Of a DNA stretch of 56,467 nt, positions 1 to 56,467 are shown piece after piece (positions within the stretch are counted from its first letter, which is position 1; each line of letters begins with the position of its first letter). A program made the translations under genes and the position numbers. Source of the stretch: Pseudomonadota bacterium (GTDB taxonomy: Bacteria; Pseudomonadota; Gammaproteobacteria; Burkholderiales; Burkholderiaceae_C); the NCBI GenBank assembly GCA_021845505.1, contig JAJZVU010000023.1, positions 1 to 56,467 of the forward strand, given 5' to 3'. The notes under the pieces are model-generated. The model ran no database searches. It saw only the letters and a program-made list of their open reading frames with translations, and was not told the DNA's origin.

Positions 1-1
1 G

Positions 2-871
2 GCCGCCGCTGCGCGCACCCGGCGCGCGCCGCGCGGCGCCGCGCCGGCGGAGCCCGCGGCGTGCCGACCGGCGGCCGTCGGCGCCAAGGATCGCCAGTTC
101 GCGATCAACCTGGCGCGCGGGCTGCGCGTGCTGCGCGCCTTCACGCCGACCGAGCCGATCCTGGGCAACCGCGAACTCGCCGACCGCACGGGCCTGCCCA
201 AGGCGACGATCTCCCGCCTGACCTACACCCTGACGCTGCTGGGCTACCTGAACCACAGCGACAGGTACCACCGCTATCGCCTCGGCCCCGGGGTGCTGAC
301 CCTGGGGTACCCGATGCTGGCCGCGCTGCAGATCCGCCAGGTCGCCAGGCCCTACATGGAGACCCTGGCGCGGGAGACCCGTTGCACGGTGAACCTGGGG
401 ATGCGCGACCGCCTGCAGGTGGTGTACGTGGACACCTGCCGCCCCGAGCGCGACAACAACGCCCAACCGGACATCGGCAGCACCCGCCCGCTGCTGGCCA
501 CCGCGCTCGGCCGCGCGCTGCTGATCGCCGAGAGCCCGGCCGAGCGGCAGGCGGCGCTGAATCGGCTGCGGCTGCACGACCCGCAGCGCTATGCGCACGA
601 CCTGCCGGTGTGGAAGTCCGACCTCGAGGCTTTCGCGCGCCGCGGCTACACCCACAGCCGCGGCGACTGGCTGCAGGAAATCCACGCGGTGGCCGCGCCG
701 ATCCGCCAGCCGGCCCACGAACCGGGCCTGGCGTTGAACTGCACGGTGGTCAGCCGCAGGCTGCGCGCCGACTGGCTGGAGCGCAACGTCGTTCCGCTGC
801 TGCTGGAAACCGTGGTGCGCATCGAGCGGGCCTGCGGGGTGGTCGGCACCAGCGAACCCGACCTGCGCTGA
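2..871 (+). CDS. IclR-family transcriptional regulator (5' truncated by window edge)
   Basis: DNA-binding regulator with an N-terminal winged helix-turn-helix (the recognition segment LADRTGLPKATISRL is visible) followed by an IclR effector domain that would bind a small aromatic or acyl metabolite. The reading frame is open to the left edge. The typical IclR opening DRQFAINLARGLRVLRAF lies upstream of the first internal GTG at 128, so the true start is outside the window; 289 residues are visible. It lies 32 bp upstream of an acyl-CoA dehydrogenase gene on the same strand and probably controls that catabolic set. Family assignment is firm; the effector is unknown. Confidence 0.85.
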   Translation, partial: AAAARTRRAPRGAAPAEPAACRPAAVGAKDRQFAINLARGLRVLRAFTPTEPILGNRELADRTGLPKATISRLTYTLTLLGYLNHSDRYHRYRLGPGVLTLGYPMLAALQIRQVARPYMETLARETRCTVNLGMRDRLQVVYVDTCRPERDNNAQPDIGSTRPLLATALGRALLIAESPAERQAALNRLRLHDPQRYAHDLPVWKSDLEAFARRGYTHSRGDWLQEIHAVAAPIRQPAHEPGLALNCTVVSRRLRADWLERNVVPLLLETVVRIERACGVVGTSEPDLR

Positions 872-903
872 GGCCGCCCACGCCCGAACTTCCAGGAGAC
901 CCG

Positions 904-2112
904 ATGATCCGCGACCCCGCCGCCCTGAACGCCCTGTTGACACGCCTGTACCGCTTCGTGGTCGACGAATGCATTCCGCTGGAGGAGCAGGTCGATCGCG
1001 ACGACGCGCTGCCCGAGGCGATCGTGCGGCGCATGCGCGAGCTCGGGCTGTTCGGTCACAGCATTCCCGGCGAGTACGGCGGCGGCGGGCTGAGCGCCGA
1101 GGAACTCAGTTGCGTCAACATGGTCGTGTCGCAGTGCGCCCCGGCGTTTCGCGCGCGTTTCGGCGGCAACACCGGGATCGGATCCGAGGCCTTGATCGCC
1201 GACGGCACCGAGGAGCAGAAACGCCAGTACCTGCCGCGGCTGGCCGACGGCTCGCTGACCGGCGCCTTCGCGCTGACCGAGCCGGGCGCCGGGTCGGATG
1301 CCACCGCGCTGGCCACCACCGCCGAGCGCGATGGCGACTCCTACGTGCTCGACGGCAGCAAGTGCTACATCACCAACGCGCCGATCGCCGACCTGTTCAC
1401 GGTGTTCGCCCGCACCGATCCGGCGCAGCCGGGAGCGCGCGGCATCTCGGCCTTCCTGGTCGAGCGCGCAACCCCCGGGCTGTCGACCTCGCCCGGCTAC
1501 GCGATGATGGGGCAGCGAGGCTCCCCGGTGGGGGAGGTGCACCTGCGGCGCTGCCGCGTGCCCGCGCGGGCGCTGCTCGGCGGCGTCCCCGGCGCGGGAT
1601 TCCGCAGCGCGATGAAGGCGCTGAACAAGCAGCGCATCAACCTGGCGGCCCTGTGCATCGGCCCGGCGATCCGGCTGCTCGACGAAATGCTGCGGCGCTC
1701 TCGGCAGCGCCGGCAGTTCGGCCAGCCGATCGCGTCGTTCCAGCTGGTGCAGCAGATGATCGCCCAGAGCAACACCGAGATCCACGCCGCGCGCGCGCTG
1801 GTGCTGGAGACCGCGCGTTCGCGCGACCGCGGCGAGGACGTGACCCTGACGGCGTCGATGTGCAAGCTGTACGCCACCGAGATGTGCGGGCGCGTCGCCG
1901 ACCGCGCGGTGCAGGTCTACGGCGGTGGCGGGTACATCGCCGACAACCCGGTGGAACGCCTGTACCGCGACGTGCGGCTGTTCCGGCTCTACGAGGGCAC
2001 GTCGCAGATCCACGAGCTCAACATCGCCAAGCTGACCCTGCGCGGCCAGGACGACGACTTGCGGCATCGCCAGCTGCACCAGCCGCTGGCCGCGGCGCAG
2101 GAGCGGCCATGA
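904..2112 (+). CDS. acyl-CoA dehydrogenase
   Basis: 402-residue FAD enzyme that introduces a C2-C3 double bond into an acyl-CoA and passes electrons to ETF. The family signatures are present: the FAD-contacting stretch ALTEPGAGSD, the C-terminal QVYGGGGYI stretch, and LYEGTSQIHEL with the Glu expected to act as catalytic base. The ATG at 904 follows CAGGAG with good spacing. The stop overlaps the next start as ATGA, indicating translational coupling to the flavoprotein downstream. A MaoC-type hydratase lies about 2.5 kb on, so a short beta-oxidation-like route is plausible. The substrate cannot be read from sequence. Confidence 0.9.
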   Translation: MIRDPAALNALLTRLYRFVVDECIPLEEQVDRDDALPEAIVRRMRELGLFGHSIPGEYGGGGLSAEELSCVNMVVSQCAPAFRARFGGNTGIGSEALIADGTEEQKRQYLPRLADGSLTGAFALTEPGAGSDATALATTAERDGDSYVLDGSKCYITNAPIADLFTVFARTDPAQPGARGISAFLVERATPGLSTSPGYAMMGQRGSPVGEVHLRRCRVPARALLGGVPGAGFRSAMKALNKQRINLAALCIGPAIRLLDEMLRRSRQRRQFGQPIASFQLVQQMIAQSNTEIHAARALVLETARSRDRGEDVTLTASMCKLYATEMCGRVADRAVQVYGGGGYIADNPVERLYRDVRLFRLYEGTSQIHELNIAKLTLRGQDDDLRHRQLHQPLAAAQERP

Positions 2113-3209
2113 TGCGCCTGGCCGCCACCGCGATCTGCCGCGAGCTCGGGGTGCGCTACCCGATCTTCGGCTTCTCCCACGAACCCGACGTGATCGTCGC
2201 GCTGGCCGAGGCCGGAGGCTTCGGGGTGCTGGGCCTGGCGCGCGAGATGCCCGGGGAGATCCCGCGCATCATCGAGGACATCGAGTCGCGGCTGGGCGGC
2301 AAGCCCTACGGTATCGACCTCATGCTGCCGGCCAACGTGCCGCGCAGCGCCGACATCGCCGGCATGCGCGCGCAGATCCCGCCGCGGCACCAGGCCTTCG
2401 TCGAGGGCCTGCGCCGGCGCTTCGGGCTGCCGGCGCCGACGCGCCCGACCTTTTTCACCAGCCAGGTACGCAGCGAGGAGCTGTTCGAGGGCCAGGTCGA
2501 TGCCGTGCTGGCCTCGGGGGCGCGCGCGGTGGCGACGGCCATCGGCATCCGACCGCAACTCATCGAGCGCGCGCGCGCAGCGGGCAAGTACACCCTTTCG
2601 CTGGTCGGCACCCCGCGCCATGCGCAAAAGGCGCTGGACCTGGGGGTCGACGCGCTGGTCGCCCAGGGCTACGACGCCGGCGGGCATACCGGCAGCATCG
2701 GAACCCTTTCGCTGGTGCCGCAGATCGTCGCGCTGGCCTCGGGCAGGCCGGTGCTGGCCGCCGGCGGCATCGGCACCGGCTCGCAGCTGGCCGCGGCGCT
2801 GGCGATGGGCGCGCAGGGCGCCTGGCTCGGAACGCTGTGGCTGGCTGCGGTGGAGAGCCACACCCCGCCTGCGCTGCTGCGCAGGCTGGTCGCCGCGCAA
2901 AGCGTCGACACCACGATCACCCGCGCGCACAGCGGCAAGCCCTGCCGCGTGGTGCGCAGCGCCTGGATCGACGCGTGGGACGAGGAGGGCGCGCCCGAGC
3001 CGCTGCCCATGCCGCTGCAGCAGGCGCTGACCGGCTCCGACTTCAGCGCGATGCACGAGCATGGGCAGGCCGATCTGATCTACGACGCGGCCGGGCAGAG
3101 CGTGTTCGCGATCACCGGGCAGACCACGGTGGCCGCGCAGGTGCAAGGGCTCGTCGCGCAGGCCGAAGCGGCGCTGCGGGCCATCGAGTCCGCGATGCGG
3201 GCGGGGTAG
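2109..3209 (+). CDS. nitronate monooxygenase / NPD-family flavoprotein
   Basis: 366-residue FMN-dependent TIM-barrel protein of the 2-nitropropane dioxygenase family. The active-site stretch AQGYDAGGHTGS carries the His expected to deprotonate a nitroalkane, and AAGGIGTGSQLAAAL is the FMN phosphate-binding loop. Family members oxidise alkyl nitronates or act as NAD(P)H:quinone reductases, and several sit in acyl-CoA catabolic operons without a proven nitro substrate. The start overlaps the dehydrogenase stop (ATGA), so the two are almost surely cotranscribed. Family firm; true substrate open. Confidence 0.82.
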   Translation: MMRLAATAICRELGVRYPIFGFSHEPDVIVALAEAGGFGVLGLAREMPGEIPRIIEDIESRLGGKPYGIDLMLPANVPRSADIAGMRAQIPPRHQAFVEGLRRRFGLPAPTRPTFFTSQVRSEELFEGQVDAVLASGARAVATAIGIRPQLIERARAAGKYTLSLVGTPRHAQKALDLGVDALVAQGYDAGGHTGSIGTLSLVPQIVALASGRPVLAAGGIGTGSQLAAALAMGAQGAWLGTLWLAAVESHTPPALLRRLVAAQSVDTTITRAHSGKPCRVVRSAWIDAWDEEGAPEPLPMPLQQALTGSDFSAMHEHGQADLIYDAAGQSVFAITGQTTVAAQVQGLVAQAEAALRAIESAMRAG

Positions 3210-3251
3210 CGCGCGCGACCCACAGTGGGATCCACAACGAGGAGGAGGCCT

Positions 3252-4577
3252 ATGAACGACAAAGACACGATCCGCGGATGGCTGGTCACCGCCATGCTGT
3301 TCCTGTTCATGATGATCAATTTCGCCGACAAGGCGGTGTTCGGCCTGGTCGCGGTGCCGATGATGCACGACATGCACCTGTCGCCGCGCACCTTCGGGCT
3401 GGTCGGCAGCAGCTTCTTCCTGCTGTTCTCGCTGGCCGGGATCGGCTTCGGCTTCCTCGCCAATCGGGTGCAGAGCCGCTGGCTGCTGGCGCTGCTGGCG
3501 CTGATCTGGAGCATCGTGCAGTTCCCGCTGGTGTCGGCCAGCCTGACCCTGCCGATGCTGGTGGCCTCGCGGGTGTTGCTGGGATTCGGCGAGGGGCCGG
3601 CGTTCCCGCTGGCGCAGCACGCCTGCTACAAGTGGTTCGACAACGCACAGCGCAACGTTCCGAACACCATCGTGCAGCAGGGCCCCGCGGTCGGCCTGAT
3701 GCTGGCCGGGCCGATCCTGTCGTTCCTCATCGTGCGCTATGACTGGCACGCTCCGTTCCTGGTGCTGGGCATCGTCGGCCTGGTCTGGGCCGCGCTGTGG
3801 CTGGTGATCGGGCGCGAAGGCACGGTCGGCAGCGGTGACGCGGGAGCGGCTGGCCAGCCCGACACCTCGGCGGACGCCGGCGCGAGCTTCAGCTACCGGC
3901 AGTTGCTGCTCAACAAGACCTTCCTCGGCGTGCTGCTGATCTATTTCGTCGAGTACGCGGTGATCGCGCTGACCTTCACCTGGTTCCCGGCCTACCTGCG
4001 CCTGGGCCTGGGGTACCCGGCGATGGTCACCGGCTGGCTGTTCTCGGCCATCGTCGGCTCGTTCATCCCGGTGACCCTGGTCCTGGCATGGTGGTCGCAG
4101 CGCATGATCCGCAACGGCACCAGTTCGCGGGTGGCGCGCGGCACGCTGGTCAGCGGCTTCGCGATCGTCGGCGGGCTGCTGTTCTGCCTCACGCTGGCGG
4201 ACCTGAGCCCTGCGCTCAAGGTCGTCTGCCTGGCGGCAGGCGGCGCGCTGAGCCAGCTGGTGTTCTCCTTCGGGCCGTTGATGATCAGCGACTACGTCTC
4301 GGTGCGCCAGCGCGGCGCGCTGCTGGGAATCAACAGCTCGATCGCCACGCTGGCGGGCCTGATCGCGCCGGCCGTGATGGGCGGAATCGTGCAGGCCAAC
4401 CATGCGGCGCCGGCCGTCGGCTACGAGCATGGCTTCGTCGCGGTCGGCATCCTGGTGCTGGTGTCGGGTTTGCTCGGCCTGGTGCTGCTCAACCCCGAGC
4501 AGACGCGCCAGCGCCTGCTCGAGTCGGGTCCTGTCGGAGCCTCGCCGGCGATGGCGGCCGCGGCCAGCCGCGGTTGA
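3252..4577 (+). CDS. MFS transporter, organic-anion type
   Basis: 441-residue inner-membrane carrier with about 12 hydrophobic segments and a central cytoplasmic loop around residues 200-215. The opening (INFADKAVFGLVAVPM) resembles anion:cation symporter members of the major facilitator superfamily, which bring in aromatic or dicarboxylic acids. The ATG at 3252 follows a strong GAGGAGG ribosome site, chosen over an in-frame start 27 bases upstream. It is the last gene of the apparent IclR-ACAD-NMO-MFS unit and presumably imports the substrate of that pathway. Confidence 0.85.
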   Translation: MNDKDTIRGWLVTAMLFLFMMINFADKAVFGLVAVPMMHDMHLSPRTFGLVGSSFFLLFSLAGIGFGFLANRVQSRWLLALLALIWSIVQFPLVSASLTLPMLVASRVLLGFGEGPAFPLAQHACYKWFDNAQRNVPNTIVQQGPAVGLMLAGPILSFLIVRYDWHAPFLVLGIVGLVWAALWLVIGREGTVGSGDAGAAGQPDTSADAGASFSYRQLLLNKTFLGVLLIYFVEYAVIALTFTWFPAYLRLGLGYPAMVTGWLFSAIVGSFIPVTLVLAWWSQRMIRNGTSSRVARGTLVSGFAIVGGLLFCLTLADLSPALKVVCLAAGGALSQLVFSFGPLMISDYVSVRQRGALLGINSSIATLAGLIAPAVMGGIVQANHAAPAVGYEHGFVAVGILVLVSGLLGLVLLNPEQTRQRLLESGPVGASPAMAAAASRG

Positions 4578-4664
4578 CCCGCTCCCGCGCGCCGACGCGC
4601 CAGCGGGCGCGGCGGGTCCCGACGCCGGCGCGCGCGGCGCCCGCCGGGCCGCCGCGCTACCCCG

Positions 4665-5120
4665 CTACTGCTGCCAGCGGCACAGCCAGTGGGCGACGCA
4701 GGCCGGCTTGGCGTGGCCCTCGCGCTCGATCGACACCTGCCAGCCGAACTGCCAGGTGCCGGGAGCCACTTCGCCGGCCTGCAGCAGGTGCAGATGGGCG
4801 CGCAGCCGGCTGCCCACCGGAACCGGCGAGGTGAAGCGGACCTTGTCGAAGCCGTAGTTCATCCCCATGCGCACCTGGCACACCGACAGGGCCGACGCGA
4901 CGAAGTGCGGGATCAGCGACAGGGTCAGCAGCCCGTGGGCGATCGGCGCGCCGAACGGGCCCGACGCCGCGCGCTGCACGTCGACGTGGATCCATTGGCG
5001 ATCCCCGGTCGCCTCCGCGAAGCCGTCGATGCGCTGCTGGGTCAGCTCGACCCAGTCGCTGGTGGCGACATCCTGGCCGGCGCAGGCCGCGAGTTCGGAA
5101 AGGGTCTCGAAACGACGCAT
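4665..5120 (-). CDS. MaoC-like (R)-enoyl-CoA hydratase
   Basis: 151-residue hot-dog-fold protein. The MaoC hydratase signature is visible: FAEATGDRQWIHVD with catalytic Asp and His, then PFGAPIAHGLLTLSL. It would hydrate a trans-2-enoyl-CoA to the 3-hydroxyacyl-CoA. The usual family start (RRFETLSELAACAGQ) fits ATG 5120. That ATG has no Shine-Dalgarno and is preceded by a C-rich (GGT/ACC)n leader. The frame stays open upstream as a Pro-rich stretch to 5285, so the start is uncertain. Convergent with the MFS gene and divergent from the methyltransferase. Confidence 0.85.
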   Translation of the reverse strand: MRRFETLSELAACAGQDVATSDWVELTQQRIDGFAEATGDRQWIHVDVQRAASGPFGAPIAHGLLTLSLIPHFVASALSVCQVRMGMNYGFDKVRFTSPVPVGSRLRAHLHLLQAGEVAPGTWQFGWQVSIEREGHAKPACVAHWLCRWQQ

Positions 5121-5174
5121 GGGTGGTAGTGGTAGTGGTGGTGGTGGTGGTGGGGTGGGGCGGGGGGTCGCGGG
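5121..5174 (+). repeat. GGT triplet repeat followed by G-quadruplex-like G-runs
   Basis: A GGT/AGT triplet run (5121-5151) directly abuts the start codon of the MaoC gene, followed by G-runs of 4, 4, 6 and 3 separated by 1-4 bases (5152-5174). This meets the usual G-quadruplex pattern on the plus strand. The whole block lies in the divergent leader between the MaoC hydratase and the methyltransferase. It could affect expression by triplet copy number or by structure; that effect is inferred, the repeat itself is directly visible. Confidence 0.8.
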
Positions 5175-5271
5175 AACGCGGGCGCGCCGCGATCGCGGGC
5201 GCTGCCGGACCGATGATGGCATGCGGGCGGGTCTGGCGGCGGGTTGGTTCCGCATGGTAAAACGCAGGGCC

Positions 5272-6090
5272 ATGGCCGACCCCACCGACGCAGCGCGGGA
5301 CCACTACCGAGCCGGCGGGCTGCGCGAGCGCCTGCAGGCCGCGCTGGCCCGGATCGCGCCCGCCGGCCAGCCGCTGACGCCCGAGCGGCTGCGCTTCATC
5401 GACCAGTTCCACGTGCGCGGCCTGGCGGCCACCGCCGACCTGGCGGCGCTCGCCGCGCCGACTCGCGACGACTCGGTGCTCGACATCGGCTCGGGGGTCG
5501 GCGGCCCGGCGCGCTGGCTGGCCGCGAACTACGGCTGCCGGGTCACCGGGGTCGACCTCAGCGAGGACTTCGTCGACGCCGCGCGCTATCTCAGCGACCT
5601 GACCGGCCAGCAGGACCGGGTTTCGTTCCATTGCGGCAGCGCGCTCGACCTGCCTTTCGACGACGCCGGCTTCGACCTCGTGCTGCTGCAGAACGTCGCG
5701 ATGAATATCGCCGAGCGCCCGCGGCTGTACCGACAGGTGCGGCGGGTGCTGCGGCGCGGCGGGCGCTTCGCCACCTTCGACGTGGTGCGAGCCGAAGGCT
5801 CGCCGCACTATCCGCTACCTTGGGCTCGCGGCCCGCAGGCCAGCTTCCTGCTCGACGCCCAGGCCACCCGCGCGGCGATCGAGGCCGCGGGGTTGCGCAC
5901 CCTGGAGTGGCGCGACGACACTTCCGCGGCCGTCGCGTGGGCGCGGCAGATGCTGGACGCCGGCCCGGCGACGTCGCCCGGCCTGGCGCTGGTCATGGGC
6001 CCCGACTTCCCGCTGCTGGCGGCCAACCTCGCGCGCAGCCTGGTCGAAGGTCGGCTGGGGGTGTCGATGGCGGTGTTCGACGCGGTCTGA
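5272..6090 (+). CDS. SAM-dependent methyltransferase (class I)
   Basis: 272-residue Rossmann-fold methyltransferase. Motif I is DIGSGVGG at residues 71-78, followed by the acidic SAM-ribose residue in VTGVDLS and a motif-IV-like region (DLVLLQNVAMNI). The general shape resembles small-molecule methyltransferases of the Methyltransf_11 group (sarcosine, quinone or natural-product substrates); no specific substrate is evident. The frame remains open far upstream but only as low-complexity Gly/Arg sequence. ATG 5272 is preferred, with ATG 5254 as an alternative. It ends 31 bp before a convergent SDR gene. Confidence 0.8.
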   Translation: MADPTDAARDHYRAGGLRERLQAALARIAPAGQPLTPERLRFIDQFHVRGLAATADLAALAAPTRDDSVLDIGSGVGGPARWLAANYGCRVTGVDLSEDFVDAARYLSDLTGQQDRVSFHCGSALDLPFDDAGFDLVLLQNVAMNIAERPRLYRQVRRVLRRGGRFATFDVVRAEGSPHYPLPWARGPQASFLLDAQATRAAIEAAGLRTLEWRDDTSAAVAWARQMLDAGPATSPGLALVMGPDFPLLAANLARSLVEGRLGVSMAVFDAV

Positions 6091-6096
6091 GCCCGC

Positions 6097-6113
6097 CGCG
6101 GCCGGTGGCCGCG
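6097..6113. terminator. hairpin between convergent genes
   Basis: Perfect 7-bp inverted repeat CGCGGCC / GGCCGCG with a 3-base loop lies in the 30-bp gap between the convergent methyltransferase and SDR genes. There is no T-run, so a bidirectional Rho-independent terminator is plausible but weak. Confidence 0.45.
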
Positions 6114-6120
6114 CGGCGCG

Positions 6121-6897
6121 TCACAGCACCAGCGGGTTGCGTCCGCCGTCCAGCGGCAGCGTCGCAGCGGTCGCGTAGCTGGCGCGCGCGCTGGCCAGGA
6201 ACACCACGGCGTCGGCGATTTCCCGCGGCGTGGCCATGCGCCCGAGGGGGATCTCGGCGACGCTGCGCGCGCGCGCCTCGGCGACGCCGATTCCGGCCGC
6301 GCGCGCGGCCGCCTGCAGCCCCTCGGCGACGCGGTCGGTATCGGTCAGGCCGGGGCTGACCCCGACCACCCGCACGCCGCGCGACGCATAGGCGGCGCCC
6401 AGCCCGGCGGTGGCCAGCATCAGCGCGGCATTGGCCGCTCCGCCGGCCAGGTGGATCGGCGACGCGACGCGGCCGCCGCTGCCGATGATGTTGACCACGA
6501 CCCCGCGACCACGCGCGGCCATGCGCTTGATCCACGGGTCGGTGACATGGATGTAGGTGAAGAACTTGGCATCGAAGGCGTCATGCCATTTCGCGGCGTC
6601 GAGCTCGTCGGCAGGCGAGCGGCGGGCCGCTCCGGCCGAATTGACCAGCACGTCCACCGCGCCGACCTCGGCCTCCACCGCGTCGACCAGCCGCGCCGCG
6701 GCCGCGGCGTCGCGCAGGTCCGCCGAGTAGCTGGCGGCGCCGCCGAGTTCGGCGGAGGCAGCGGCCAGCGCGCCGGCGTCGCGGCCGCACAGCACCACCC
6801 GCGCGCCTTCGGCATGGAAAGCCCGCGCGCAGGCCAGCCCGATGCCGCGGCTGGCGCCGGTGATGACGACGATGCGATCGCGCAGTTCGAGGTCCAT
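6121..6897 (-). CDS. short-chain dehydrogenase/reductase with non-canonical active site
   Basis: 258-residue Rossmann-fold protein. The NAD(P)-binding TGASRGIG (residues 13-20) and the NSAG stretch near residue 86 are intact. Where classical SDRs carry YxxxK the sequence reads [11 protein letters not shown] (residues 149-159), so Gly and Asn occupy the usual Tyr and Lys places and His149 is the nearest candidate acid. A subfamily with a displaced Tyr before a G-N-A motif is known to me only loosely. The start lies 4 bp after the stop of the enolase-superfamily gene, so the two form an operon. Confidence 0.8.
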
Positions 6898-6901
6898 GGC
6901 T

Positions 6902-8050
6902 TCAGTCTACCGGCAGGGCGCCCGCCGCGCAGGCCTCGCGCAACGCCCGCAGGTCGGGCTCGACGCCGATGCCCGGCGCCTCGCCCAGGTCGACCCCGCC
7001 CTCGTGCACCGCGTCCAGCGGCCCGCACAGCAGGGTGCGCAGCGGGTTGGGGTTGGAGTCGACCTCGAGCATGCCGCCGCCGCTGGCCGCCAGCAGGTGG
7101 GCGGAATGCAGCAGTCCCACGCCGCCTCCGAGGTAATGCGGGAAGTAGCCCGCGCCGCTGGCGCGGATGCGCCCGGCCAGCGGCAGGCAGCGGGAGATGC
7201 CTCCCCACTTGGCAGCGTCGGGTTGCACCACGCCGATGCAGCCGCTGGCCAGCAGCGCGTCGAAGGCGGCGTCGCCGGCGACGTTCTCGCCGGCGGCCAG
7301 CGGGGCGCGCAGCTGTCGGCTCAGTTCCAGCCACTCGCTCCAGGGGCGATCGGCGCGCAACGGCTCCTCGACCCACTGCAATTCGAAGGCGTCGAGGCGG
7401 CGCGCCATGTCCAGCGCCTGCGGCAGGTCCCACGCCTGGTTGGCGTCGACCATCAGGCGGGCGCCGGCGCCGGCGGCGTCGGCCACGCGGCGCAGGTTGG
7501 ACAGGTCGATGTCGGCGCCGAAGCCGACCTTCAGCTTGAAGGCGCGATAGCCGGCGGCGCGGCGCGCGTCGACCACGGCCTCGGGGCGTTCGGGGTTGAT
7601 TCCGCTGGCGTAGACCTCGATGCGCGGCGATGCGCCGCCCAGCAGGCGCCACAGCGGCAGGCCGGCGCGCCGCGCGACCAGGTCCCACAGCGCCAGGTCG
7701 ATGCCGGCGATCGCCTGGGCGAAGGGACCCGGCTCGCCCGCCTGCAACGCCAGCACCGCGGTGGCCCGGCTGAGGTGGCCGAAGGCTTCGGCGGGGGTGT
7801 CGAAGCTGCGATCGCGCAGCGCCTCGGCGAGCACGCTGTCCAGCAGCCTGGCGCGGTGCTCGGCACCGCCGGGCGGGAAGTTGCACCAGGCCTCGCCCCA
7901 GCCCTGCGCGCCCTCGGCGTCGCGCGCCTGCACGAGCAGCGCGGGACGCTCGCGCATGACGCCGAAGGAGGTGCGCACCGGCTGCAGGATCGGCATGCGC
8001 AGCACGTGGGCGCGGATGTCCACGCCGCGCAGGCTCAGATCGACGTTCAT
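6902..8050 (-). CDS. enolase-superfamily protein, mandelate-racemase subgroup
   Basis: 382-residue Mg-dependent enzyme that abstracts a proton alpha to a carboxylate. The full mandelate-racemase-type residue set is present: KLK bases Lys172/Lys174, metal ligands Asp202, Glu228 and Glu255, the Asp278-His305 dyad, and Glu329. This favours a racemase or acid-sugar dehydratase over a muconate cycloisomerase, which lacks the His dyad. Strong GGAGACC ribosome site before ATG 8050. Flanked by an SDR and a GntR regulator on the same strand and by a divergent ABC importer, together suggesting uptake and breakdown of a hydroxy acid. Confidence 0.85.
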
Positions 8051-8072
8051 CCCGGTCTCCGCGACGCGCGGC

Positions 8073-8819
8073 TCATCGGCCGCCTCCGGGCCCGGGCTTC
8101 AGGTCCATCTCGACATGGATGAAATCGCCGCGGTAGGTGACCTGGCCGAGGTAGATGACCCGGCCCGACGCATTGTTGAATACCCGACGCACCTCGGCCA
8201 CCGCGGAATTCACCGGGATGCGCAGCAGCCGCGCCACCTCGACGTCGGCCGAGCCGACGGTCAGCACCTGGCGCGCGCGCGCGATGCCCCCTTGTTTCAT
8301 CGACGCCAGGATGGGCACCACGGTCTGCATGCGAAAGCGCTCCGGCTGGGTGCGGAAGATGCGCTCGTCGAGGTAGATGTTGATCACGCAGTACGGCTGC
8401 TCGTCGCGCGAATGCACACGGCGCATGAACACGTAGCGCTCGGCAGCGCTTCCGTCCTCCGCGGTCAGCGGCGCGCTGGCGATGGACTCGTCGATGTTGA
8501 CAATCTCCGGGCGGGTGTCGGTGTAGGCGTCGGCGAGGTCCTGCAGCGAAGTCTCCACCTTCAGCCAGTGGCGGGTCGCCGGCTGCCCGGTGACAAAGGT
8601 GCCGCGGCCCTGCTGCGGCGACACCAGCCCCTCGCGGGTCAGCAGTTCGACCGCCTGGCGCACGGTGACCCGCGCCACGCCGAACTCGGCGACCAGCGCC
8701 TCGAGCGACGGCAGGCGCTCGCCCTGCGTCCAGTGGCCGCGCGCGATGCGCTGGCGCATCACCTCGGCGATCTGCACGTAGCGCGCGACCCCGCTGTCCT
8801 GGGACAACACGATTGACAT
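8073..8819 (-). CDS. GntR/HutC-family transcriptional regulator
   Basis: 248-residue regulator. The N-terminal GntR winged helix is clear (GERLPSLEALVAEFGVARVTVRQAV), followed by a UTRA effector domain (about residues 90-245) of the HutC type that senses a small molecule. ATG 8819 is chosen; the open frame extends 27 codons further but into promoter-like DNA. It lies 22 bp upstream of the enolase gene and is divergent from the ABC transporter, so it most likely represses both units until inducer is present. Confidence 0.85.
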   Translation of the reverse strand: MSIVLSQDSGVARYVQIAEVMRQRIARGHWTQGERLPSLEALVAEFGVARVTVRQAVELLTREGLVSPQQGRGTFVTGQPATRHWLKVETSLQDLADAYTDTRPEIVNIDESIASAPLTAEDGSAAERYVFMRRVHSRDEQPYCVINIYLDERIFRTQPERFRMQTVVPILASMKQGGIARARQVLTVGSADVEVARLLRIPVNSAVAEVRRVFNNASGRVIYLGQVTYRGDFIHVEMDLKPGPGGGR

Positions 8820-8890
8820 GGCCAAAGGTCGAAACGTATTCTTGATAGGACGAGTATACGACCAGTCGACCAAAACTCTCAAATCCCGGG
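8820..8890. promoter_or_regulatory. divergent promoter/operator region for GntR and ABC transporter
   Basis: This 71-bp AT-richer gap holds the palindromes GTATAC (8854-8859) and GTCGAC (8865-8870), plus a wider inverted pair GGTCGA (8827-8832) and TCGACC (8866-8871). They are candidate operator sites for the adjacent GntR protein. Exact promoter hexamers cannot be assigned. Confidence 0.45.
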
Positions 8891-9754
8891 ATGGAAACAA
8901 CCCCCTCCGCGCCCAGTCCAGGGTCGGCCTCGGCCTCGACTTCGGCTTCCGCCTCCGCTGCGGCGCCCGCCGGCGCCGCAGCGTCGCGTCCCCGCGCTCG
9001 CGCGCTCAGGCGGGTGGGCCTGGTCGCGCTGCCCTGGGCGCTGATCATCGCGCTGTGGTATGCGCTGTGGGCCAGCGGCTGGATCAACCCGGCGCTGATC
9101 CCGTCGCCGCAGGAGGTGCTGGCCACCTTCTTCCAGTTGCTGCACGGCCGCCTGCCGGTGGACATCATGATGTCCACCGAGCGCGTGACCGTCGGCGTGC
9201 TGCTGGGAGTCGCGGCCGCGCTGCCCATCGGCTTCGCGCTGGGCTGGTACAAGGGGCTCGGGCTGTTCCTCAACCCGGTGATCAATTTCTTCCGCGCGTT
9301 GCCGCCCATCGCGTTGATCCCGCTGGTCATCGTGTACTTCGGCATCGGCGAGACCGCGAAGATCACCATCCTGTTCTATTCGGCCTTCTTCGCCGGGGTC
9401 ATCGTGATGTACGAGGGCATCGCGCAGATCAGCCCGCTGTACGTGCGGGTCGCGCGCACCCTGGGCGCCAGCGACCGCGAGATCTTCCTCAAGGTCATCG
9501 TGCCGCTGGCGCTGCCGCATACGCTGACCGCGCTGCGCGTGGCCCTCGGCGTGGCCTGGGCCACGCTGGTGGCCTCCGAGCTGATCGCGGCGCACCGCGG
9601 GCTGGGCTCGCTGATCCAGAACGCGGCGTCGTTCTTCCAGTTGAACATCATCTATGTGGGAATCATCTGCATCGGCCTGATCGCGCTGGCGATGGACACG
9701 GTGCTGCGCCTGCTGACCAGGCGCCTGATCTCGTGGCAGGAGCGCATCGGATGA
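8891..9754 (+). CDS. ABC transporter permease (SsuC/TauC type)
   Basis: 287-residue inner-membrane permease. A low-complexity Ser/Ala N-terminus (to about residue 35) precedes six predicted membrane helices; the EAA loop is in the stretch ARTLGASDREIFLKVIVP that contacts the ATPase. The closest families import sulfonates, taurine, nitrate or aromatic acids through NMT1-type binding proteins. The end overlaps the ATPase start (ATGA). Part of a complete permease-ATPase-binding protein operon divergent from a GntR regulator. Confidence 0.88.
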   Translation: METTPSAPSPGSASASTSASASAAAPAGAAASRPRARALRRVGLVALPWALIIALWYALWASGWINPALIPSPQEVLATFFQLLHGRLPVDIMMSTERVTVGVLLGVAAALPIGFALGWYKGLGLFLNPVINFFRALPPIALIPLVIVYFGIGETAKITILFYSAFFAGVIVMYEGIAQISPLYVRVARTLGASDREIFLKVIVPLALPHTLTALRVALGVAWATLVASELIAAHRGLGSLIQNAASFFQLNIIYVGIICIGLIALAMDTVLRLLTRRLISWQERIG

Positions 9755-10581
9755 GCATGCCCATGGCGGCCGGCGAAGCGCCGGTACGCATCCATTTCGA
9801 CGGCGTCAGCGTCGATTACCCGACTCCCGGCGGACCGATGCGCGTGCTGGACGACGTCTCGCTGCAACTGCGCCAGGGCGAGTTCGTGTCCATCATCGGC
9901 CCCTCGGGCTGCGGCAAGACGACCCTGATGAACATCGCGGCGGGCTTCCTGCGCCCGAGCTCGGGCCGGGTGCTGCTCGACGGCAGGCCGATCACCGGCC
10001 CGGGCCCCGAGCGCGGGGTGATCTTCCAGGAATACGGGGTGTTCCCCTGGCTGACGGTGCGCCAGAACATCGCCTTCGGGCTCACGCTGGCGGCCAACCG
10101 GGTCGATGCCGCGCAGCGCGAGCAGGTCTGCGAACGCTACATGAAGCTGATGGGGCTGAGCGACTTCGCCGACCACCATCCCAAGCACCTGTCGGGCGGC
10201 ATGCGCCAGCGCCTGGCGATCGCGCGCGCCTATGCGGTGCGCCCGCAGTTCCTGCTGATGGACGAGCCCTTCGGCGCGCTCGACGCGCAGACCCGCAGCG
10301 CCATGCAGGACCTGCTGCTGCAGGTGCTGCAGGCCGAGGGCAAGACGGTGATGCTGATCACCCACTCGGTGGAGGAGGCGATCTACCTGTCGTCCCGCAT
10401 TGTCGTCGTCACCGCGCGACCGGCGCGAATCCGCGAGGTCATCGAGGTCCCGTTCGGCTATCCGCGCGGCGAGAAGCTGCACGAGGACGCACGCTTCGGG
10501 CAGCTGCGCTCGCACATCCGCGATCTGGTGATGCAGGAGTACGCCGCGCAGGCGCGGCAAGGCGTGCGGCTATCGGACTGA
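9751..10581 (+). CDS. ABC transporter ATP-binding protein (SsuB/TauB type)
   Basis: 276-residue ATPase that powers the neighbouring permease. Walker A is GPSGCGKT, the signature is LSGGMRQR, Walker B is FLLMDEPFGALD, and the switch His lies in LITHSVEEAI. It overlaps the permease stop by 4 bp and is followed 36 bp later by the binding protein. Subfamily resemblance is to sulfonate/nitrate/taurine importers; the substrate in this organism is more likely a carboxylic acid given the neighbouring GMC oxidoreductase and enolase, but this is inference. Confidence 0.9.
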   Translation: MSMPMAAGEAPVRIHFDGVSVDYPTPGGPMRVLDDVSLQLRQGEFVSIIGPSGCGKTTLMNIAAGFLRPSSGRVLLDGRPITGPGPERGVIFQEYGVFPWLTVRQNIAFGLTLAANRVDAAQREQVCERYMKLMGLSDFADHHPKHLSGGMRQRLAIARAYAVRPQFLLMDEPFGALDAQTRSAMQDLLLQVLQAEGKTVMLITHSVEEAIYLSSRIVVVTARPARIREVIEVPFGYPRGEKLHEDARFGQLRSHIRDLVMQEYAAQARQGVRLSD

Positions 10582-10617
10582 ACGCGGCACGACAGGACCA
10601 CAACCAGGAGACAGAGC

Positions 10618-11613
10618 ATGAACATCCAGCGTAGAGACCTGCTCAAGGGCGCGGCCGTCGTGGCCGCGTCGAGCCTGCCGTTCCCGGCGATCGCGCGCCC
10701 GCGCACACGGGTGAAGGTGGGCTACCTGCACACCCCGGCGGTCGACGGCCAGATCTGGACCGGGCTGCATATCGGCGCCTTCGCCAAGCAGGGCCTGGAT
10801 CTGGACATGATCCAGTTCGATACCGGGCTCGCACTGTTCCAGGCCATGGTGGGCGGGAGCGTCGACGTGTTGTCCACCGGAGCGGTGATTTCCAACTTCC
10901 CGGCGCGCGGCCAGGGCAAGATGTTCCTGGCCAACGACATCGAGTTCGCCACCGCCGAGCTGTGGGTGCGCTCCAACGTGACCTCGATCCAGCAGCTCAA
11001 GGGCAAGAAGATCTCCACCGCGGTCGGGACCACCGCCGACGTGTTCCTCGACACCGCGCTGCGCAGCGCCGGGATGAACCCCGACAAGGACGTCGAGATC
11101 GTCAACGAAGGGATGGCCGAGGCGGTCACCTCGTTCATCGCCGGCGCGGTCGACGCGGTGGCGCTGTGGGTCCCGTTCGACGTGCCGATCCGGCAGAAGG
11201 TCCCGGGCGCGCACATGCTGCTCAACGCCTCGGCCTTCTACCCGAAGACCGCGATCGTCGACGGCTGGGCCGCGCGCAACGACTACTACGACAAGCGCAA
11301 GGACGTGCTGCTCGCGGTGATCCGCGCGTGGGTCGACGCCAACGCCTACCTGCTCGGGCACACCGACGAGGCGCTGGCCGTGCTGCAGAAGGATCACTAC
11401 CCCCAGGTTCCGCTGGCGCTGCTGCACTCGCAGTTCAAGGACTCCAAGTACTTCAGCGCCCAGCAGTGGCGCAAGCTGTATGCCGACGGCACGCTGACCG
11501 CCTGGCTGCAGCGGGTCACCGACTTCTTCGTGCGCAGCGGCCACATCAGCAATCCGGTGCCGGCGAAGCAGTACTTCGACCCCTCGCTGTACCTGTCGGT
11601 GGTCAAGGCATGA
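10618..11613 (+). CDS. ABC transporter periplasmic substrate-binding protein (NMT1/TauA type)
   Basis: 331-residue exported binding protein. The N-terminus is a twin-arginine-like signal (RRDLLKGAAVV, with cleavage probable after AIA around residue 24), followed by VKVGYLHTP and a two-lobe NMT1 fold. The ATG follows CAGGAGACAGAGC. It supplies substrate to the permease and ATPase just upstream. A 31-bp gap leads into a GMC oxidoreductase, which probably oxidises the imported compound or a product. Confidence 0.88.
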   Translation: MNIQRRDLLKGAAVVAASSLPFPAIARPRTRVKVGYLHTPAVDGQIWTGLHIGAFAKQGLDLDMIQFDTGLALFQAMVGGSVDVLSTGAVISNFPARGQGKMFLANDIEFATAELWVRSNVTSIQQLKGKKISTAVGTTADVFLDTALRSAGMNPDKDVEIVNEGMAEAVTSFIAGAVDAVALWVPFDVPIRQKVPGAHMLLNASAFYPKTAIVDGWAARNDYYDKRKDVLLAVIRAWVDANAYLLGHTDEALAVLQKDHYPQVPLALLHSQFKDSKYFSAQQWRKLYADGTLTAWLQRVTDFFVRSGHISNPVPAKQYFDPSLYLSVVKA

Positions 11614-11644
11614 CGCAGCCGGCGCCCCGGCGGGTCCGCGCGGC

Positions 11645-13243
11645 ATGAACCAGGAGTCGTGGGACTACGTGATCGTCGGCGCCGGCTCGGCCGGCTGCGT
11701 CCTGGCCAATCGCCTGAGTGCCGACCCGAGCTGCCGGGTGCTGCTGCTGGAGGCCGGCGGCGAGGCGCGCAACCTCTGGCTGCACCTGCCGATCGGCTAC
11801 TTCCGCACCATCTACGACCCGCGCTTCACCTGGCAGTTCGCCACCGAGCCCCAGCAGGAGACCGCGGGACGCAGCATCGTCTGGCCGCGCGGGCGCGTGC
11901 TGGGGGGGTCGAGCGCGATCAACGGCCTGCTGTACATACGCGGCCAGCGCGCCGACTTCGACGACTGGCAGGCGGCCGGGGCGCGCGGCTGGGGATGGCG
12001 CGAGGTGCTGCCGTACTTCAAGCGCTCGGAGCGCTACGACGGTGGCGAGACCGAGTACCACGGCGGCAGCGGCGAGCTGTGCGTGTCCGACCTGCGCAAT
12101 GACCACCCCTGCTGCGAGGCCTGGCTGCAGGCAGGCGAGCAGGCCGGCTTCCCGCGCACGGCCGACTTCAACGGCGAGCGCGACGGCGGCCTCGGCCCGT
12201 ACCAGCTGACGCTGCGCGGGCGCTGGCGCTGCAGCGCCGCCGACGCCTTCCTGGCTCCGGTGCGGCGTCGTCCCAACCTGAGCGTGCGCACCGCGGCGCA
12301 GGTCAGCCGCGTGCTGTTCGAGCGCGGCGTCGCGGTCGGCGTGGAGTGGCTGCGCGACGGGGTGGCGCAGCGCGCGCGCGCCGCGCGCGAGGTGGTGCTG
12401 AGCGCCGGCGCGCTGCAGTCGCCGCAGATCCTGCAGCTGTCGGGCGTCGGCCCGGCCGATCTGCTGCGGCGCCACGGAATCGATGTCGTGGTCGACGCGC
12501 CGGAGGTCGGCGCCAACCTGCAGGACCACTACCAGGCGCGGGTCATCGTCCGGCTGGCGCGGCCGATGTCCCTGAACGACGACGTGCGCAACCCGCTGAA
12601 GCTGGCCGCGATGGCCGGCGACTGGCTGCTGCGCCAGCGCGGGCCGCTGACCGTCGGCGCGGGCCAGGTCGGCGGCCTGGTGTGCACCGAGCATGCGCGC
12701 GGCGGGCGGCCGGACGTGCTGTTCAACGTCATGCCGCTGTCGGTCGACAAGCCCGGCGATGCGCTGCACCGCTTCTCGGGCTTCTCGGCTTCGGCCACGC
12801 AGTGCCGGCCGGCGTCGCGCGGCAGCGTGCGCATCCGCAGTTCCGATCCGCTGGCGCCTCCGCAGATCCACAGCAACTACCTCACCGAAGCGCAGGACGC
12901 GAAGGTGCTGGTTTCCGGGCTGAAGATCCTGCGCGACATCTACCGCCAGCCGGCCTTCGCCAGCCTGCTGGCTGCAGGCGAATACATGCCCGGCGAGGCC
13001 GCGCGCAGCGACGCCGATCTCGAGGCCTTCGCGCGGCGTGCCGGCGGCACGGTGTTCCATGTCAGCGGCACCTGCCGCATGGGCGAGGATGCCGGCGCGG
13101 TGGTCGATTCCGGGTTGCGGGTGCGCGGGGTCGAGCGGCTGCGGGTGATCGACGCGTCGGTGATGCCGTCGATGGTGTCGACCAACACCAACGCCGCGGC
13201 GGTGATGATCGGCGAAAAAGGGGCCGCGCTGCTGGCCGGCTGA
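11645..13243 (+). CDS. GMC-family FAD oxidoreductase (choline dehydrogenase-like)
   Basis: 532-residue flavoenzyme oxidising an alcohol. Seen in order: the FAD-binding IVGAGSAGCVLANRL near the start, the GMC signature GGSSAINGLLYIRGQ, the second signature GALQSPQILQLSGVG, and the C-terminal catalytic region VFHVSGTCRMG and STNTNAAAVMIGEKGA with His and Asn. No signal peptide, so cytoplasmic or membrane-associated. Last gene of the ABC operon. A 157-bp gap follows, containing only GC palindromes and the leader of the next gene. Confidence 0.9.
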   Translation: MNQESWDYVIVGAGSAGCVLANRLSADPSCRVLLLEAGGEARNLWLHLPIGYFRTIYDPRFTWQFATEPQQETAGRSIVWPRGRVLGGSSAINGLLYIRGQRADFDDWQAAGARGWGWREVLPYFKRSERYDGGETEYHGGSGELCVSDLRNDHPCCEAWLQAGEQAGFPRTADFNGERDGGLGPYQLTLRGRWRCSAADAFLAPVRRRPNLSVRTAAQVSRVLFERGVAVGVEWLRDGVAQRARAAREVVLSAGALQSPQILQLSGVGPADLLRRHGIDVVVDAPEVGANLQDHYQARVIVRLARPMSLNDDVRNPLKLAAMAGDWLLRQRGPLTVGAGQVGGLVCTEHARGGRPDVLFNVMPLSVDKPGDALHRFSGFSASATQCRPASRGSVRIRSSDPLAPPQIHSNYLTEAQDAKVLVSGLKILRDIYRQPAFASLLAAGEYMPGEAARSDADLEAFARRAGGTVFHVSGTCRMGEDAGAVVDSGLRVRGVERLRVIDASVMPSMVSTNTNAAAVMIGEKGAALLAG

Positions 13244-13400
13244 GCGCGCGATCGCGCGCGTCCTTGCGTTTGCGCAATTCTCGAGCGGATTGCTCCGGCC
13301 AGGCGCCCGTCGGACCGGATCGCTGCGTACCATCGGCCGTTTGCACTGCGTCGCAGAACGCGGTCAGGCGATTTTCGACCCACTACAGAGGAGAGTTTCG

Positions 13401-13886
13401 ATGCGTGCATGCAGCAAGACCCTTGCCGCCGCGGCCGCGGCACTGGCCTGTCACCTGGGGGTCGCCAGCGCGGCTTCGGTATACACCGAGACGCTGAAGG
13501 CGCCGATGCCCCAGGCCCAGAAGGAAGTGCAGAGCGCCCTGCAAAGCCACCACATGAAGGTGGTGATGACCATCGACATCCTGAAGAAGATCAAGGCCAA
13601 GCAGAAGGTCCTGCACATGGCGAACTTCAACCAGCCGGGATTCACCGACGTCAGGGCCATGGTGTTCTGCAACCCCGTGCTGTTCAACCAGTTGCTCGAC
13701 AGCGACTGGAAGGACGCCGCGGTGTGCCCGCTGACCGTGACGCTGTTCAGCAAGGGCAGCGTGACCCACGTGGCCTTCGCCGAGCGCTCGGCCTATACCG
13801 CCGGCGGCCCCGCGCAGCAGGCCGGCCAACGAGTCGACAAGCTGGTGATCTCCAGCCTGAAGTCGATTCCCGGCAGCAGTTCCTGA
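13401..13886 (+). CDS. exported DUF302-like protein
   Basis: 161-residue protein with a Sec signal peptide (cleavage likely after ASA, about residue 24). The mature part resembles the DUF302 fold: repeated conversion to a single small domain with VLHMANFN and VRAMVFCNPVLFNQLL stretches and two cysteines. DUF302 proteins are found in the periplasm of many proteobacteria, function unknown. ATG 13401 follows GAGGAGAG. It is convergent with the nrdG/nrdD operon and separated from it by a strong hairpin; no obvious functional tie to its neighbours. Confidence 0.72.
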   Translation: MRACSKTLAAAAAALACHLGVASAASVYTETLKAPMPQAQKEVQSALQSHHMKVVMTIDILKKIKAKQKVLHMANFNQPGFTDVRAMVFCNPVLFNQLLDSDWKDAAVCPLTVTLFSKGSVTHVAFAERSAYTAGGPAQQAGQRVDKLVISSLKSIPGSSS

Positions 13887-13892
13887 AGCCGG

Positions 13893-13922
13893 CGGCAGGC
13901 GCCGACGCAGCGGCGCCTGCCG
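13893..13922. terminator. strong hairpin between convergent DUF302 and nrdG genes
   Basis: Perfect 11-bp inverted repeat CGGCAGGCGCC / GGCGCCTGCCG with an 8-base loop fills the 46-bp gap between the two stop codons. Its position and stability fit a bidirectional terminator; neither side has a long T-run. Confidence 0.7.
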
Positions 13923-13932
13923 GACCGCGCGT

Positions 13933-14643
13933 TCACTCGCGGCCCGGGCGCAGTTCGAAGCGCTCGAAGCCGGCTGCCAGTGGTTCGAGCGCGGCCCTGT
14001 CGACGGGGTTGGCGCGAGCCAGCGCGGCGAGTTCGGCGTCGGCGCAGCCGTCCGCGCGAAAGTCCTGCACCGCATAGTGACGCACCCCGCATCGCCGCAG
14101 GCGCCGCGCCAGTTCGGCCAGCTTCGCGCGGGTGTGCAGCGCCGGGTGCACGGTGGTGCGGCACTCGAACGCCCGTCCGGAGTCCAGCACGACGCGCAGG
14201 CTGGCCCATGCCGCCGCGCCGCTGCCCTCCACCCGGGTCACCGCAGGATAATCGGCGGGCGCGGCCTTGATGTCCAGGCCGATCCAGTCGAGCAGCGGAG
14301 CCAGTCGGGCCAGCCGGTGCGGCCACGCGCCACCGGTATGCAAGCCGACGAGCAGGCCGAGTCCGCGCACCGCGCGCACCATCTCCGGCAGCCGCGGGTC
14401 GGCCAGCGGCTCGCCGCCGCTGAACACCACGGCGTCGAGCAGGCCGCTGCGCCGACCGAGGAATTCCAGCACCTGTTGCCAGCGCAGGTCGCCCGCCTCG
14501 CCCCGGGCCGACTGCAGGTGGGGGTTGTGGCAGTAGCCGCAGCGCCACGGGCAGCCCCGCAGGAACACCACCGCGGACAGCTTGTCCGGATAGTCGACGG
14601 TGGAGAAGCGAACCAGGCCGGCGACGCGCGCGGCCTCAGCCAT
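13933..14643 (-). CDS. nrdG: anaerobic RNR-activating protein (radical SAM)
   Basis: 236-residue radical-SAM activase. CPWRCGYC (Cys31, Cys35, Cys38) binds the 4Fe-4S cluster, and FSGGEPL is the SAM-contacting GGE motif. It would generate the glycyl radical on the class III ribonucleotide reductase. It belongs to the longer NrdG2/pflA-like group rather than the ~150-residue E. coli NrdG. Its start overlaps the stop of the 64-aa glycyl-radical protein by 8 bp, making a coupled nrdD-nrdD(C)-nrdG operon. Confidence 0.88.
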
Positions 14644-14830
14644 CGCCCGGCGGGCATTCGGTGAAGAAGGTGCGCTCGGCGTGTTCGCCCCGCTTGCCCA
14701 CGTTGAAGGACGACACCGGGCGGTGGTAGCCCATGACCCGGGTCCAGACTTCGCAGCGCTGGCGCAGTTCGTCGGGAAGCACCGGGTCGGGCGCGGGGCG
14801 GTCGGGCGACGGGGTGGGACAGGCGGACAT
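14636..14830 (-). CDS. nrdD: stand-alone glycyl-radical domain of anaerobic RNR
   Basis: 64-residue protein matching only the C-terminal glycyl-radical segment of class [15 protein letters not shown] contains the Gly (Gly34) expected to carry the radical, followed by FNVGKRGEH. In E. coli NrdD the same RVxGY...FNxGK block is the C-terminus of one chain. Here it has its own ATG and an AAAGGAG ribosome site 13 bp after the stop of the large subunit, in another frame. This is therefore a split gene, not a single-base frameshift. Small NRDD proteins of this type occur, as I recall, in other betaproteobacteria. Confidence 0.85.
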
Positions 14831-14843
14831 CGATGGGCTCCTT

Positions 14844-16868
14844 TCAGTGGACCAGGTCGGCGCGCGTCTCGGGCGCGCGCGGCTTGCGGCGCGCCAGCAG
14901 TTCGTCGTCGCAGCGCGGGCAGAAGGCGTGCTCCCCGGCCAGGTAGCCGTGGCGGGGGCAGATCGAAAACGTCGGGGTCACGGTGACGTAGGGCAGGCGA
15001 AAGCGCCCCAGCGCGCGGCGGACCAGGTCGCGGCAGGCCTTGGCGCTCGACAGCCGCGAGCCCATGTACAGGTGCAGCACCGTGCCGCCGGTGTACTTGC
15101 GTTGCAGTTCCTGCTGGCGGCTCAGCGCCTCGAAGGGGTCGTCGGTGAAGCCCACCGGAAGCTGGGTGGAGTTGGTGTAGTAGGGAGCATGCTCGCCGCC
15201 GGCCTGCAGGATGCCCGGGTAGCGCTTGCGGTCCTCCTTGGCGAAGCGGTAGGTCGTTCCCTCGGCGGGAGTCGCCTCCAGGTTGTACAGATGGCCGGTC
15301 TGTTCCTGGAAGCCGGCGATGCGGGCGCGGATGTGGTCGAGCAGGTCGATCGCCAGCGCGTGGCCTTGCGCCGACGTGATGTCGTGGGAGTCGGAGCTGA
15401 AATTGCGGATCATTTCGTTGACCCCGTTGACTCCGATGGTCGAGAAATGGTTGCGCAGGGTTCCCAGGTAGCGCCTGGTGTAGGGGTACAGTCCGTCGTC
15501 CATCAGGCGCTGCACCGTCTTGCGCTTGATCTCCAGCGAGGTCCTCGCGAGTTCGAGCAACTCGTCGACACGCTCGAACAGCGCGTTGCGGTCGCCGCGG
15601 TACAGGTAGCCCAGGCGGGCGCAGTTGAGTGTGACCACGCCGACCGACCCGGTCTGCTCGGCCGAGCCGAACAGACCGTTGCCCCGCTTGAGGAGTTCGC
15701 GCAGGTCGAGCTGCAGCCGGCAGCACATCGAGCGGACCATGTGCGGCTGCAGGTCGGAGTTGAGGAAGTTCTGGAAGTACGGCAGCCCGTACTTGGCGGT
15801 CATGTCGAACAAGCGCTCGGTGTTCGGGTGCTCCCAGGGGAAGTCCGGGGTGATGTTGTAGGTCGGGATCGGGAAGGTGAACACCCGCCCCCTGGCGTCG
15901 CCCGCGGCCATGACCTCGATGTAGGCGCGGTTGATCAGGTCCATCTCGGGCTGCAGGTCGCCGTAGGCGAAGGGCATTTCCTCGCCGCCGATCACGGGCA
16001 CCTGCTGCGCCAGGTCGGCCGGGCAGGTCCAGTCGAAGGTCAGGTTGGTGAACGGGGTCTGCGTGCCCCAGCGGCTGGGCACGTTGAGGTTGAACACCAG
16101 CTCCTGCATGTGCTGGCGCACCTGCGGGTAGTCCAGCCTGTCCTTGCGCACGAAGGGCGCCATGTAGGTGTCGAAACTGGAGAAGGCCTGCGCTCCCGCC
16201 CACTCGTTCTGCAGCGTGCCGAGGAAGTTGACGATCTGCCCGATCGCGGCTCCCATGTGGCGCGGCGGCGATGACTCGACCTTGCCCGGCACGCCGTTGA
16301 AGCCCTCGACCAGCAGTTGCCGCAGGCTCCAGCCGGCGCAGTAGCCCGACAGCATGTCCAGGTCGTGGATGTGCAGGTCGGCGTCGCGGTGCGCCTGCCC
16401 GACCTCGGCCGGATAGACATGCGACAGCCAGTAGTTGGCGGTGACCTTGCCGGCCACGTTGAGGATCAGCCCGCCCAGGCTGTAGCCCTGGTTGGCGTTG
16501 GCCTGCACCCTCCAGTCGCTGCGGTCGAGGTATTCGTTGACCGAGGCCTCGACCTCGACCAGGGTCCTGCGGTCGGCGCGCAGCCTGGCGTGCTGCTCGC
16601 GGTAGACGATGTAGGCGCGCGCGGTGGCGGCGTGGCCGGCGGCGCTCAGCGCGGCTTCCACCCGGTCCTGGATCTGCTCCACGCCGGGGCACCGCGCGCC
16701 ATCGAGCTCCAGGCCGCGCACCACCCGATCGGCCAGCAGCAGGGCCTCGGCCGCGGCGATCTCCCCGCTGGCCTGCCCGGCCTTCGCGATGGCGTCGCGG
16801 ATGCGCGTCGCATCGAAGGGAACGACACGGCCGTCGCGCTTGGTGACCGACTCCAGAACCTTGGCCAT
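14844..16868 (-). CDS. nrdD: anaerobic ribonucleoside-triphosphate reductase, catalytic part
   Basis: 674-residue class III RNR that makes dNTPs without oxygen. An N-terminal ATP cone (about residues 3-90) is followed by the reductase barrel with the [17 protein letters not shown] region. A zinc site closes the protein (Cys637, His640, Cys650, Cys653). The chain ends soon after the zinc site, before the glycyl-radical loop, which is encoded by the next gene. ATG 16868 begins the ATP cone ([17 protein letters not shown]). FNR-like and NrdR-like boxes lie upstream, consistent with anaerobic control. Confidence 0.92.
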
Positions 16869-16903
16869 GCCTGCCTCCGGTGGACACGATGGAGGCAAGA
16901 TAC

Positions 16904-16917
16904 CACTAGATGTAGTG
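16904..16917. promoter_or_regulatory. NrdR-box-like palindrome upstream of nrdD
   Basis: Perfect inverted repeat CACTA-gatg-TAGTG, centred about 43 bp upstream of the nrdD ATG. Compared from memory with the NrdR consensus ACACWATATATWGTGT, the 16-mer here agrees at about 12 positions. NrdR represses ribonucleotide reductase genes when dATP is high. Only one box is seen, whereas two are usual. Confidence 0.6.
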
Positions 16918-16952
16918 AGAAATTTGGCCTCGAACGCTAAATATGGGGTCTT

Positions 16953-16966
16953 TTGACAGCGGTCAA
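16953..16966. promoter_or_regulatory. FNR/ANR-type box upstream of nrdD
   Basis: Perfect palindrome TTGAC-agcg-GTCAA, two changes from the FNR consensus TTGAT-N4-ATCAA, centred about 92 bp upstream of nrdD and 82 bp upstream of the divergent MFS gene. It would switch on nrdD under low oxygen; control of the MFS gene is also possible. Confidence 0.65.
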
Positions 16967-17041
16967 CCGGCGGCGGGCAGCCCGCGCATGCTGTAAGCTC
17001 GCCATCCAGCAGTCGGGCAAACGACCACGGAGGAGACGACC

Positions 17042-18439
17042 ATGACGACCGATCCGGCCGCGCAGATCGCTGCGCGCATCGACCGCCTTCCCTCATCGCG
17101 CACCGTGTGGACCATGGTGGTGCTGATTTCCCTGGGAGGGGTCTTCGAGTTCTACGACCTGTTCTTCACCGGCTACGTCGCACCGGGGATGATCGGCGCG
17201 GGCCTGTTCAAGCCCGAGTCGCTGGGCGTGCTGGCGTCGCTCAAGCCGCTGGCCATCGCCGGTTTCGGCACCTTCGTGTTCGCCACCTTCGCCGGCCTGT
17301 GGGTCGGCGCGCTGCTGCTGGGCTTCTTCGCCGACCGCTTCGGTCGCCGCAGCGTGTTCACCGGCGCGCTGGTGTGGTACATGGTCTGCACCGCGATCAT
17401 GGCCTTCCAGACCAGCGGGCTGTGGCTGGACGTCTGGCGCTTCATCGCCGGAATCGGAATCGGCATCGAACTGGTGACCATCGACACCTACATCTCGGAG
17501 CTGATCCCGGGGCGCGACCGCGGACGCGCCTACGCGGTGAACCAGTTCATCACCTTCTGCGTCGTTCCGCTGATCGCCTTCCTGGCGTGGGCGCTCAAGG
17601 GCACCACGCCGTTCGGGATGGACTATTGGAGGGTGCTGATCCTCGTCGGTTCGGTGGGCGCGGTGGTGGTCTGGGTGCTGCAGCGCGGCATCCCGGAAAG
17701 CCCGCGCTGGCTGGCCCGCCGCGGCCGCATCGACGACGCCGAGCGCATCGTCTCGGACATCGAGCGCAAGGTGCTCGCCGAGGGGCGCGGGCCGCTGCCC
17801 GAGGCGGTGGTGCAGGCACGCGAGCAGGCCGGGGAGGGCAGCCTGGCCGAGATCTTCGGGCCGCAGTACCTGCGGCGCACGGTGATCATGTCGGTTTTCA
17901 ACATGGCCCAGGTGATCGGCTTCTACGGCTTCGCCGCCTGGGTGCCCACGCTGCTGATCCACCGCGGTGTGCACGTGACCACCAGCCTGCAGTACGCCTT
18001 CATCATCGCCATCGCCAACCCGGTGGGCCCGCTGCTCGGAAGCTGGTTCGCCGACCGCCTGGAGCGCAAGACCCAGATCAGCGTCGCGCTGCTGGTGATG
18101 GGGGTGACCATCGCGTTGTTCGCCCAGGCCAGCGCGCCGGCGCTGCTGATCGGCCTCGGCGTGGTGTTCACCCTGGCCTCCAACATCATGTCCTTCGCCT
18201 ACCACGGCTACCAGACCGAGGTGTTCCCGACCCGCGTGCGGGCGCGCGCGGTGGGCTTCGTCTATTCGTGGAGCCGGCTCGCGGCCGCGTTCGCCGGGCT
18301 GGCGATCGGCATCCTGCTGCACCGCTGGGGAGTTCCCGGGGTGGCGCTGTTCATCGCGGTGTCGATGGCTCTGGGTATCGCGATGATCCTGCTCGGGCCG
18401 GCCACCCGCGGCCGCTCGCTGGAGGCGATCAACGAGTGA
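17042..18439 (+). CDS. MFS transporter, sugar-porter/aromatic-acid type
   Basis: 465-residue 12-helix inner-membrane carrier. The loop 2-3 motif GFFADRFGRRS and a repeat in the second half (SWFADRLERKT) are seen, as is PESPRWLARRGR after helix 6 and PTRVRARAVGF near helix 10, typical of sugar/aromatic acid:H+ symporters. ATG 17042 follows GGAGGAGACGACC. Divergent from nrdD across a region holding an FNR-like box. Its last 11 bp overlap the convergent phosphoketolase gene. Substrate not deducible. Confidence 0.85.
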   Translation: MTTDPAAQIAARIDRLPSSRTVWTMVVLISLGGVFEFYDLFFTGYVAPGMIGAGLFKPESLGVLASLKPLAIAGFGTFVFATFAGLWVGALLLGFFADRFGRRSVFTGALVWYMVCTAIMAFQTSGLWLDVWRFIAGIGIGIELVTIDTYISELIPGRDRGRAYAVNQFITFCVVPLIAFLAWALKGTTPFGMDYWRVLILVGSVGAVVVWVLQRGIPESPRWLARRGRIDDAERIVSDIERKVLAEGRGPLPEAVVQAREQAGEGSLAEIFGPQYLRRTVIMSVFNMAQVIGFYGFAAWVPTLLIHRGVHVTTSLQYAFIIAIANPVGPLLGSWFADRLERKTQISVALLVMGVTIALFAQASAPALLIGLGVVFTLASNIMSFAYHGYQTEVFPTRVRARAVGFVYSWSRLAAAFAGLAIGILLHRWGVPGVALFIAVSMALGIAMILLGPATRGRSLEAINE

Positions 18440-20819
18440 GCCGCGGCGGGCGCGCCGGCCAGGTCCAGCGCGCCCACTGCGGCGGGTCCTCGCCGTGCTG
18501 CCGGGCATGGCGCCGGCAGGCGAGGATCTGCTCGTGCATCGCCTGGCGCAGCGGCTCGCCCCGCGGGCCCAGCCACGGCAGCCGCTCGAGGGCATCGAGC
18601 ACCAGGTGGAAGCGGTCGACGCGGTTGCGCATCGCCAGCGCCAGCGGGGTGTCGACACTGCCGTGCTCGTTGTAGCCGTGCACATCCAGGTTGCGCGCGT
18701 TGGCGCGCCGGAAGCACAGCTTGCGCACCAGCGACGGGTAGCCGTGGAAGTTGAACACCACCGGCTTGTCGCGGGTGAACAGGGCATCGAACTCGGCGTC
18801 GGGCAGTCCGTGCTCGTGCTCGCTGTCGGGCAGCAGCCGGAACAGGTCGACCACGTTGAGCAGCCGCACCTTGACTTCGGGCAGGTGCTCGCGCAGCAGC
18901 GCGGTCGCGGCCAGCGCCTCCAGCGTGGGCACGTCGCCTGCGCAGGCCATCACCAGGTCGGGCTCGTGGCTGCCGGCGTTGCTCGCCCAGTCCCAGATGC
19001 CGATCCCCCTGGCGCAGTGGGCGATCGCCTGATCGATCCCCAGGTACTGCAGGTGCCGCTGCTTGTCGGCGACGATCACGTTGACCTTGTCGACGCTGTC
19101 CAGGCAATGGCGGGTGACAGCCAGCAGGCAGTTGGCGTCGGGCGGCAGGTAGATGCGGGTGACCCGCGGGCTCTTGCGGGTCACCAGGTCGAGGAAGCCC
19201 GGATCCTGGTGGGAAAAGCCGTTGTGGTCCTGGCGCCAGACGGTGGAGCTCAACACCAGGTTCAGCGAGGACACGCTGGCGCGCCAAGGAACGTCCAGCG
19301 CCTTTTCCAGCCACTTGGCGTGCTGGTTGACCATCGAGCCGACGATCTGGGTGAAGGCCTCGTACGAAGCGAACACCCCATGGCGCCCCGACAGCAGGTA
19401 GCCCTCCAGCCAGCCCTCGAGCGTGTGCTCGGACAGGTATTCCATCACCCGCCCGTCGGCAGCCAGGTGGCCGCCGTCGGCGTCCTCGGGCAGCAGCCGG
19501 CCCATCCAGGCCTTGGCGGTGACCTGGTAGACGTCGTCCAGGCGGTTGGACGCGAGCTCGTCGGGGCTGAACAGGCGGAAGTTGTCGGGGTTGGCGCGGA
19601 TCACCTCGCGCAGCAGGCTACCGAGCGGGCGGGTGTTGTCCACCGCCACGGCTCCCGGCGCGTCGACCGCCACCGCGTGGTCGCGCGTCTCGGGCAGGCG
19701 CAGCGGACGGCGCAGCAGTCCGCCGTTGGCCACCGGCTGGGCGCTGATGCGGCGGCTGCCCCGCGGTGCCAGCGCGCGCAACTCCGGCAGCGGCCTGGCC
19801 TGTGAGTCGAAGCAGCGTTCCGGGTGGTAGCTGCGCAGCCAGCGCTCGAGCAGCCGCAGGTGCTGCGCGTCCCGGTGCGGGTCGACGGGGATCTGGTGGG
19901 CGCGCCACGTGCCTTCCACCTGGTGGCCGTCGACCACCTTCGGACCGGTCCAGCCCTTGGGGGTGCGCAGCACCACCATCGGCCAGCGCGCCACGCCGGC
20001 GGCGCCCGCGCGGCGCGCGCGGCGCTGGATGGCGGCGATGCGCTCGAGCGCCTGGTCGAGCGCGCCGGCCAGCTCGCGGTGCACCGCGGCGGGCTGGTCG
20101 CCCTCGACGAACAACGGGGCATAGCCGTAGCCGCGCAGCAGCTCGGCGAGCTGCCGGGGCGGCAGCCGCGCCAGCAGCGTGGGGTTGGCGATCTTGTAGC
20201 CGTTGAGGTGCAGCACCGGCAGCACCGCGCCGTCGCGCGCCGGGTTGAGGAACTGCAGCGAGTGCCAGGCGGTGGCCAGCGGCCCGGTCTCGGCCTCGCC
20301 GTCGCCGACCATGCACACCACCAGCAGGTCGGGATGGTCGAAGGCCATGCCGAAGGCATGCGCCAGGCTGTAGCCCAGTTCGCCGCCTTCGTGCACCGAG
20401 CCCGGGGTTTGCGGGGTGCAGTGGCTGCCGAGTCCCCCGGGAAAGGAAAAGTGCTTGAAAAAGGCATGCAGTCCCTGCGGCGAGTGGCCCTTGTCGGGAT
20501 GGAGTTCGCCGTAGGTTCCCTCCATCCAGGCATGTGCCAGGACCGCCGGCGCGCCGTGCCCGGGACCGCAGACGAAAGCCACCTGCAGGTCGCGCTGCAC
20601 GATCGCCCGGTTCAGGTGGGCGAGCACCAGCGCCAGCCCGGGAGCGGAGCCCCAGTGGCCGAGAAGCCGGCGCTTGATATGCGACGGTGCGAGCGGCAGC
20701 TCGAGCAGCGGGTTGTCCTGCAGGTACAGCATGCCGGCGCACAGGTACAGGCACGCGCGCCAGTAGCGGTCGATCGCTCGGAGTTCGGCAGCGCTCGCTG
20801 CGGCGACCTGTGGGGGCAT
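18429..20819 (-). CDS. xfp: xylulose-5-P/fructose-6-P phosphoketolase
   Basis: 796-residue thiamine-diphosphate enzyme splitting xylulose-5-phosphate or fructose-6-phosphate with phosphate into acetyl-phosphate and a sugar phosphate. Family hallmarks: GHGAPA near residue 80, the ThDP-binding GDGEAETGPLA, the long TGPKVVDGHQVEGTWRAHQ region and a conserved C-terminal domain. Length matches the family (about 790-800). ATG 20819 opens the family-typical N-terminus. Same strand as a beta-CASP RNase-like gene and a LOG gene upstream, 41 bp apart. Phosphoketolase gives ATP through acetate kinase under oxygen limitation; no ackA/pta is visible here. Confidence 0.92.
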   Translation of the reverse strand: MPPQVAAASAAELRAIDRYWRACLYLCAGMLYLQDNPLLELPLAPSHIKRRLLGHWGSAPGLALVLAHLNRAIVQRDLQVAFVCGPGHGAPAVLAHAWMEGTYGELHPDKGHSPQGLHAFFKHFSFPGGLGSHCTPQTPGSVHEGGELGYSLAHAFGMAFDHPDLLVVCMVGDGEAETGPLATAWHSLQFLNPARDGAVLPVLHLNGYKIANPTLLARLPPRQLAELLRGYGYAPLFVEGDQPAAVHRELAGALDQALERIAAIQRRARRAGAAGVARWPMVVLRTPKGWTGPKVVDGHQVEGTWRAHQIPVDPHRDAQHLRLLERWLRSYHPERCFDSQARPLPELRALAPRGSRRISAQPVANGGLLRRPLRLPETRDHAVAVDAPGAVAVDNTRPLGSLLREVIRANPDNFRLFSPDELASNRLDDVYQVTAKAWMGRLLPEDADGGHLAADGRVMEYLSEHTLEGWLEGYLLSGRHGVFASYEAFTQIVGSMVNQHAKWLEKALDVPWRASVSSLNLVLSSTVWRQDHNGFSHQDPGFLDLVTRKSPRVTRIYLPPDANCLLAVTRHCLDSVDKVNVIVADKQRHLQYLGIDQAIAHCARGIGIWDWASNAGSHEPDLVMACAGDVPTLEALAATALLREHLPEVKVRLLNVVDLFRLLPDSEHEHGLPDAEFDALFTRDKPVVFNFHGYPSLVRKLCFRRANARNLDVHGYNEHGSVDTPLALAMRNRVDRFHLVLDALERLPWLGPRGEPLRQAMHEQILACRRHARQHGEDPPQWARWTWPARPPRLTR

Positions 20820-20860
20820 GACGGCGGGCCGGGTGTGCAGCGGCGTGGCCGGGCGGCGCG

Positions 20861-22240
20861 TCAGGTCGACACCTGCTCGCCCTTGGCGGGCATCAGCACT
20901 TCGGTGTCGCGCAGTTGCGCCGCGAAGGCGCGCATGGCCTGTTCGTCGCCATGCACCAGCACCGTGCGCCGCGGCCGCAGCGCGCGCTGCCAGCCCAGCA
21001 GCTCGTCGCGGTCGGCATGCGCCGAGAAGCCGTTGATGGTGTGCAGCCGGGCGCGAACCGGAATCTGTTCGCCGAACAGTCGCACCTGCCTGGCGCCGTC
21101 GATGAGTTCGCGCGCCAGCGTGCCCCTGGCGGCGTAGCCGACGAACACCACGCTGCAGTCCTGGCGCCACAGGTTGTGGCGCAGGTGGTGGCGCACCCGG
21201 CCCCCGCTGCACATCCCCGAGCCGGCCATGATCACCGCGCCGCCCACCAGGGTGTTGAGGGCGATCGAGTCGGCGGTATCGCGGGTGAAGCGCAGCCCCG
21301 GCAGCGCGAACGGGTCCTTGCCGCCGGCGAACAGCTCGCGCTCGCGGGGGGCGAAGCACTCGGGATGGCGGCGGAACACCTCGGTCGCCGAAATGGCCAT
21401 CGGCGAGTCGAGGAACACCGGCAGCGACCTGGGCAGCCTGCCGCTGTCGACGCCCTGGCGCAGGTAGTACAGCAGTTCCTGCGCGCGCTCCATCGCGAAG
21501 GTCGGGATCACCACGTTGCCGCCGCGGGCGATGGTCTCGGTGATCGCAGCGTAGAGTTCGTCGATCGATGGCGCCAGCGGCTTGTGCAGGCGGTCGCCGT
21601 AGGTGGTTTCCATCACCACCGTGCCGGCTGGCGGGGGCAGCTGCGGGCCGCGCAGGATCGCCCGCCCGCCGTAGCCCAGGTCGCCGGAGAAGATCACCGC
21701 CGACTCGGGTCCGCCGCCGTCGTCGATGCGCAGGCTGGCCGAGCCGAGGATGTGCCCTGCGTCATGGAAGCTGGCGCGCAGCGCGCCGCCGAGATCCAGC
21801 GTCTGGCCGTAGCTGGCGGTGCGGCCGAAGCGGTCCATCGCGTTGAGGGCGTCGAGCGTTCCGTACAGCGGCTTGCGGGCGGCCTCGCCGCGGCGACGGG
21901 CGTGGCGTTCCCGGCGCTCGGCTTCCTCTTCGTGCAGGCGTGCGGCGTCGAGCATGACCAGGCGCGCCAGCTCCCGCGTCGCGGAGGTGGAGACGATCTC
22001 CCCGGCGAAGCCCCGCTGCACCAGCAGGGGGATGCGGCCGCAATGGTCGAGGTGGGCGTGGGTGAGCAACACGATGTCGATGGACCGCGGGTCGAAGCCG
22101 AAGTCCTCGGCATTCTCCTCGTCGAGTTCGCGGCTTCCCTGGTACATGCCGCAGTCGACCAGCAGGCGCTTGCCGCCGGCTTCGACCAGGTGGCACGATC
22201 CGGTGACCTCGCGGTCGGCGCCGTGGAAGGAAAGCCTCAT
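20861..22240 (-). CDS. MBL-fold beta-CASP ribonuclease-like protein (YSH1 type)
   Basis: 459-residue metallo-hydrolase of the RNA-processing beta-CASP group. The metallo-beta-lactamase motif THAHLDHCGRIP binds two zinc ions, SGDLG supplies the bridging Asp, and the beta-CASP motifs follow as AGSGMCSGGR and NGFSAHADRDEL. Homologues act as RNA exo/endonucleases; in proteobacteria they often travel with phosphoketolase or stress genes. The start overlaps the stop of the LOG-family gene by 4 bp (ATGA), so the two are translated together. Confidence 0.87.
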   Translation of the reverse strand: MRLSFHGADREVTGSCHLVEAGGKRLLVDCGMYQGSRELDEENAEDFGFDPRSIDIVLLTHAHLDHCGRIPLLVQRGFAGEIVSTSATRELARLVMLDAARLHEEEAERRERHARRRGEAARKPLYGTLDALNAMDRFGRTASYGQTLDLGGALRASFHDAGHILGSASLRIDDGGGPESAVIFSGDLGYGGRAILRGPQLPPPAGTVVMETTYGDRLHKPLAPSIDELYAAITETIARGGNVVIPTFAMERAQELLYYLRQGVDSGRLPRSLPVFLDSPMAISATEVFRRHPECFAPRERELFAGGKDPFALPGLRFTRDTADSIALNTLVGGAVIMAGSGMCSGGRVRHHLRHNLWRQDCSVVFVGYAARGTLARELIDGARQVRLFGEQIPVRARLHTINGFSAHADRDELLGWQRALRPRRTVLVHGDEQAMRAFAAQLRDTEVLMPAKGEQVST

Positions 22241-23262
22241 CGGGCCCCCTCGGCCGGCGACGCGGCCCCGGTCAAAGGCGTTGCGTTGCGGCGGTGCCAG
22301 TCGAGGATCGCCGACCACGCCTGCTCGGCCGTCTCGGCGTACTGGAACAGGTCCAGGTCCTCTTCGTCGATGCTGCCCATTTCCAGCAGGAACCCGGCGT
22401 CGAACACCTTGCTCCAGTAGTCCTGCCCGATCAGCACCACCGGGATCGGCTGGGTCGCGCGGGTCTGCATCAGCGTGAGAGCGCAGAACAGTTCGTCCAT
22501 CGTCCCGTAGCCGCCGGGGAGCGCGACCAGCGCTGCCGCGCGCTTGACGAAATGCAGCTTGCGCATCGCGAAGTAGTGGAAGCGCATGCACAGGCCCGGG
22601 GTCAGGTAGGGGTTGGGATATTGCTCCCTCGGCAGGCTGATGTTCAGCCCGATGCTCTTCGCCCCCACGTCGAAGGCGCCGCGGTTGGCGGCCTCCATCG
22701 CCCCCGGCCCGCCGCCGGTGAGCACCGCGAGCCCGGGGTTGTCGCAGGCGCCGACCAGCCGCCCCAGTTGCCGGCCGACTTCGTAATAGCGCGACAGTTC
22801 GGCGCGGCGCTCGGCCCGCCGCAGCGCCCGCTGGCAGCCCGGGTCGCTCGGCCGGGCCGCGGCGCGCTGCTGCGCCGCGGCCAGTTCGCGGTGCGCCCTG
22901 GCCGGTTCGCACAGCCGCGTGCTGCCGAACACCACGACGGTGCGTTCGATGCCATGGCGCGCCAGGATGCGCTCGGCCTTCAGGTAGTCCAGGTGCAGTC
23001 GCAGTCCGCGTGTGTCGTCGGCATGCAGCAGGTCGACGTCGCTGTCCGCCTCGACATACGACGCGTCGCGCATGATGGCCCGCAGCCGCGCGTCGACCTG
23101 CGCCTCGTCCTCGCGGGACTTGGGCTGCTCCCAGGGAAGCGGCACGCGGCGCGCCGCGTGGTGCTGCGCACCCGGGGGCCGCGCGGCGGGCCCGTTTGTC
23201 GGGGCGGCGCTGGGCAGCGGCTCGTGTTCACTTGACTTGCGTCGGCCTTTTACAGATGGCAA
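22237..23262 (-). CDS. LOG-family (TIGR00730-type) nucleotide phosphoribohydrolase-like protein
   Basis: About 341 residues. GGGPGAMEAANRGA and LPGGYGTMDEL are the nucleotide-binding and catalytic signatures of the LOG (formerly lysine decarboxylase-like) family, which cleaves nucleoside monophosphates to base and ribose-5-phosphate. A 100-residue N-terminal extension with a Pro/charged segment precedes the core. No in-frame ATG suits: TTG 23262 with a GCGGGGG leader is my best guess, ATG 23322 the alternative. First gene of the LOG-RNase-phosphoketolase run, divergent from a thiol dioxygenase. Confidence 0.8.
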   Translation of the reverse strand: MPSVKGRRKSSEHEPLPSAAPTNGPAARPPGAQHHAARRVPLPWEQPKSREDEAQVDARLRAIMRDASYVEADSDVDLLHADDTRGLRLHLDYLKAERILARHGIERTVVVFGSTRLCEPARAHRELAAAQQRAAARPSDPGCQRALRRAERRAELSRYYEVGRQLGRLVGACDNPGLAVLTGGGPGAMEAANRGAFDVGAKSIGLNISLPREQYPNPYLTPGLCMRFHYFAMRKLHFVKRAAALVALPGGYGTMDELFCALTLMQTRATQPIPVVLIGQDYWSKVFDAGFLLEMGSIDEEDLDLFQYAETAEQAWSAILDWHRRNATPLTGAASPAEGAR

Positions 23263-23457
23263 TTGATATACCCCCGCCCGAGCAGCCAATTGGCGAACCC
23301 AGTATATCGATCCCGAGGTCATCGCCGGCTTGCGCGGCGCCGCGGTGCAGGCTCGCCGCTGGCGCGCCTGGCGCGCGCACCCTTCGCAGCGGCCGGCGCA
23401 GAAGGTACAGTCGGCGGCAAACGCTCCTGCGCCACCCCACACTCGCGACTGCCCAGC
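23263..23457. promoter_or_regulatory. divergent intergenic region, LOG gene / thiol dioxygenase
   Basis: This 195-bp gap contains an AT-richer patch (23255-23310) with two CAATTG palindromes and TATA-like stretches on both strands. It must carry the promoters of both divergent genes, but I cannot fix the hexamers. If the LOG gene starts at ATG 23322, the first 60 bp are coding. Confidence 0.35.
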
Positions 23458-24024
23458 ATGAACGCCCCCCTGCAGACCCTGGTTGCGCGCGTCGAGTCGA
23501 CGCTGCTGCGCAACGCCGCGGACGAAGCCTCGATCCTCGACGATGTCGACGCCGCGCTGCGCGAACTGCTGTCGCGCGACGACTGGCTCGACGAGTCCTG
23601 CGCCCGACCCCATCCGGTCTATTACCAGCAGTACCTGCTGCATGCCGACCCGCGGGGGCGCTTCAGCGTCGTCAGCTTCGTCTGGGGGCCCGGGCAGCGC
23701 ACCCCGATCCACGACCATTGCACCTGGGGTGTCATCGGCATGCTGCGCGGCGAGGAAGTCGCGCTGCCCTATCGCCTCGAGGGCGACCGCCTGGTCGCCG
23801 ACGGGCCCGAGGAAAGGTTGCTGCCCGGGATGACCTGCAGGGTGTCGCCTTCGATCGGCGACATCCATGTCGTGCGCAACGCCTTCGACGACAAGGTGTC
23901 GATCAGCATCCATGTCTACGGCTCGGACATCGGCAAGCAGCAGCGCCATGTCTACGACCCGCAGAGCGGCGCGGTGAAGACCTTTGTCTCGGGGTATTCC
24001 AACCATCCGGACTACGGCAGGTAG
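23458..24024 (+). CDS. cysteine/3-mercaptopropionate dioxygenase-family cupin
   Basis: 188-residue non-haem iron thiol dioxygenase. The 3-His iron site is visible as PIHDHCTWG (His85, His87) and GDIHVV (His137), with Tyr154 in the conserved SIHVYG. The crosslinking Cys of mammalian cysteine dioxygenase is replaced by the HDHxxWG pattern typical of 3-mercaptopropionate dioxygenase. It would oxidise a thiol to a sulfinate in the cytoplasm, and breakdown of the sulfinate releases sulfite. The sulfite dehydrogenase genes follow on the same strand, making a coherent sulfur route. Confidence 0.85.
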   Translation: MNAPLQTLVARVESTLLRNAADEASILDDVDAALRELLSRDDWLDESCARPHPVYYQQYLLHADPRGRFSVVSFVWGPGQRTPIHDHCTWGVIGMLRGEEVALPYRLEGDRLVADGPEERLLPGMTCRVSPSIGDIHVVRNAFDDKVSISIHVYGSDIGKQQRHVYDPQSGAVKTFVSGYSNHPDYGR

Positions 24025-24196
24025 CCGCCGCCCGGCATCTCGTTGTTACATGGAGAAAAAACGTATATTCAATCGAAAAAATTCGTTTATCAATGTATCG
24101 CTGCGCATAGATACTCCCTCCAGGATGACACCGCGACGGGCGTTCCAAGACCCATGCGGGCAACCGGGCACGGCCCGACCCAGGAGGAGACGAGAC
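24025..24196 (+). promoter_or_regulatory. AT-rich leader upstream of sorA
   Basis: A 172-bp gap. Positions 24041-24112 are conspicuously AT-rich for this genome and contain TTGTTA followed 17 bases later by TATTCA, a poor but usable sigma-70-like pair. A TTACA motif at 24046 also recurs upstream of the AraC gene. A strong AGGAGGAGACGAG ribosome site ends the region. Confidence 0.45.
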
Positions 24197-25435
24197 ATGC
24201 GTTCATCGAAGTCGCAGCACGAGTCGGCCGCGCGCCGAAGCCTACTGCGGGCGGGGGTCCTGGGTGCCGGGGCGTTGCTCGCCCCGCGCGCCTTTGCCTC
24301 CGACAGTATCCATCTGCCGCTGCCGGGCGGGCCGGATGGCCGCCGCCTGACCGATGCCTTCCCCGGAAAGGCGCAGATGGTCCTGCAGCGCACCCGCCCG
24401 CCGCTGCTGGAGACCCCGTTCGCGGTGTTTGACAAGGGGGTGTTCACCCCGGTCGACCAGTTCTACGTTCGCTGGCACTGGGCGGGGATCCCCACCACGG
24501 TGGACGCGGCCACGCATACGGTGACCGTGAGCGGCCACGTGAACAACCAGGTGCGTTTCACTCTGGCCGAACTGATGAACGGCTTCCAGCACGTGGAGCT
24601 GGCCGCGGTGAACCAGTGCTCGGGCAATTCCCGCGGCTTCTTCGAGCCGCGCGTGCCGGGAGGCCAGTGGGCCAATGGCGCGATGGGCAACGCGCGCTGG
24701 GTGGGCGTGCGCCTGCGCGACGTGCTGGACGCCGCCGGCGTCAAGGCGGGCGCCGTGCAGGTGCAGTTCGAGGGGGCCGAGCGCGCCATCGTGCCGAACG
24801 CGCCGAACCTGAAGAAGTCGCTGTCGGTCGACCACGCCCGCGACGGCGAGGTGATGATCGCCTGGGAGATGAACGGCCAGGCGCTGCCGGTGCTCAACGG
24901 CTTTCCGTTCCGCCTGGTGGTGCCCGGCTGGTACGCGACCTACTGGACCAAGGCGCTGCAGCACATCCGCGTGCTCGACCACGAGGACACCAATTTCTGG
25001 ATGCATCCGGCCTACACCATTCCCGACAACTGGCCGCAGGCCAACATGACCCCGGGGCAGCAAGGGGTCCGCTTCGTTCCCATCAACCGCATGGTGCCCC
25101 GCTCGTTCATCACCAACCTCGTCGCCGGGGCCAGCGTGCCGGCGCGGCGCGCGGTACTCGTGCGGGGCATCGCCTTCGGAGGCGATGCCGGGGTGCGCGC
25201 GGTGCAGCTTTCCACCGACGGCGGGCACAGCTGGCGCGCGGCCGAACTCGGGCATGACTACGGGCGCTACAGCTTCCGCCAGTGGCAGACCCGGGTGGAG
25301 CTTGCGCGCGGCGAGCACGCGCTGATGGTGCGTTGCACCAACACCGCGGGCTTGCAGCAGCCGATGACCCCCAACTGGAATCCGGGGGGATTCATGCGCA
25401 ATGTCGTCGAGTCGGTCGCCGTGACGGCGGCCTGA
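24197..25435 (+). CDS. sorA: sulfite dehydrogenase, molybdopterin subunit
   Basis: 412-residue periplasmic Mo enzyme oxidising sulfite to sulfate. An RRSLLRAG twin-arginine signal (Arg13-Arg14, cleavage after AFA about residue 34) exports the folded protein. The sulfite-oxidase fold follows, with the Mo-ligating cysteine in NQCSGNSR (Cys141), the GFPFRLVVPGWYATYW segment and a C-terminal dimerisation domain. No haem domain is fused; electrons go to the c-type cytochrome encoded 13 bp downstream. SoxC is an alternative label, but no soxD-like neighbour or sox cluster is present. Confidence 0.88.
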   Translation: MRSSKSQHESAARRSLLRAGVLGAGALLAPRAFASDSIHLPLPGGPDGRRLTDAFPGKAQMVLQRTRPPLLETPFAVFDKGVFTPVDQFYVRWHWAGIPTTVDAATHTVTVSGHVNNQVRFTLAELMNGFQHVELAAVNQCSGNSRGFFEPRVPGGQWANGAMGNARWVGVRLRDVLDAAGVKAGAVQVQFEGAERAIVPNAPNLKKSLSVDHARDGEVMIAWEMNGQALPVLNGFPFRLVVPGWYATYWTKALQHIRVLDHEDTNFWMHPAYTIPDNWPQANMTPGQQGVRFVPINRMVPRSFITNLVAGASVPARRAVLVRGIAFGGDAGVRAVQLSTDGGHSWRAAELGHDYGRYSFRQWQTRVELARGEHALMVRCTNTAGLQQPMTPNWNPGGFMRNVVESVAVTAA

Positions 25436-25448
25436 GGGGAGGGGCGCG

Positions 25449-25793
25449 ATGAAAGCCAAGCATGCATGGTTGCGGGTCGGTGGCGTCGTGTTGGCCACCG
25501 CTTTGGGTGCGGCCGCGGGCGCGCAGGCCGCCGACGCGGGCGGGACGTCGAGGAGCATCGAGCTGCCGACCAGCAGCCGGGTGTTTCCCGGTGACGGAGC
25601 CGGCGCCAAGGCGGCCAACGCCTACTGCCTGATGTGCCACTCCTACGGCATGGTCGAGACCCAGCCGAGCCTGAGCAAAGCGGCGTGGCTGGTCGAGGTG
25701 AACAAGATGAAGGGCGCCTTCAAGGCGCCGATCCCCGCCGACCAGGTCCAGGTGATCGCCGACTACCTGGCGCGCCTCAAGGGCGCGCACTGA
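25449..25793 (+). CDS. sorB: c-type cytochrome, SorB-like electron acceptor
   Basis: 114-residue periplasmic monohaem cytochrome. A Sec signal ends near AQA (residue 27), and YCLMCHS (Cys60, Cys63, His64) attaches haem c; Met68 or Met87 could be the distal ligand. The arrangement immediately after the sulfite dehydrogenase matches the SorAB pair of Starkeya and relatives, where SorB takes electrons from the Mo enzyme and hands them to the respiratory chain. Function assigned from context as much as from sequence. Confidence 0.82.
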   Translation: MKAKHAWLRVGGVVLATALGAAAGAQAADAGGTSRSIELPTSSRVFPGDGAGAKAANAYCLMCHSYGMVETQPSLSKAAWLVEVNKMKGAFKAPIPADQVQVIADYLARLKGAH

Positions 25794-25879
25794 AGTAGCC
25801 AGTCGCGCGCGGGCGCGGGCGGGCCCGGAGCCCATGCGGGCGCGGCCCGCGCCCGGTTTGCCGTATTCGGTTGCACAAG

Positions 25880-25941
25880 TTACAAAACGCATTCCACCAA
25901 CGAATTACATTCGGGTTAACGTTCTTACAACGGGTAATTCG
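25880..25941. promoter_or_regulatory. AT-rich region with TTACA repeats and an inverted repeat before the AraC gene
   Basis: The 234-bp gap between sorB and the AraC gene holds three TTACAnnnCG-like direct repeats (25880, 25905, 25925) and a perfect 8-bp inverted repeat CGAATTAC (25901-25908) / GTAATTCG (25934-25941). Repeated half-sites of this sort suit an AraC-type activator, perhaps autoregulatory. The rest of the gap shows nothing clear. Confidence 0.45.
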
Positions 25942-26027
25942 ACGGCTTGTCTGGCCGTCGCCCAGGTTTTCGGCGGGTATGCCGCCAGCCTGCGCGACCT
26001 GGCCGACGCGCGGTGGGGTGGCGGGCG

Positions 26028-26975
26028 ATGCGGGTGCATGGGCAGCCTTCGTCTGGCGCGGTGGATGGCCCGGCGGCCAACCCGCCGCGTATCCGCATTC
26101 GTACCGACGCCGGCAGGGTCGTTCCGTATTTCGACGCACCTCCGGTCGAATGCGGGGGGGTCGACGGCAGCTATGTGCTCGAGCGCAGGCGGGTCGAGCC
26201 CGGCAGCCTGTCCGCCCACACCTTCGACGAGCACGTGATGATGCTGCCGCTGGGAACGCAGGCGGTGCGTTTCGACAGTCGGCTGGACGGGCGCGCGCTG
26301 CGCGGACTGGTCGAGCCCGGAAGGTTGCGCTTCCTGGCACGGGGCGACAGCCTGGCCACGAGTTGGTACGGCCCCATCGATGCGCTGTTCCTCACCCTGT
26401 CCACCGGGCTGTTCACCCAGGCGCTGGGCGAGGCCGCGCGGGGCAGCCGAACCCGACTCGCGTCGCGCATCCCCCCGCACGAGGACCAGGTGCTGGCCCA
26501 CCTGCTGCTCGCGCTGCAGGCCTTCGTCTGCGGCCAGCGCACCAGCGGGCGGCTGTTCGAGCAATCGCTGCTGACCTCGATCGCGCACCGCATGGTCACG
26601 GCCTACGCCGCGGGGCGCGGCAAGGAAGCGCGCGGGCCTTCGCTGCCGGCGTGGAAGCTCAAGCGCCTGACCGACTACATCCACGACCGTCTGGGCGACG
26701 AACTGAGCCTGCTCGACCTGGCGCGTCTCGCGGACATGAGTCCCTACCACCTGGCCAGGGCGTTTCGCCATGGCACCGGCAACACCCTGTGGCGCTACGT
26801 GCTGGAGTGCCGCGCCAGGCGGGCGCAGCAGGCGATCGCGGCCCATCCGCAGGCCATGCTGTCGGAGGTCGCGTCGGCCTGCGGCTTCGACTCCTATTCC
26901 CAGTTCGTCGCCATCTTCCGCCGCTTCCACGGGATGCTCCCCAGCGAATACCGTCGCTCGCTGTCTCGCCGCTGA
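26028..26975 (+). CDS. AraC-family transcriptional regulator
   Basis: 315-residue activator. The C-terminal AraC double helix-turn-helix is clear from about residue 210: LSLLDLARLADMSPYHLARAF, then SEVASACGFDSYSQFVAIFRRFHGMLPSEYR. The N-terminal part looks like a cupin-type ligand domain without a recognised ligand. ATG 26028 follows GGGCG only; an open frame extends 27 codons upstream into the repeat-rich leader. It lies after sorAB on the same strand and may regulate it. Confidence 0.85.
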   Translation: MRVHGQPSSGAVDGPAANPPRIRIRTDAGRVVPYFDAPPVECGGVDGSYVLERRRVEPGSLSAHTFDEHVMMLPLGTQAVRFDSRLDGRALRGLVEPGRLRFLARGDSLATSWYGPIDALFLTLSTGLFTQALGEAARGSRTRLASRIPPHEDQVLAHLLLALQAFVCGQRTSGRLFEQSLLTSIAHRMVTAYAAGRGKEARGPSLPAWKLKRLTDYIHDRLGDELSLLDLARLADMSPYHLARAFRHGTGNTLWRYVLECRARRAQQAIAAHPQAMLSEVASACGFDSYSQFVAIFRRFHGMLPSEYRRSLSRR

Positions 26976-27037
26976 CCGGCTCCCGGCGGCGCCCGGGGAG
27001 CGCGCCATGTCGCGTCGCGCGGGCCGTGGCGACAGCT

Positions 27038-27080
27038 CTGCGGCCGGCCCGACGGCTCACGCGGGCCGCAGCGCTTTTTT
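27038..27080 (+). terminator. Rho-independent terminator after the AraC gene
   Basis: An 8-bp GC-rich stem CTGCGGCC (27038-27045) / GGCCGCAG (27064-27071) is followed three bases later by six T residues (27075-27080), the clearest intrinsic terminator in the window. It ends transcription between the AraC gene and the lipoprotein gene, within a 215-bp gap otherwise lacking recognisable features. Confidence 0.72.
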
Positions 27081-27190
27081 GGGCAAGAAATCCAAGTCCG
27101 GCGCAAGAGTCCGCAACTCCCGCGAAGGGGGCCACCCTAGGATCGACCGCAGCGAATCGCCCCCGCAAGGCGGCTCAGGAGACCAGGACC

Positions 27191-29056
27191 ATGCGCAACC
27201 CGACCCGAGGATGGGCCCGCCTGCTCGCGGCAGCGGCCACCAGCATCGCCCTTGCATCGTGCGGAGGCGGCGGAGGAGGAGGCGCAGTCGGCCCCACCTC
27301 GTCCACCTCGCTCAGCGGCGTGGCCGCGACCGGCGCGCCGATCACCGGAGGCGGCAGCGGCACGATGAACGGCGTGGTCACGCTGAAGGATTCGTCGTCG
27401 CCCGCCAGGACCGTGACCACCGCGACCGATGGCACCGGCCACTACGCGTTCACCTCGGCGCAGTTGCAGGGGCTGACCCCGCCGTTCATGCTGCAGATCC
27501 AGTACAAGCTGGGTGGCGTCGATTATTCGCTGGCCTCGGCGGCGACCGCGGCCGACCTCGGCAACGGCAGCGCGACCATCGACATCACCCCGCTGACCGA
27601 CCTGGTCATCGCCAACCTCGGCCACCAGCTCGCTGCGACCATCTTCGCCAACGGCAACTACTCCAGCCTGCTGACCCCGGCGGCGCTTGCGGCCGGCGTG
27701 ACCGCGCTCGACAACGAACTGCAGCCGATCCTGGCGCAGCAGGGCGTGAGCGCAAGCGTCGACCTGCTGCACCAGGCCTTCACCGCCAACGGCACGGGGC
27801 TCGACGCGGTGCTCGACAGCCTGCACGTGACCATCGACCCGAGTACCGGCAGCGAGATCCTCACCAACACCACCACCGGGCAGTCGGTCAGCGGCACGTT
27901 GAGCAACCCGCCGAGCTCGCCGCTGCCGGCCGGCTCGACCAACAACGTCAGCGACCTGCAGGCGATCACCACGACCTTCAACGACCTGGGCGCGCTGCTG
28001 GCCACCGCGCCGTCGGCGACGTCCAGTGCGCTGCTGTCGTACTTCGACCCGAACCACTTCCTGCAGGACGGCCAGGGGCTGAGCGCCTTCCTGCAGAACA
28101 TCACGACCCAGCCGCTGGTGGCCGGCGGGGCGTTGACCTTTTCCGACATCGAACTGCTCCCGGTGCCGTCGCGCGTGAGCACCGTGCCGACCGGAGCGAG
28201 CGCGTATAAGGTCGTCTTCACGGTGCTCGAGGACACCGAGCCCAACAGCCGCAGCTCGTTCATCGTCTACAAGGATGCGCAGGGAAGCTGGCTGATCCTG
28301 GGCAACCAGAAGATCGCGCGCGCCGCGATCATGAGCACCAACGCCAGCGTCACCGGGGCGCTGTGCGCGGGCCTCGACGTCGAGATCGAGGACAGGGCTG
28401 CGATCGGCCTGACCTACGCCGTGGTCACAGGCCCGCAGTTGCCCGCCGGCGGGGAACTGTATTTCGCCACCGGCAACGGCGGTCCGATGCAGCTCGCAGC
28501 GGGCGGGCCCGGCACCTACGCCGGCACCGCGACGCAGACGCTGCAGAGCACCCTGGCGAGCGGCTGCTCGCAGTCGATCGCGGGGCAGGTCGTGCCGTTC
28601 AGTGATACGCAGATCGCCGCGATGAGCGTTCCCGCGACCTACACCATCCAGCTATACACTGGATCCAGCCCCGCCACCGACACGCCGGTCGCGACCTACC
28701 ACCCCACGCTGACGGCGTTGCCGCTGACCTCGACCCAGGCCGGCGCGGCCGACTTCGCCAGCGGGATCACCGGCAGCCCGGCACCCGCGTCGGTGCTCGC
28801 CAGCGGCGGAACGCTCAACGTCGCCTGGAGCGCGCCGAGCGCCGGCGGGCTCTACGCCAACAACCTCAATCTGTACGGGTGCGCGACACTGGCGGGCCAG
28901 ACGGCCTGCAACAACTACAACCAGCAGCTGGTCCCGGGCCAGGTCGCCGCGACCTTGAGCATCAGCGCGGCGCCATCCGGGTCGACGTTCGCCGGAGCGG
29001 GCCTGCAGCTGACCTACTTCGACAGCCTGTTCCGCCAGTACTGGACCTCGCCTTGA
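27191..29056 (+). CDS. large putative lipoprotein of unknown function
   Basis: 621 residues with a type II signal: a hydrophobic stretch then LASC at residues about 21-24, so Cys would be lipidated, followed by a Gly-rich linker. The mature protein is Thr/Ser/Ala-rich with few charged residues. Residues about 40-110 read like a carboxypeptidase-regulatory/big-type beta-sandwich (GVVTLKDSSSPARTVTT...GHYAF), commonly seen in outer-membrane or surface proteins. I do not recognise the rest; the C-terminal third looks like another beta domain with paired cysteines. Preceded by its own terminator-bounded gap, so probably a single-gene unit. Confidence 0.7.
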   Translation: MRNPTRGWARLLAAAATSIALASCGGGGGGGAVGPTSSTSLSGVAATGAPITGGGSGTMNGVVTLKDSSSPARTVTTATDGTGHYAFTSAQLQGLTPPFMLQIQYKLGGVDYSLASAATAADLGNGSATIDITPLTDLVIANLGHQLAATIFANGNYSSLLTPAALAAGVTALDNELQPILAQQGVSASVDLLHQAFTANGTGLDAVLDSLHVTIDPSTGSEILTNTTTGQSVSGTLSNPPSSPLPAGSTNNVSDLQAITTTFNDLGALLATAPSATSSALLSYFDPNHFLQDGQGLSAFLQNITTQPLVAGGALTFSDIELLPVPSRVSTVPTGASAYKVVFTVLEDTEPNSRSSFIVYKDAQGSWLILGNQKIARAAIMSTNASVTGALCAGLDVEIEDRAAIGLTYAVVTGPQLPAGGELYFATGNGGPMQLAAGGPGTYAGTATQTLQSTLASGCSQSIAGQVVPFSDTQIAAMSVPATYTIQLYTGSSPATDTPVATYHPTLTALPLTSTQAGAADFASGITGSPAPASVLASGGTLNVAWSAPSAGGLYANNLNLYGCATLAGQTACNNYNQQLVPGQVAATLSISAAPSGSTFAGAGLQLTYFDSLFRQYWTSP

Positions 29057-29063
29057 GCCGATC

Positions 29064-29093
29064 GGCGCCGCGCCGGCTCAGCCGCGCGGCGCC
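29064..29093. terminator. hairpin between convergent lipoprotein and GFA genes
   Basis: Inverted repeat GGCGCCGCG (29064-29072) / CGCGGCGCC (29085-29093), with inner CGGC/GCCG pairing, gives a near-continuous 13-bp stem around the GFA stop codon. Probable bidirectional terminator; no T-run. Confidence 0.5.
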
Positions 29094-29500
29094 GGCGGCG
29101 CGGGCTGGCCGGCGACCCGCTCGAGGCCCGGGTCGAGGCAGGCCCACGCGGGCGCGCTGGCGGCCCAGATGTTCGCGCCGGGCTTCACCGACGACGGGTC
29201 GTCCAGCGTGCCGGCTCGCACGACGGTGTACAGCGGCCGCCCGGACGAGTCGGAGAACAGGTGGCAGCCGCAGGCCGGGCAGAAGCGTCGGGTGATGCGG
29301 TTGCCGCTGTCGGCGGTGCCGGTGTGCGAGGCGATGGCGCCCTGCACCTGCAGCGCAGCGGCCGGCACCACCACGTTGACCGTCCCGTTGCCGGCGATGC
29401 GCTGGCAGTCGCGGCACCAGCAGATGCGGGTGAACAAGGGCTCGGCGTCGATGCGGTAGCGCACCGCGCCGCACAGACAGCCACCGCTGCGGTCGCTCAT
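29078..29500 (-). CDS. GFA/CENP-V-family zinc protein
   Basis: 140 residues. The zinc-ligand pattern of the glutathione-dependent formaldehyde-activating (GFA) family is intact: GGCLCGAVRY near the N-terminus, ICWCRDCQR, and FCPACGCH. Most GFA-family proteins are not proven formaldehyde enzymes and their role is uncertain. ATG 29500 begins the canonical fold. Followed 54 bp upstream on the same strand by a cysteine hydrolase; no evident pathway link. Confidence 0.85.
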   Translation of the reverse strand: MSDRSGGCLCGAVRYRIDAEPLFTRICWCRDCQRIAGNGTVNVVVPAAALQVQGAIASHTGTADSGNRITRRFCPACGCHLFSDSSGRPLYTVVRAGTLDDPSSVKPGANIWAASAPAWACLDPGLERVAGQPAPPAPRG

Positions 29501-29554
29501 GGTCGTTCCTCGTCGGGTCGGTTGGGGTCGATCGCCGGGCCAGCGGCAGCGGGC

Positions 29555-30109
29555 TCAGGCCCGCTGCACGGCGTCGGCCACGCCGCAGATGCTGGCGAAG
29601 CGCCCGCGCAGCACCGCCGCGGTGCGGCGCACGATGTCGTCGGCGGCCAGCACCGAGCCGTCGGGCTGGGGCATGTCGAAAGTCAGCGTCGCCTCGGGCA
29701 CGAAGTCGACCTCCCAGCCGAGGTCGGAGGCGTGGCGGGCGGTGGTCTCGCAGCATTGTTCGGTGCGGATGCCGCTGACGATCAGCCTGCGCAACCCGTT
29801 GCGCACCAGCCAGACGTCCAGCCCGGTTCCGACCAGCGCGCTGTGGCGCGACTTCACGAACTCGGCAGCCGGGTCGGCGCGCGTCAGGCCGTCGAGCGGC
29901 CGGACATGGCCGGATGCGCGGGAAAAGGGGTTGTCGGGGCGTTCGGGGCCGTCGGCGTGCAGCACCCGCAGCACCGGGATGCCCCGCGCCACGCAGCCTT
30001 CGAGCAGGGCGTTCTGCGCCGCCAGGTAGGGGGCGAAGCGAGCGGGGCTGAAGTAGTCGCGGTGGCGGAACGATTCCTGGGCGTCGATCACGAGCAGGCA
30101 GGTGGTCAC
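29555..30109 (-). CDS. isochorismatase-family cysteine hydrolase
   Basis: 184 residues with the Rossmann-like isochorismatase fold. The catalytic triad is visible: Asp9 in LLVIDAQ, Lys86 in FVKSRHSA and Cys119 in GIRTEQCCETTA. Such enzymes hydrolyse amides (nicotinamide, carbamoyl-sarcosine, biuret) or isochorismate; the absence of extra domains and the short length favour an amidase-like role. Divergent from the adenylating enzyme across a 162-bp gap in which no clear site is visible. Confidence 0.85.
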   Translation of the reverse strand: MTTCLLVIDAQESFRHRDYFSPARFAPYLAAQNALLEGCVARGIPVLRVLHADGPERPDNPFSRASGHVRPLDGLTRADPAAEFVKSRHSALVGTGLDVWLVRNGLRRLIVSGIRTEQCCETTARHASDLGWEVDFVPEATLTFDMPQPDGSVLAADDIVRRTAAVLRGRFASICGVADAVQRA

Positions 30110-30271
30110 GGCATTCTCCTCGGGCCAGGCTGCATTGTGCTTGTTCGCGCTGCGGCGCGCAGCCGTGCATCAACCCCCCGGCGGGTCAAGTTCGCGCAGC
30201 CTGCGTGTCGGCGCCGCGCGACGGGCGACCGAGAATTCCGGCATGGGAAACATGCGTGCAGGCATCGTGCC

Positions 30272-31693
30272 GTGGTGACCGTGTGCCAGGTCTTCGACCC
30301 GCTGGACAGCGCGCTGCTCGCGCTGCAGGCAGCCGCCGCCGGCGGCTGCGCCGAGCCGGGATTGCGCAACTTGCGTCAGCAGCGCCTGGCCGGGCTGCTG
30401 CGCGCCTGCCAGGCGCGCTCGCCGCTTTACCGCCGCTGGCTGCAGGGCGTGGAGCCGTCGCGCGCGCGGCTGCAGGATCTGCCGGTCGGGCAGCGCCACG
30501 TGCTGATGGAGCATTTCGACGAATGGGTCGCCGACCCCCGGCTGCGGCTGCGCGAACTGCGCGACTTCGTCGCCGACCCGCTGCGCATCGGCGAGCCCTA
30601 CGCCGGGCGCTACCTGGTCTGGCACAGCTCGGGGACCAGCGGCGAGCCCGGGATGTTCGTGCAGGATGCGCACGCGATGGCGGTGTACGACGCATTGGAA
30701 TGGGTGCGCGGTCCCTGGGCGCGCCTGGCCCCGGAACTGTGCAACCTGCAGCGCAAGCTCCTGCTGGTGGGCGCGACCGAGGAACACTTCGCCAGCACCG
30801 TGGCGACCGCGCGGCTGCGCCGGATCAACCCCTGGCTGGCCACGCAGCTGCGTTCGCTGTCGCTGCTGCTACCTCCGGCGGAACTCAGGCGGGCCATCGA
30901 GCGCCTGCAGCCCACCGTGCTGGCGACCTTTCCCAGCGTCGCTCTGCAACTCGCCGAGGAGCGCAGCGCGGGTCGGCTGGACGTGGCGCTGCGCGAGGTC
31001 TGGGTCGGCGGCGAGACGCTGAGCCCGGCCACGCGGCGCTTTGTCGAGCGCAGTTTCGGCTGCCCGGTGCGCAACAGCTACGGCGCCTCCGAATTCCTGT
31101 CCATCGCGTCGCCATGCGCCCACGGGGCGATGCACCTGAACGCCGACTGGGTGATCCTGGAGCCGCTGGACGAGCACGGGCGCGCCGCCGTCGCGGGCAG
31201 CGAGGGCAGGTCGGTGCTGCTGACCAACCTGGCCAACCACGTGCAGCCGCTGCTGCGCTACCAGATGTCCGACCGCGTCAGCATCAGCCCGCAGCGCTGC
31301 GCCTGCGGGTCGGCGCTGCCGGTGATCACCGTGCACGGCCGCGACGACGAGGTGCTGCACCTGCCGGCGCCAGGCGGCGGCGCGCTCGCGGTATCGCCGC
31401 TGGCGATCACCACCATCGTCGAGGAGCGCGCCGGCCTGCTGGATTACCAGGTCGTGCAGACCGCCGCCGACCGGCTGGTCGTGGGTTGCCGCGGGCGCGA
31501 CACCTCGACGCTGCGCAGGCTGGCGCGCGCCGTGCGGCAATTGCAGTCGTGGCTGGACAGCCTGGGTGTCGCCGACGTGCGGGTCCGCGGCGACGCCGAG
31601 CGCGCCATCGAACTGGCCGCCGGCGGCAAGGTGCCGCGGGTGCTGGCGCTGCGGGCGGCGCGACGCGTCGGCGCGAGCGCTGCCGGCACCTGA
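30272..31693 (+). CDS. F390-synthetase-related / PaaK-like adenylate-forming enzyme
   Basis: About 473 residues of the ANL superfamily. The ATP-binding loop is HSSGTSGEPG (about residue 115), the A5-like motif is YGASEF, and a late QRCACGSALPVITVHGRDDEVL block with Cys pair resembles phenylacetate-CoA ligase and F390-synthetase-related proteins. It would activate an acid or a cofactor with AMP; substrate unknown. GTG 30272 is favoured because GCAGG sits 9 bp upstream and the family start LDSALLALQA follows. A Prim-Pol gene starts 28 bp after its stop on the same strand. Confidence 0.75.
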   Translation: MVTVCQVFDPLDSALLALQAAAAGGCAEPGLRNLRQQRLAGLLRACQARSPLYRRWLQGVEPSRARLQDLPVGQRHVLMEHFDEWVADPRLRLRELRDFVADPLRIGEPYAGRYLVWHSSGTSGEPGMFVQDAHAMAVYDALEWVRGPWARLAPELCNLQRKLLLVGATEEHFASTVATARLRRINPWLATQLRSLSLLLPPAELRRAIERLQPTVLATFPSVALQLAEERSAGRLDVALREVWVGGETLSPATRRFVERSFGCPVRNSYGASEFLSIASPCAHGAMHLNADWVILEPLDEHGRAAVAGSEGRSVLLTNLANHVQPLLRYQMSDRVSISPQRCACGSALPVITVHGRDDEVLHLPAPGGGALAVSPLAITTIVEERAGLLDYQVVQTAADRLVVGCRGRDTSTLRRLARAVRQLQSWLDSLGVADVRVRGDAERAIELAAGGKVPRVLALRAARRVGASAAGT

Positions 31694-31721
31694 GCGGGCC
31701 CGGAGCCGAGGGAGCCGCGCG

Positions 31722-32537
31722 ATGCAGCAGGTGCCACAGGTGCCACAGGTGCCGCAGATGCCAAAGGTGCAGCGGGTGCAGCAGGAAGTCGCCGAGGCCG
31801 CGCTGCGCTACCTGGAGGCCGGCTGGTCGGTGCTGCCGCTGCGCGCGGGGGACAAGCGGCCGCTGATCCGCTGGCAGGAGCTGCAGGCGCGGCATCCGTC
31901 GCGGGCCACGGTGGCGGGCTGGTTCGCGCAATGGCCCCACGCCAACATCGGCGTTGTCACCGGGGCGATTTCGCGGCTGGTGGTGCTGGACGTCGATCCC
32001 AGGCATGGTGGCGATGCGTCGCTGCGCGACCTGCAGACCCACTTCGGCGCACTGCCCGCGACCGTCGAGGCGCGCACCGGCGGCGGCGGACGCCACCTGT
32101 ACTTCGCCCATCCGGGAGGCCTGGTGCGCAACCACGCCGGGCTGGCGCAGGGAATCGACCTGCGCGGCGACGGCGGCTATGTGGTGGCGCCGCCGTCGCT
32201 GCACCCCAGCGGGCTGCGCTACGCGTGGAAGACGGGCTGCGCGCCGGAGGATCTTCCCGTCGCGCAACTGCCGGGCTGGCTGTCGCGCTGGTTCGGCCTG
32301 CGCACCGGCCGCAGCCGGGCCGACTGGCGGCAACTGGTGCACGAGGGCGTCGCGCAGGGACAGCGCAACTCGACCATCGCCGCGTTGAGCGGCCACCTGC
32401 TCTGGCACGGAGTCGATCCCGAGATCGCGCTGGAGTTGCTGCTGGCATGGAACCGCATGCGCTGCCTGCCGCCGCTGGACGACGCGGAAGTGGCGCAGGT
32501 CGTCTCCAGCATCACCCGCTTGCACGAGCAGGGTTGA
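31722..32537 (+). CDS. stand-alone bifunctional primase-polymerase (Prim-Pol) with PriCT domain
   Basis: 271 residues. Residues about 20-190 match the Prim-Pol (AEP) fold: WSVLPLRAGDKRPL, the metal-binding LDVDPRHGG, then GGGRHLYF and VAPPSLHPSG. The C-terminal part (NSTIAALSGHLLWHG...EVAQVVSSI) is a primase C-terminal (PriCT) domain. Such proteins normally belong to plasmids, phages or integrated elements, but no helicase, integrase or phage gene is nearby. The first ~20 codons are a degenerate 9-base repeat (CAG GTG CCA) giving Gln-Val-Pro units. Confidence 0.82.
   Translation: MQQVPQVPQVPQMPKVQRVQQEVAEAALRYLEAGWSVLPLRAGDKRPLIRWQELQARHPSRATVAGWFAQWPHANIGVVTGAISRLVVLDVDPRHGGDASLRDLQTHFGALPATVEARTGGGGRHLYFAHPGGLVRNHAGLAQGIDLRGDGGYVVAPPSLHPSGLRYAWKTGCAPEDLPVAQLPGWLSRWFGLRTGRSRADWRQLVHEGVAQGQRNSTIAALSGHLLWHGVDPEIALELLLAWNRMRCLPPLDDAEVAQVVSSITRLHEQG
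31728..31781 (+). repeat. degenerate 9-bp tandem repeat in the Prim-Pol N-terminus
   Basis: About five to six units of CAGGTGCCA, the first two exact and the later ones diverged, encode a Gln-Val-Pro-rich head of the Prim-Pol protein. The length is a multiple of 3, so copy-number change would keep frame. Confidence 0.75.
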
Positions 32538-32626
32538 CGGCATGGCAGGCCGGGCACGCCGGCCCTTATGATCGACGGTTGCAGGCGGCTTGCGGCCTGC
32601 GCGCCCGCCGGGCCTGCCCCACTGCG

Positions 32627-33367
32627 ATGAGCTGGACTTCCCTGTACGTACTGTCGATCGTCTTTGTCGCCACGCTGATCCGTTCCACCTTCGGGTTCGG
32701 CGAGGCGCTGTTCGCGGTCCCGCTGCTCGCGCTGCGCATACCGCTGCAGGTGGCGACCCCGTTGGTCACGCTGCTGTCGATCACCATCGCCGGCAGCATC
32801 GTGCTGCAGGACTTTCGCCAGATCCACCTGCGCAGCAGCGGCGGCCTGCTGCTGCCGTCGCTGCTGGGCATCCCGCTGGGCCTGCTGCTGCTGACCAGTC
32901 CGCTCCAGCTGCTGGTGAAAATCCTGCTGGCGCTGGTGATCATCGGTTTCGCGGGTTTTTCGCTGATCGGCCGCTTGCCTCCGGAACTCAAGACCGACAA
33001 GCTCGGCTGGCTGCTGGGCTGCGGTTTCTGCGCCGGGGTGCTGGGCGCCGCCTACGGCATGAACGGCCCGCCGCTGGTGATCTACGGCACCATGCGGCGC
33101 TGGTCGGCCCAGCATTTCCGCGCCACGCTGCAGGGCTACTTCCTGCCGGCCAGCGCGCTGGGGATGCTGGGCTACTGGCTGGCCGGGCTGTGGACCGCGG
33201 CCGTCACCCACTACTACCTGACCTCGCTGCTGGTGATCATTCCCGGGGTGTGGCTGGGGCGCATGGCCAACCACCGGCTCGATCCCAGGCGCTTCCTGCG
33301 CATCGTCCACCTCGGGCTGGTCAGCGTCGGCGTGGTGCTGCTGACCCAGGCGCTGCGCGCCGCCTGA
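32627..33367 (+). CDS. TSUP-family (TauE/SafE) exporter
   Basis: 246-residue inner-membrane protein with about eight hydrophobic segments in two repeats. The family motifs RSTFGFGEALFAVPLLAL and GAAYGMNGPPLVIYG are at the start of each half. TSUP proteins export sulfite, sulfoacetate or related oxyanions, or organic acids. Because a thiol dioxygenase and sulfite dehydrogenase lie 7-9 kb away, export of a sulfur compound is attractive but unproven. ATG 32627 lacks a strong ribosome site. Confidence 0.85.
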   Translation: MSWTSLYVLSIVFVATLIRSTFGFGEALFAVPLLALRIPLQVATPLVTLLSITIAGSIVLQDFRQIHLRSSGGLLLPSLLGIPLGLLLLTSPLQLLVKILLALVIIGFAGFSLIGRLPPELKTDKLGWLLGCGFCAGVLGAAYGMNGPPLVIYGTMRRWSAQHFRATLQGYFLPASALGMLGYWLAGLWTAAVTHYYLTSLLVIIPGVWLGRMANHRLDPRRFLRIVHLGLVSVGVVLLTQALRAA

Positions 33368-33472
33368 GGACCTCGCGGCGACCCCGGCGTCGCTCGCGTC
33401 GTTCCCCTGCGGACACAGGGCAGGCCGAACCGGGCCGGGTACGCCAAAGGGCTGCTGCGCGGTCGCGCGATG

Positions 33473-33497
33473 CGTTATATTTCGTGGTGCACAACCG
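33473..33497 (+). promoter_or_regulatory. candidate ModE (Mo) box
   Basis: CGTTATAT at 33473-33480 equals the left half of the E. coli ModE operator (CGTTATAT...ACATAACG, from memory). The right half reads ACAACCG and matches only partly. It lies in a 183-bp gap, 54 bp before the ATG of a molybdate/tungstate-type binding protein; a ModE-like gene follows that. Position and neighbours support it, the weak second half does not. Confidence 0.45.
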
Positions 33498-33550
33498 TAC
33501 CCGGCGCGCGCGGCGGGCCGGCCCCACCCCCAACCCCACCGGAGTTCCCG

Positions 33551-34504
33551 ATGTCGCATCGCAGCGCAGTCCGCGTCCTGTTCCGCTGCCTCGGCCCGGC
33601 CTGGGCCGCACTGTGCCTGGGCGCCGCGTCGGCCACGTCGGCAGCGGCGGCGCAGCCGGTGCTGTCGGTGGCCTACGCCGGGTCGATGGGCGCTGTGATG
33701 GACAAGGCGCTGGGGCCGCAGATCGAGCGCAGCGCCGGCGTGCAGTTCCAGGGCCGCGGCTCCGGCGCCTACGGGCTCGCCCACCTGCTGGCCGCCCGCA
33801 AGATCACCGCCGACGTGTTCGTCTCGATCACCCCGGGGCCGATGCGCATCCTGCAGCAGGCCGGGCTGGTCGGGCAGGCGGTCCCGGTGGCCAGCACCCG
33901 GATGGTCATCGCCTACAGCCCGCAAGGTCCGCACGCCAGGCAGTTCGAGCAGGCCGCGGCGGGCAAGCTGCCGTGGTACCGGGTGCTCGAGCAGCCCGGC
34001 GTGAAGTTCGGCCGCACCGATCCGAAGACCGACCCGCAGGGCCGCAGCATCGTGTTCGCGATGCTGCTGGCCGAGCGCTACTACCGGCAGCCAGGGCTGG
34101 CGCACAGGATCCTCGGGGAATTCGGCCGCAACACCTCGCAGATCTTCGCCGAGCCGTCGCTGCTCAGCCGCCTGCAAAGCGGCCAGGTCGACGCGTCGTC
34201 GGGCTACCGCAGCGCGGTGATCTCCCACAAGCTGCCCTACATCGCGCTGCCGGCACAGGTCGACCTGGGCGACCCGTCGATGAGCCGCGACTGGTACGAC
34301 AAGGTGCACTTCTCGATCGACGGCCCCGACGGCAAGCCGCTGCGTCTGTCGACCCAGCCGCTGGTGTTCTACGCCGCGGTGCTGAACAATGCCCCCGACC
34401 CGCAGGCCGGCCGGGCCTTCCTGCGGCTGATGCAAGGCGCGGTCGGCCAACGGATGTTCCACGCCTACGGCTACAGCCGCCCGAAGGGCCCGGCGCTGCG
34501 CTGA
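33551..34504 (+). CDS. molybdate/tungstate-type periplasmic substrate-binding protein
   Basis: 317 residues with a signal peptide (cleavage near AAA, about residue 33). The mature start LSVAYAGSMGAVMDKALGPQ and the stretch GRGSGAYGLAHLLAA resemble the WtpA/ModA class, in which Ser side chains bind the oxyanion. A permease and an ATPase would be needed for import; neither is in this window. A one-domain ModE-like regulator is 89 bp downstream and a candidate Mo box is upstream, so Mo/W supply for SorA and the Mo-hydroxylase is a reasonable reading. The oxyanion specificity is not proven. Confidence 0.75.
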   Translation: MSHRSAVRVLFRCLGPAWAALCLGAASATSAAAAQPVLSVAYAGSMGAVMDKALGPQIERSAGVQFQGRGSGAYGLAHLLAARKITADVFVSITPGPMRILQQAGLVGQAVPVASTRMVIAYSPQGPHARQFEQAAAGKLPWYRVLEQPGVKFGRTDPKTDPQGRSIVFAMLLAERYYRQPGLAHRILGEFGRNTSQIFAEPSLLSRLQSGQVDASSGYRSAVISHKLPYIALPAQVDLGDPSMSRDWYDKVHFSIDGPDGKPLRLSTQPLVFYAAVLNNAPDPQAGRAFLRLMQGAVGQRMFHAYGYSRPKGPALR

Positions 34505-34593
34505 CGCGAGCGGCGCGCGGTGTTGCCGCGAAGACCGCGCGTCGCCTATGCTTGGGCGGCCGCGCCGCGGCGCCCCGCACAGGACCGCCTTGC

Positions 34594-34953
34594 ATGCTTC
34601 GACCCGCGCTGAACCTGCGCATCCGCGTGATGCTGGGCGAGCACATCGCCATCGGCCCGGGCAAGGTCGCGCTGCTCGAGGCGCTGCGCGATACCCATTC
34701 GATCAGCGCGGCAGCGCGCTCGCTGGGCATGTCCTATCGCAGGGCGTGGCTGCTGGTCGACGAGATGAATTCCGCGCTGCGCTCCCCCGCGGTGACCTCG
34801 GCCACCGGAGGGCAGCACGGCGGAGGCAGCGAGCTGACCGAGGTCGGGTTGGAGATCATCCGCCTGTATCGCAGGGTCGAGGAGCAGGCGCTGGCCGCCA
34901 ACCGCGACGACATCCAGCAATTGCTCCATCTGGTGCGGGTATCGGCGGCTTGA
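34594..34953 (+). CDS. ModE-type winged-helix regulator, DNA-binding domain only
   Basis: 119 residues corresponding to the N-terminal DNA-binding domain of ModE: GPGKVALLEALRDTHSISAAARSLGMSYRRAWLLVDEMN. The C-terminal molybdate-binding (TOBE) domains of full-length ModE (about 260 residues) are missing. Short ModE-like proteins are common in bacteria; how or whether they sense Mo is unclear. It follows the binding protein on the same strand, and a 64-bp gap separates it from the proton ATPase gene. Confidence 0.82.
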   Translation: MLRPALNLRIRVMLGEHIAIGPGKVALLEALRDTHSISAAARSLGMSYRRAWLLVDEMNSALRSPAVTSATGGQHGGGSELTEVGLEIIRLYRRVEEQALAANRDDIQQLLHLVRVSAA

Positions 34954-35017
34954 ACCCGTCCCCGGGGGTGTATGCTCGAACGCATCGGCCGCGCGCGGCC
35001 GGTTCGCAGCTGGCCCG

Positions 35018-37396
35018 ATGAACTCCCCCCGATCCCCCGCCGACGCCTTGCCGGCGGATCCCGCGCTGCCGGCCACCGACCGCGCGCTGGGTCTGACGAC
35101 CGGCGAAGCCGGGCGCCGGCTGCGACGCTACGGCCGCAATGCCATCGAGGAGGCGCACGCGCCGTGGTGGCGCAGCCTGCTCGGCAGGTTCTGGGGGCCG
35201 GTGCCCTGGATGCTCGAGGCCGTGGTGGTGCTGCAGCTGCTGCTGGGGCGCGCGCAGGAGGCGCTGGTCATCGGCTTCCTGCTGGTGTTCAACGCCGCGG
35301 TGGCCTACCTGCAGGAGCGTCGCGCGCAGGACGCGCTGGCGCTGCTGCGCAAGCGCCTGCAGGTCAACGCCAGGGTGCTGCGCGACGGCAGCTGGAGCCG
35401 CGTGGGCGCCGCCGAGCTGGTTCCCGGCGATGTCGTGCACCTGCGCGCCGGCGACCTGGTGCCGGCAGACCTGCAGCTGTTCGACGGCGTGGTCGCCCTC
35501 GACCAGTCGACCCTGACCGGCGAGTCGCTGGCGGTGGACGCCGGGCCGGGAAAACCTGCCTACACCGGCTCGGTGGTGCTGCAGGGCGAAGCCAGCGGCG
35601 AGGTCAGCGCGACCGGCGGCCGCACCTACTTCGGCCGCACCGCCGAGCTGGTCCGCACATCCAGCGCGCCCAGCCACATGCAGCGCACCATCTTTTCGAT
35701 CGTCGAGCGGCTGGTGCTGTTCGACCTGCTGCTGGCCGTGCTCGTCGTCGTCTATGCGCTGGGCCATGGCCTGCCGCTGGGCGATACCGCGGTGTTCGCG
35801 CTGATGCTGCTGGTGGCTTCGGTGCCGGTCGCGCTGCCGGCCACCTACACCCTGGCCAGCGCGGTGGCCGGAATGCGCCTGGCCGGGCAGGGCGTGCTGG
35901 TCACGCGGCTCGCCGCGGTCGAAGAGGCGGCGGCGATGGATACCCTGCTGTCGGACAAGACCGGCACGCTGACGCGCAACCAGCTCAGCGTGGCCGCGCT
36001 GCGCGCGATGTCCGGAGCCGACGAGGCCGAGTTGCTGCGCGCCGCGGCGCTGGCCAGCGACGAGGCCACGCAGGACCCGCTCGACCTGGCGGTGCTGGCC
36101 GCCTGGCGCGCCGGCCAGCCGGCACCCGAGGTGCCCCCGCGCAGCCAGTTCCACCCCTTCGACCCGGCGACCCGTTCCAGCGAGGGGGTCTACCAAGCGG
36201 GCGACGGTGCCTCGTGGCACGCCATCAAGGGTGCGGCGTCGGCGGTGCTGGCGCGCTGCCCGGCCGACTCCGCGCTGCACGAGGCGGTGGGCGCTGCCGA
36301 GCAGGCGCTGGGCAGCGACGGCGCCAGGGTGCTGGCGGTGGCGGCGGGTGCCGAAGGCGCGATCCGGCTGCTCGGGCTGATCGCGCTGGCCGACCCGCCG
36401 CGCGCCGACGCGGCCGAGCTGATCGCCAGGCTGCGCGAACTGGGCGTGCGGGTGGTCATGGCCACCGGCGACGCGCTGCAGACGGCACGCTCGATCGGCC
36501 ACCGCCTCGGCCTGGGCGACAGGGTGTGCTCGGCGGCCGGCGAGCCACTGCGGCCGCAGGACTGCGACATCTATGCCCGCGTGCTGCCGCAGGACAAGCA
36601 CGCCATCGTGCGCGCATTGCAGCGGGCGGGCCATGTCACCGGCATGACCGGCGACGGGGTCAACGACGCTCCGGCGCTGCGCCAGGCCGAACTGGGGGTG
36701 GCCGTCGCCAGCGCGACCGACGTGGCCAAGGCCGCTGCGGGCGTGGTGCTGACCGACCCCGGGCTGTCGGGGGTGCTGACGGTGGTCGCCGCCGGGCGCG
36801 AGGTGCATCGCAGGATGCTGACCTACATCCTGAACAAGGTGGTCAAGACCCTGGAGATCGTGGTGTTCCTGACCGTCGGCCTGTGGCTGAGCGGAGGCTT
36901 CGTGATTTCCGCGCGGCTGATCGTGCTGCTGCTGTTCGCCAACGACTTCGTCACCATGAGCATCGCGGTCGACCGCGTGCGCCCGGCGGCGCGGCCGCAG
37001 CGCTGGCGGGTCGGCCAGCTGGTCGGCGCGGCCGCGGTGCTGGCAGTGGTGTCGCTGGCCTTCTCGCTGTCGCTGTACACCTGGGCCCGCGTGCGCCTGG
37101 GGCTGGCTCCCGGGCAGTTGCAGAGCCTGGTGTTCCTGCTGCTGGTGTTCAGCACCCAGGCCAATGTCTACGTGCTGCGCAACGACGGCGCGATGTGGTC
37201 CTTCGCGCCGGGCGCCGCGATGGTCGCGGCCAGCGTGGCCGACGTCGTGCTGGTCAGCCTGCTGGCGCTGGCCGGCATCCTGATGAGCCCGCTGCCGGCC
37301 TGGCTGATCGCCACGCTGGTGGCGCTGACCGCCGCGTTCGCGCTGCTGCTCGACGGGGTCAAGCGCCTGGTGCGGCGCCGCTTCGCGCTGGCGTGA
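35018..37396 (+). CDS. plasma-membrane-type P-type H+-ATPase (P3A)
   Basis: 792-residue ATP-driven proton exporter. Hallmarks in order: TGES actuator loop (residues 167-170), PVALPAT in helix M4, phosphorylation loop DKTGTLT (Asp313), TGDAL and GDGVNDAP in the ATP-binding/hinge region, then six C-terminal helices. The PVALPAT motif and size identify the P3A proton-pump class rather than Ca or heavy-metal pumps. It would raise membrane potential or cytoplasmic pH at ATP cost. No regulatory C-terminal extension. Not obviously linked to the ModE gene before it. Confidence 0.9.
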   Translation: MNSPRSPADALPADPALPATDRALGLTTGEAGRRLRRYGRNAIEEAHAPWWRSLLGRFWGPVPWMLEAVVVLQLLLGRAQEALVIGFLLVFNAAVAYLQERRAQDALALLRKRLQVNARVLRDGSWSRVGAAELVPGDVVHLRAGDLVPADLQLFDGVVALDQSTLTGESLAVDAGPGKPAYTGSVVLQGEASGEVSATGGRTYFGRTAELVRTSSAPSHMQRTIFSIVERLVLFDLLLAVLVVVYALGHGLPLGDTAVFALMLLVASVPVALPATYTLASAVAGMRLAGQGVLVTRLAAVEEAAAMDTLLSDKTGTLTRNQLSVAALRAMSGADEAELLRAAALASDEATQDPLDLAVLAAWRAGQPAPEVPPRSQFHPFDPATRSSEGVYQAGDGASWHAIKGAASAVLARCPADSALHEAVGAAEQALGSDGARVLAVAAGAEGAIRLLGLIALADPPRADAAELIARLRELGVRVVMATGDALQTARSIGHRLGLGDRVCSAAGEPLRPQDCDIYARVLPQDKHAIVRALQRAGHVTGMTGDGVNDAPALRQAELGVAVASATDVAKAAAGVVLTDPGLSGVLTVVAAGREVHRRMLTYILNKVVKTLEIVVFLTVGLWLSGGFVISARLIVLLLFANDFVTMSIAVDRVRPAARPQRWRVGQLVGAAAVLAVVSLAFSLSLYTWARVRLGLAPGQLQSLVFLLLVFSTQANVYVLRNDGAMWSFAPGAAMVAASVADVVLVSLLALAGILMSPLPAWLIATLVALTAAFALLLDGVKRLVRRRFALA

Positions 37397-37415
37397 GCGC
37401 GGCCGCCGCGATCGC

Positions 37416-37940
37416 CTACCTGGAGAACTGCTGGCCCATGCTGGCGCCGCGCGAAAGCTGGGTCAGGTAGGCGACGAGGTCGATCATCTCCGGGCTGTCG
37501 TAACCCGGCGCCTTGCCGCCGATGCCGGCGCGCACGCAATGCACGATCTGCCGCTCCAGCGTGAACACCGCGTGCTTCTTCTTCTTGAACTTGGGGTACT
37601 TGGCCGCGGCGCCGATCAGGCTGGGCAGGCGTTTTCCGCCGGGGGTCATGCCCTCGGTCTTGCCGCCCGAGGTGTGGCAGGCGGCGCAGGTCATCAGGTG
37701 GTTGCTGAAGGAATTCGGCGGCACCCAGATCTGCTTGGTGCCGAAGGTGTCGTTGGCGAACACCTGCGCGCCCTGCGCGGCGGCCTCGTCGGCCGACGAT
37801 ACCTTGGCCGTCGCGGTGAACTTGCCGGCCGGCGCCGTGTCGGCCAGCGCCGGCACGCTGGCGGCCAGCGCCAGCGTGCCCACGCACAGCATGGCCAGCG
37901 TGCGCCGGGCGGGGAGGGTCGGTGGGCGAAGGCTGGGCAT
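37416..37940 (-). CDS. exported c-type cytochrome
   Basis: 174-residue periplasmic monohaem cytochrome. An AR-rich signal peptide (cleavage after ALA, about residue 33) precedes MTCAACHTSGGK (Cys85, Cys88, His89). The later part (PSLIGAAAKYPKF...HCVRAGIGGKAPGYDSPEM...LVAYLTQLSRG) resembles the SoxX/TsdA cytochrome fold, in which a Cys or Met is distal ligand; Cys in VHCVRAG is a candidate. A second CxxCH is absent. Possible role in sulfur-compound electron transfer, but no TsdA partner is seen. Confidence 0.72.
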   Translation of the reverse strand: MPSLRPPTLPARRTLAMLCVGTLALAASVPALADTAPAGKFTATAKVSSADEAAAQGAQVFANDTFGTKQIWVPPNSFSNHLMTCAACHTSGGKTEGMTPGGKRLPSLIGAAAKYPKFKKKKHAVFTLERQIVHCVRAGIGGKAPGYDSPEMIDLVAYLTQLSRGASMGQQFSR

Positions 37941-38070
37941 GGCGTGGTCTCCTCGATGTCGTGGGGCCGCGGCGGTCGGTGACACGGCGTGGCCGGCGGG
38001 GGGAAGTGCCCACAGTATCCATGGGCAGGACGGGTTTTACAATCGCCCTGAAACCGCCGGTAGCAATTGA

Positions 38071-38116
38071 CGGCCGAGGCCGCGCGGTGCCTCGGCCGGC
38101 CGAGGCCGCGCGGTGC
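38071..38116. repeat. 20-bp direct repeat forming alternative hairpins
   Basis: CGGCCGAGGCCGCGCGGTGC occurs exactly at 38071-38090 and 38097-38116. The segment between (GCCTCGGCCG, 38089-38098) can pair with the start of either copy, as a 10-bp stem with 38071-38080 or as the perfect palindrome 38089-38106. It lies directly after the stop of the thioredoxin-like gene (minus strand), so terminator or attenuator activity is possible. Confidence 0.7.
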
Positions 38117-38117
38117 T

Positions 38118-38582
38118 TCAGCGCGCGCGCTGCGCGGACTCGGCGGCCCGCGCCAGCGACTGCCGCACCAGCGCGTCGTAGAAATCCGGCGTGCCGACGC
38201 CGACCATGCGCGGCGCGAGTTCGCGGCCCCCGTCGCCGACGAACAGCGCGGTCGGGGCCAGGGTCACGCGCAGCCGCCGGGCCAGCGCCCGGCCGTCGGT
38301 GGCGCGGCCGTCGAAGTCGCGCAGCGGCGCGCTCGATCCCATGTCCACCTGCACCACCGGCTGGCCGCCGCGGGCCAGGTCATCGAAGCTCAGCCGGCGC
38401 GCCTGTTCGCACCAAGGGCAGTCGGGCAGGCTGAACAGCACGACCAGCACCTTGTGCTGCTCGCGCGCCTGCGCCAGGCTGCGCTGCAGGTCGGCGGCAG
38501 CGGGCAGCGGCGCGGCGCGCGCGCCGCCCAGCGCGATCAGCAGCAGCAGCGTCGGCAGCCATCGCTTGAGCATCGTCGGCAA
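38118..38582 (-). CDS. periplasmic thioredoxin-like protein
   Basis: 154 residues with a signal peptide (cleavage after ARA, about residue 23) and a thioredoxin fold carrying the redox pair CPWC (Cys55, Cys58). The pattern VLVVLFSLPDCPWC resembles SoxW/thioredoxin-like periplasmic reductases that supply electrons to cytochrome maturation or sulfur enzymes. ATG 38573 three codons in is an equal alternative start. It lies between a cytochrome c gene and a CoA-transferase on the same strand, so cytochrome or sulfur metabolism is possible; not certain. Confidence 0.75.
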   Translation of the reverse strand: MPTMLKRWLPTLLLLIALGGARAAPLPAAADLQRSLAQAREQHKVLVVLFSLPDCPWCEQARRLSFDDLARGGQPVVQVDMGSSAPLRDFDGRATDGRALARRLRVTLAPTALFVGDGGRELAPRMVGVGTPDFYDALVRQSLARAAESAQRAR

Positions 38583-38615
38583 ACTCCGGGGGGTTCCAGC
38601 CGCGCATGCTACAAC

Positions 38616-38650
38616 GCCGGCCGCGCGCTCGCCGCGAGCGCGCGGCCGGC
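38616..38650 (-). terminator. 16-bp stem-loop after CoA-transferase gene
   Basis: Perfect 16-bp inverted repeat (arms 38616-38631 and 38635-38650) with a CCG loop lies 12 bp beyond the stop of the CoA-transferase gene. It is one of the strongest stems in the window and should act as terminator even without T-run. Confidence 0.7.
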
Positions 38651-38661
38651 CCCGCCGGGCC

Positions 38662-40194
<1,533 letters not shown>

Positions 40195-40285
40195 TCAAAT
40201 CGACGATCGTAGGAGCCGCGCCGGCCACGGCGTTTGAGCCAGGTAAAAGACGGCGCAATTGCCGCGGCGCGGCCTGCCGGGCGTC

Positions 40286-41299
40286 TCAGGAGCCGCCCAC
40301 CGGGTCGCGGTAGTGCATCCGGTAGCGCATGTGGGTGGCCTGCAGCGCCTGCCGGCAGCGGTCGCAGGCGACCGTGGGCTCGAAGTCGCGGCCGCAATCG
40401 GCGTGGCGCAGGATCAGCGGCGGGCGGCCCGCCGACAGCCAGCGGTCGCCCCAGCGCAGCATCGCGATCATCGGGCCGAACAGATCCTTGCCCTTGTCGC
40501 TGAAACGGTATTCGAAGCGCTCGGGGCCGCGCTGGTAGGCCACCCGCCTGAACACCCCCTCGGCGACCAGGCGTCCCAGGCGGTCGCTGAGGATGTTGGG
40601 GGCGATTCCCAGGCGGGTCTGCAGGTCGTCGAAACGCCGCACGCCGAAAAAGCCCTCGCGGATGATCATGAAACTCCAGCGATCGCCGATGACCTGCAGC
40701 GCGCGTGCCACCGAACTCGGCCGCCTGCGCTCCAGCGCGGTCGGGTCGGCCGAACGCCGGGTCTTGCGCCGCACCGCCACGGTGCCGCTGCCGGCGCCCG
40801 GGCCGTCGCGGTACGACACCCTGTCGGGCCGGATGTCGCGCCGGCACTCCGAGCAGATCACCACCGCGCTGCAGTCCTGCCCGCAGTCCCGGTGCACCAG
40901 CTGCAGCGGCTTGCCGTCGGCGCCTGCCAGCCACTTGTCGCCGAATGCCATCAGCGCCAGCATCACCGGGTAGAGGTCGATTCCGCTGGCGGTCAGCCGG
41001 TACTCCTGTCGCGGCGGAGCCAGCGAGTACGGCACCCGTCGCAGCAGCCCCAGCGCAGTCAGCCTGCGCAGCCGGTCGGCCAGGGTGGTCCGCGGCAGCC
41101 CCAGCACCTGCTGGAAGTCGTCGAAGCGCCTGATGCCGAAATAGCACTCGCGCAGGATCATGAAGGTCCAGCCGTCGCCGATGACGTCGATGGTCCGGCC
41201 CACCGAGCAATGGCGCTCGACCGGCGCCGCGCCGTGCGCGGTCGCGCGCCGTGCCGGCCGGGCGGCCGCGGGGGCGGGGGAGGCGGGGTTCGCGGACAT
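40286..41299 (-). CDS. tandem HxlR-type regulator with two His/Cys modules
   Basis: 337 residues made of two copies of one unit. Each unit has an HxlR winged helix (residues about 30-125 and 195-290; DVIGDGWTFMILRE and QVIGDRWSFMIIRE) followed by H-x2-C-x9-C-x2-C. This is His136, Cys139, Cys149, Cys152 in the first copy and His299, Cys302, Cys312, Cys315 in the second. The identical spacing points to duplication and fusion and possibly zinc binding. Divergent across 231 bp from the Mo-hydroxylase operon, which it probably controls. Confidence 0.85.
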   Translation of the reverse strand: MSANPASPAPAAARPARRATAHGAAPVERHCSVGRTIDVIGDGWTFMILRECYFGIRRFDDFQQVLGLPRTTLADRLRRLTALGLLRRVPYSLAPPRQEYRLTASGIDLYPVMLALMAFGDKWLAGADGKPLQLVHRDCGQDCSAVVICSECRRDIRPDRVSYRDGPGAGSGTVAVRRKTRRSADPTALERRRPSSVARALQVIGDRWSFMIIREGFFGVRRFDDLQTRLGIAPNILSDRLGRLVAEGVFRRVAYQRGPERFEYRFSDKGKDLFGPMIAMLRWGDRWLSAGRPPLILRHADCGRDFEPTVACDRCRQALQATHMRYRMHYRDPVGGS

Positions 41300-41530
41300 G
41301 GTCGGGCGGGGCGCATGCCCAAGTCGGGCAGGCGCGCCGCGGCCCCAGTCTAAGCGCCCGCCGCGCTGCGCAGAAGCGCGGCCCTTGCCAGCCGGGATTC
41401 AAAGTCCAATAATGCAAGCAATAAGCCGGCAGCCGCGAATCCTGTGGCCTGTCGAACGCCGACGCAGCCGCAATCCCGGCGCGGGGCGGCTCGACGGGCC
41501 CGCGGCCGCGGCAAGCAACCAGGAGGCGCG
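41300..41530. promoter_or_regulatory. divergent promoter region of the HxlR regulator and Mo-hydroxylase operon
   Basis: 231-bp gap. A markedly AT-richer island at 41395-41435 contains two GCAATAA-like words on opposite sides of ATGCAAG (a short imperfect symmetry), a sensible place for promoters and an HxlR operator. The rest is GC-rich without clear structure. The AGGAGGCGCG ribosome site of the thioesterase ends it. Confidence 0.4.
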
Positions 41531-41968
41531 GTGACGACCAGGATGCAGCCCACGCTGCGCGGGGACTACCCGCATTTCGACGCGATGCCCACTCGCTGGG
41601 GCGACAACGACTCCTACGGCCACGTGAACAACGTGGTCTATTACGCCTTTTTCGACAGCGCGGTCAACCGTCACCTGATCCAGCATGGCGTGCTGGACAT
41701 CGCGACCAGCCCGGTGGTCGGACTCGTCGTCGAGACCCGCTGCACCTTCTTCTCGTCGATGGGTTTTCCCGACGTGGTGCATGTCGGGCTGAAGGTCGTG
41801 CACCTGGGGACGAGCAGCGTGCGCTACCAGATCGGCCTGTTCCGCAACGACGAACCACAGGCCTCGGCGGTCGGGGAATTCGTCCATGTCTACGTCGAGC
41901 GAGCGGCCAACCGCCCGGTGGCCATTCCCCAGGCTGTGCGCGAGGTGCTGGGGCCACTGGCCGCATGA
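41531..41968 (+). CDS. 4HBT-type acyl-CoA thioesterase
   Basis: 145-residue hot-dog thioesterase. The signature RWGDNDSYGHVNNVVYYAFFD carries the catalytic Asp. It hydrolyses an aryl- or acyl-CoA to the free acid. GTG 41531, preceded by AGGAGGCGCG, is clearly the start. First gene of the operon divergent from the tandem HxlR regulator; in CoA-based aromatic pathways such enzymes relieve CoA trapping or release the end product. Confidence 0.85.
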   Translation: MTTRMQPTLRGDYPHFDAMPTRWGDNDSYGHVNNVVYYAFFDSAVNRHLIQHGVLDIATSPVVGLVVETRCTFFSSMGFPDVVHVGLKVVHLGTSSVRYQIGLFRNDEPQASAVGEFVHVYVERAANRPVAIPQAVREVLGPLAA

Positions 41969-42003
41969 GGCGCGACCGATAACCCGGCGACAAGGACCAC
42001 GCG

Positions 42004-43470
42004 ATGGAAATGCTCGGTGAGGCGCGGCTGGCGGCGCCGCGCGAACAGGTCTGGATGGCCCTCAACGACCCGCAGGTGCTGCAGGCCAGCATCCCGGGCT
42101 GCGAGTCCCTGCAGGGCAGCGGCGACGACGCCTTCCAGGCCAGCGTGGTGTCGAGCATCGGCCCGATCAAGGCCCGCTTCGCCGGCAGGCTGAGCCTGTC
42201 GAACGTGCAGGCGCCGCGCTCCTACACGCTGCGCGCCGAGGGCGCGGGCGGTGCCGCCGGCTTCGCCAGAGCCGACATCGAGGTGTCGCTGGAGGCCGTC
42301 GAACCCCGCCTGACCCTGCTGCGCTACAAGGTGCAGGCGACGGTGGGCGGCAAGCTGGCGCAACTGGGCTCGCGCATGGTCGACGCCGCGGCTCGCAAGT
42401 CGGCGGAGGACTTTTTCGCCCGCTTCGGCGCCCAGGTCGCAGCGCTTGCCGGCGCGGGGCCGCAGCCCGCACCGGCGGCGCCGGACCTGCAGGCGCTGGC
42501 CGGGGCTCCGGCGGCGATCGGGGGGGCGACCGGGGGGACGGACGGGCAGGCGGCGCCGCCACCCGCGGCTGGCGCGCGCGCCGCGGCCGGACCGGTCGCG
42601 GCCTCGCCCGAGGAAGTGGCCGGGGTGCTGGCCAGCGAGCACATCCAGGTGTGGATCGCCGACCACATCGCGCTGGTCACGCTGAACCGCCCGCGCAGCC
42701 GCAATGCGATGACCCTGGCGATGTGGCGCTCGATGCCCGCGATCATGGCCGCGCTGGAGCGCAATCGCGAGGTGAGGGCGGTGCTGCTGTGCGGCGCCGG
42801 CGGCGACTTCTGCGCCGGTGCCGACATTTCCGAATTCGCCCAGGTGCGCGACGATACCGCGCAGGCGCATGCCTACGAACTCGCGGTGGACGCCTGCTGC
42901 GACGCCATCGCCGGGCTGGCCAAGCCGACCGTCGCGGTGCTGCGGGGCTACTGCCTGGGCGGCGGCGCCCACCTGGCGATGAGCTGCGACCTGCGCTTCG
43001 CCGCGGCGGACGCGGTGTTCGGCATTCCGGCGGCGCGGTTGTCGATCATCTACGGGGTCCACGGCACGCGCAGGCTGCTGGCGCTGGTCGGACTGGCCCA
43101 GGCCAAGAAGATCCTGTTCGGCGCGCAGCGCTTCGACGCCGAGGAGGCGCTGCGCATCGGTTTCGTCGACCAGGTCGCCGGCGCCGGCGCGCCAGCGCGC
43201 GGGAGCTGGTGGTCGCGCTGGCGCGGCCGCGCGGCGCCGCGCGCCGATGTGATGACGCAGGCGCGCGACTTCGCGCGCACGCTGGCCGACAACGCTCCGC
43301 TGAGCATCGCCGGCGCCAAGGCCCTGCTCAACGGCATGGCGATGGGACTGGGCGCGCTCGACGCGGGCCGCGCCGACGCGCTGATCGCCGCCGCCTCGGC
43401 CAGCGAGGACTACCGCGAGGGCCGTGCCGCGTTCGCGCAAAAGCGCGCTCCCCGCTTCCAGGGGCGCTGA
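42004..43470 (+). CDS. fusion of CoxG (SRPBCC) and crotonase-fold domains
   Basis: 488 residues. Residues 1-150 form a CoxG-like SRPBCC domain (AAPREQVWMALNDPQVLQASIPG...GRLSL...VGGKLAQLGSRMVDAAA), normally a separate membrane-linked maturation factor of Mo-hydroxylases. An Ala/Pro linker (about 150-205) joins a crotonase domain (210-475). The oxyanion-loop LGGGAHLAMSCD and FGIPAARL show His323 and Ala343 where the catalytic Glu144 and Glu164 of enoyl-CoA hydratase are expected, so ordinary hydration is unlikely. It is followed 13 bp later by the FAD subunit. Whether the crotonase half is a hydrolase, as in furoate catabolism, is inference. Confidence 0.85.
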   Translation: MEMLGEARLAAPREQVWMALNDPQVLQASIPGCESLQGSGDDAFQASVVSSIGPIKARFAGRLSLSNVQAPRSYTLRAEGAGGAAGFARADIEVSLEAVEPRLTLLRYKVQATVGGKLAQLGSRMVDAAARKSAEDFFARFGAQVAALAGAGPQPAPAAPDLQALAGAPAAIGGATGGTDGQAAPPPAAGARAAAGPVAASPEEVAGVLASEHIQVWIADHIALVTLNRPRSRNAMTLAMWRSMPAIMAALERNREVRAVLLCGAGGDFCAGADISEFAQVRDDTAQAHAYELAVDACCDAIAGLAKPTVAVLRGYCLGGGAHLAMSCDLRFAAADAVFGIPAARLSIIYGVHGTRRLLALVGLAQAKKILFGAQRFDAEEALRIGFVDQVAGAGAPARGSWWSRWRGRAAPRADVMTQARDFARTLADNAPLSIAGAKALLNGMAMGLGALDAGRADALIAAASASEDYREGRAAFAQKRAPRFQGR

Positions 43471-43483
43471 GGCCCTTGCGCAG

Positions 43484-44368
43484 ATGAAGCCGGCCGCCTT
43501 CGATTACCACTGTCCCGACTCGCTCGACGAGGCGCTGCAGATCCTGGCCGACGCAGGCGGCAGCGCCAAGGTGCTGGCCGGCGGGCAGAGCCTGCTGCCG
43601 ATGCTCAACCTGCGCATCGTGCGGCCGCGACTCGTGGTCGATATCGGTCGGCTGCTCGAACTCGACTACCTGCGTCGCGCCGCCGACGGGGGGCTGAGCA
43701 TCGGCGCGCTGACCCGCCACCGGGTGCTCGAGTCCTCGCCGCTGGTCGCCGGGGTGTTCCCGGTGGTTGCGCAGGCGATGCACCATGTCGCCCACCTGGC
43801 GATCCGCAACCGCGGAACCCTCGGCGGCAGCTTGAGCCATGCCGACCCGGCGGCCGAACTGCCGCTGCTGGCGCGCCTGCTCGACGCCACCCTGGTGGTG
43901 CGCAGCGCGGCGGCCGAGCGCCGCGTCGCCGCGCGCGACTTCTTCCTCGGCCCGCTGAGCCCGGCGCTGCAACCCGAGGAGCTGCTGGTCGCGGTGGAGG
44001 TCCCGGCGTGGGCCCACCAGGGCTGGGGCTTCGAGGAGGTCGCCCGCCGCGCCGGCGATTTCGCGCTCGCCGCCGCCGGCGTGCTGCTGCGGGTCGAGCA
44101 AGGGCGCATCGCCTGTGCGCGGGTCGCGCTCACCGGAGTCGGCGACGTGCCGCTGCGCTGCGCGGGCGCCGAGGCCCTGCTGGCCGGCCGGGCACTCGAG
44201 CAGCCGCCGCACCCGGCGCTGCTGGAGCAGGCGGCGCAGGCGGCCTGCGATGGCCTGCAGCCCCGCCAGGACCTGCAGGCCTCGGCTGCGCTGCGCCTGC
44301 ACCTGGCCGGCGTGGTGGTGCACAGGGCGCTGCGCAAGGCCTGGCAGCGCGCAACCGGAGCCGCATGA
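43484..44368 (+). CDS. Mo-hydroxylase FAD subunit (CoxM/XdhB type)
   Basis: 294 residues, the medium subunit that passes electrons from the FeS clusters to FAD. The FAD-binding segments AGGQSLLPMLNLRIVRP and the downstream RNRGTLGGSLSHADPAAELP are both intact. The stop and the 2Fe-2S subunit start overlap (ATGA), as in coxMSL-type operons. It works with the 2Fe-2S and molybdenum subunits to hydroxylate a ring or aldehyde; see the whole-operon finding. Confidence 0.9.
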   Translation: MKPAAFDYHCPDSLDEALQILADAGGSAKVLAGGQSLLPMLNLRIVRPRLVVDIGRLLELDYLRRAADGGLSIGALTRHRVLESSPLVAGVFPVVAQAMHHVAHLAIRNRGTLGGSLSHADPAAELPLLARLLDATLVVRSAAAERRVAARDFFLGPLSPALQPEELLVAVEVPAWAHQGWGFEEVARRAGDFALAAAGVLLRVEQGRIACARVALTGVGDVPLRCAGAEALLAGRALEQPPHPALLEQAAQAACDGLQPRQDLQASAALRLHLAGVVVHRALRKAWQRATGAA

Positions 44369-44901
44369 TGGATTCGCCTGCAATCGCAACGCACAAGGTG
44401 TGGATGGTGGTCAACGGCAGCGTCGAGCAGCACGAGGTCGAGCCGCGCATGCTGCTCAGCGACTTCCTGCGCCAGGTGCTGGGGCTGACCGGAACCCATG
44501 TGGGCTGCGAGCACGGGGTGTGCGGAGCCTGCACGGTGCTGGTCGACGGCGACAGCGTCAGGTCCTGCCTGATGCTGGCGGTCAGCGCCCACGGCGCCGA
44601 CATCCGCACCGTCGAGTCGATGGGCAGCGTCGACGCGCTGAGCCCGTTGCAGGAAGCCTTCCGCGAGCACCACGCGCTGCAATGCGGCTTCTGCACTCCG
44701 GGCATGCTGGCGACCTGCGCCGACGCCTTGCAGAAGTACCCTCTGCGCAGCGATGAGGAGATCCGCGACGCGCTGTCGGGCAACCTGTGCCGCTGCACCG
44801 GCTACCAGGGCATCGTCGAGGCGATGCGGGTGTGCGTGAAGTCGCGCGATGCGTTGCGCCAGGCGGCAGGCGCAGCCGCGCCGGAGGACGATCGGCCATG
44901 A
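44365..44901 (+). CDS. Mo-hydroxylase 2Fe-2S subunit (CoxS type)
   Basis: 178 residues with two [2Fe-2S] sites. The plant-ferredoxin-type site is GCEHGVCGACTVLVDG plus a fourth Cys in RSCL; the second site is CGFCTPG and CRCTGY. It conducts electrons from the molybdenum centre to the FAD subunit. Overlaps the FAD subunit by 4 bp and the downstream MBL gene by 4 bp, so expression is tightly coupled. Confidence 0.92.
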   Translation: MMDSPAIATHKVWMVVNGSVEQHEVEPRMLLSDFLRQVLGLTGTHVGCEHGVCGACTVLVDGDSVRSCLMLAVSAHGADIRTVESMGSVDALSPLQEAFREHHALQCGFCTPGMLATCADALQKYPLRSDEEIRDALSGNLCRCTGYQGIVEAMRVCVKSRDALRQAAGAAAPEDDRP

Positions 44902-45659
44902 AGATGCACCTGCTCAGCGGCGGGCGCCTGCGCATGCGCAAGAGCGTGTACCTGCCGTATGCCGAGCGCGGCGAGACCATCGATCTGCCGGTGTCGTGCG
45001 TGCTGCTGCGCCACCGCCAGGGCAACGTGTTGTTCGACACCGGATGCCACCCCGGCACCGTGCGCGACGCCGCGGCGCGCTGGGGGTCGCTGGCGCGGGC
45101 GATGGTGCCCATCGGCGCAGCCGACGAAAACGTGATCGACGGACTGGCCGCGCTGGGGCTGCAACCCCAGGACATCGACGTGGTGGTGAATTCGCATTTC
45201 CATTCCGACCACTGCGGCTGCAACGAGTTCTTCGGCCGCGCGACCCTGGTCTGCCATGCCAGGGAGATCGAGGCCGCGCAGGCGCCCGACGCGCTGCAAA
45301 AGGGCTATGTCGCCGCCGACTGGCAGCACCCGCTGCCGACCGACGCGATCGAGGCCGAGCGCGACCTGTTCGGCGACGGGCGCATCGTGCTGCTGCCGCT
45401 GCCGGGGCACACCGAGGGCACGCTGGGGGCGCTGGTCGCCCTCGAGCGCGACGGCCGCTTCCTGCTCGCGGCCGACGCGGCCGCGCTGCGCGAAGGCCTG
45501 GAGCGGGAGCTCATTCCCCGCAACACCTGGAACCCCGAGCTGGCCGCGGCGTCGCTGCAGGAGATCCGGCGCATCCAGGCTTCGGGGGCGGAGGTGCTGT
45601 TCGGCCACGACCTCCAGCAATGGCAGGGCCTGCGCAAGGGGGCGCAGGCCTATGAGTGA
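44898..45659 (+). CDS. metallo-beta-lactamase-fold hydrolase inside Mo-hydroxylase operon
   Basis: 253 residues. HFHSDHCG is the dinuclear zinc motif, with further ligands probably in PLPGHTEG and FGHDLQQW. The topology and lack of extra domains resemble N-acyl-homoserine-lactone lactonases and other lactone/thioester hydrolases. It is wedged between the 2Fe-2S and Mo subunits, overlapping one by 4 and the other by 8 bp, so it belongs to the same pathway. A ring-opening lactonase or thioester hydrolase is the natural guess. Confidence 0.85.
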   Translation: MKMHLLSGGRLRMRKSVYLPYAERGETIDLPVSCVLLRHRQGNVLFDTGCHPGTVRDAAARWGSLARAMVPIGAADENVIDGLAALGLQPQDIDVVVNSHFHSDHCGCNEFFGRATLVCHAREIEAAQAPDALQKGYVAADWQHPLPTDAIEAERDLFGDGRIVLLPLPGHTEGTLGALVALERDGRFLLAADAAALREGLERELIPRNTWNPELAAASLQEIRRIQASGAEVLFGHDLQQWQGLRKGAQAYE

Positions 45660-48075
45660 TCCCGCGCAAAGCCCGCTGGTCGAGGTGGTCGAGCAGCAGC
45701 CCGCCGGGCTGGTCGGCCAGCCGCTGCGCCGGGTCGAGGACGCGCGGCTGCTGACCGGATCGGGGCGCTACGTCGACGACCTGCCGGCCGGGAAGGCGCT
45801 GCACCTGGCGCTGCTGCGCAGCGACCAGGCGCACGCCCGCATCGTCGACGTGCGCAGCGACGCGGCGCGCGCGATGCCGGGGGTGCGCGGGGTGTTCTGC
45901 TGGCCGGACATCCGCGACGCCATCCGGCCCGCGCTGGCGACCTCGCGCATGGCCGACTACCAGCCCACGCCGATCCACGCGCTGGCCGACGGCTGCGTGC
46001 ACCATGTCGGCGAGCCCGTGGTCGCGGTGCTGGCCGACAGCCGCTACCTGGCCGAGGACGCGGTGGAAGCCATCGAGGTCGAATACCAGCCGCTGCCCGC
46101 CGCCAGCGACCCCGAGCAGGCGGCGCTGCCCGACGCGCCGCTGCTGCACCACGAACTGCGCAGCAACGTGCTGGTCGAGCGCTCGTTCGCCCGCGGCGAC
46201 GCCGACGCGGTGTTCGCCTGCGCGCCCCGCAGCGTGCGGGGGCGCTTTCGCATGCACCGCAAGGCGCCCAGCGCGATGGAGCCGCGCTGCTGCCTGGCCG
46301 AGATCGACCCCGGGCGCGACGCGCTGCGGTTGCACACCTCCAGCCAGGTTCCGGGCATCGTGCGCGACTGCCTGGCGGAACTGCTGGGGCTTCCGGGGAA
46401 CCGGCTGCAGGTCGTCGCCCCCGACGTGGGCGGAGGCTTCGGCGCCAAGACCTCGCTGTACCAGGAGGAAATGCTGGTCTGCGTTCTGGCGCGCAAGACC
46501 GGACGCGCGGTCAAGTGGACCGGTGACCGCCTCGAGGACCTGCTGTCGACCAGCCAGGCCTTCGACGAACGGATCGATGCCGCGCTGGCCTTCGACGACC
46601 AGGGCACCATCCTCGGGTTGCGCGCCGACGTGCTCGGCGATGTCGGCGCGTATTCCATCTATCCCTGGACCGCAGGCATCGAGCCGGTGCAGGTGATCAG
46701 CTTCCTGCCCGGGCCGTACCGGGTGCCGTGCTACCACGGGCGCACCCGCGCGGTGGCCACGCCGAAGGCGCCCACCGGGCCGTATCGCGGGGTCGGCCGC
46801 CCGACCTCGACCTTTGTCATGGAGCGGCTGGTCGACATGGCGGCGGCGCAACTCGGCCTCGACCCGGCCGAGATGCGCAGGCGCAACCTGGTGCAGCCGC
46901 AGGAGTTCCCGTACAAGACCCCGGTGGGAATCGTCTGGGACCGCTCGGGCTTCGGCGAGGGCCTCGAGGCGGCGCTCGAACTGTTCGGCTACCGCCAGGC
47001 GCGGCAGGCGCAGCAGCAGGCGCGGAGCGAGGGCCGCTGGGTGGGCATCGGCATCGCCAGCTACGCCGAGCTGTCGGGAATCGGTTCGCGCATCTCGGCG
47101 TCGCCCGGCATGCCGATCAACACCGGCACCGACACCTGCGTGATCCAGCTCGACTCCACCGGATCGATCACCGCCAGCTTCGGCTGCGCCTCGCATGGCC
47201 AGGGCCACGAGACCACGTTGGCGCAGGTGCTCGCCGACGAACTCGGGGTGCGCCTGGAGGACCTGCGGGTGGTCACCGGCGATTCGGCCGCGGTGCCCCA
47301 CGGCACCGGCAGCTACGCCAGCCGCACCGCGGTGATCAGCGGCGGCGCGGCGATGCTGGCGGCGCGCGAACTGCGCGAGCGCATGTTGCGCGTGGCGGCG
47401 CGGCTGCTCGGCGTGCCGGCGCAGCAACTGCACATCCGCGACGGGGTGATCGCCGACGCGCTGGGCGAGTCCGCGCTGAGCCTGCGGGAGCTGGCGCGCT
47501 CGCTGTATTCGAGCATGGGGCGCGCCGCGGCCGAGGCGCGCGAGGAGCTGTGCGTCAGCCGCACCTACGACCCGGTGGTCGGCACGACGAGCTCGGCCAC
47601 CCATGTCGCGCAGGTCGAGATCGATCCGCAGACCTACGCGGTGCGGGTGCAGCGCTATGTCGTCGCCGAGGACTGCGGCAGGGTGATCAACCCGCTGATC
47701 GTCACCGGGCAGACGCGCGGCGCGGTCGCGCAGGGGGTGGGCGCGGCGCTGCTCGAGGAAGTGGTCTACGACTCCGAGGGCCAGTTGCTCACCGCCAGCC
47801 TGGCCGACTACCTGCTGCCCTCGGCCCCCGAAGTCCCCGAACTGCAGGTGCGCCATCTCGACTCGCGCGCTCCGGGCAACCTCGGCGGCTTCCGCGGCGT
47901 CGGCGAGAGCGGCACCATCGGCGCGCCGGCGGCCATCGCCAACGCGGTGGCCGACGCCGTGTCGCACCTGGGCATCGACATCCACGAGCTGCCGGTGACT
48001 CCGGAACGCCTGTTCCGGCTGATCCGCGCGGCATCGCCATCCAGCATGGGAAAGCACGATGAAACTCGGACTTGA
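45652..48075 (+). CDS. Mo-hydroxylase large (molybdopterin) subunit, CoxL form II-like
   Basis: 807 residues, xanthine dehydrogenase/aldehyde oxidase family. VGGGFGAK binds the cofactor; the active-site loop reads PYRGVGR (residues 377-383), close to the AYRGAGR loop of form II enzymes and unlike the AYxCSFR of genuine CO dehydrogenases. The catalytic Glu is expected in GVGESG (about residue 752). It would add oxygen from water to a heteroaromatic ring or aldehyde. It overlaps the MBL gene by 8 bp and the SDR gene by 17 bp. Confidence 0.9.
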   Translation: MSDPAQSPLVEVVEQQPAGLVGQPLRRVEDARLLTGSGRYVDDLPAGKALHLALLRSDQAHARIVDVRSDAARAMPGVRGVFCWPDIRDAIRPALATSRMADYQPTPIHALADGCVHHVGEPVVAVLADSRYLAEDAVEAIEVEYQPLPAASDPEQAALPDAPLLHHELRSNVLVERSFARGDADAVFACAPRSVRGRFRMHRKAPSAMEPRCCLAEIDPGRDALRLHTSSQVPGIVRDCLAELLGLPGNRLQVVAPDVGGGFGAKTSLYQEEMLVCVLARKTGRAVKWTGDRLEDLLSTSQAFDERIDAALAFDDQGTILGLRADVLGDVGAYSIYPWTAGIEPVQVISFLPGPYRVPCYHGRTRAVATPKAPTGPYRGVGRPTSTFVMERLVDMAAAQLGLDPAEMRRRNLVQPQEFPYKTPVGIVWDRSGFGEGLEAALELFGYRQARQAQQQARSEGRWVGIGIASYAELSGIGSRISASPGMPINTGTDTCVIQLDSTGSITASFGCASHGQGHETTLAQVLADELGVRLEDLRVVTGDSAAVPHGTGSYASRTAVISGGAAMLAARELRERMLRVAARLLGVPAQQLHIRDGVIADALGESALSLRELARSLYSSMGRAAAEAREELCVSRTYDPVVGTTSSATHVAQVEIDPQTYAVRVQRYVVAEDCGRVINPLIVTGQTRGAVAQGVGAALLEEVVYDSEGQLLTASLADYLLPSAPEVPELQVRHLDSRAPGNLGGFRGVGESGTIGAPAAIANAVADAVSHLGIDIHELPVTPERLFRLIRAASPSSMGKHDETRT

Positions 48076-48811
48076 AGGAAAGGTCGCGCTGGTCACCGGC
48101 GGCGCCAGCGACATCGGCCGCGAGATCGCCCTCGGCCTGGCCGCCGAGGGTGCCGCGGTGGCCTTGAGCTACCACAGCTCGGCGCAGGCCGCGCAGCAGG
48201 TGGCCGAGCAGATCCGCGCCGGCGGCGGACGCGCGACGGCCATCGGCTGCGACATCGCTGACCTCGAGCAGGTGCGGGCGATGGTCGCTCGCGTGGCGGC
48301 CGAGTTCGGCGGCCTGCACATCCTGGTCAACAACGCAGGCCTGGTGCTGCGCAAGCGCTTCGCCGAGTCGACCCCCGAGGAGTGGCGCAGGCAGATCGAC
48401 ACCTGCCTGTACGGCACCATCCACTGCACCCATGCCGCGTTGCCGCACCTGGAGGCCAGCGCCGGCGCCGGGCGGGTGATCACCGTGGTGGGCGACTCCT
48501 CGCGCGTCGGCGAGTCGGGGCTGGCGGTCGGTGCGGCGGCGCGCGCGGCCAGCATCGCGCTGATGAAGTCGATCGCCCGCGAGACCCGCGCCGGCATGAC
48601 CGCCAACGTGCTGTCGCTGGGACTGATCGAGACCGCCCACGATCCGGCGTTCATCGCCGCCAACCGCGACAAGCTGCTCAAGCTGTATCCGCTGCGCCGC
48701 CTGGGAAGGCCCGGGGACGTGGCGCCGCTGGCGGTGCTGCTGGCCTCCGATTCCGGCGGCTGGATCACCGGCCAGGTGATCAGCGTCAGCGGCGGCTTCA
48801 GCATGGTCTGA
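48059..48811 (+). CDS. SDR-fold protein lacking catalytic Tyr and Lys
   Basis: 250 residues, Rossmann fold with TGGASDIG in the nucleotide loop and NNAG near residue 95. Where YxxxK is expected, the alignment through ALMKSIARE gives G158-AAA-R162, so both catalytic residues are changed. The start overlaps the Mo-subunit gene by 17 bp, tying it to the operon. It may bind NAD(P) or a CoA ester without ordinary dehydrogenase chemistry, or use another residue. Confidence 0.82.
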   Translation: MKLGLEGKVALVTGGASDIGREIALGLAAEGAAVALSYHSSAQAAQQVAEQIRAGGGRATAIGCDIADLEQVRAMVARVAAEFGGLHILVNNAGLVLRKRFAESTPEEWRRQIDTCLYGTIHCTHAALPHLEASAGAGRVITVVGDSSRVGESGLAVGAAARAASIALMKSIARETRAGMTANVLSLGLIETAHDPAFIAANRDKLLKLYPLRRLGRPGDVAPLAVLLASDSGGWITGQVISVSGGFSMV

Positions 48812-48877
48812 GTCAGCGCGGGAACGGGCGGCCGCGCAAGCCGGCCGCGGCGACAACAAGACAGCGAGGAGACACCG

Positions 48878-50449
48878 ATGATTCGTACCGACCTGATCGC
48901 GCCGATCGGCGAGCTCGTGCGCCGGCATGCCGCTCGGCGAGGCCACAAGCCGGCTTTCGAGGACGCCGGCGGCGCGGCGCTGAGCTACGCCGAACTCGAC
49001 GCGCGCAGCGCGGCGCTGGCCGGCCACCTGCAGGATCGCGGGCTGCGGGCCGGCGACACGGTGGCCATCCTGCTGCCCAACTGCGTCGACTGGGTGCTGG
49101 CCTGCGTGGCCATCGCCCGCGCCGGCGCGGTCAGCGTGCCGATCAGCCACGACGCGGTGGAGGCGGAGATCCGCTACCGCCTGGAGGACTCGCGCTGCGC
49201 CGCGGTCATCGTGTCGCCGCAGCACCTGCCGCTGGTGCGCAGGCTGCAGCGCGAGCTGCCGGCGCTGCGCCAGCTGCTGCTCGGCGCCGACACCGGTGTC
49301 GAGCCGGCAGCCGGCGAGCGGCCGGAGTCGCTGGCCGTGCTGGCGCGGACCCCGGCGGGTTCGGCGCCGCGCGACCCGCAGGACATCCACGCCACCGCCT
49401 TCATCGTCTACACCTCGGGGACGACCGGCCGCGCCAAGGGGGTGATGCTCAGCCAGCACAGCATGCTGTGGGTGGTCGCGGCCTGCTGGGCGCCGATCGC
49501 CGGGTTGTGCGAGTCCGACCGCGTGCTGTCGCCGCTGCCGCTGTTCCATTCCTACGCGCTGAACATCAGCGTGATGGGCATCCTGGCCACCGGGGCCAGC
49601 GAATTCCTGCTGCCCAGGTTCTCCACCCAGGAAGTGCTGGCGCGGCTGCGCGACGGCGGCTACACCCTGATGCCCGGGGTGCCGACCATGTTCCACTACC
49701 TGCTCGAGGGCGCGCGCGCCGACGGGCGCGCCCAGGCGCCGTCGATCCGCCATTTCCTGTCGGCCGGCGCGATCATGCCGGCGAGCCTGAACCGCGATTT
49801 CGAGGCGGCCTTCGGCAAGTCGCTGCTCGACGGCTACGGCATCACCGAGACCTCGACGATGGTGACCCTCAACTGGCCCGGGGCGCAGCGGGTGATGGGC
49901 TCGTGCGGGCTGCCGCTGCCCGGGCTGGCGGTGCGCATCGTCGACACCCAGGGGCGCGACGTCGCGCCGGGCGAGCAGGGCGAGCTGATCGTGCGCGGGC
50001 CCAATGTCATGCAGGGCTACCTGAACAAGCCGGCGGAGACCGCGGCAGCGCTGCTCGACGGCTGGTACCGCACCGGCGACCTGGCGCGCAGCGACGTCAA
50101 CGGCCTGCTGGCGATCACCGGGCGGCTGAAGGAGCTGATCATCCGCGGCGGGCAGAACATCGCGCCGGCCGAGGTCGAGGAGGCGGTGCTGTCGCATCCC
50201 GACGTGCTCGACTGCGCGGTGCTCGGCGTGGCGCATCCGCAGCTCGGCGAGGTGCCGGTGGCCTGCATCGTCGCCCGCGACGGCCGCGCGGTCGACGTGG
50301 AGTCGATCCGCAGCCATTGCGCGGGGCTGCTGTCGGCGTACAAGGTGCCGCACGCGGTGCATCTGGTGCCGGAGGTGCCTCGAACCGGTTCGGGCAAGAT
50401 CATGCGCTTCCGGCTGCGCGAGGCGCTGGCCGCGCAGGCGCCGGGTTGA
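48878..50449 (+). CDS. AMP-forming acyl/aryl-CoA ligase
   Basis: 523 residues of the ANL superfamily. FIVYTSGTTGRAKGVMLS is the P-loop-like motif, GYGITETSTMV the A5 motif, and GWYRTGDLARSD plus the C-terminal PRTGSGKIMRF with the catalytic Lys complete the set. It activates a carboxylic acid to its CoA thioester with ATP and would start the operon pathway. The ATG follows GCGAGGAGACACCG. The 66-bp gap after the SDR gene is the largest inside the operon core but has no terminator. Confidence 0.9.
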   Translation: MIRTDLIAPIGELVRRHAARRGHKPAFEDAGGAALSYAELDARSAALAGHLQDRGLRAGDTVAILLPNCVDWVLACVAIARAGAVSVPISHDAVEAEIRYRLEDSRCAAVIVSPQHLPLVRRLQRELPALRQLLLGADTGVEPAAGERPESLAVLARTPAGSAPRDPQDIHATAFIVYTSGTTGRAKGVMLSQHSMLWVVAACWAPIAGLCESDRVLSPLPLFHSYALNISVMGILATGASEFLLPRFSTQEVLARLRDGGYTLMPGVPTMFHYLLEGARADGRAQAPSIRHFLSAGAIMPASLNRDFEAAFGKSLLDGYGITETSTMVTLNWPGAQRVMGSCGLPLPGLAVRIVDTQGRDVAPGEQGELIVRGPNVMQGYLNKPAETAAALLDGWYRTGDLARSDVNGLLAITGRLKELIIRGGQNIAPAEVEEAVLSHPDVLDCAVLGVAHPQLGEVPVACIVARDGRAVDVESIRSHCAGLLSAYKVPHAVHLVPEVPRTGSGKIMRFRLREALAAQAPG

Positions 50450-50537
50450 GCCCGGGCGGCGCGGCCCGGGCGTATGCTGGGCGGTGCCAGCGCTTCCGGC
50501 AAGCGTGCCGGCCGCGCATCGTTCGCAGGAGACAGAC

Positions 50538-51344
50538 ATGCCCAGAGTCCAGGCCGGCAGCATCCGGATGAACTACGAGGAACAGGGCAGCGGCGAGCCG
50601 CTGATCCTCATTCCCTATCTCGCGGCCGAACAGGCCTGCTATGCGTTCCAGGTTCCGGAGTACGCGAAGCATTTCCGCTGCATCAGCGTCGACCCCCGGG
50701 GCGCGGGCGAATCCGACAAGCCCGCGGGAACCTACAGCACCGAGATGCTCGCCGACGACGTCGCCGCGCTGATGCACACTCTGGGGATCGCCAGCGCCCA
50801 CGTCTACGGCGTGTCGCTCGGCGGCGCGGTGGGAATGTGGCTGGCCGCCAGGCACCCGCAGCGCGTCAAGTCGCTTTCGCTGCACAGCACCTGGCCGCGC
50901 AGCGATGCCTACCTGAAGGCCGTGGTCGGCGGCTGGCAACTCGTCGCCAGGCAGCTCGACGACATGCCCGAGGCGGTGATCCAGGCCCTGTTCCCGTGGT
51001 GCTTCACTCCGCAGCTCTACGACTCCAGGCCGGAGTACCTGCAGGCGCTGTCCGATTTCGTTCGCGCACGCCCGCGCCAGCCGCTGGACGCCTTCCTGCG
51101 GCAGTCGGACGCGGTGATCGCCCACGATGCCCAGGCGCAGCTGGCGCGCATCCAGGCGCCGACCCAGATCACCTTCGGCCGTCACGACCAGGTCTGTTCG
51201 ACCCGCTTCGCCGAACCGTTGCGCCAGGGCATCGCGAACTCCGAGCTGCACGTGTTCGAGGACTGCTCGCACGCCGGCCTGTATGAAAACGTCGCCGCCT
51301 TCAACGAGGTCACGCTGGCCTTCCTGCGCCGGCACGCGGGCTGA
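50538..51344 (+). CDS. alpha/beta-fold hydrolase (enol-lactonase-like)
   Basis: 268 residues. GVSLGG carries the nucleophilic Ser, the acid Asp is probably in GRHDQV and the His in DCSHAGL. The closest general class is 3-oxoadipate enol-lactonase-like hydrolases. ATG 50538 follows CGCAGGAGACAGAC. Last gene of the operon, 88 bp after the CoA ligase. It could open a lactone formed after ring hydroxylation, competing with or complementing the MBL enzyme. Confidence 0.85.
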   Translation: MPRVQAGSIRMNYEEQGSGEPLILIPYLAAEQACYAFQVPEYAKHFRCISVDPRGAGESDKPAGTYSTEMLADDVAALMHTLGIASAHVYGVSLGGAVGMWLAARHPQRVKSLSLHSTWPRSDAYLKAVVGGWQLVARQLDDMPEAVIQALFPWCFTPQLYDSRPEYLQALSDFVRARPRQPLDAFLRQSDAVIAHDAQAQLARIQAPTQITFGRHDQVCSTRFAEPLRQGIANSELHVFEDCSHAGLYENVAAFNEVTLAFLRRHAG

Positions 51345-51348
51345 GTCG

Positions 51349-51366
51349 CCGCCGCTGCGCCGGCGG
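51349..51366. terminator. short hairpin at operon end
   Basis: CCGCCG / CGGCGG with a 6-base loop fills the 27-bp gap between the convergent alpha/beta hydrolase and 2OG oxygenase genes. Weak but well placed for a shared terminator. Confidence 0.4.
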
Positions 51367-51371
51367 GGCGC

Positions 51372-52112
51372 TCACAACGGGTAGCCGTCGGGGTCCTTGC
51401 CGCGCAGCCGGCGCCACAGCACCTGCAGGTTGACCCGGTTGCCGACGACGATGAACACCTTGCGCAGGCGATCGGGCGGGCAGGCGATCGGATGCACCGC
51501 GTGCCACGAGTGTTCGGTGCGCTTGAAGATGAAACTGCGGTTGCCGAGGATTTCCGAGGTCGCGACCTCGCGCAGCGCCCCTTCGGGCGGGCGGCTGTGC
51601 GCCGGGTAGTTGCCGCCGTCGTCGAGCACCACGGTCTGGCCGCCCCAGGCCGGGTCCCAGTCCGCCTCGGTGTTGAAGTAGAAGATGTGCGAGCCGATCT
51701 TGCGCCGGGCATCGGTGTGGGGCGATACCGACGCCCCACTGGGCGCGTGGTGCCAGTGCATCGACAGTTCGAAGCGCTCGCCGTGCTGCAGCCCGAAGGT
51801 GCGGCGCCAGAACTCCAGGTAGGGCGGCTGCCGCAGTTCGGCCACGAACTGCCTCCAGGCCGCGGTCAGCTCGGAGTCCAGGCGCGGGCGGTACTGCAGC
51901 GCGTAGCGGTCGTGGCTGGCCTGGCCGTGGGCTCGCTGCCTGCCGAATTCCTGTTCGAACAGGTGTTCGTCGGGGAGTTCGGCGCACAGCCGCTCGAAGG
52001 ACCGCGCTTCGATGATCCCCTGCAGTCCGGCCCAGGGGTAGGGCTTGCGGTCGAGGAAGGCGGCCGATTGCGCGGCGACCTCGGCGAGCCGCTGGTGATC
52101 GAGCATGCTCAT
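51372..52112 (-). CDS. 2-oxoglutarate/Fe(II)-dependent oxygenase-like protein
   Basis: 246 residues with the double-stranded beta-helix iron site: HTD in [11 protein letters not shown] and a distal His in TEHSWHAV, followed by Arg in RLRK that would bind 2-oxoglutarate. This resembles the 2OG-FeII_Oxy (prolyl-hydroxylase-like) group acting on protein or small-molecule substrates. ATG 52112 or 52106 are both possible starts. Divergent from an aldo/keto reductase over 154 bp that show no recognisable site. Role unknown. Confidence 0.78.
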
Positions 52113-52266
52113 CGGGAAACCTGTTCGGGGGCAGCAGATCCCGCCATTGAAGGGCAGGCTGGTTGCGGCTTGTTTGACCTCGAGCAGACAATGGCGTCTT
52201 GGCGCGCGCCCAGTGCCGGCCAGGGGCCGTCGGCGCGCTGGAACTGGCACCTTCGAGGAGCACGAC

Positions 52267-53133
52267 ATGACAGACCACGGCAGCTGGCCGGCGGGGCGAT
52301 GGCGCATCGGCGGCGACATGGCGGTCCATCGCCTGGGGTTCGGTGCGATGCGCATCACCGGCCAGGGGGTGTGGGGCCCGCCGGCGGACCGCGGCGAGGC
52401 GCTGCGGCTGTTGCGCCTGCTGCCCGAACTCGGGGTCGACTTCATCGACACCGCCGACTCCTACGGCCCCGACGTGTCCGAGCAGCTCATCCGCGAGGCG
52501 CTGCACCCCTACCGCGGGCTGGTGATCGCGACCAAGGGGGGGCTGCGGCGCGGCGGGCCCGGCCAGTGGACTCCCGATGGCCGTCCCGAATACCTGCTCG
52601 GGCAACTCAAGGGCAGCCTGCACAAGCTCGGCGTCGAGCGGATCGACCTGTGGCAGTTGCACCGCATCGACCCCAAGGTGGGCCGCGACGAGCAGTTCGA
52701 CGCGGTGCGCCGGATGATCGAGCAGGGGCTGGTGCGGCACGCCGGGCTCAGCGAGGTGGGGATCGAGGACATCGAGGCCGCGCGCGGTTTCTTTCCCGTG
52801 GCCACCGTGCAGAACCGCTACAACCTGGGCGACCGCGGCAGCGAGCCGGTGCTCGAGTATTGCGAGCGCCACGGCATCGGCTTCATCCCCTGGTACCCGC
52901 TGGCCGCCGGCAGCCTGGCGCGCCCGGGTTCGCCGCTCGAGCAGGCGGCGCGGCGCCACCACGCCAGCGCCGGCCAGGTCGCGCTGGCGTGGCTGCTGCA
53001 ACGCAGTCCGGTGATGCTGCCGATCCCCGGCACGGGCCGTATCGAGCACCTGCGGCAGAACATGGCGGCGGCCACGCTGCGCCTGTCGCGCGAGGAGTTC
53101 GCCGACATCGAGCGCGCGGCCGGCGCCCGCTGA
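52267..53133 (+). CDS. aldo/keto reductase
   Basis: 288-residue NADPH-dependent TIM-barrel reductase. The catalytic tetrad is recognisable: Asp and Tyr in [12 protein letters not shown], Lys in VIATKGG and His in WQLHRID. A general detoxifying carbonyl reductase is the likely role. ATG 52267 follows CGAGGAGCACG. Only 8 bp separate its stop from the convergent chemoreceptor gene. Confidence 0.88.
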
Positions 53134-53141
53134 GGTCGGGC

Positions 53142-54374
53142 TCAGGCCCTGCCGCCGCGGCCGCCTACCGCCGCGCGCAGTTCGCGCAGGCCGCGCAGCA
53201 GTCGCTGCTCGTCGGCCAGCAGCCTGGCGGCCAGTTCGGCGCGGCCCGCGTCCCCGGCAGCCGCCGCCTGCAGCAGCGCCGACGCGCCGTGGTGCAGCTG
53301 GCGATGGCACTCGTCCAGCGCAGCGTACGCGGGCAGCGAGGCCAGGCGCTGCCGCGCCTCGCCGTCGTACCAGCGGCCGAGGCTGCACTGGTGGGCGTCG
53401 GGCAGGTCGCCCGGCGCCAGCTGCGGGCGCGGCGCCTCGATGTCCGCCATGACCCGGATCACCAGGTTGCGGTGGTCTTCCTCCGCGGACTCGAGGAAAC
53501 GCGAGGTGGCTTGGTGCTGCAGTTCCCCGATTCCCTGCTTGAGCCCGCTGGACACCATGGCCATGCGATCGAGCTGGGTCTGCGCGGCCGCGCTGGTGCC
53601 GGCGATGCGCTCGGTCTGTTCGCTGAGTGCCGTGGTGCGGGTCTCGATGTCGGTGGTGGCCGAGCGCACGTGGCGCGCCAGGTTGCGCACCTCGTCGGCG
53701 ACCACCGCGAAGCCGCGCCCCGATTCGCCGGCGCGCGCCGCCTCGATCGCGGCGTTGAGCGCAAGCAGGTTGGTCTGCTCGGCGATCTGGCGGATGCGCT
53801 GCACCAGCGCGGCGATCGATCCGATCTGCTGCTGCAGCGCGTCGACCGCCTGGGTATTGGCGACGACCACCTGGTGCACCTCGTCCGTCGCGGTATCGAC
53901 GTCGCCCATCGAGCGCGCGACCCCGGCGGCGGCATGCACCAGCATGTCCAGCGTGTCCTTCAGACGTTCGTTGGCCTCGACCGCTTCGCGCCGCGCCGAG
54001 ATGTTGCGCAGGCTCAGGTGCAGCAGCGCGGGGCGGCCGTCGCCGGCGGCGATGGTGCTGAGCACCGCGGAAAACAGGAAGGTGCCGATTTCCAGCCGGT
54101 CCTGCACCGCCGCCGGCGGGCCGCCGGGTTGCTGCAGCGCCTGCAGCAGGCGCGGAGCCGGCGCCAGCATCACCGCCAGCGGCTGCCCGGCGAGCGCCGC
54201 GGGGTCGACGCCGCCGAACGCTGCGCGGAAGTCGGCGGCGAAATTGCGCAAGGTGCGTTGCGCCGCGGTGTTCAGGTGAAGGATCGGCCGATCGCCTTCG
54301 GCGCCGGCCAGGATCTCCAGCGTCTCCACCCCATCCAGGGCTTGTTCGAGGGCCAGCGGTACGGTATCGCTCAC
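53142..54374 (-). CDS. soluble CZB-domain chemoreceptor
   Basis: About 410 residues. The MCP signalling tip [21 protein letters not shown]...[13 protein letters not shown] lies at residues 197-233. The C-terminal chemoreceptor zinc-binding (CZB) domain has [10 protein letters not shown] (Cys330) with His301 and later histidines as ligands. The N-terminal 110 residues look PAS-like, and there are no membrane segments, so this is a cytoplasmic sensor. CZB receptors sense zinc or hypochlorous acid. GTG 54374 is a guess; GTG 54473 and ATG 54458 are alternatives. Confidence 0.82.
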
Positions 54375-54506
54375 GATGGGCAAGGGGCAGGAATCGGCAA
54401 TCCGCGCGACGGCGCAACGGGCGCGGGGCAGGATGGGCGCCGCGGGCGCGCCGCCCATCCTGCAGGACGACACGCCGGGCGGGATCTTGAGCCCCGGCCG
54501 CCGGGT

Positions 54507-54737
54507 TCAGTCCTCGTCGAACAGGCTGGCCTGCGCCGCCTGCTCGAGCAGCTCGGCCGGGTCGTCGTCGACCGCGGTCGCGGCCAGGCCGCGGTAATAG
54601 CCGCGCACCCACTGGCCCAGCGGGGTCGACGGGTCCAGCATGTCGCGCCAGCGACTGTCCTGCATCCTTCCCATCAGCCGCCAGATCGCCTCCTGGAAAA
54701 GGCTTTCCTGCTCCGGTGACAGATTCGGTTTGTGCAT
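54507..54737 (-). CDS. small conserved-looking protein of unknown function
   Basis: 76 residues, acidic C-terminus (ends in SLFDED), Trp-rich, no signal peptide or recognised motif. The ATG at 54737 is preceded by an ordinary GC-rich leader. It lies upstream of the chemoreceptor gene on the same strand with a 132-bp gap, so a link is possible but not shown. Codon use looks like its neighbours, which favours a real gene. Confidence 0.55.
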   Translation of the reverse strand: MHKPNLSPEQESLFQEAIWRLMGRMQDSRWRDMLDPSTPLGQWVRGYYRGLAATAVDDDPAELLEQAAQASLFDED

Positions 54738-54890
54738 GGGGTTCGCGCCGGCGCAACGGCGTCCGGTGCCTTGCGGTCACAGTCTACGCCGCTGGCCGAC
54801 CGCCGAAGTCTCGTACAGTTGGCGCTGGGTGCAGGCGGCTCGCCGCGCTGCCGCCCAACCACCAGACACAGCCTGCCAGGGAGCCCACCG
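54738..54890. promoter_or_regulatory. divergent leader, small protein / benzoylformate decarboxylase
   Basis: 153 bp separate the two divergent starts. It must contain both promoters. I see no convincing operator; a CAGGGAG ribosome site precedes the decarboxylase ATG. Confidence 0.3.
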
Positions 54891-56467
54891 ATGCCGAGCC
54901 AGCAGGACCCGCGAGGTCCCGACGCGCCGAGCGTGCGCGACGCCGTGTACGCGCTGCTGCGGGAGCTGGGAATCGATACCGTGTTCGGCAATCCCGGGTC
55001 GACCGAACTGCCGATGTTCCGCGAATTCCCGGCCGACTGGCGCTACGTGCTGGGGCTGCAGGAATCCGTGGTGGTCGGCATGGCCGACGGTTACGCCCAG
55101 GTCACGCGCAATGCCGCGCTGGTCAACCTGCATTCGGCGGCCGGGCTGGGGCATGCGATGGGCAATGTGTTCACCGCGTTCAAGAACCAGACCCCTCTGC
55201 TCGTCACCGCCGGCCAGCAGGCGCGTTCGATGCTGCCCTTCGATCCCTACCTGCACGCGGCGCAGGCCACCGAGTTGCCGCGGCCCTATGTCAAGTGGAG
55301 TTGCGAGCCCGCGCGCGCGCAGGATGTTCCCCAGGCTCTGGCGCGCGCCTACTACACGGCGATGCAGCCGCCGCGCGGACCGGTGTTCGTGTCGATCCCG
55401 GCCGACGACTGGGATCGGCCCGCGCAGTGGCTGCCGGCGCGCCGGGTGGGGTTCGCGCTGGCGCCCGAGCCGGCGTTGCTGGCCGAGCTGGCGCGGCAGC
55501 TGCTGCAGGCGCAGCGCCCGGTGATCGTCGCCGGCAGCGGGGTGGACCGCGACGGCGCGATGGACTGGCTGGTCGAGCTGGCGCAGCGCCTCGACATCCC
55601 GGTGCACGCCGCGCCGATGAGCGCGCGCTGCGTGTTTCCAGAGGACCACCGGCTGTTCGCCGGCTTCCTGCCGGCGATGCGCGAGCGCATCGTCAGCCGG
55701 CTCGCCGGCCACGACCTGGTGCTGGTGGTCGGCGCGCCGGCCTTCACCTACCACGTCGAGGGCCAGGGTCCGTGCCTGCCCGCCGGGGCCCGGCTCTGGC
55801 AGGTGGTCGACGACCCGCAGCTCGCCGCCTGGGCGCCGCAGGGAAGCGCGCTGGTCGCGAGCATCGACCTCGCGCTGCAGGCCCTGCTGGCGACATGCGA
55901 GGGTTCGCGGCGGCCGCCGCGCGAGCAGCGCCCGCGCCCCGCGCGCGCGCCGGCGGCGCAGGCGGCGCAGGCAATGGGCACCGAATGCCTGCTGCAGGCC
56001 ATCGACGGCTGGCGTGCCGAGGACGACGTGTTCGTCGAGGAGGCGCCCGGGGCGCGCGGCCTGATCCAGCAGTGCCTGCCGATGCGTGGCGCCGGCAGCT
56101 TCTACACCATGGCCAGCGGCGGACTGGGCTGGGGCCTGCCGGCGGCGGTCGGCGTGGCGCTGGGCCTGCGCAGCCGCGGCAGCGGCGCTCGGGTGGTCGC
56201 GCTGCTCGGCGACGGCTCGAGCATGTATTCCATCCAGGGGCTGTACAGCGCGGCGCAATGGCGCCTGCCGATCACCTTCATCGTGTTCAACAACCGAGGC
56301 TACGCCGCGCTGCAGGACTTCGCCCCGGTGTTCGGCTACCCGCCCGGGGCCGTGCCGCAGGGCACGCAGCTGCCGGGCCTGGACTTCGTGCGGCTGGCGC
56401 AGGGCCAGGGCGTCGCCGCGCAGCGGGTCGACAGCCCGGATCGGCTGCCCGATGCCCTGCGCCAGGC
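54891..56467 (+). CDS. mdlC: benzoylformate decarboxylase-like ThDP enzyme (3' cut by window edge)
   Basis: 525 residues visible of about 530-550; the C-terminus is outside. The alignment to P. putida benzoylformate decarboxylase (recalled) is close throughout. The catalytic Ser37 in FGNPGSTE, Glu58 in LQESV, His81 in NLHSAAG and His288 in FTYHVEG all match, and the ThDP motif is GDGSSMYSIQG...FNN. It would decarboxylate an aryl-glyoxylate to an aldehyde, the last step of mandelate breakdown. The ATG at 54891 follows CAGGGAGCCCACCG. No mandelate dehydrogenase is visible, although a mandelate-racemase-type enolase is 47 kb away. Confidence 0.85.
   Translation, partial: MPSQQDPRGPDAPSVRDAVYALLRELGIDTVFGNPGSTELPMFREFPADWRYVLGLQESVVVGMADGYAQVTRNAALVNLHSAAGLGHAMGNVFTAFKNQTPLLVTAGQQARSMLPFDPYLHAAQATELPRPYVKWSCEPARAQDVPQALARAYYTAMQPPRGPVFVSIPADDWDRPAQWLPARRVGFALAPEPALLAELARQLLQAQRPVIVAGSGVDRDGAMDWLVELAQRLDIPVHAAPMSARCVFPEDHRLFAGFLPAMRERIVSRLAGHDLVLVVGAPAFTYHVEGQGPCLPAGARLWQVVDDPQLAAWAPQGSALVASIDLALQALLATCEGSRRPPREQRPRPARAPAAQAAQAMGTECLLQAIDGWRAEDDVFVEEAPGARGLIQQCLPMRGAGSFYTMASGGLGWGLPAAVGVALGLRSRGSGARVVALLGDGSSMYSIQGLYSAAQWRLPITFIVFNNRGYAALQDFAPVFGYPPGAVPQGTQLPGLDFVRLAQGQGVAAQRVDSPDRLPDALRQ

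Follow-up and report, generated by a model that had tools for sequence, protein, structure and literature searches.

What does a bacterium do with an operon that sets a CoA ligase beside a complete molybdenum hydroxylase, a crotonase-fold protein and two lactonase-like hydrolases? This is the question raised by the window (the whole stretch of 56,467 nucleotides that was analysed), and our answer, to which we give a probability of about one in two, is that this operon and its relatives break down a small oxygen-heteroaromatic acid through CoA thioesters, ending in succinate semialdehyde. An earlier note on this DNA had recognised a gene set for CoA thioesters that includes all three subunits of a Mo-hydroxylase together with lactonase-like hydrolases, and so much is supported; it had also seen a variant furoate pathway, of which the furoate-like logic survives loosely, while membership of the Hmf family fails on the Mo clade, the crotonase glutamates and succinate-semialdehyde dehydrogenase (SSADH).

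The nine genes do lie on one strand, the forward, at 41543–51344 (GC3 0.86–0.95), as that note had it: this is borne out by their translations, by Pfam matches above the curated cut-off for every one of them, and by a locus of a near-identical MAG (L067) in which all nine stand together at 87–99% identity. They run in the order thioesterase, CoxG–crotonase fusion, FAD subunit, [2Fe-2S] subunit, MBL-fold protein, Mo subunit, SDR-fold protein, ligase and alpha/beta hydrolase. With the starts chosen here, four junctions overlap (by 1, 4, 8 and 17 bp) and four are gapped (35, 13, 66 and 88 bp), rather than the five overlaps of 4–17 bp counted before; for the first gene, ATG at 41543 is the more plausible start over GTG at 41531. 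Just outside this span, and divergent from it, lies a regulator with two HxlR winged-helix domains in tandem (40286–41299, reverse strand; two stretches matching Pfam HxlR), a conserved neighbour whose family recurs in 15 of the 18 other cluster loci examined. Between them, a candidate sigma-70-like promoter (TTGCCA-17-AATAAT, 41385–41413, forward strand) is proposed from its consensus match, with one found against 0.4 expected in shuffles; an Rfam scan of the window at the gathering threshold gave no match.

Is this a chance assembly? The cluster is conserved but sparsely distributed, and we read 20 further examples, carried by betaproteobacteria, by rhizobial, agrobacterial and Aminobacter plasmids, and by various bacteria of soil and roots (plasmid records at 56.7–59.2% number 19, with neighbourhoods read for eight). 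The thioesterase, CoxG, the crotonase, the three Mo-hydroxylase subunits, the MBL protein, the SDR and the ligase are each found in 19 or 20 of the 20, the thioesterase orthologue in 19 and the FAD and [2Fe-2S] subunits in all. The MBL protein, SDR and ligase occur in 20 of 20 cluster loci, against 1, 3 and 5 of 40 control stretches around other Mo subunits in eight cluster-bearing genomes (thioesterase, 0), so that co-occurrence goes beyond chance, the control stretches being 9.5–15 kb (mostly about 6 kb per side) and shorter than most cluster loci. The exception is the alpha/beta hydrolase (50538–51344), which resembles the 3-oxoadipate enol-lactonase PcaD at 137.4 bits against a cut-off of 255.85 and appears, outside the window, only in the near-twin, one of the 20. 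A Mo-less locus of another genome (L054, 19 kb) retains only the lower part, with a crotonase (57%), an iron alcohol dehydrogenase (Fe-ADH, 54%) and an SSADH (66%), together with an MFS transporter (67%) that also adjoins four cluster loci. HpaB-family genes adjoin the cluster in L053 and L011.

How might such a pathway run? The ligase (48878–50449; Pfam AMP-binding and AMP-binding_C), whose best PDB matches are named fatty-acyl-CoA synthase and feruloyl-CoA synthetase at 258 bits each, would convert the acid to its aryl-CoA thioester. The Mo-hydroxylase, composed of FAD (43484–44368; FAD_binding_5 and CO_deh_flav_C), [2Fe-2S] (44368–44901; Fer2_2 and Fer2) and catalytic molybdopterin subunits (45652–48075; Ald_Xan_dh_C, MoCoBD_1 and MoCoBD_2), would then add a water-derived oxygen beside the ring oxygen to give an enol lactone. 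The closest solved structure to the Mo subunit is quinoline 2-oxidoreductase, at 577 bits; that enzyme and other heteroaromatic Mo-hydroxylases act on free heteroaromatics, whereas here a CoA ligase and a thioesterase are co-conserved. We rejected 4-hydroxybenzoyl-CoA reductase, which scores 274 bits as 1rm6 and 410 of 994.55 bits with the alpha-subunit model TIGR03194.

The lactone may be opened by the MBL-fold protein (44898–45659), and in the window perhaps also by the PcaD-like hydrolase. Judged by its sequence, the MBL protein belongs to the MBL-fold lactonase superfamily and is related to the AHL lactonases and 4-pyridoxolactonase: of 30 PDB matches 18 are strong (E at most 6e-24), 16 of them with lactonase or AiiA-type names, and the HxHxDH metal motif is kept in 22 of 22 aligned rows (L012 and L019 among them being the same plasmid). 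A quorum-quenching AHL lactonase it does not appear to be, as both equivalog scores fall below cut-off (AttM type, 144.8 of 390 bits; AiiA, 112 of 375; the pyridoxolactonase score, 128.5, is also below), and if the pathway proposed here is right the gene is probably catabolic. In 14 of the 20 clusters it forms an AttKLM-like trio with an alcohol dehydrogenase and a succinate-semialdehyde dehydrogenase. AttKLM we take to be the gamma-butyrolactone module of Agrobacterium, with no Mo-hydroxylase genes, ligase or crotonase, whereas the trio is set among Mo-hydroxylase genes with both of the latter, and its MBL protein lies under the AttM cut-off.

Where would the carbon go? A GabD-type SSADH is present in 14 of 20 clusters and an Fe-ADH in 17 (in the stretches read they are missing from 6 and 3), and because most clusters carry them we infer an end in succinate semialdehyde and not in 2-oxoglutarate. 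Against E. coli GabD the Aminobacter SSADH (L009) reaches 746 bits, and against the first alpha-ketoglutaric-semialdehyde dehydrogenase 380. This protein, the one scanned, scores 731.8 with TIGR01780 (cut-off 646.35) and falls just under the equivalog NF008415 (823.3 of 828); over the aligned part, the remaining SSADHs share 70–98% identity with it. The hot-dog thioesterase (4HBT_2; 41543–41968; Pfam PF13279/PF03061) would free succinate semialdehyde and SSADH would oxidise it to succinate. The enzyme lies within the cluster in most relatives, but the window's operon has neither SSADH nor Fe-ADH, and here the step might be served in trans from another contig (C5), where an Fe-ADH (60%) and an SSADH (67%) lie no more than about 5 kb apart as a small cluster of their own with no tie to the operon. 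Alternatively, both dehydrogenases could belong upstream, where they would handle precursors that are alcohols or aldehydes.

Both oddities singled out by the earlier note, the CoxG fusion and the degenerate SDR, are real by Pfam and alignment. The fusion (42004–43470; COXG and ECH_1) joins a CoxG domain (residues 5–145) to a crotonase-fold domain (about 212–488), and the two are fused in 12 of 20 clusters; CoxG may hold the enzymes at the membrane, as an excerpt of PMC11962113 has it for other enzymes. The crotonase domain has lost both catalytic glutamates, with His323 and Ala343 in their place (His and Ala in cluster rows too, Ser in L011), and an enoyl-CoA hydratase is thereby rejected. 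This glutamate-less enzyme might remove a carboxyl group, or cleave the resulting dicarbonyl thioester, and we have considered a retro-Claisen C–C hydrolase. Its Tyr350 aligns with Tyr140 of E. coli methylmalonyl-CoA decarboxylase (ScpB), a residue with a catalytic role, and like ScpB it lacks a Glu at the second of the crotonase positions; ScpB, however, keeps Glu where the window has His323, is without the CoxG fusion, and has a His66 that the window does not conserve. Since the same tyrosine is found in crotonases of unassigned function (4olq and 4wcz) and His66 is not conserved, these residues point only weakly to decarboxylation. The structure model of the fusion (mean pLDDT 66, under 50 at 342–353) was not used. 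In the SDR-fold protein (48059–48811; GDSSRxGE...AAAR signature), the Ser, Tyr and Lys of 3sj7 become Gly, Gly and Arg, and none of the 22 rows keeps the Tyr or the Lys, so that it lacks the triad of a classical SDR oxidoreductase; its model (mean pLDDT 79) served for secondary structure only, and the proposed pathway has no step for it.

Which acid, then? 3-Furoate fits the gene set best, being the simplest acid that would give succinate semialdehyde by such steps: hydroxylated at C2, it would form a lactone that opens to (formylmethyl)malonyl-CoA, which would then be decarboxylated. We put forward, as a reading that is less likely than not, a pathway for 3-furoate (3-carboxyfuran) not described before. 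In it the Mo enzyme would hydroxylate 3-furoyl-CoA at C2, a relative of the AHL lactonases would open the enol lactone, a CoxG-tethered crotonase lacking its glutamates would decarboxylate the malonyl-type thioester, and the exit would be via succinate semialdehyde, while a conserved SDR-fold protein would have turned from classical redox chemistry to another task. No paper on bacterial catabolism of 3-furoic acid, 3-furoate or furan-3-carboxylic acid was among the matches listed for the open-licence PMC literature, and none was found there for the operon's gene combination. No UbiD was found in the window's own genome.

Could the ring be a different one? A pyrrole, a pyridine, a larger furan or a ring whose side chain is shortened first might be degraded through CoA thioesters, with succinate semialdehyde or a related semialdehyde among the products; we think this rather unlikely. 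A relative in genome G567 (L170) keeps the thioesterase, CoxG, all three Mo-hydroxylase subunits, MBL, SDR, Fe-ADH and SSADH, and has no crotonase match in 19.9 kb and a ligase match of only 26%; in their place stand thiolases, a ligase resembling feruloyl-CoA synthetase and a FadJ-like protein (named by eye), so the crotonase step is not universal, which counts against our preferred reading. The adjoining HpaB-family genes and the nearness of the quinoline enzyme lean the same way, but a lactonase-type MBL protein in 20 of 20 clusters would suit an oxygen ring better than the lactam of a nitrogen ring, and no ring-cleavage dioxygenase is annotated within the plasmid clusters read.

Less likely is a true furoate-type pathway, in which 2-furoate or thiophene-2-carboxylate would be hydroxylated at C5, the lactone or thiolactone opened to 2-oxoglutaroyl-CoA, and 2-oxoglutarate released by the thioesterase, with SSADH and Fe-ADH oxidising an alcohol or aldehyde upstream. 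The operon shares with the HmfABCDE 2-furoate pathway of Cupriavidus basilensis HMF14 and Pseudomonas its ligase, three-subunit Mo-hydroxylase, crotonase fold and CoxG domain, the last lying inside the HmfA reading frame in three hmf-like loci (L133, L135 and L136). In a quick tree of 80 rows, however, 20 cluster Mo rows, the window included, form one branch (100) and three HmfA rows another (100), at 34–36% identity to the cluster subunits, with the HmfA rows named by gene context rather than published accession and the program warning of long branches. (The tree omits L143, whose match was too short, L142, excluded beforehand, G567, the distant matches L079, L083 and L084, and cluster rows L012 and L013, whose Mo genes are cut by the stretch, L012's plasmid being represented by L019.) Five plasmid contexts (H81, H85, H61, H60 and H68) yielded no further hmf references, three of these stretches having no annotated feature. 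HmfE keeps both crotonase glutamates in three of three rows and is 27–28% identical to the window-type enzyme, which has neither. The earlier note took HmfE for the ring opener; excerpts of PMC6678421 and PMC12064950 propose for it the role of a 2-oxoglutaroyl-CoA thioesterase or hydrolase and leave lactone opening unassigned or give it to a separate putative hydrolase. Hmf membership is rejected, then, on the Mo clade, the crotonase and a gene order that is not A-B-C-D-E, and the cluster adds an MBL lactonase, a thioesterase and a triad-less SDR, to which most relatives join Fe-ADH and SSADH. An hmf-like operon is co-resident with the cluster in three of the eight cluster-bearing genomes searched, and the one aldehyde dehydrogenase scanned proved to be an SSADH of GabD type, whose conservation argues against 2-oxoglutarate. 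The operon seems to be related to the known furoate route as a sister and not as a copy.

An aldehyde- or CO-oxidising Mo enzyme beside a loosely linked acyl-CoA operon is very improbable, for although in NCBIfam the Mo subunit matches CODH group 5 best, and the two small subunits glyceraldehyde dehydrogenase, the scores lie far under the curated cut-offs (618.6 of 950; 603.7 of 790), and ligase, thioesterase and lactonase are each conserved alongside in all, or all but one, of the 20 clusters. Form I CO dehydrogenase was rejected on its large-subunit models (618.6 of 950 and 502.6 of 991.15 bits), and the translation reads PYRGVGR at the position of AYXCSFR, which we take to be the form I loop motif; the best CO dehydrogenases in the PDB reach 438–440 bits, and this comparison rests on PDB scores, the tree having no named CODH or nicotine references.

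If the succinate semialdehyde reading is true, furan-type acids would have a second exit that depends on CoA and Mo, one feeding succinate and not 2-oxoglutarate, and a function could be assigned to genes whose annotation now goes no further than the xanthine dehydrogenase, N-acyl homoserine lactonase and SDR families. Two oddities, the triad-less SDR and the CoxG–crotonase fusion, are concrete and can be tested.

The nine-gene operon is real, conserved and well bounded. It lies on the plus strand at 41543-51344, with high GC3 and clear domain matches, and while the nine one-strand genes of the earlier note hold good, the five junctions that it described as overlapping by 4-17 bp come down to four, of 1, 4, 8 and 17 bp. 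Directly upstream, a tandem-HxlR regulator gene (40286-41299, minus strand) diverges from the operon, and the same regulator family also adjoins the cluster in 15 of the 18 other loci examined; the regulator is part of the unit, though outside the coordinates given for the operon. Between the two there is a single match to a sigma-70-like consensus, a candidate promoter. Adjoining the regulator is a succinyl-CoA:acetate CoA-transferase gene of ScpC-like type (38662-40176, minus strand; 732.6 bits against a cut-off of 500), present also in the near-identical MAG locus L067; its product perhaps, but not necessarily, acts on succinate from the proposed route of the operon. Elsewhere, the window carries a plasma-membrane-type proton-efflux P-type ATPase gene (35018-37396, plus strand; 634.1 bits against a cut-off of 615.5) adjoined by a cytochrome c gene (37416-37985), and a tRNA-Leu (CAG) call (55473-55541, plus strand) that overlaps two mechanically called reading frames, 54640-55524 and 54777-56258, and is possibly false because, at only 69 bases, it is short for a leucine tRNA.

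The cluster is conserved yet sparse in its distribution. When the window Mo subunit was searched against plasmids with tblastn, 201 records matched, and among the 60 matches listed 19 stood at 56.7-59.2% identity, with the next at 42.9%. Scanning named genomes gave 18 loci, seven at 28-40% and 11 at 72-96%, the latter being L067 and ten betaproteobacteria (for example, Cupriavidus, Paraburkholderia, Burkholderia, Pseudorhodoferax and Ramlibacter); one further locus (Mo 63%) is in G108, a genome of the same order. Indeed, in a 300-genome sample of the order only the window’s own genome and G108 exceeded 1000 bits (next best 567), and in a partly overlapping 398-genome sample of the phylum only the own genome and another, G567, passed E 1e-230. 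Besides the window, our set comprises 20 clusters: L067-L077, L053 (in G108) and eight alphaproteobacterial plasmids, with L012 and L019 counted once as a single plasmid and the G567 cluster, examined later, kept outside. A distant actinobacterial version (L016) is found on a Rhodococcus koreensis plasmid (ligase 50%, thioesterase 45%, Mo 43%, SDR 41%, crotonase 31%), where no MBL, CoxG, Fe-ADH or SSADH match was found. FAD, FeS, MBL, Mo, SDR, ligase and crotonase each occur in 20/20 clusters, thioesterase and CoxG in 19/20 each (neither was seen in the Bradyrhizobium elkanii cluster, L011), iron alcohol dehydrogenase (Fe-ADH) in 17, succinate-semialdehyde dehydrogenase (SSADH) in 14 and the PcaD-like alpha/beta hydrolase in one (L067). 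As a control, we took the surroundings of further Mo subunits in eight cluster-bearing genomes, 40 stretches that take in 41 of 46 listed places without orthology to the cluster; these matched MBL once, thioesterase and Fe-ADH never, SSADH twice, SDR three times and ligase five times, in stretches of about 6 kb either side of the Mo gene, shorter than most cluster loci. A gamma-carbonic-anhydrase-fold gene adjoins six clusters (L068, L069, L072, L074, L076 and L077), the L074 copy being PaaY-like (213 bits against a cut-off of 319.6), and L068 also has a chorismate-lyase-like gene.

We propose that the operon catabolises a small O-heteroaromatic acid through CoA thioesters, and that its route probably ends in succinate semialdehyde. 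The Aminobacter SSADH (L009) scores 746 bits against E. coli GabD and 380 against alpha-ketoglutaric-semialdehyde dehydrogenase, lies above the TIGR01780 cut-off and just misses the NADP-SSADH equivalog (823.3 versus 828). In L054, a stretch with no Mo gene, crotonase, Fe-ADH and SSADH still stand beside an MFS transporter, accompanied by two proteins named by eye, one CoA-transferase-like and one an alpha/beta hydrolase, and we infer a lower route to succinate semialdehyde common to these loci. By chemical reasoning, 3-furoate, as the aromatic-acid start, would reach succinate semialdehyde using exactly these enzyme classes. On the other side, SSADH was not found in the examined stretch of six of the 20 clusters (L067, L075, L053, L011, L022 and L013), nor Fe-ADH in that of three (L067, L075 and L011), and the window operon has neither. 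The own genome’s best SSADH (67%) and Fe-ADH (60%) sit together on contig C5, in a small cluster (L167, about 18.5-23.6 kb: Fe-ADH, alpha/beta-hydrolase-like, MBL, SSADH) with an MBL protein 32% identical to the window’s and, by eye, the alpha/beta-hydrolase-like gene and an IclR-looking regulator; a second SSADH (62%) is on C23. Nothing links the own-genome SSADH and Fe-ADH to the window operon, which counts against our reading. The G567 cluster, a further point against it, keeps SSADH, Fe-ADH, thioesterase, SDR, CoxG, FAD, FeS, MBL and Mo but gave no crotonase match; its neighbours, named by eye, are thiolases, a FadJ-like protein and an acyl-CoA ligase of another kind. Also against our reading, the tyrosine common to the window crotonase and ScpB, the E. 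coli methylmalonyl-CoA decarboxylase, occurs in crotonases of unassigned function. Separately, the small C5 cluster resembles a lactone-to-succinate module; HpaB-family flavin monooxygenase genes (L053:3105-4613 and L011:20086-20765) stand beside two clusters without SSADH; and a Mo-hydroxylase locus of G306 (L122), with two UbiD-like, one UbiX-like and one crotonase-like gene by eye and an SSADH that shares 65% identity with that of the cluster, is perhaps another ring-acid route reaching the same end.

Two of the proteins are odd. The SDR, present in all 20 clusters and in G567, is probably not a classical dehydrogenase, because the window protein, aligned with FabG-type SDRs, has Gly, Gly and Arg at the Ser, Tyr and Lys positions (Tyr and Lys are missing in 22/22 aligned rows, including Rhodococcus L016) and 20 of the 22 carry Asp in place of the Rossmann glycine, which L053 and L016 retain; a GDSxRxGE stretch is preserved. 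The CoxG-crotonase fusion occurs in 12 of the 20 clusters (L067-L077 and L053), CoxG being a separate gene in seven of the eight alphaproteobacterial ones. CoxG proteins are described, in the part of the source consulted, as membrane anchors of other oxidoreductases (PMC11962113), and the fusion may therefore keep the crotonase close to the Mo complex as a tether.

How, then, does this relate to the 2-furoate (hmf) pathway? Three of the 40 control stretches are ordered Mo(+CoxG)-FAD-FeS-ligase-crotonase, two of them (L135 and L136) with adjoining UbiD- and UbiX-like genes read by eye, and from gene context we take all three as hmf; they co-occur with the new cluster in three of the eight genomes searched (G301, G305 and G306). 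In an 80-row quick tree, for which the program gave a long-branch warning and whose rows included no named CODH, all 20 Mo subunits from clusters, the window’s among them, group together (support 100), and the three HmfA rows have a branch of their own (100). Both crotonase glutamates are present in the HmfE rows, whereas the window crotonase has His323 and Ala343 there, as do the cluster rows, except for Ser in place of Ala in L011. The earlier note had cast HmfE as the ring opener; the publications, in the portions consulted, instead propose a 2-oxoglutaroyl-CoA thioesterase or hydrolase (PMC6678421; PMC12064950). Its broader idea of a variant furoate-type pathway survives for the first half, which works in hmf as in the window route, and fails for membership, given the separate Mo branch and a crotonase that lacks both glutamates. 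Within CoA-dependent Mo-hydroxylase catabolism, the window operon is a new form and not hmf.
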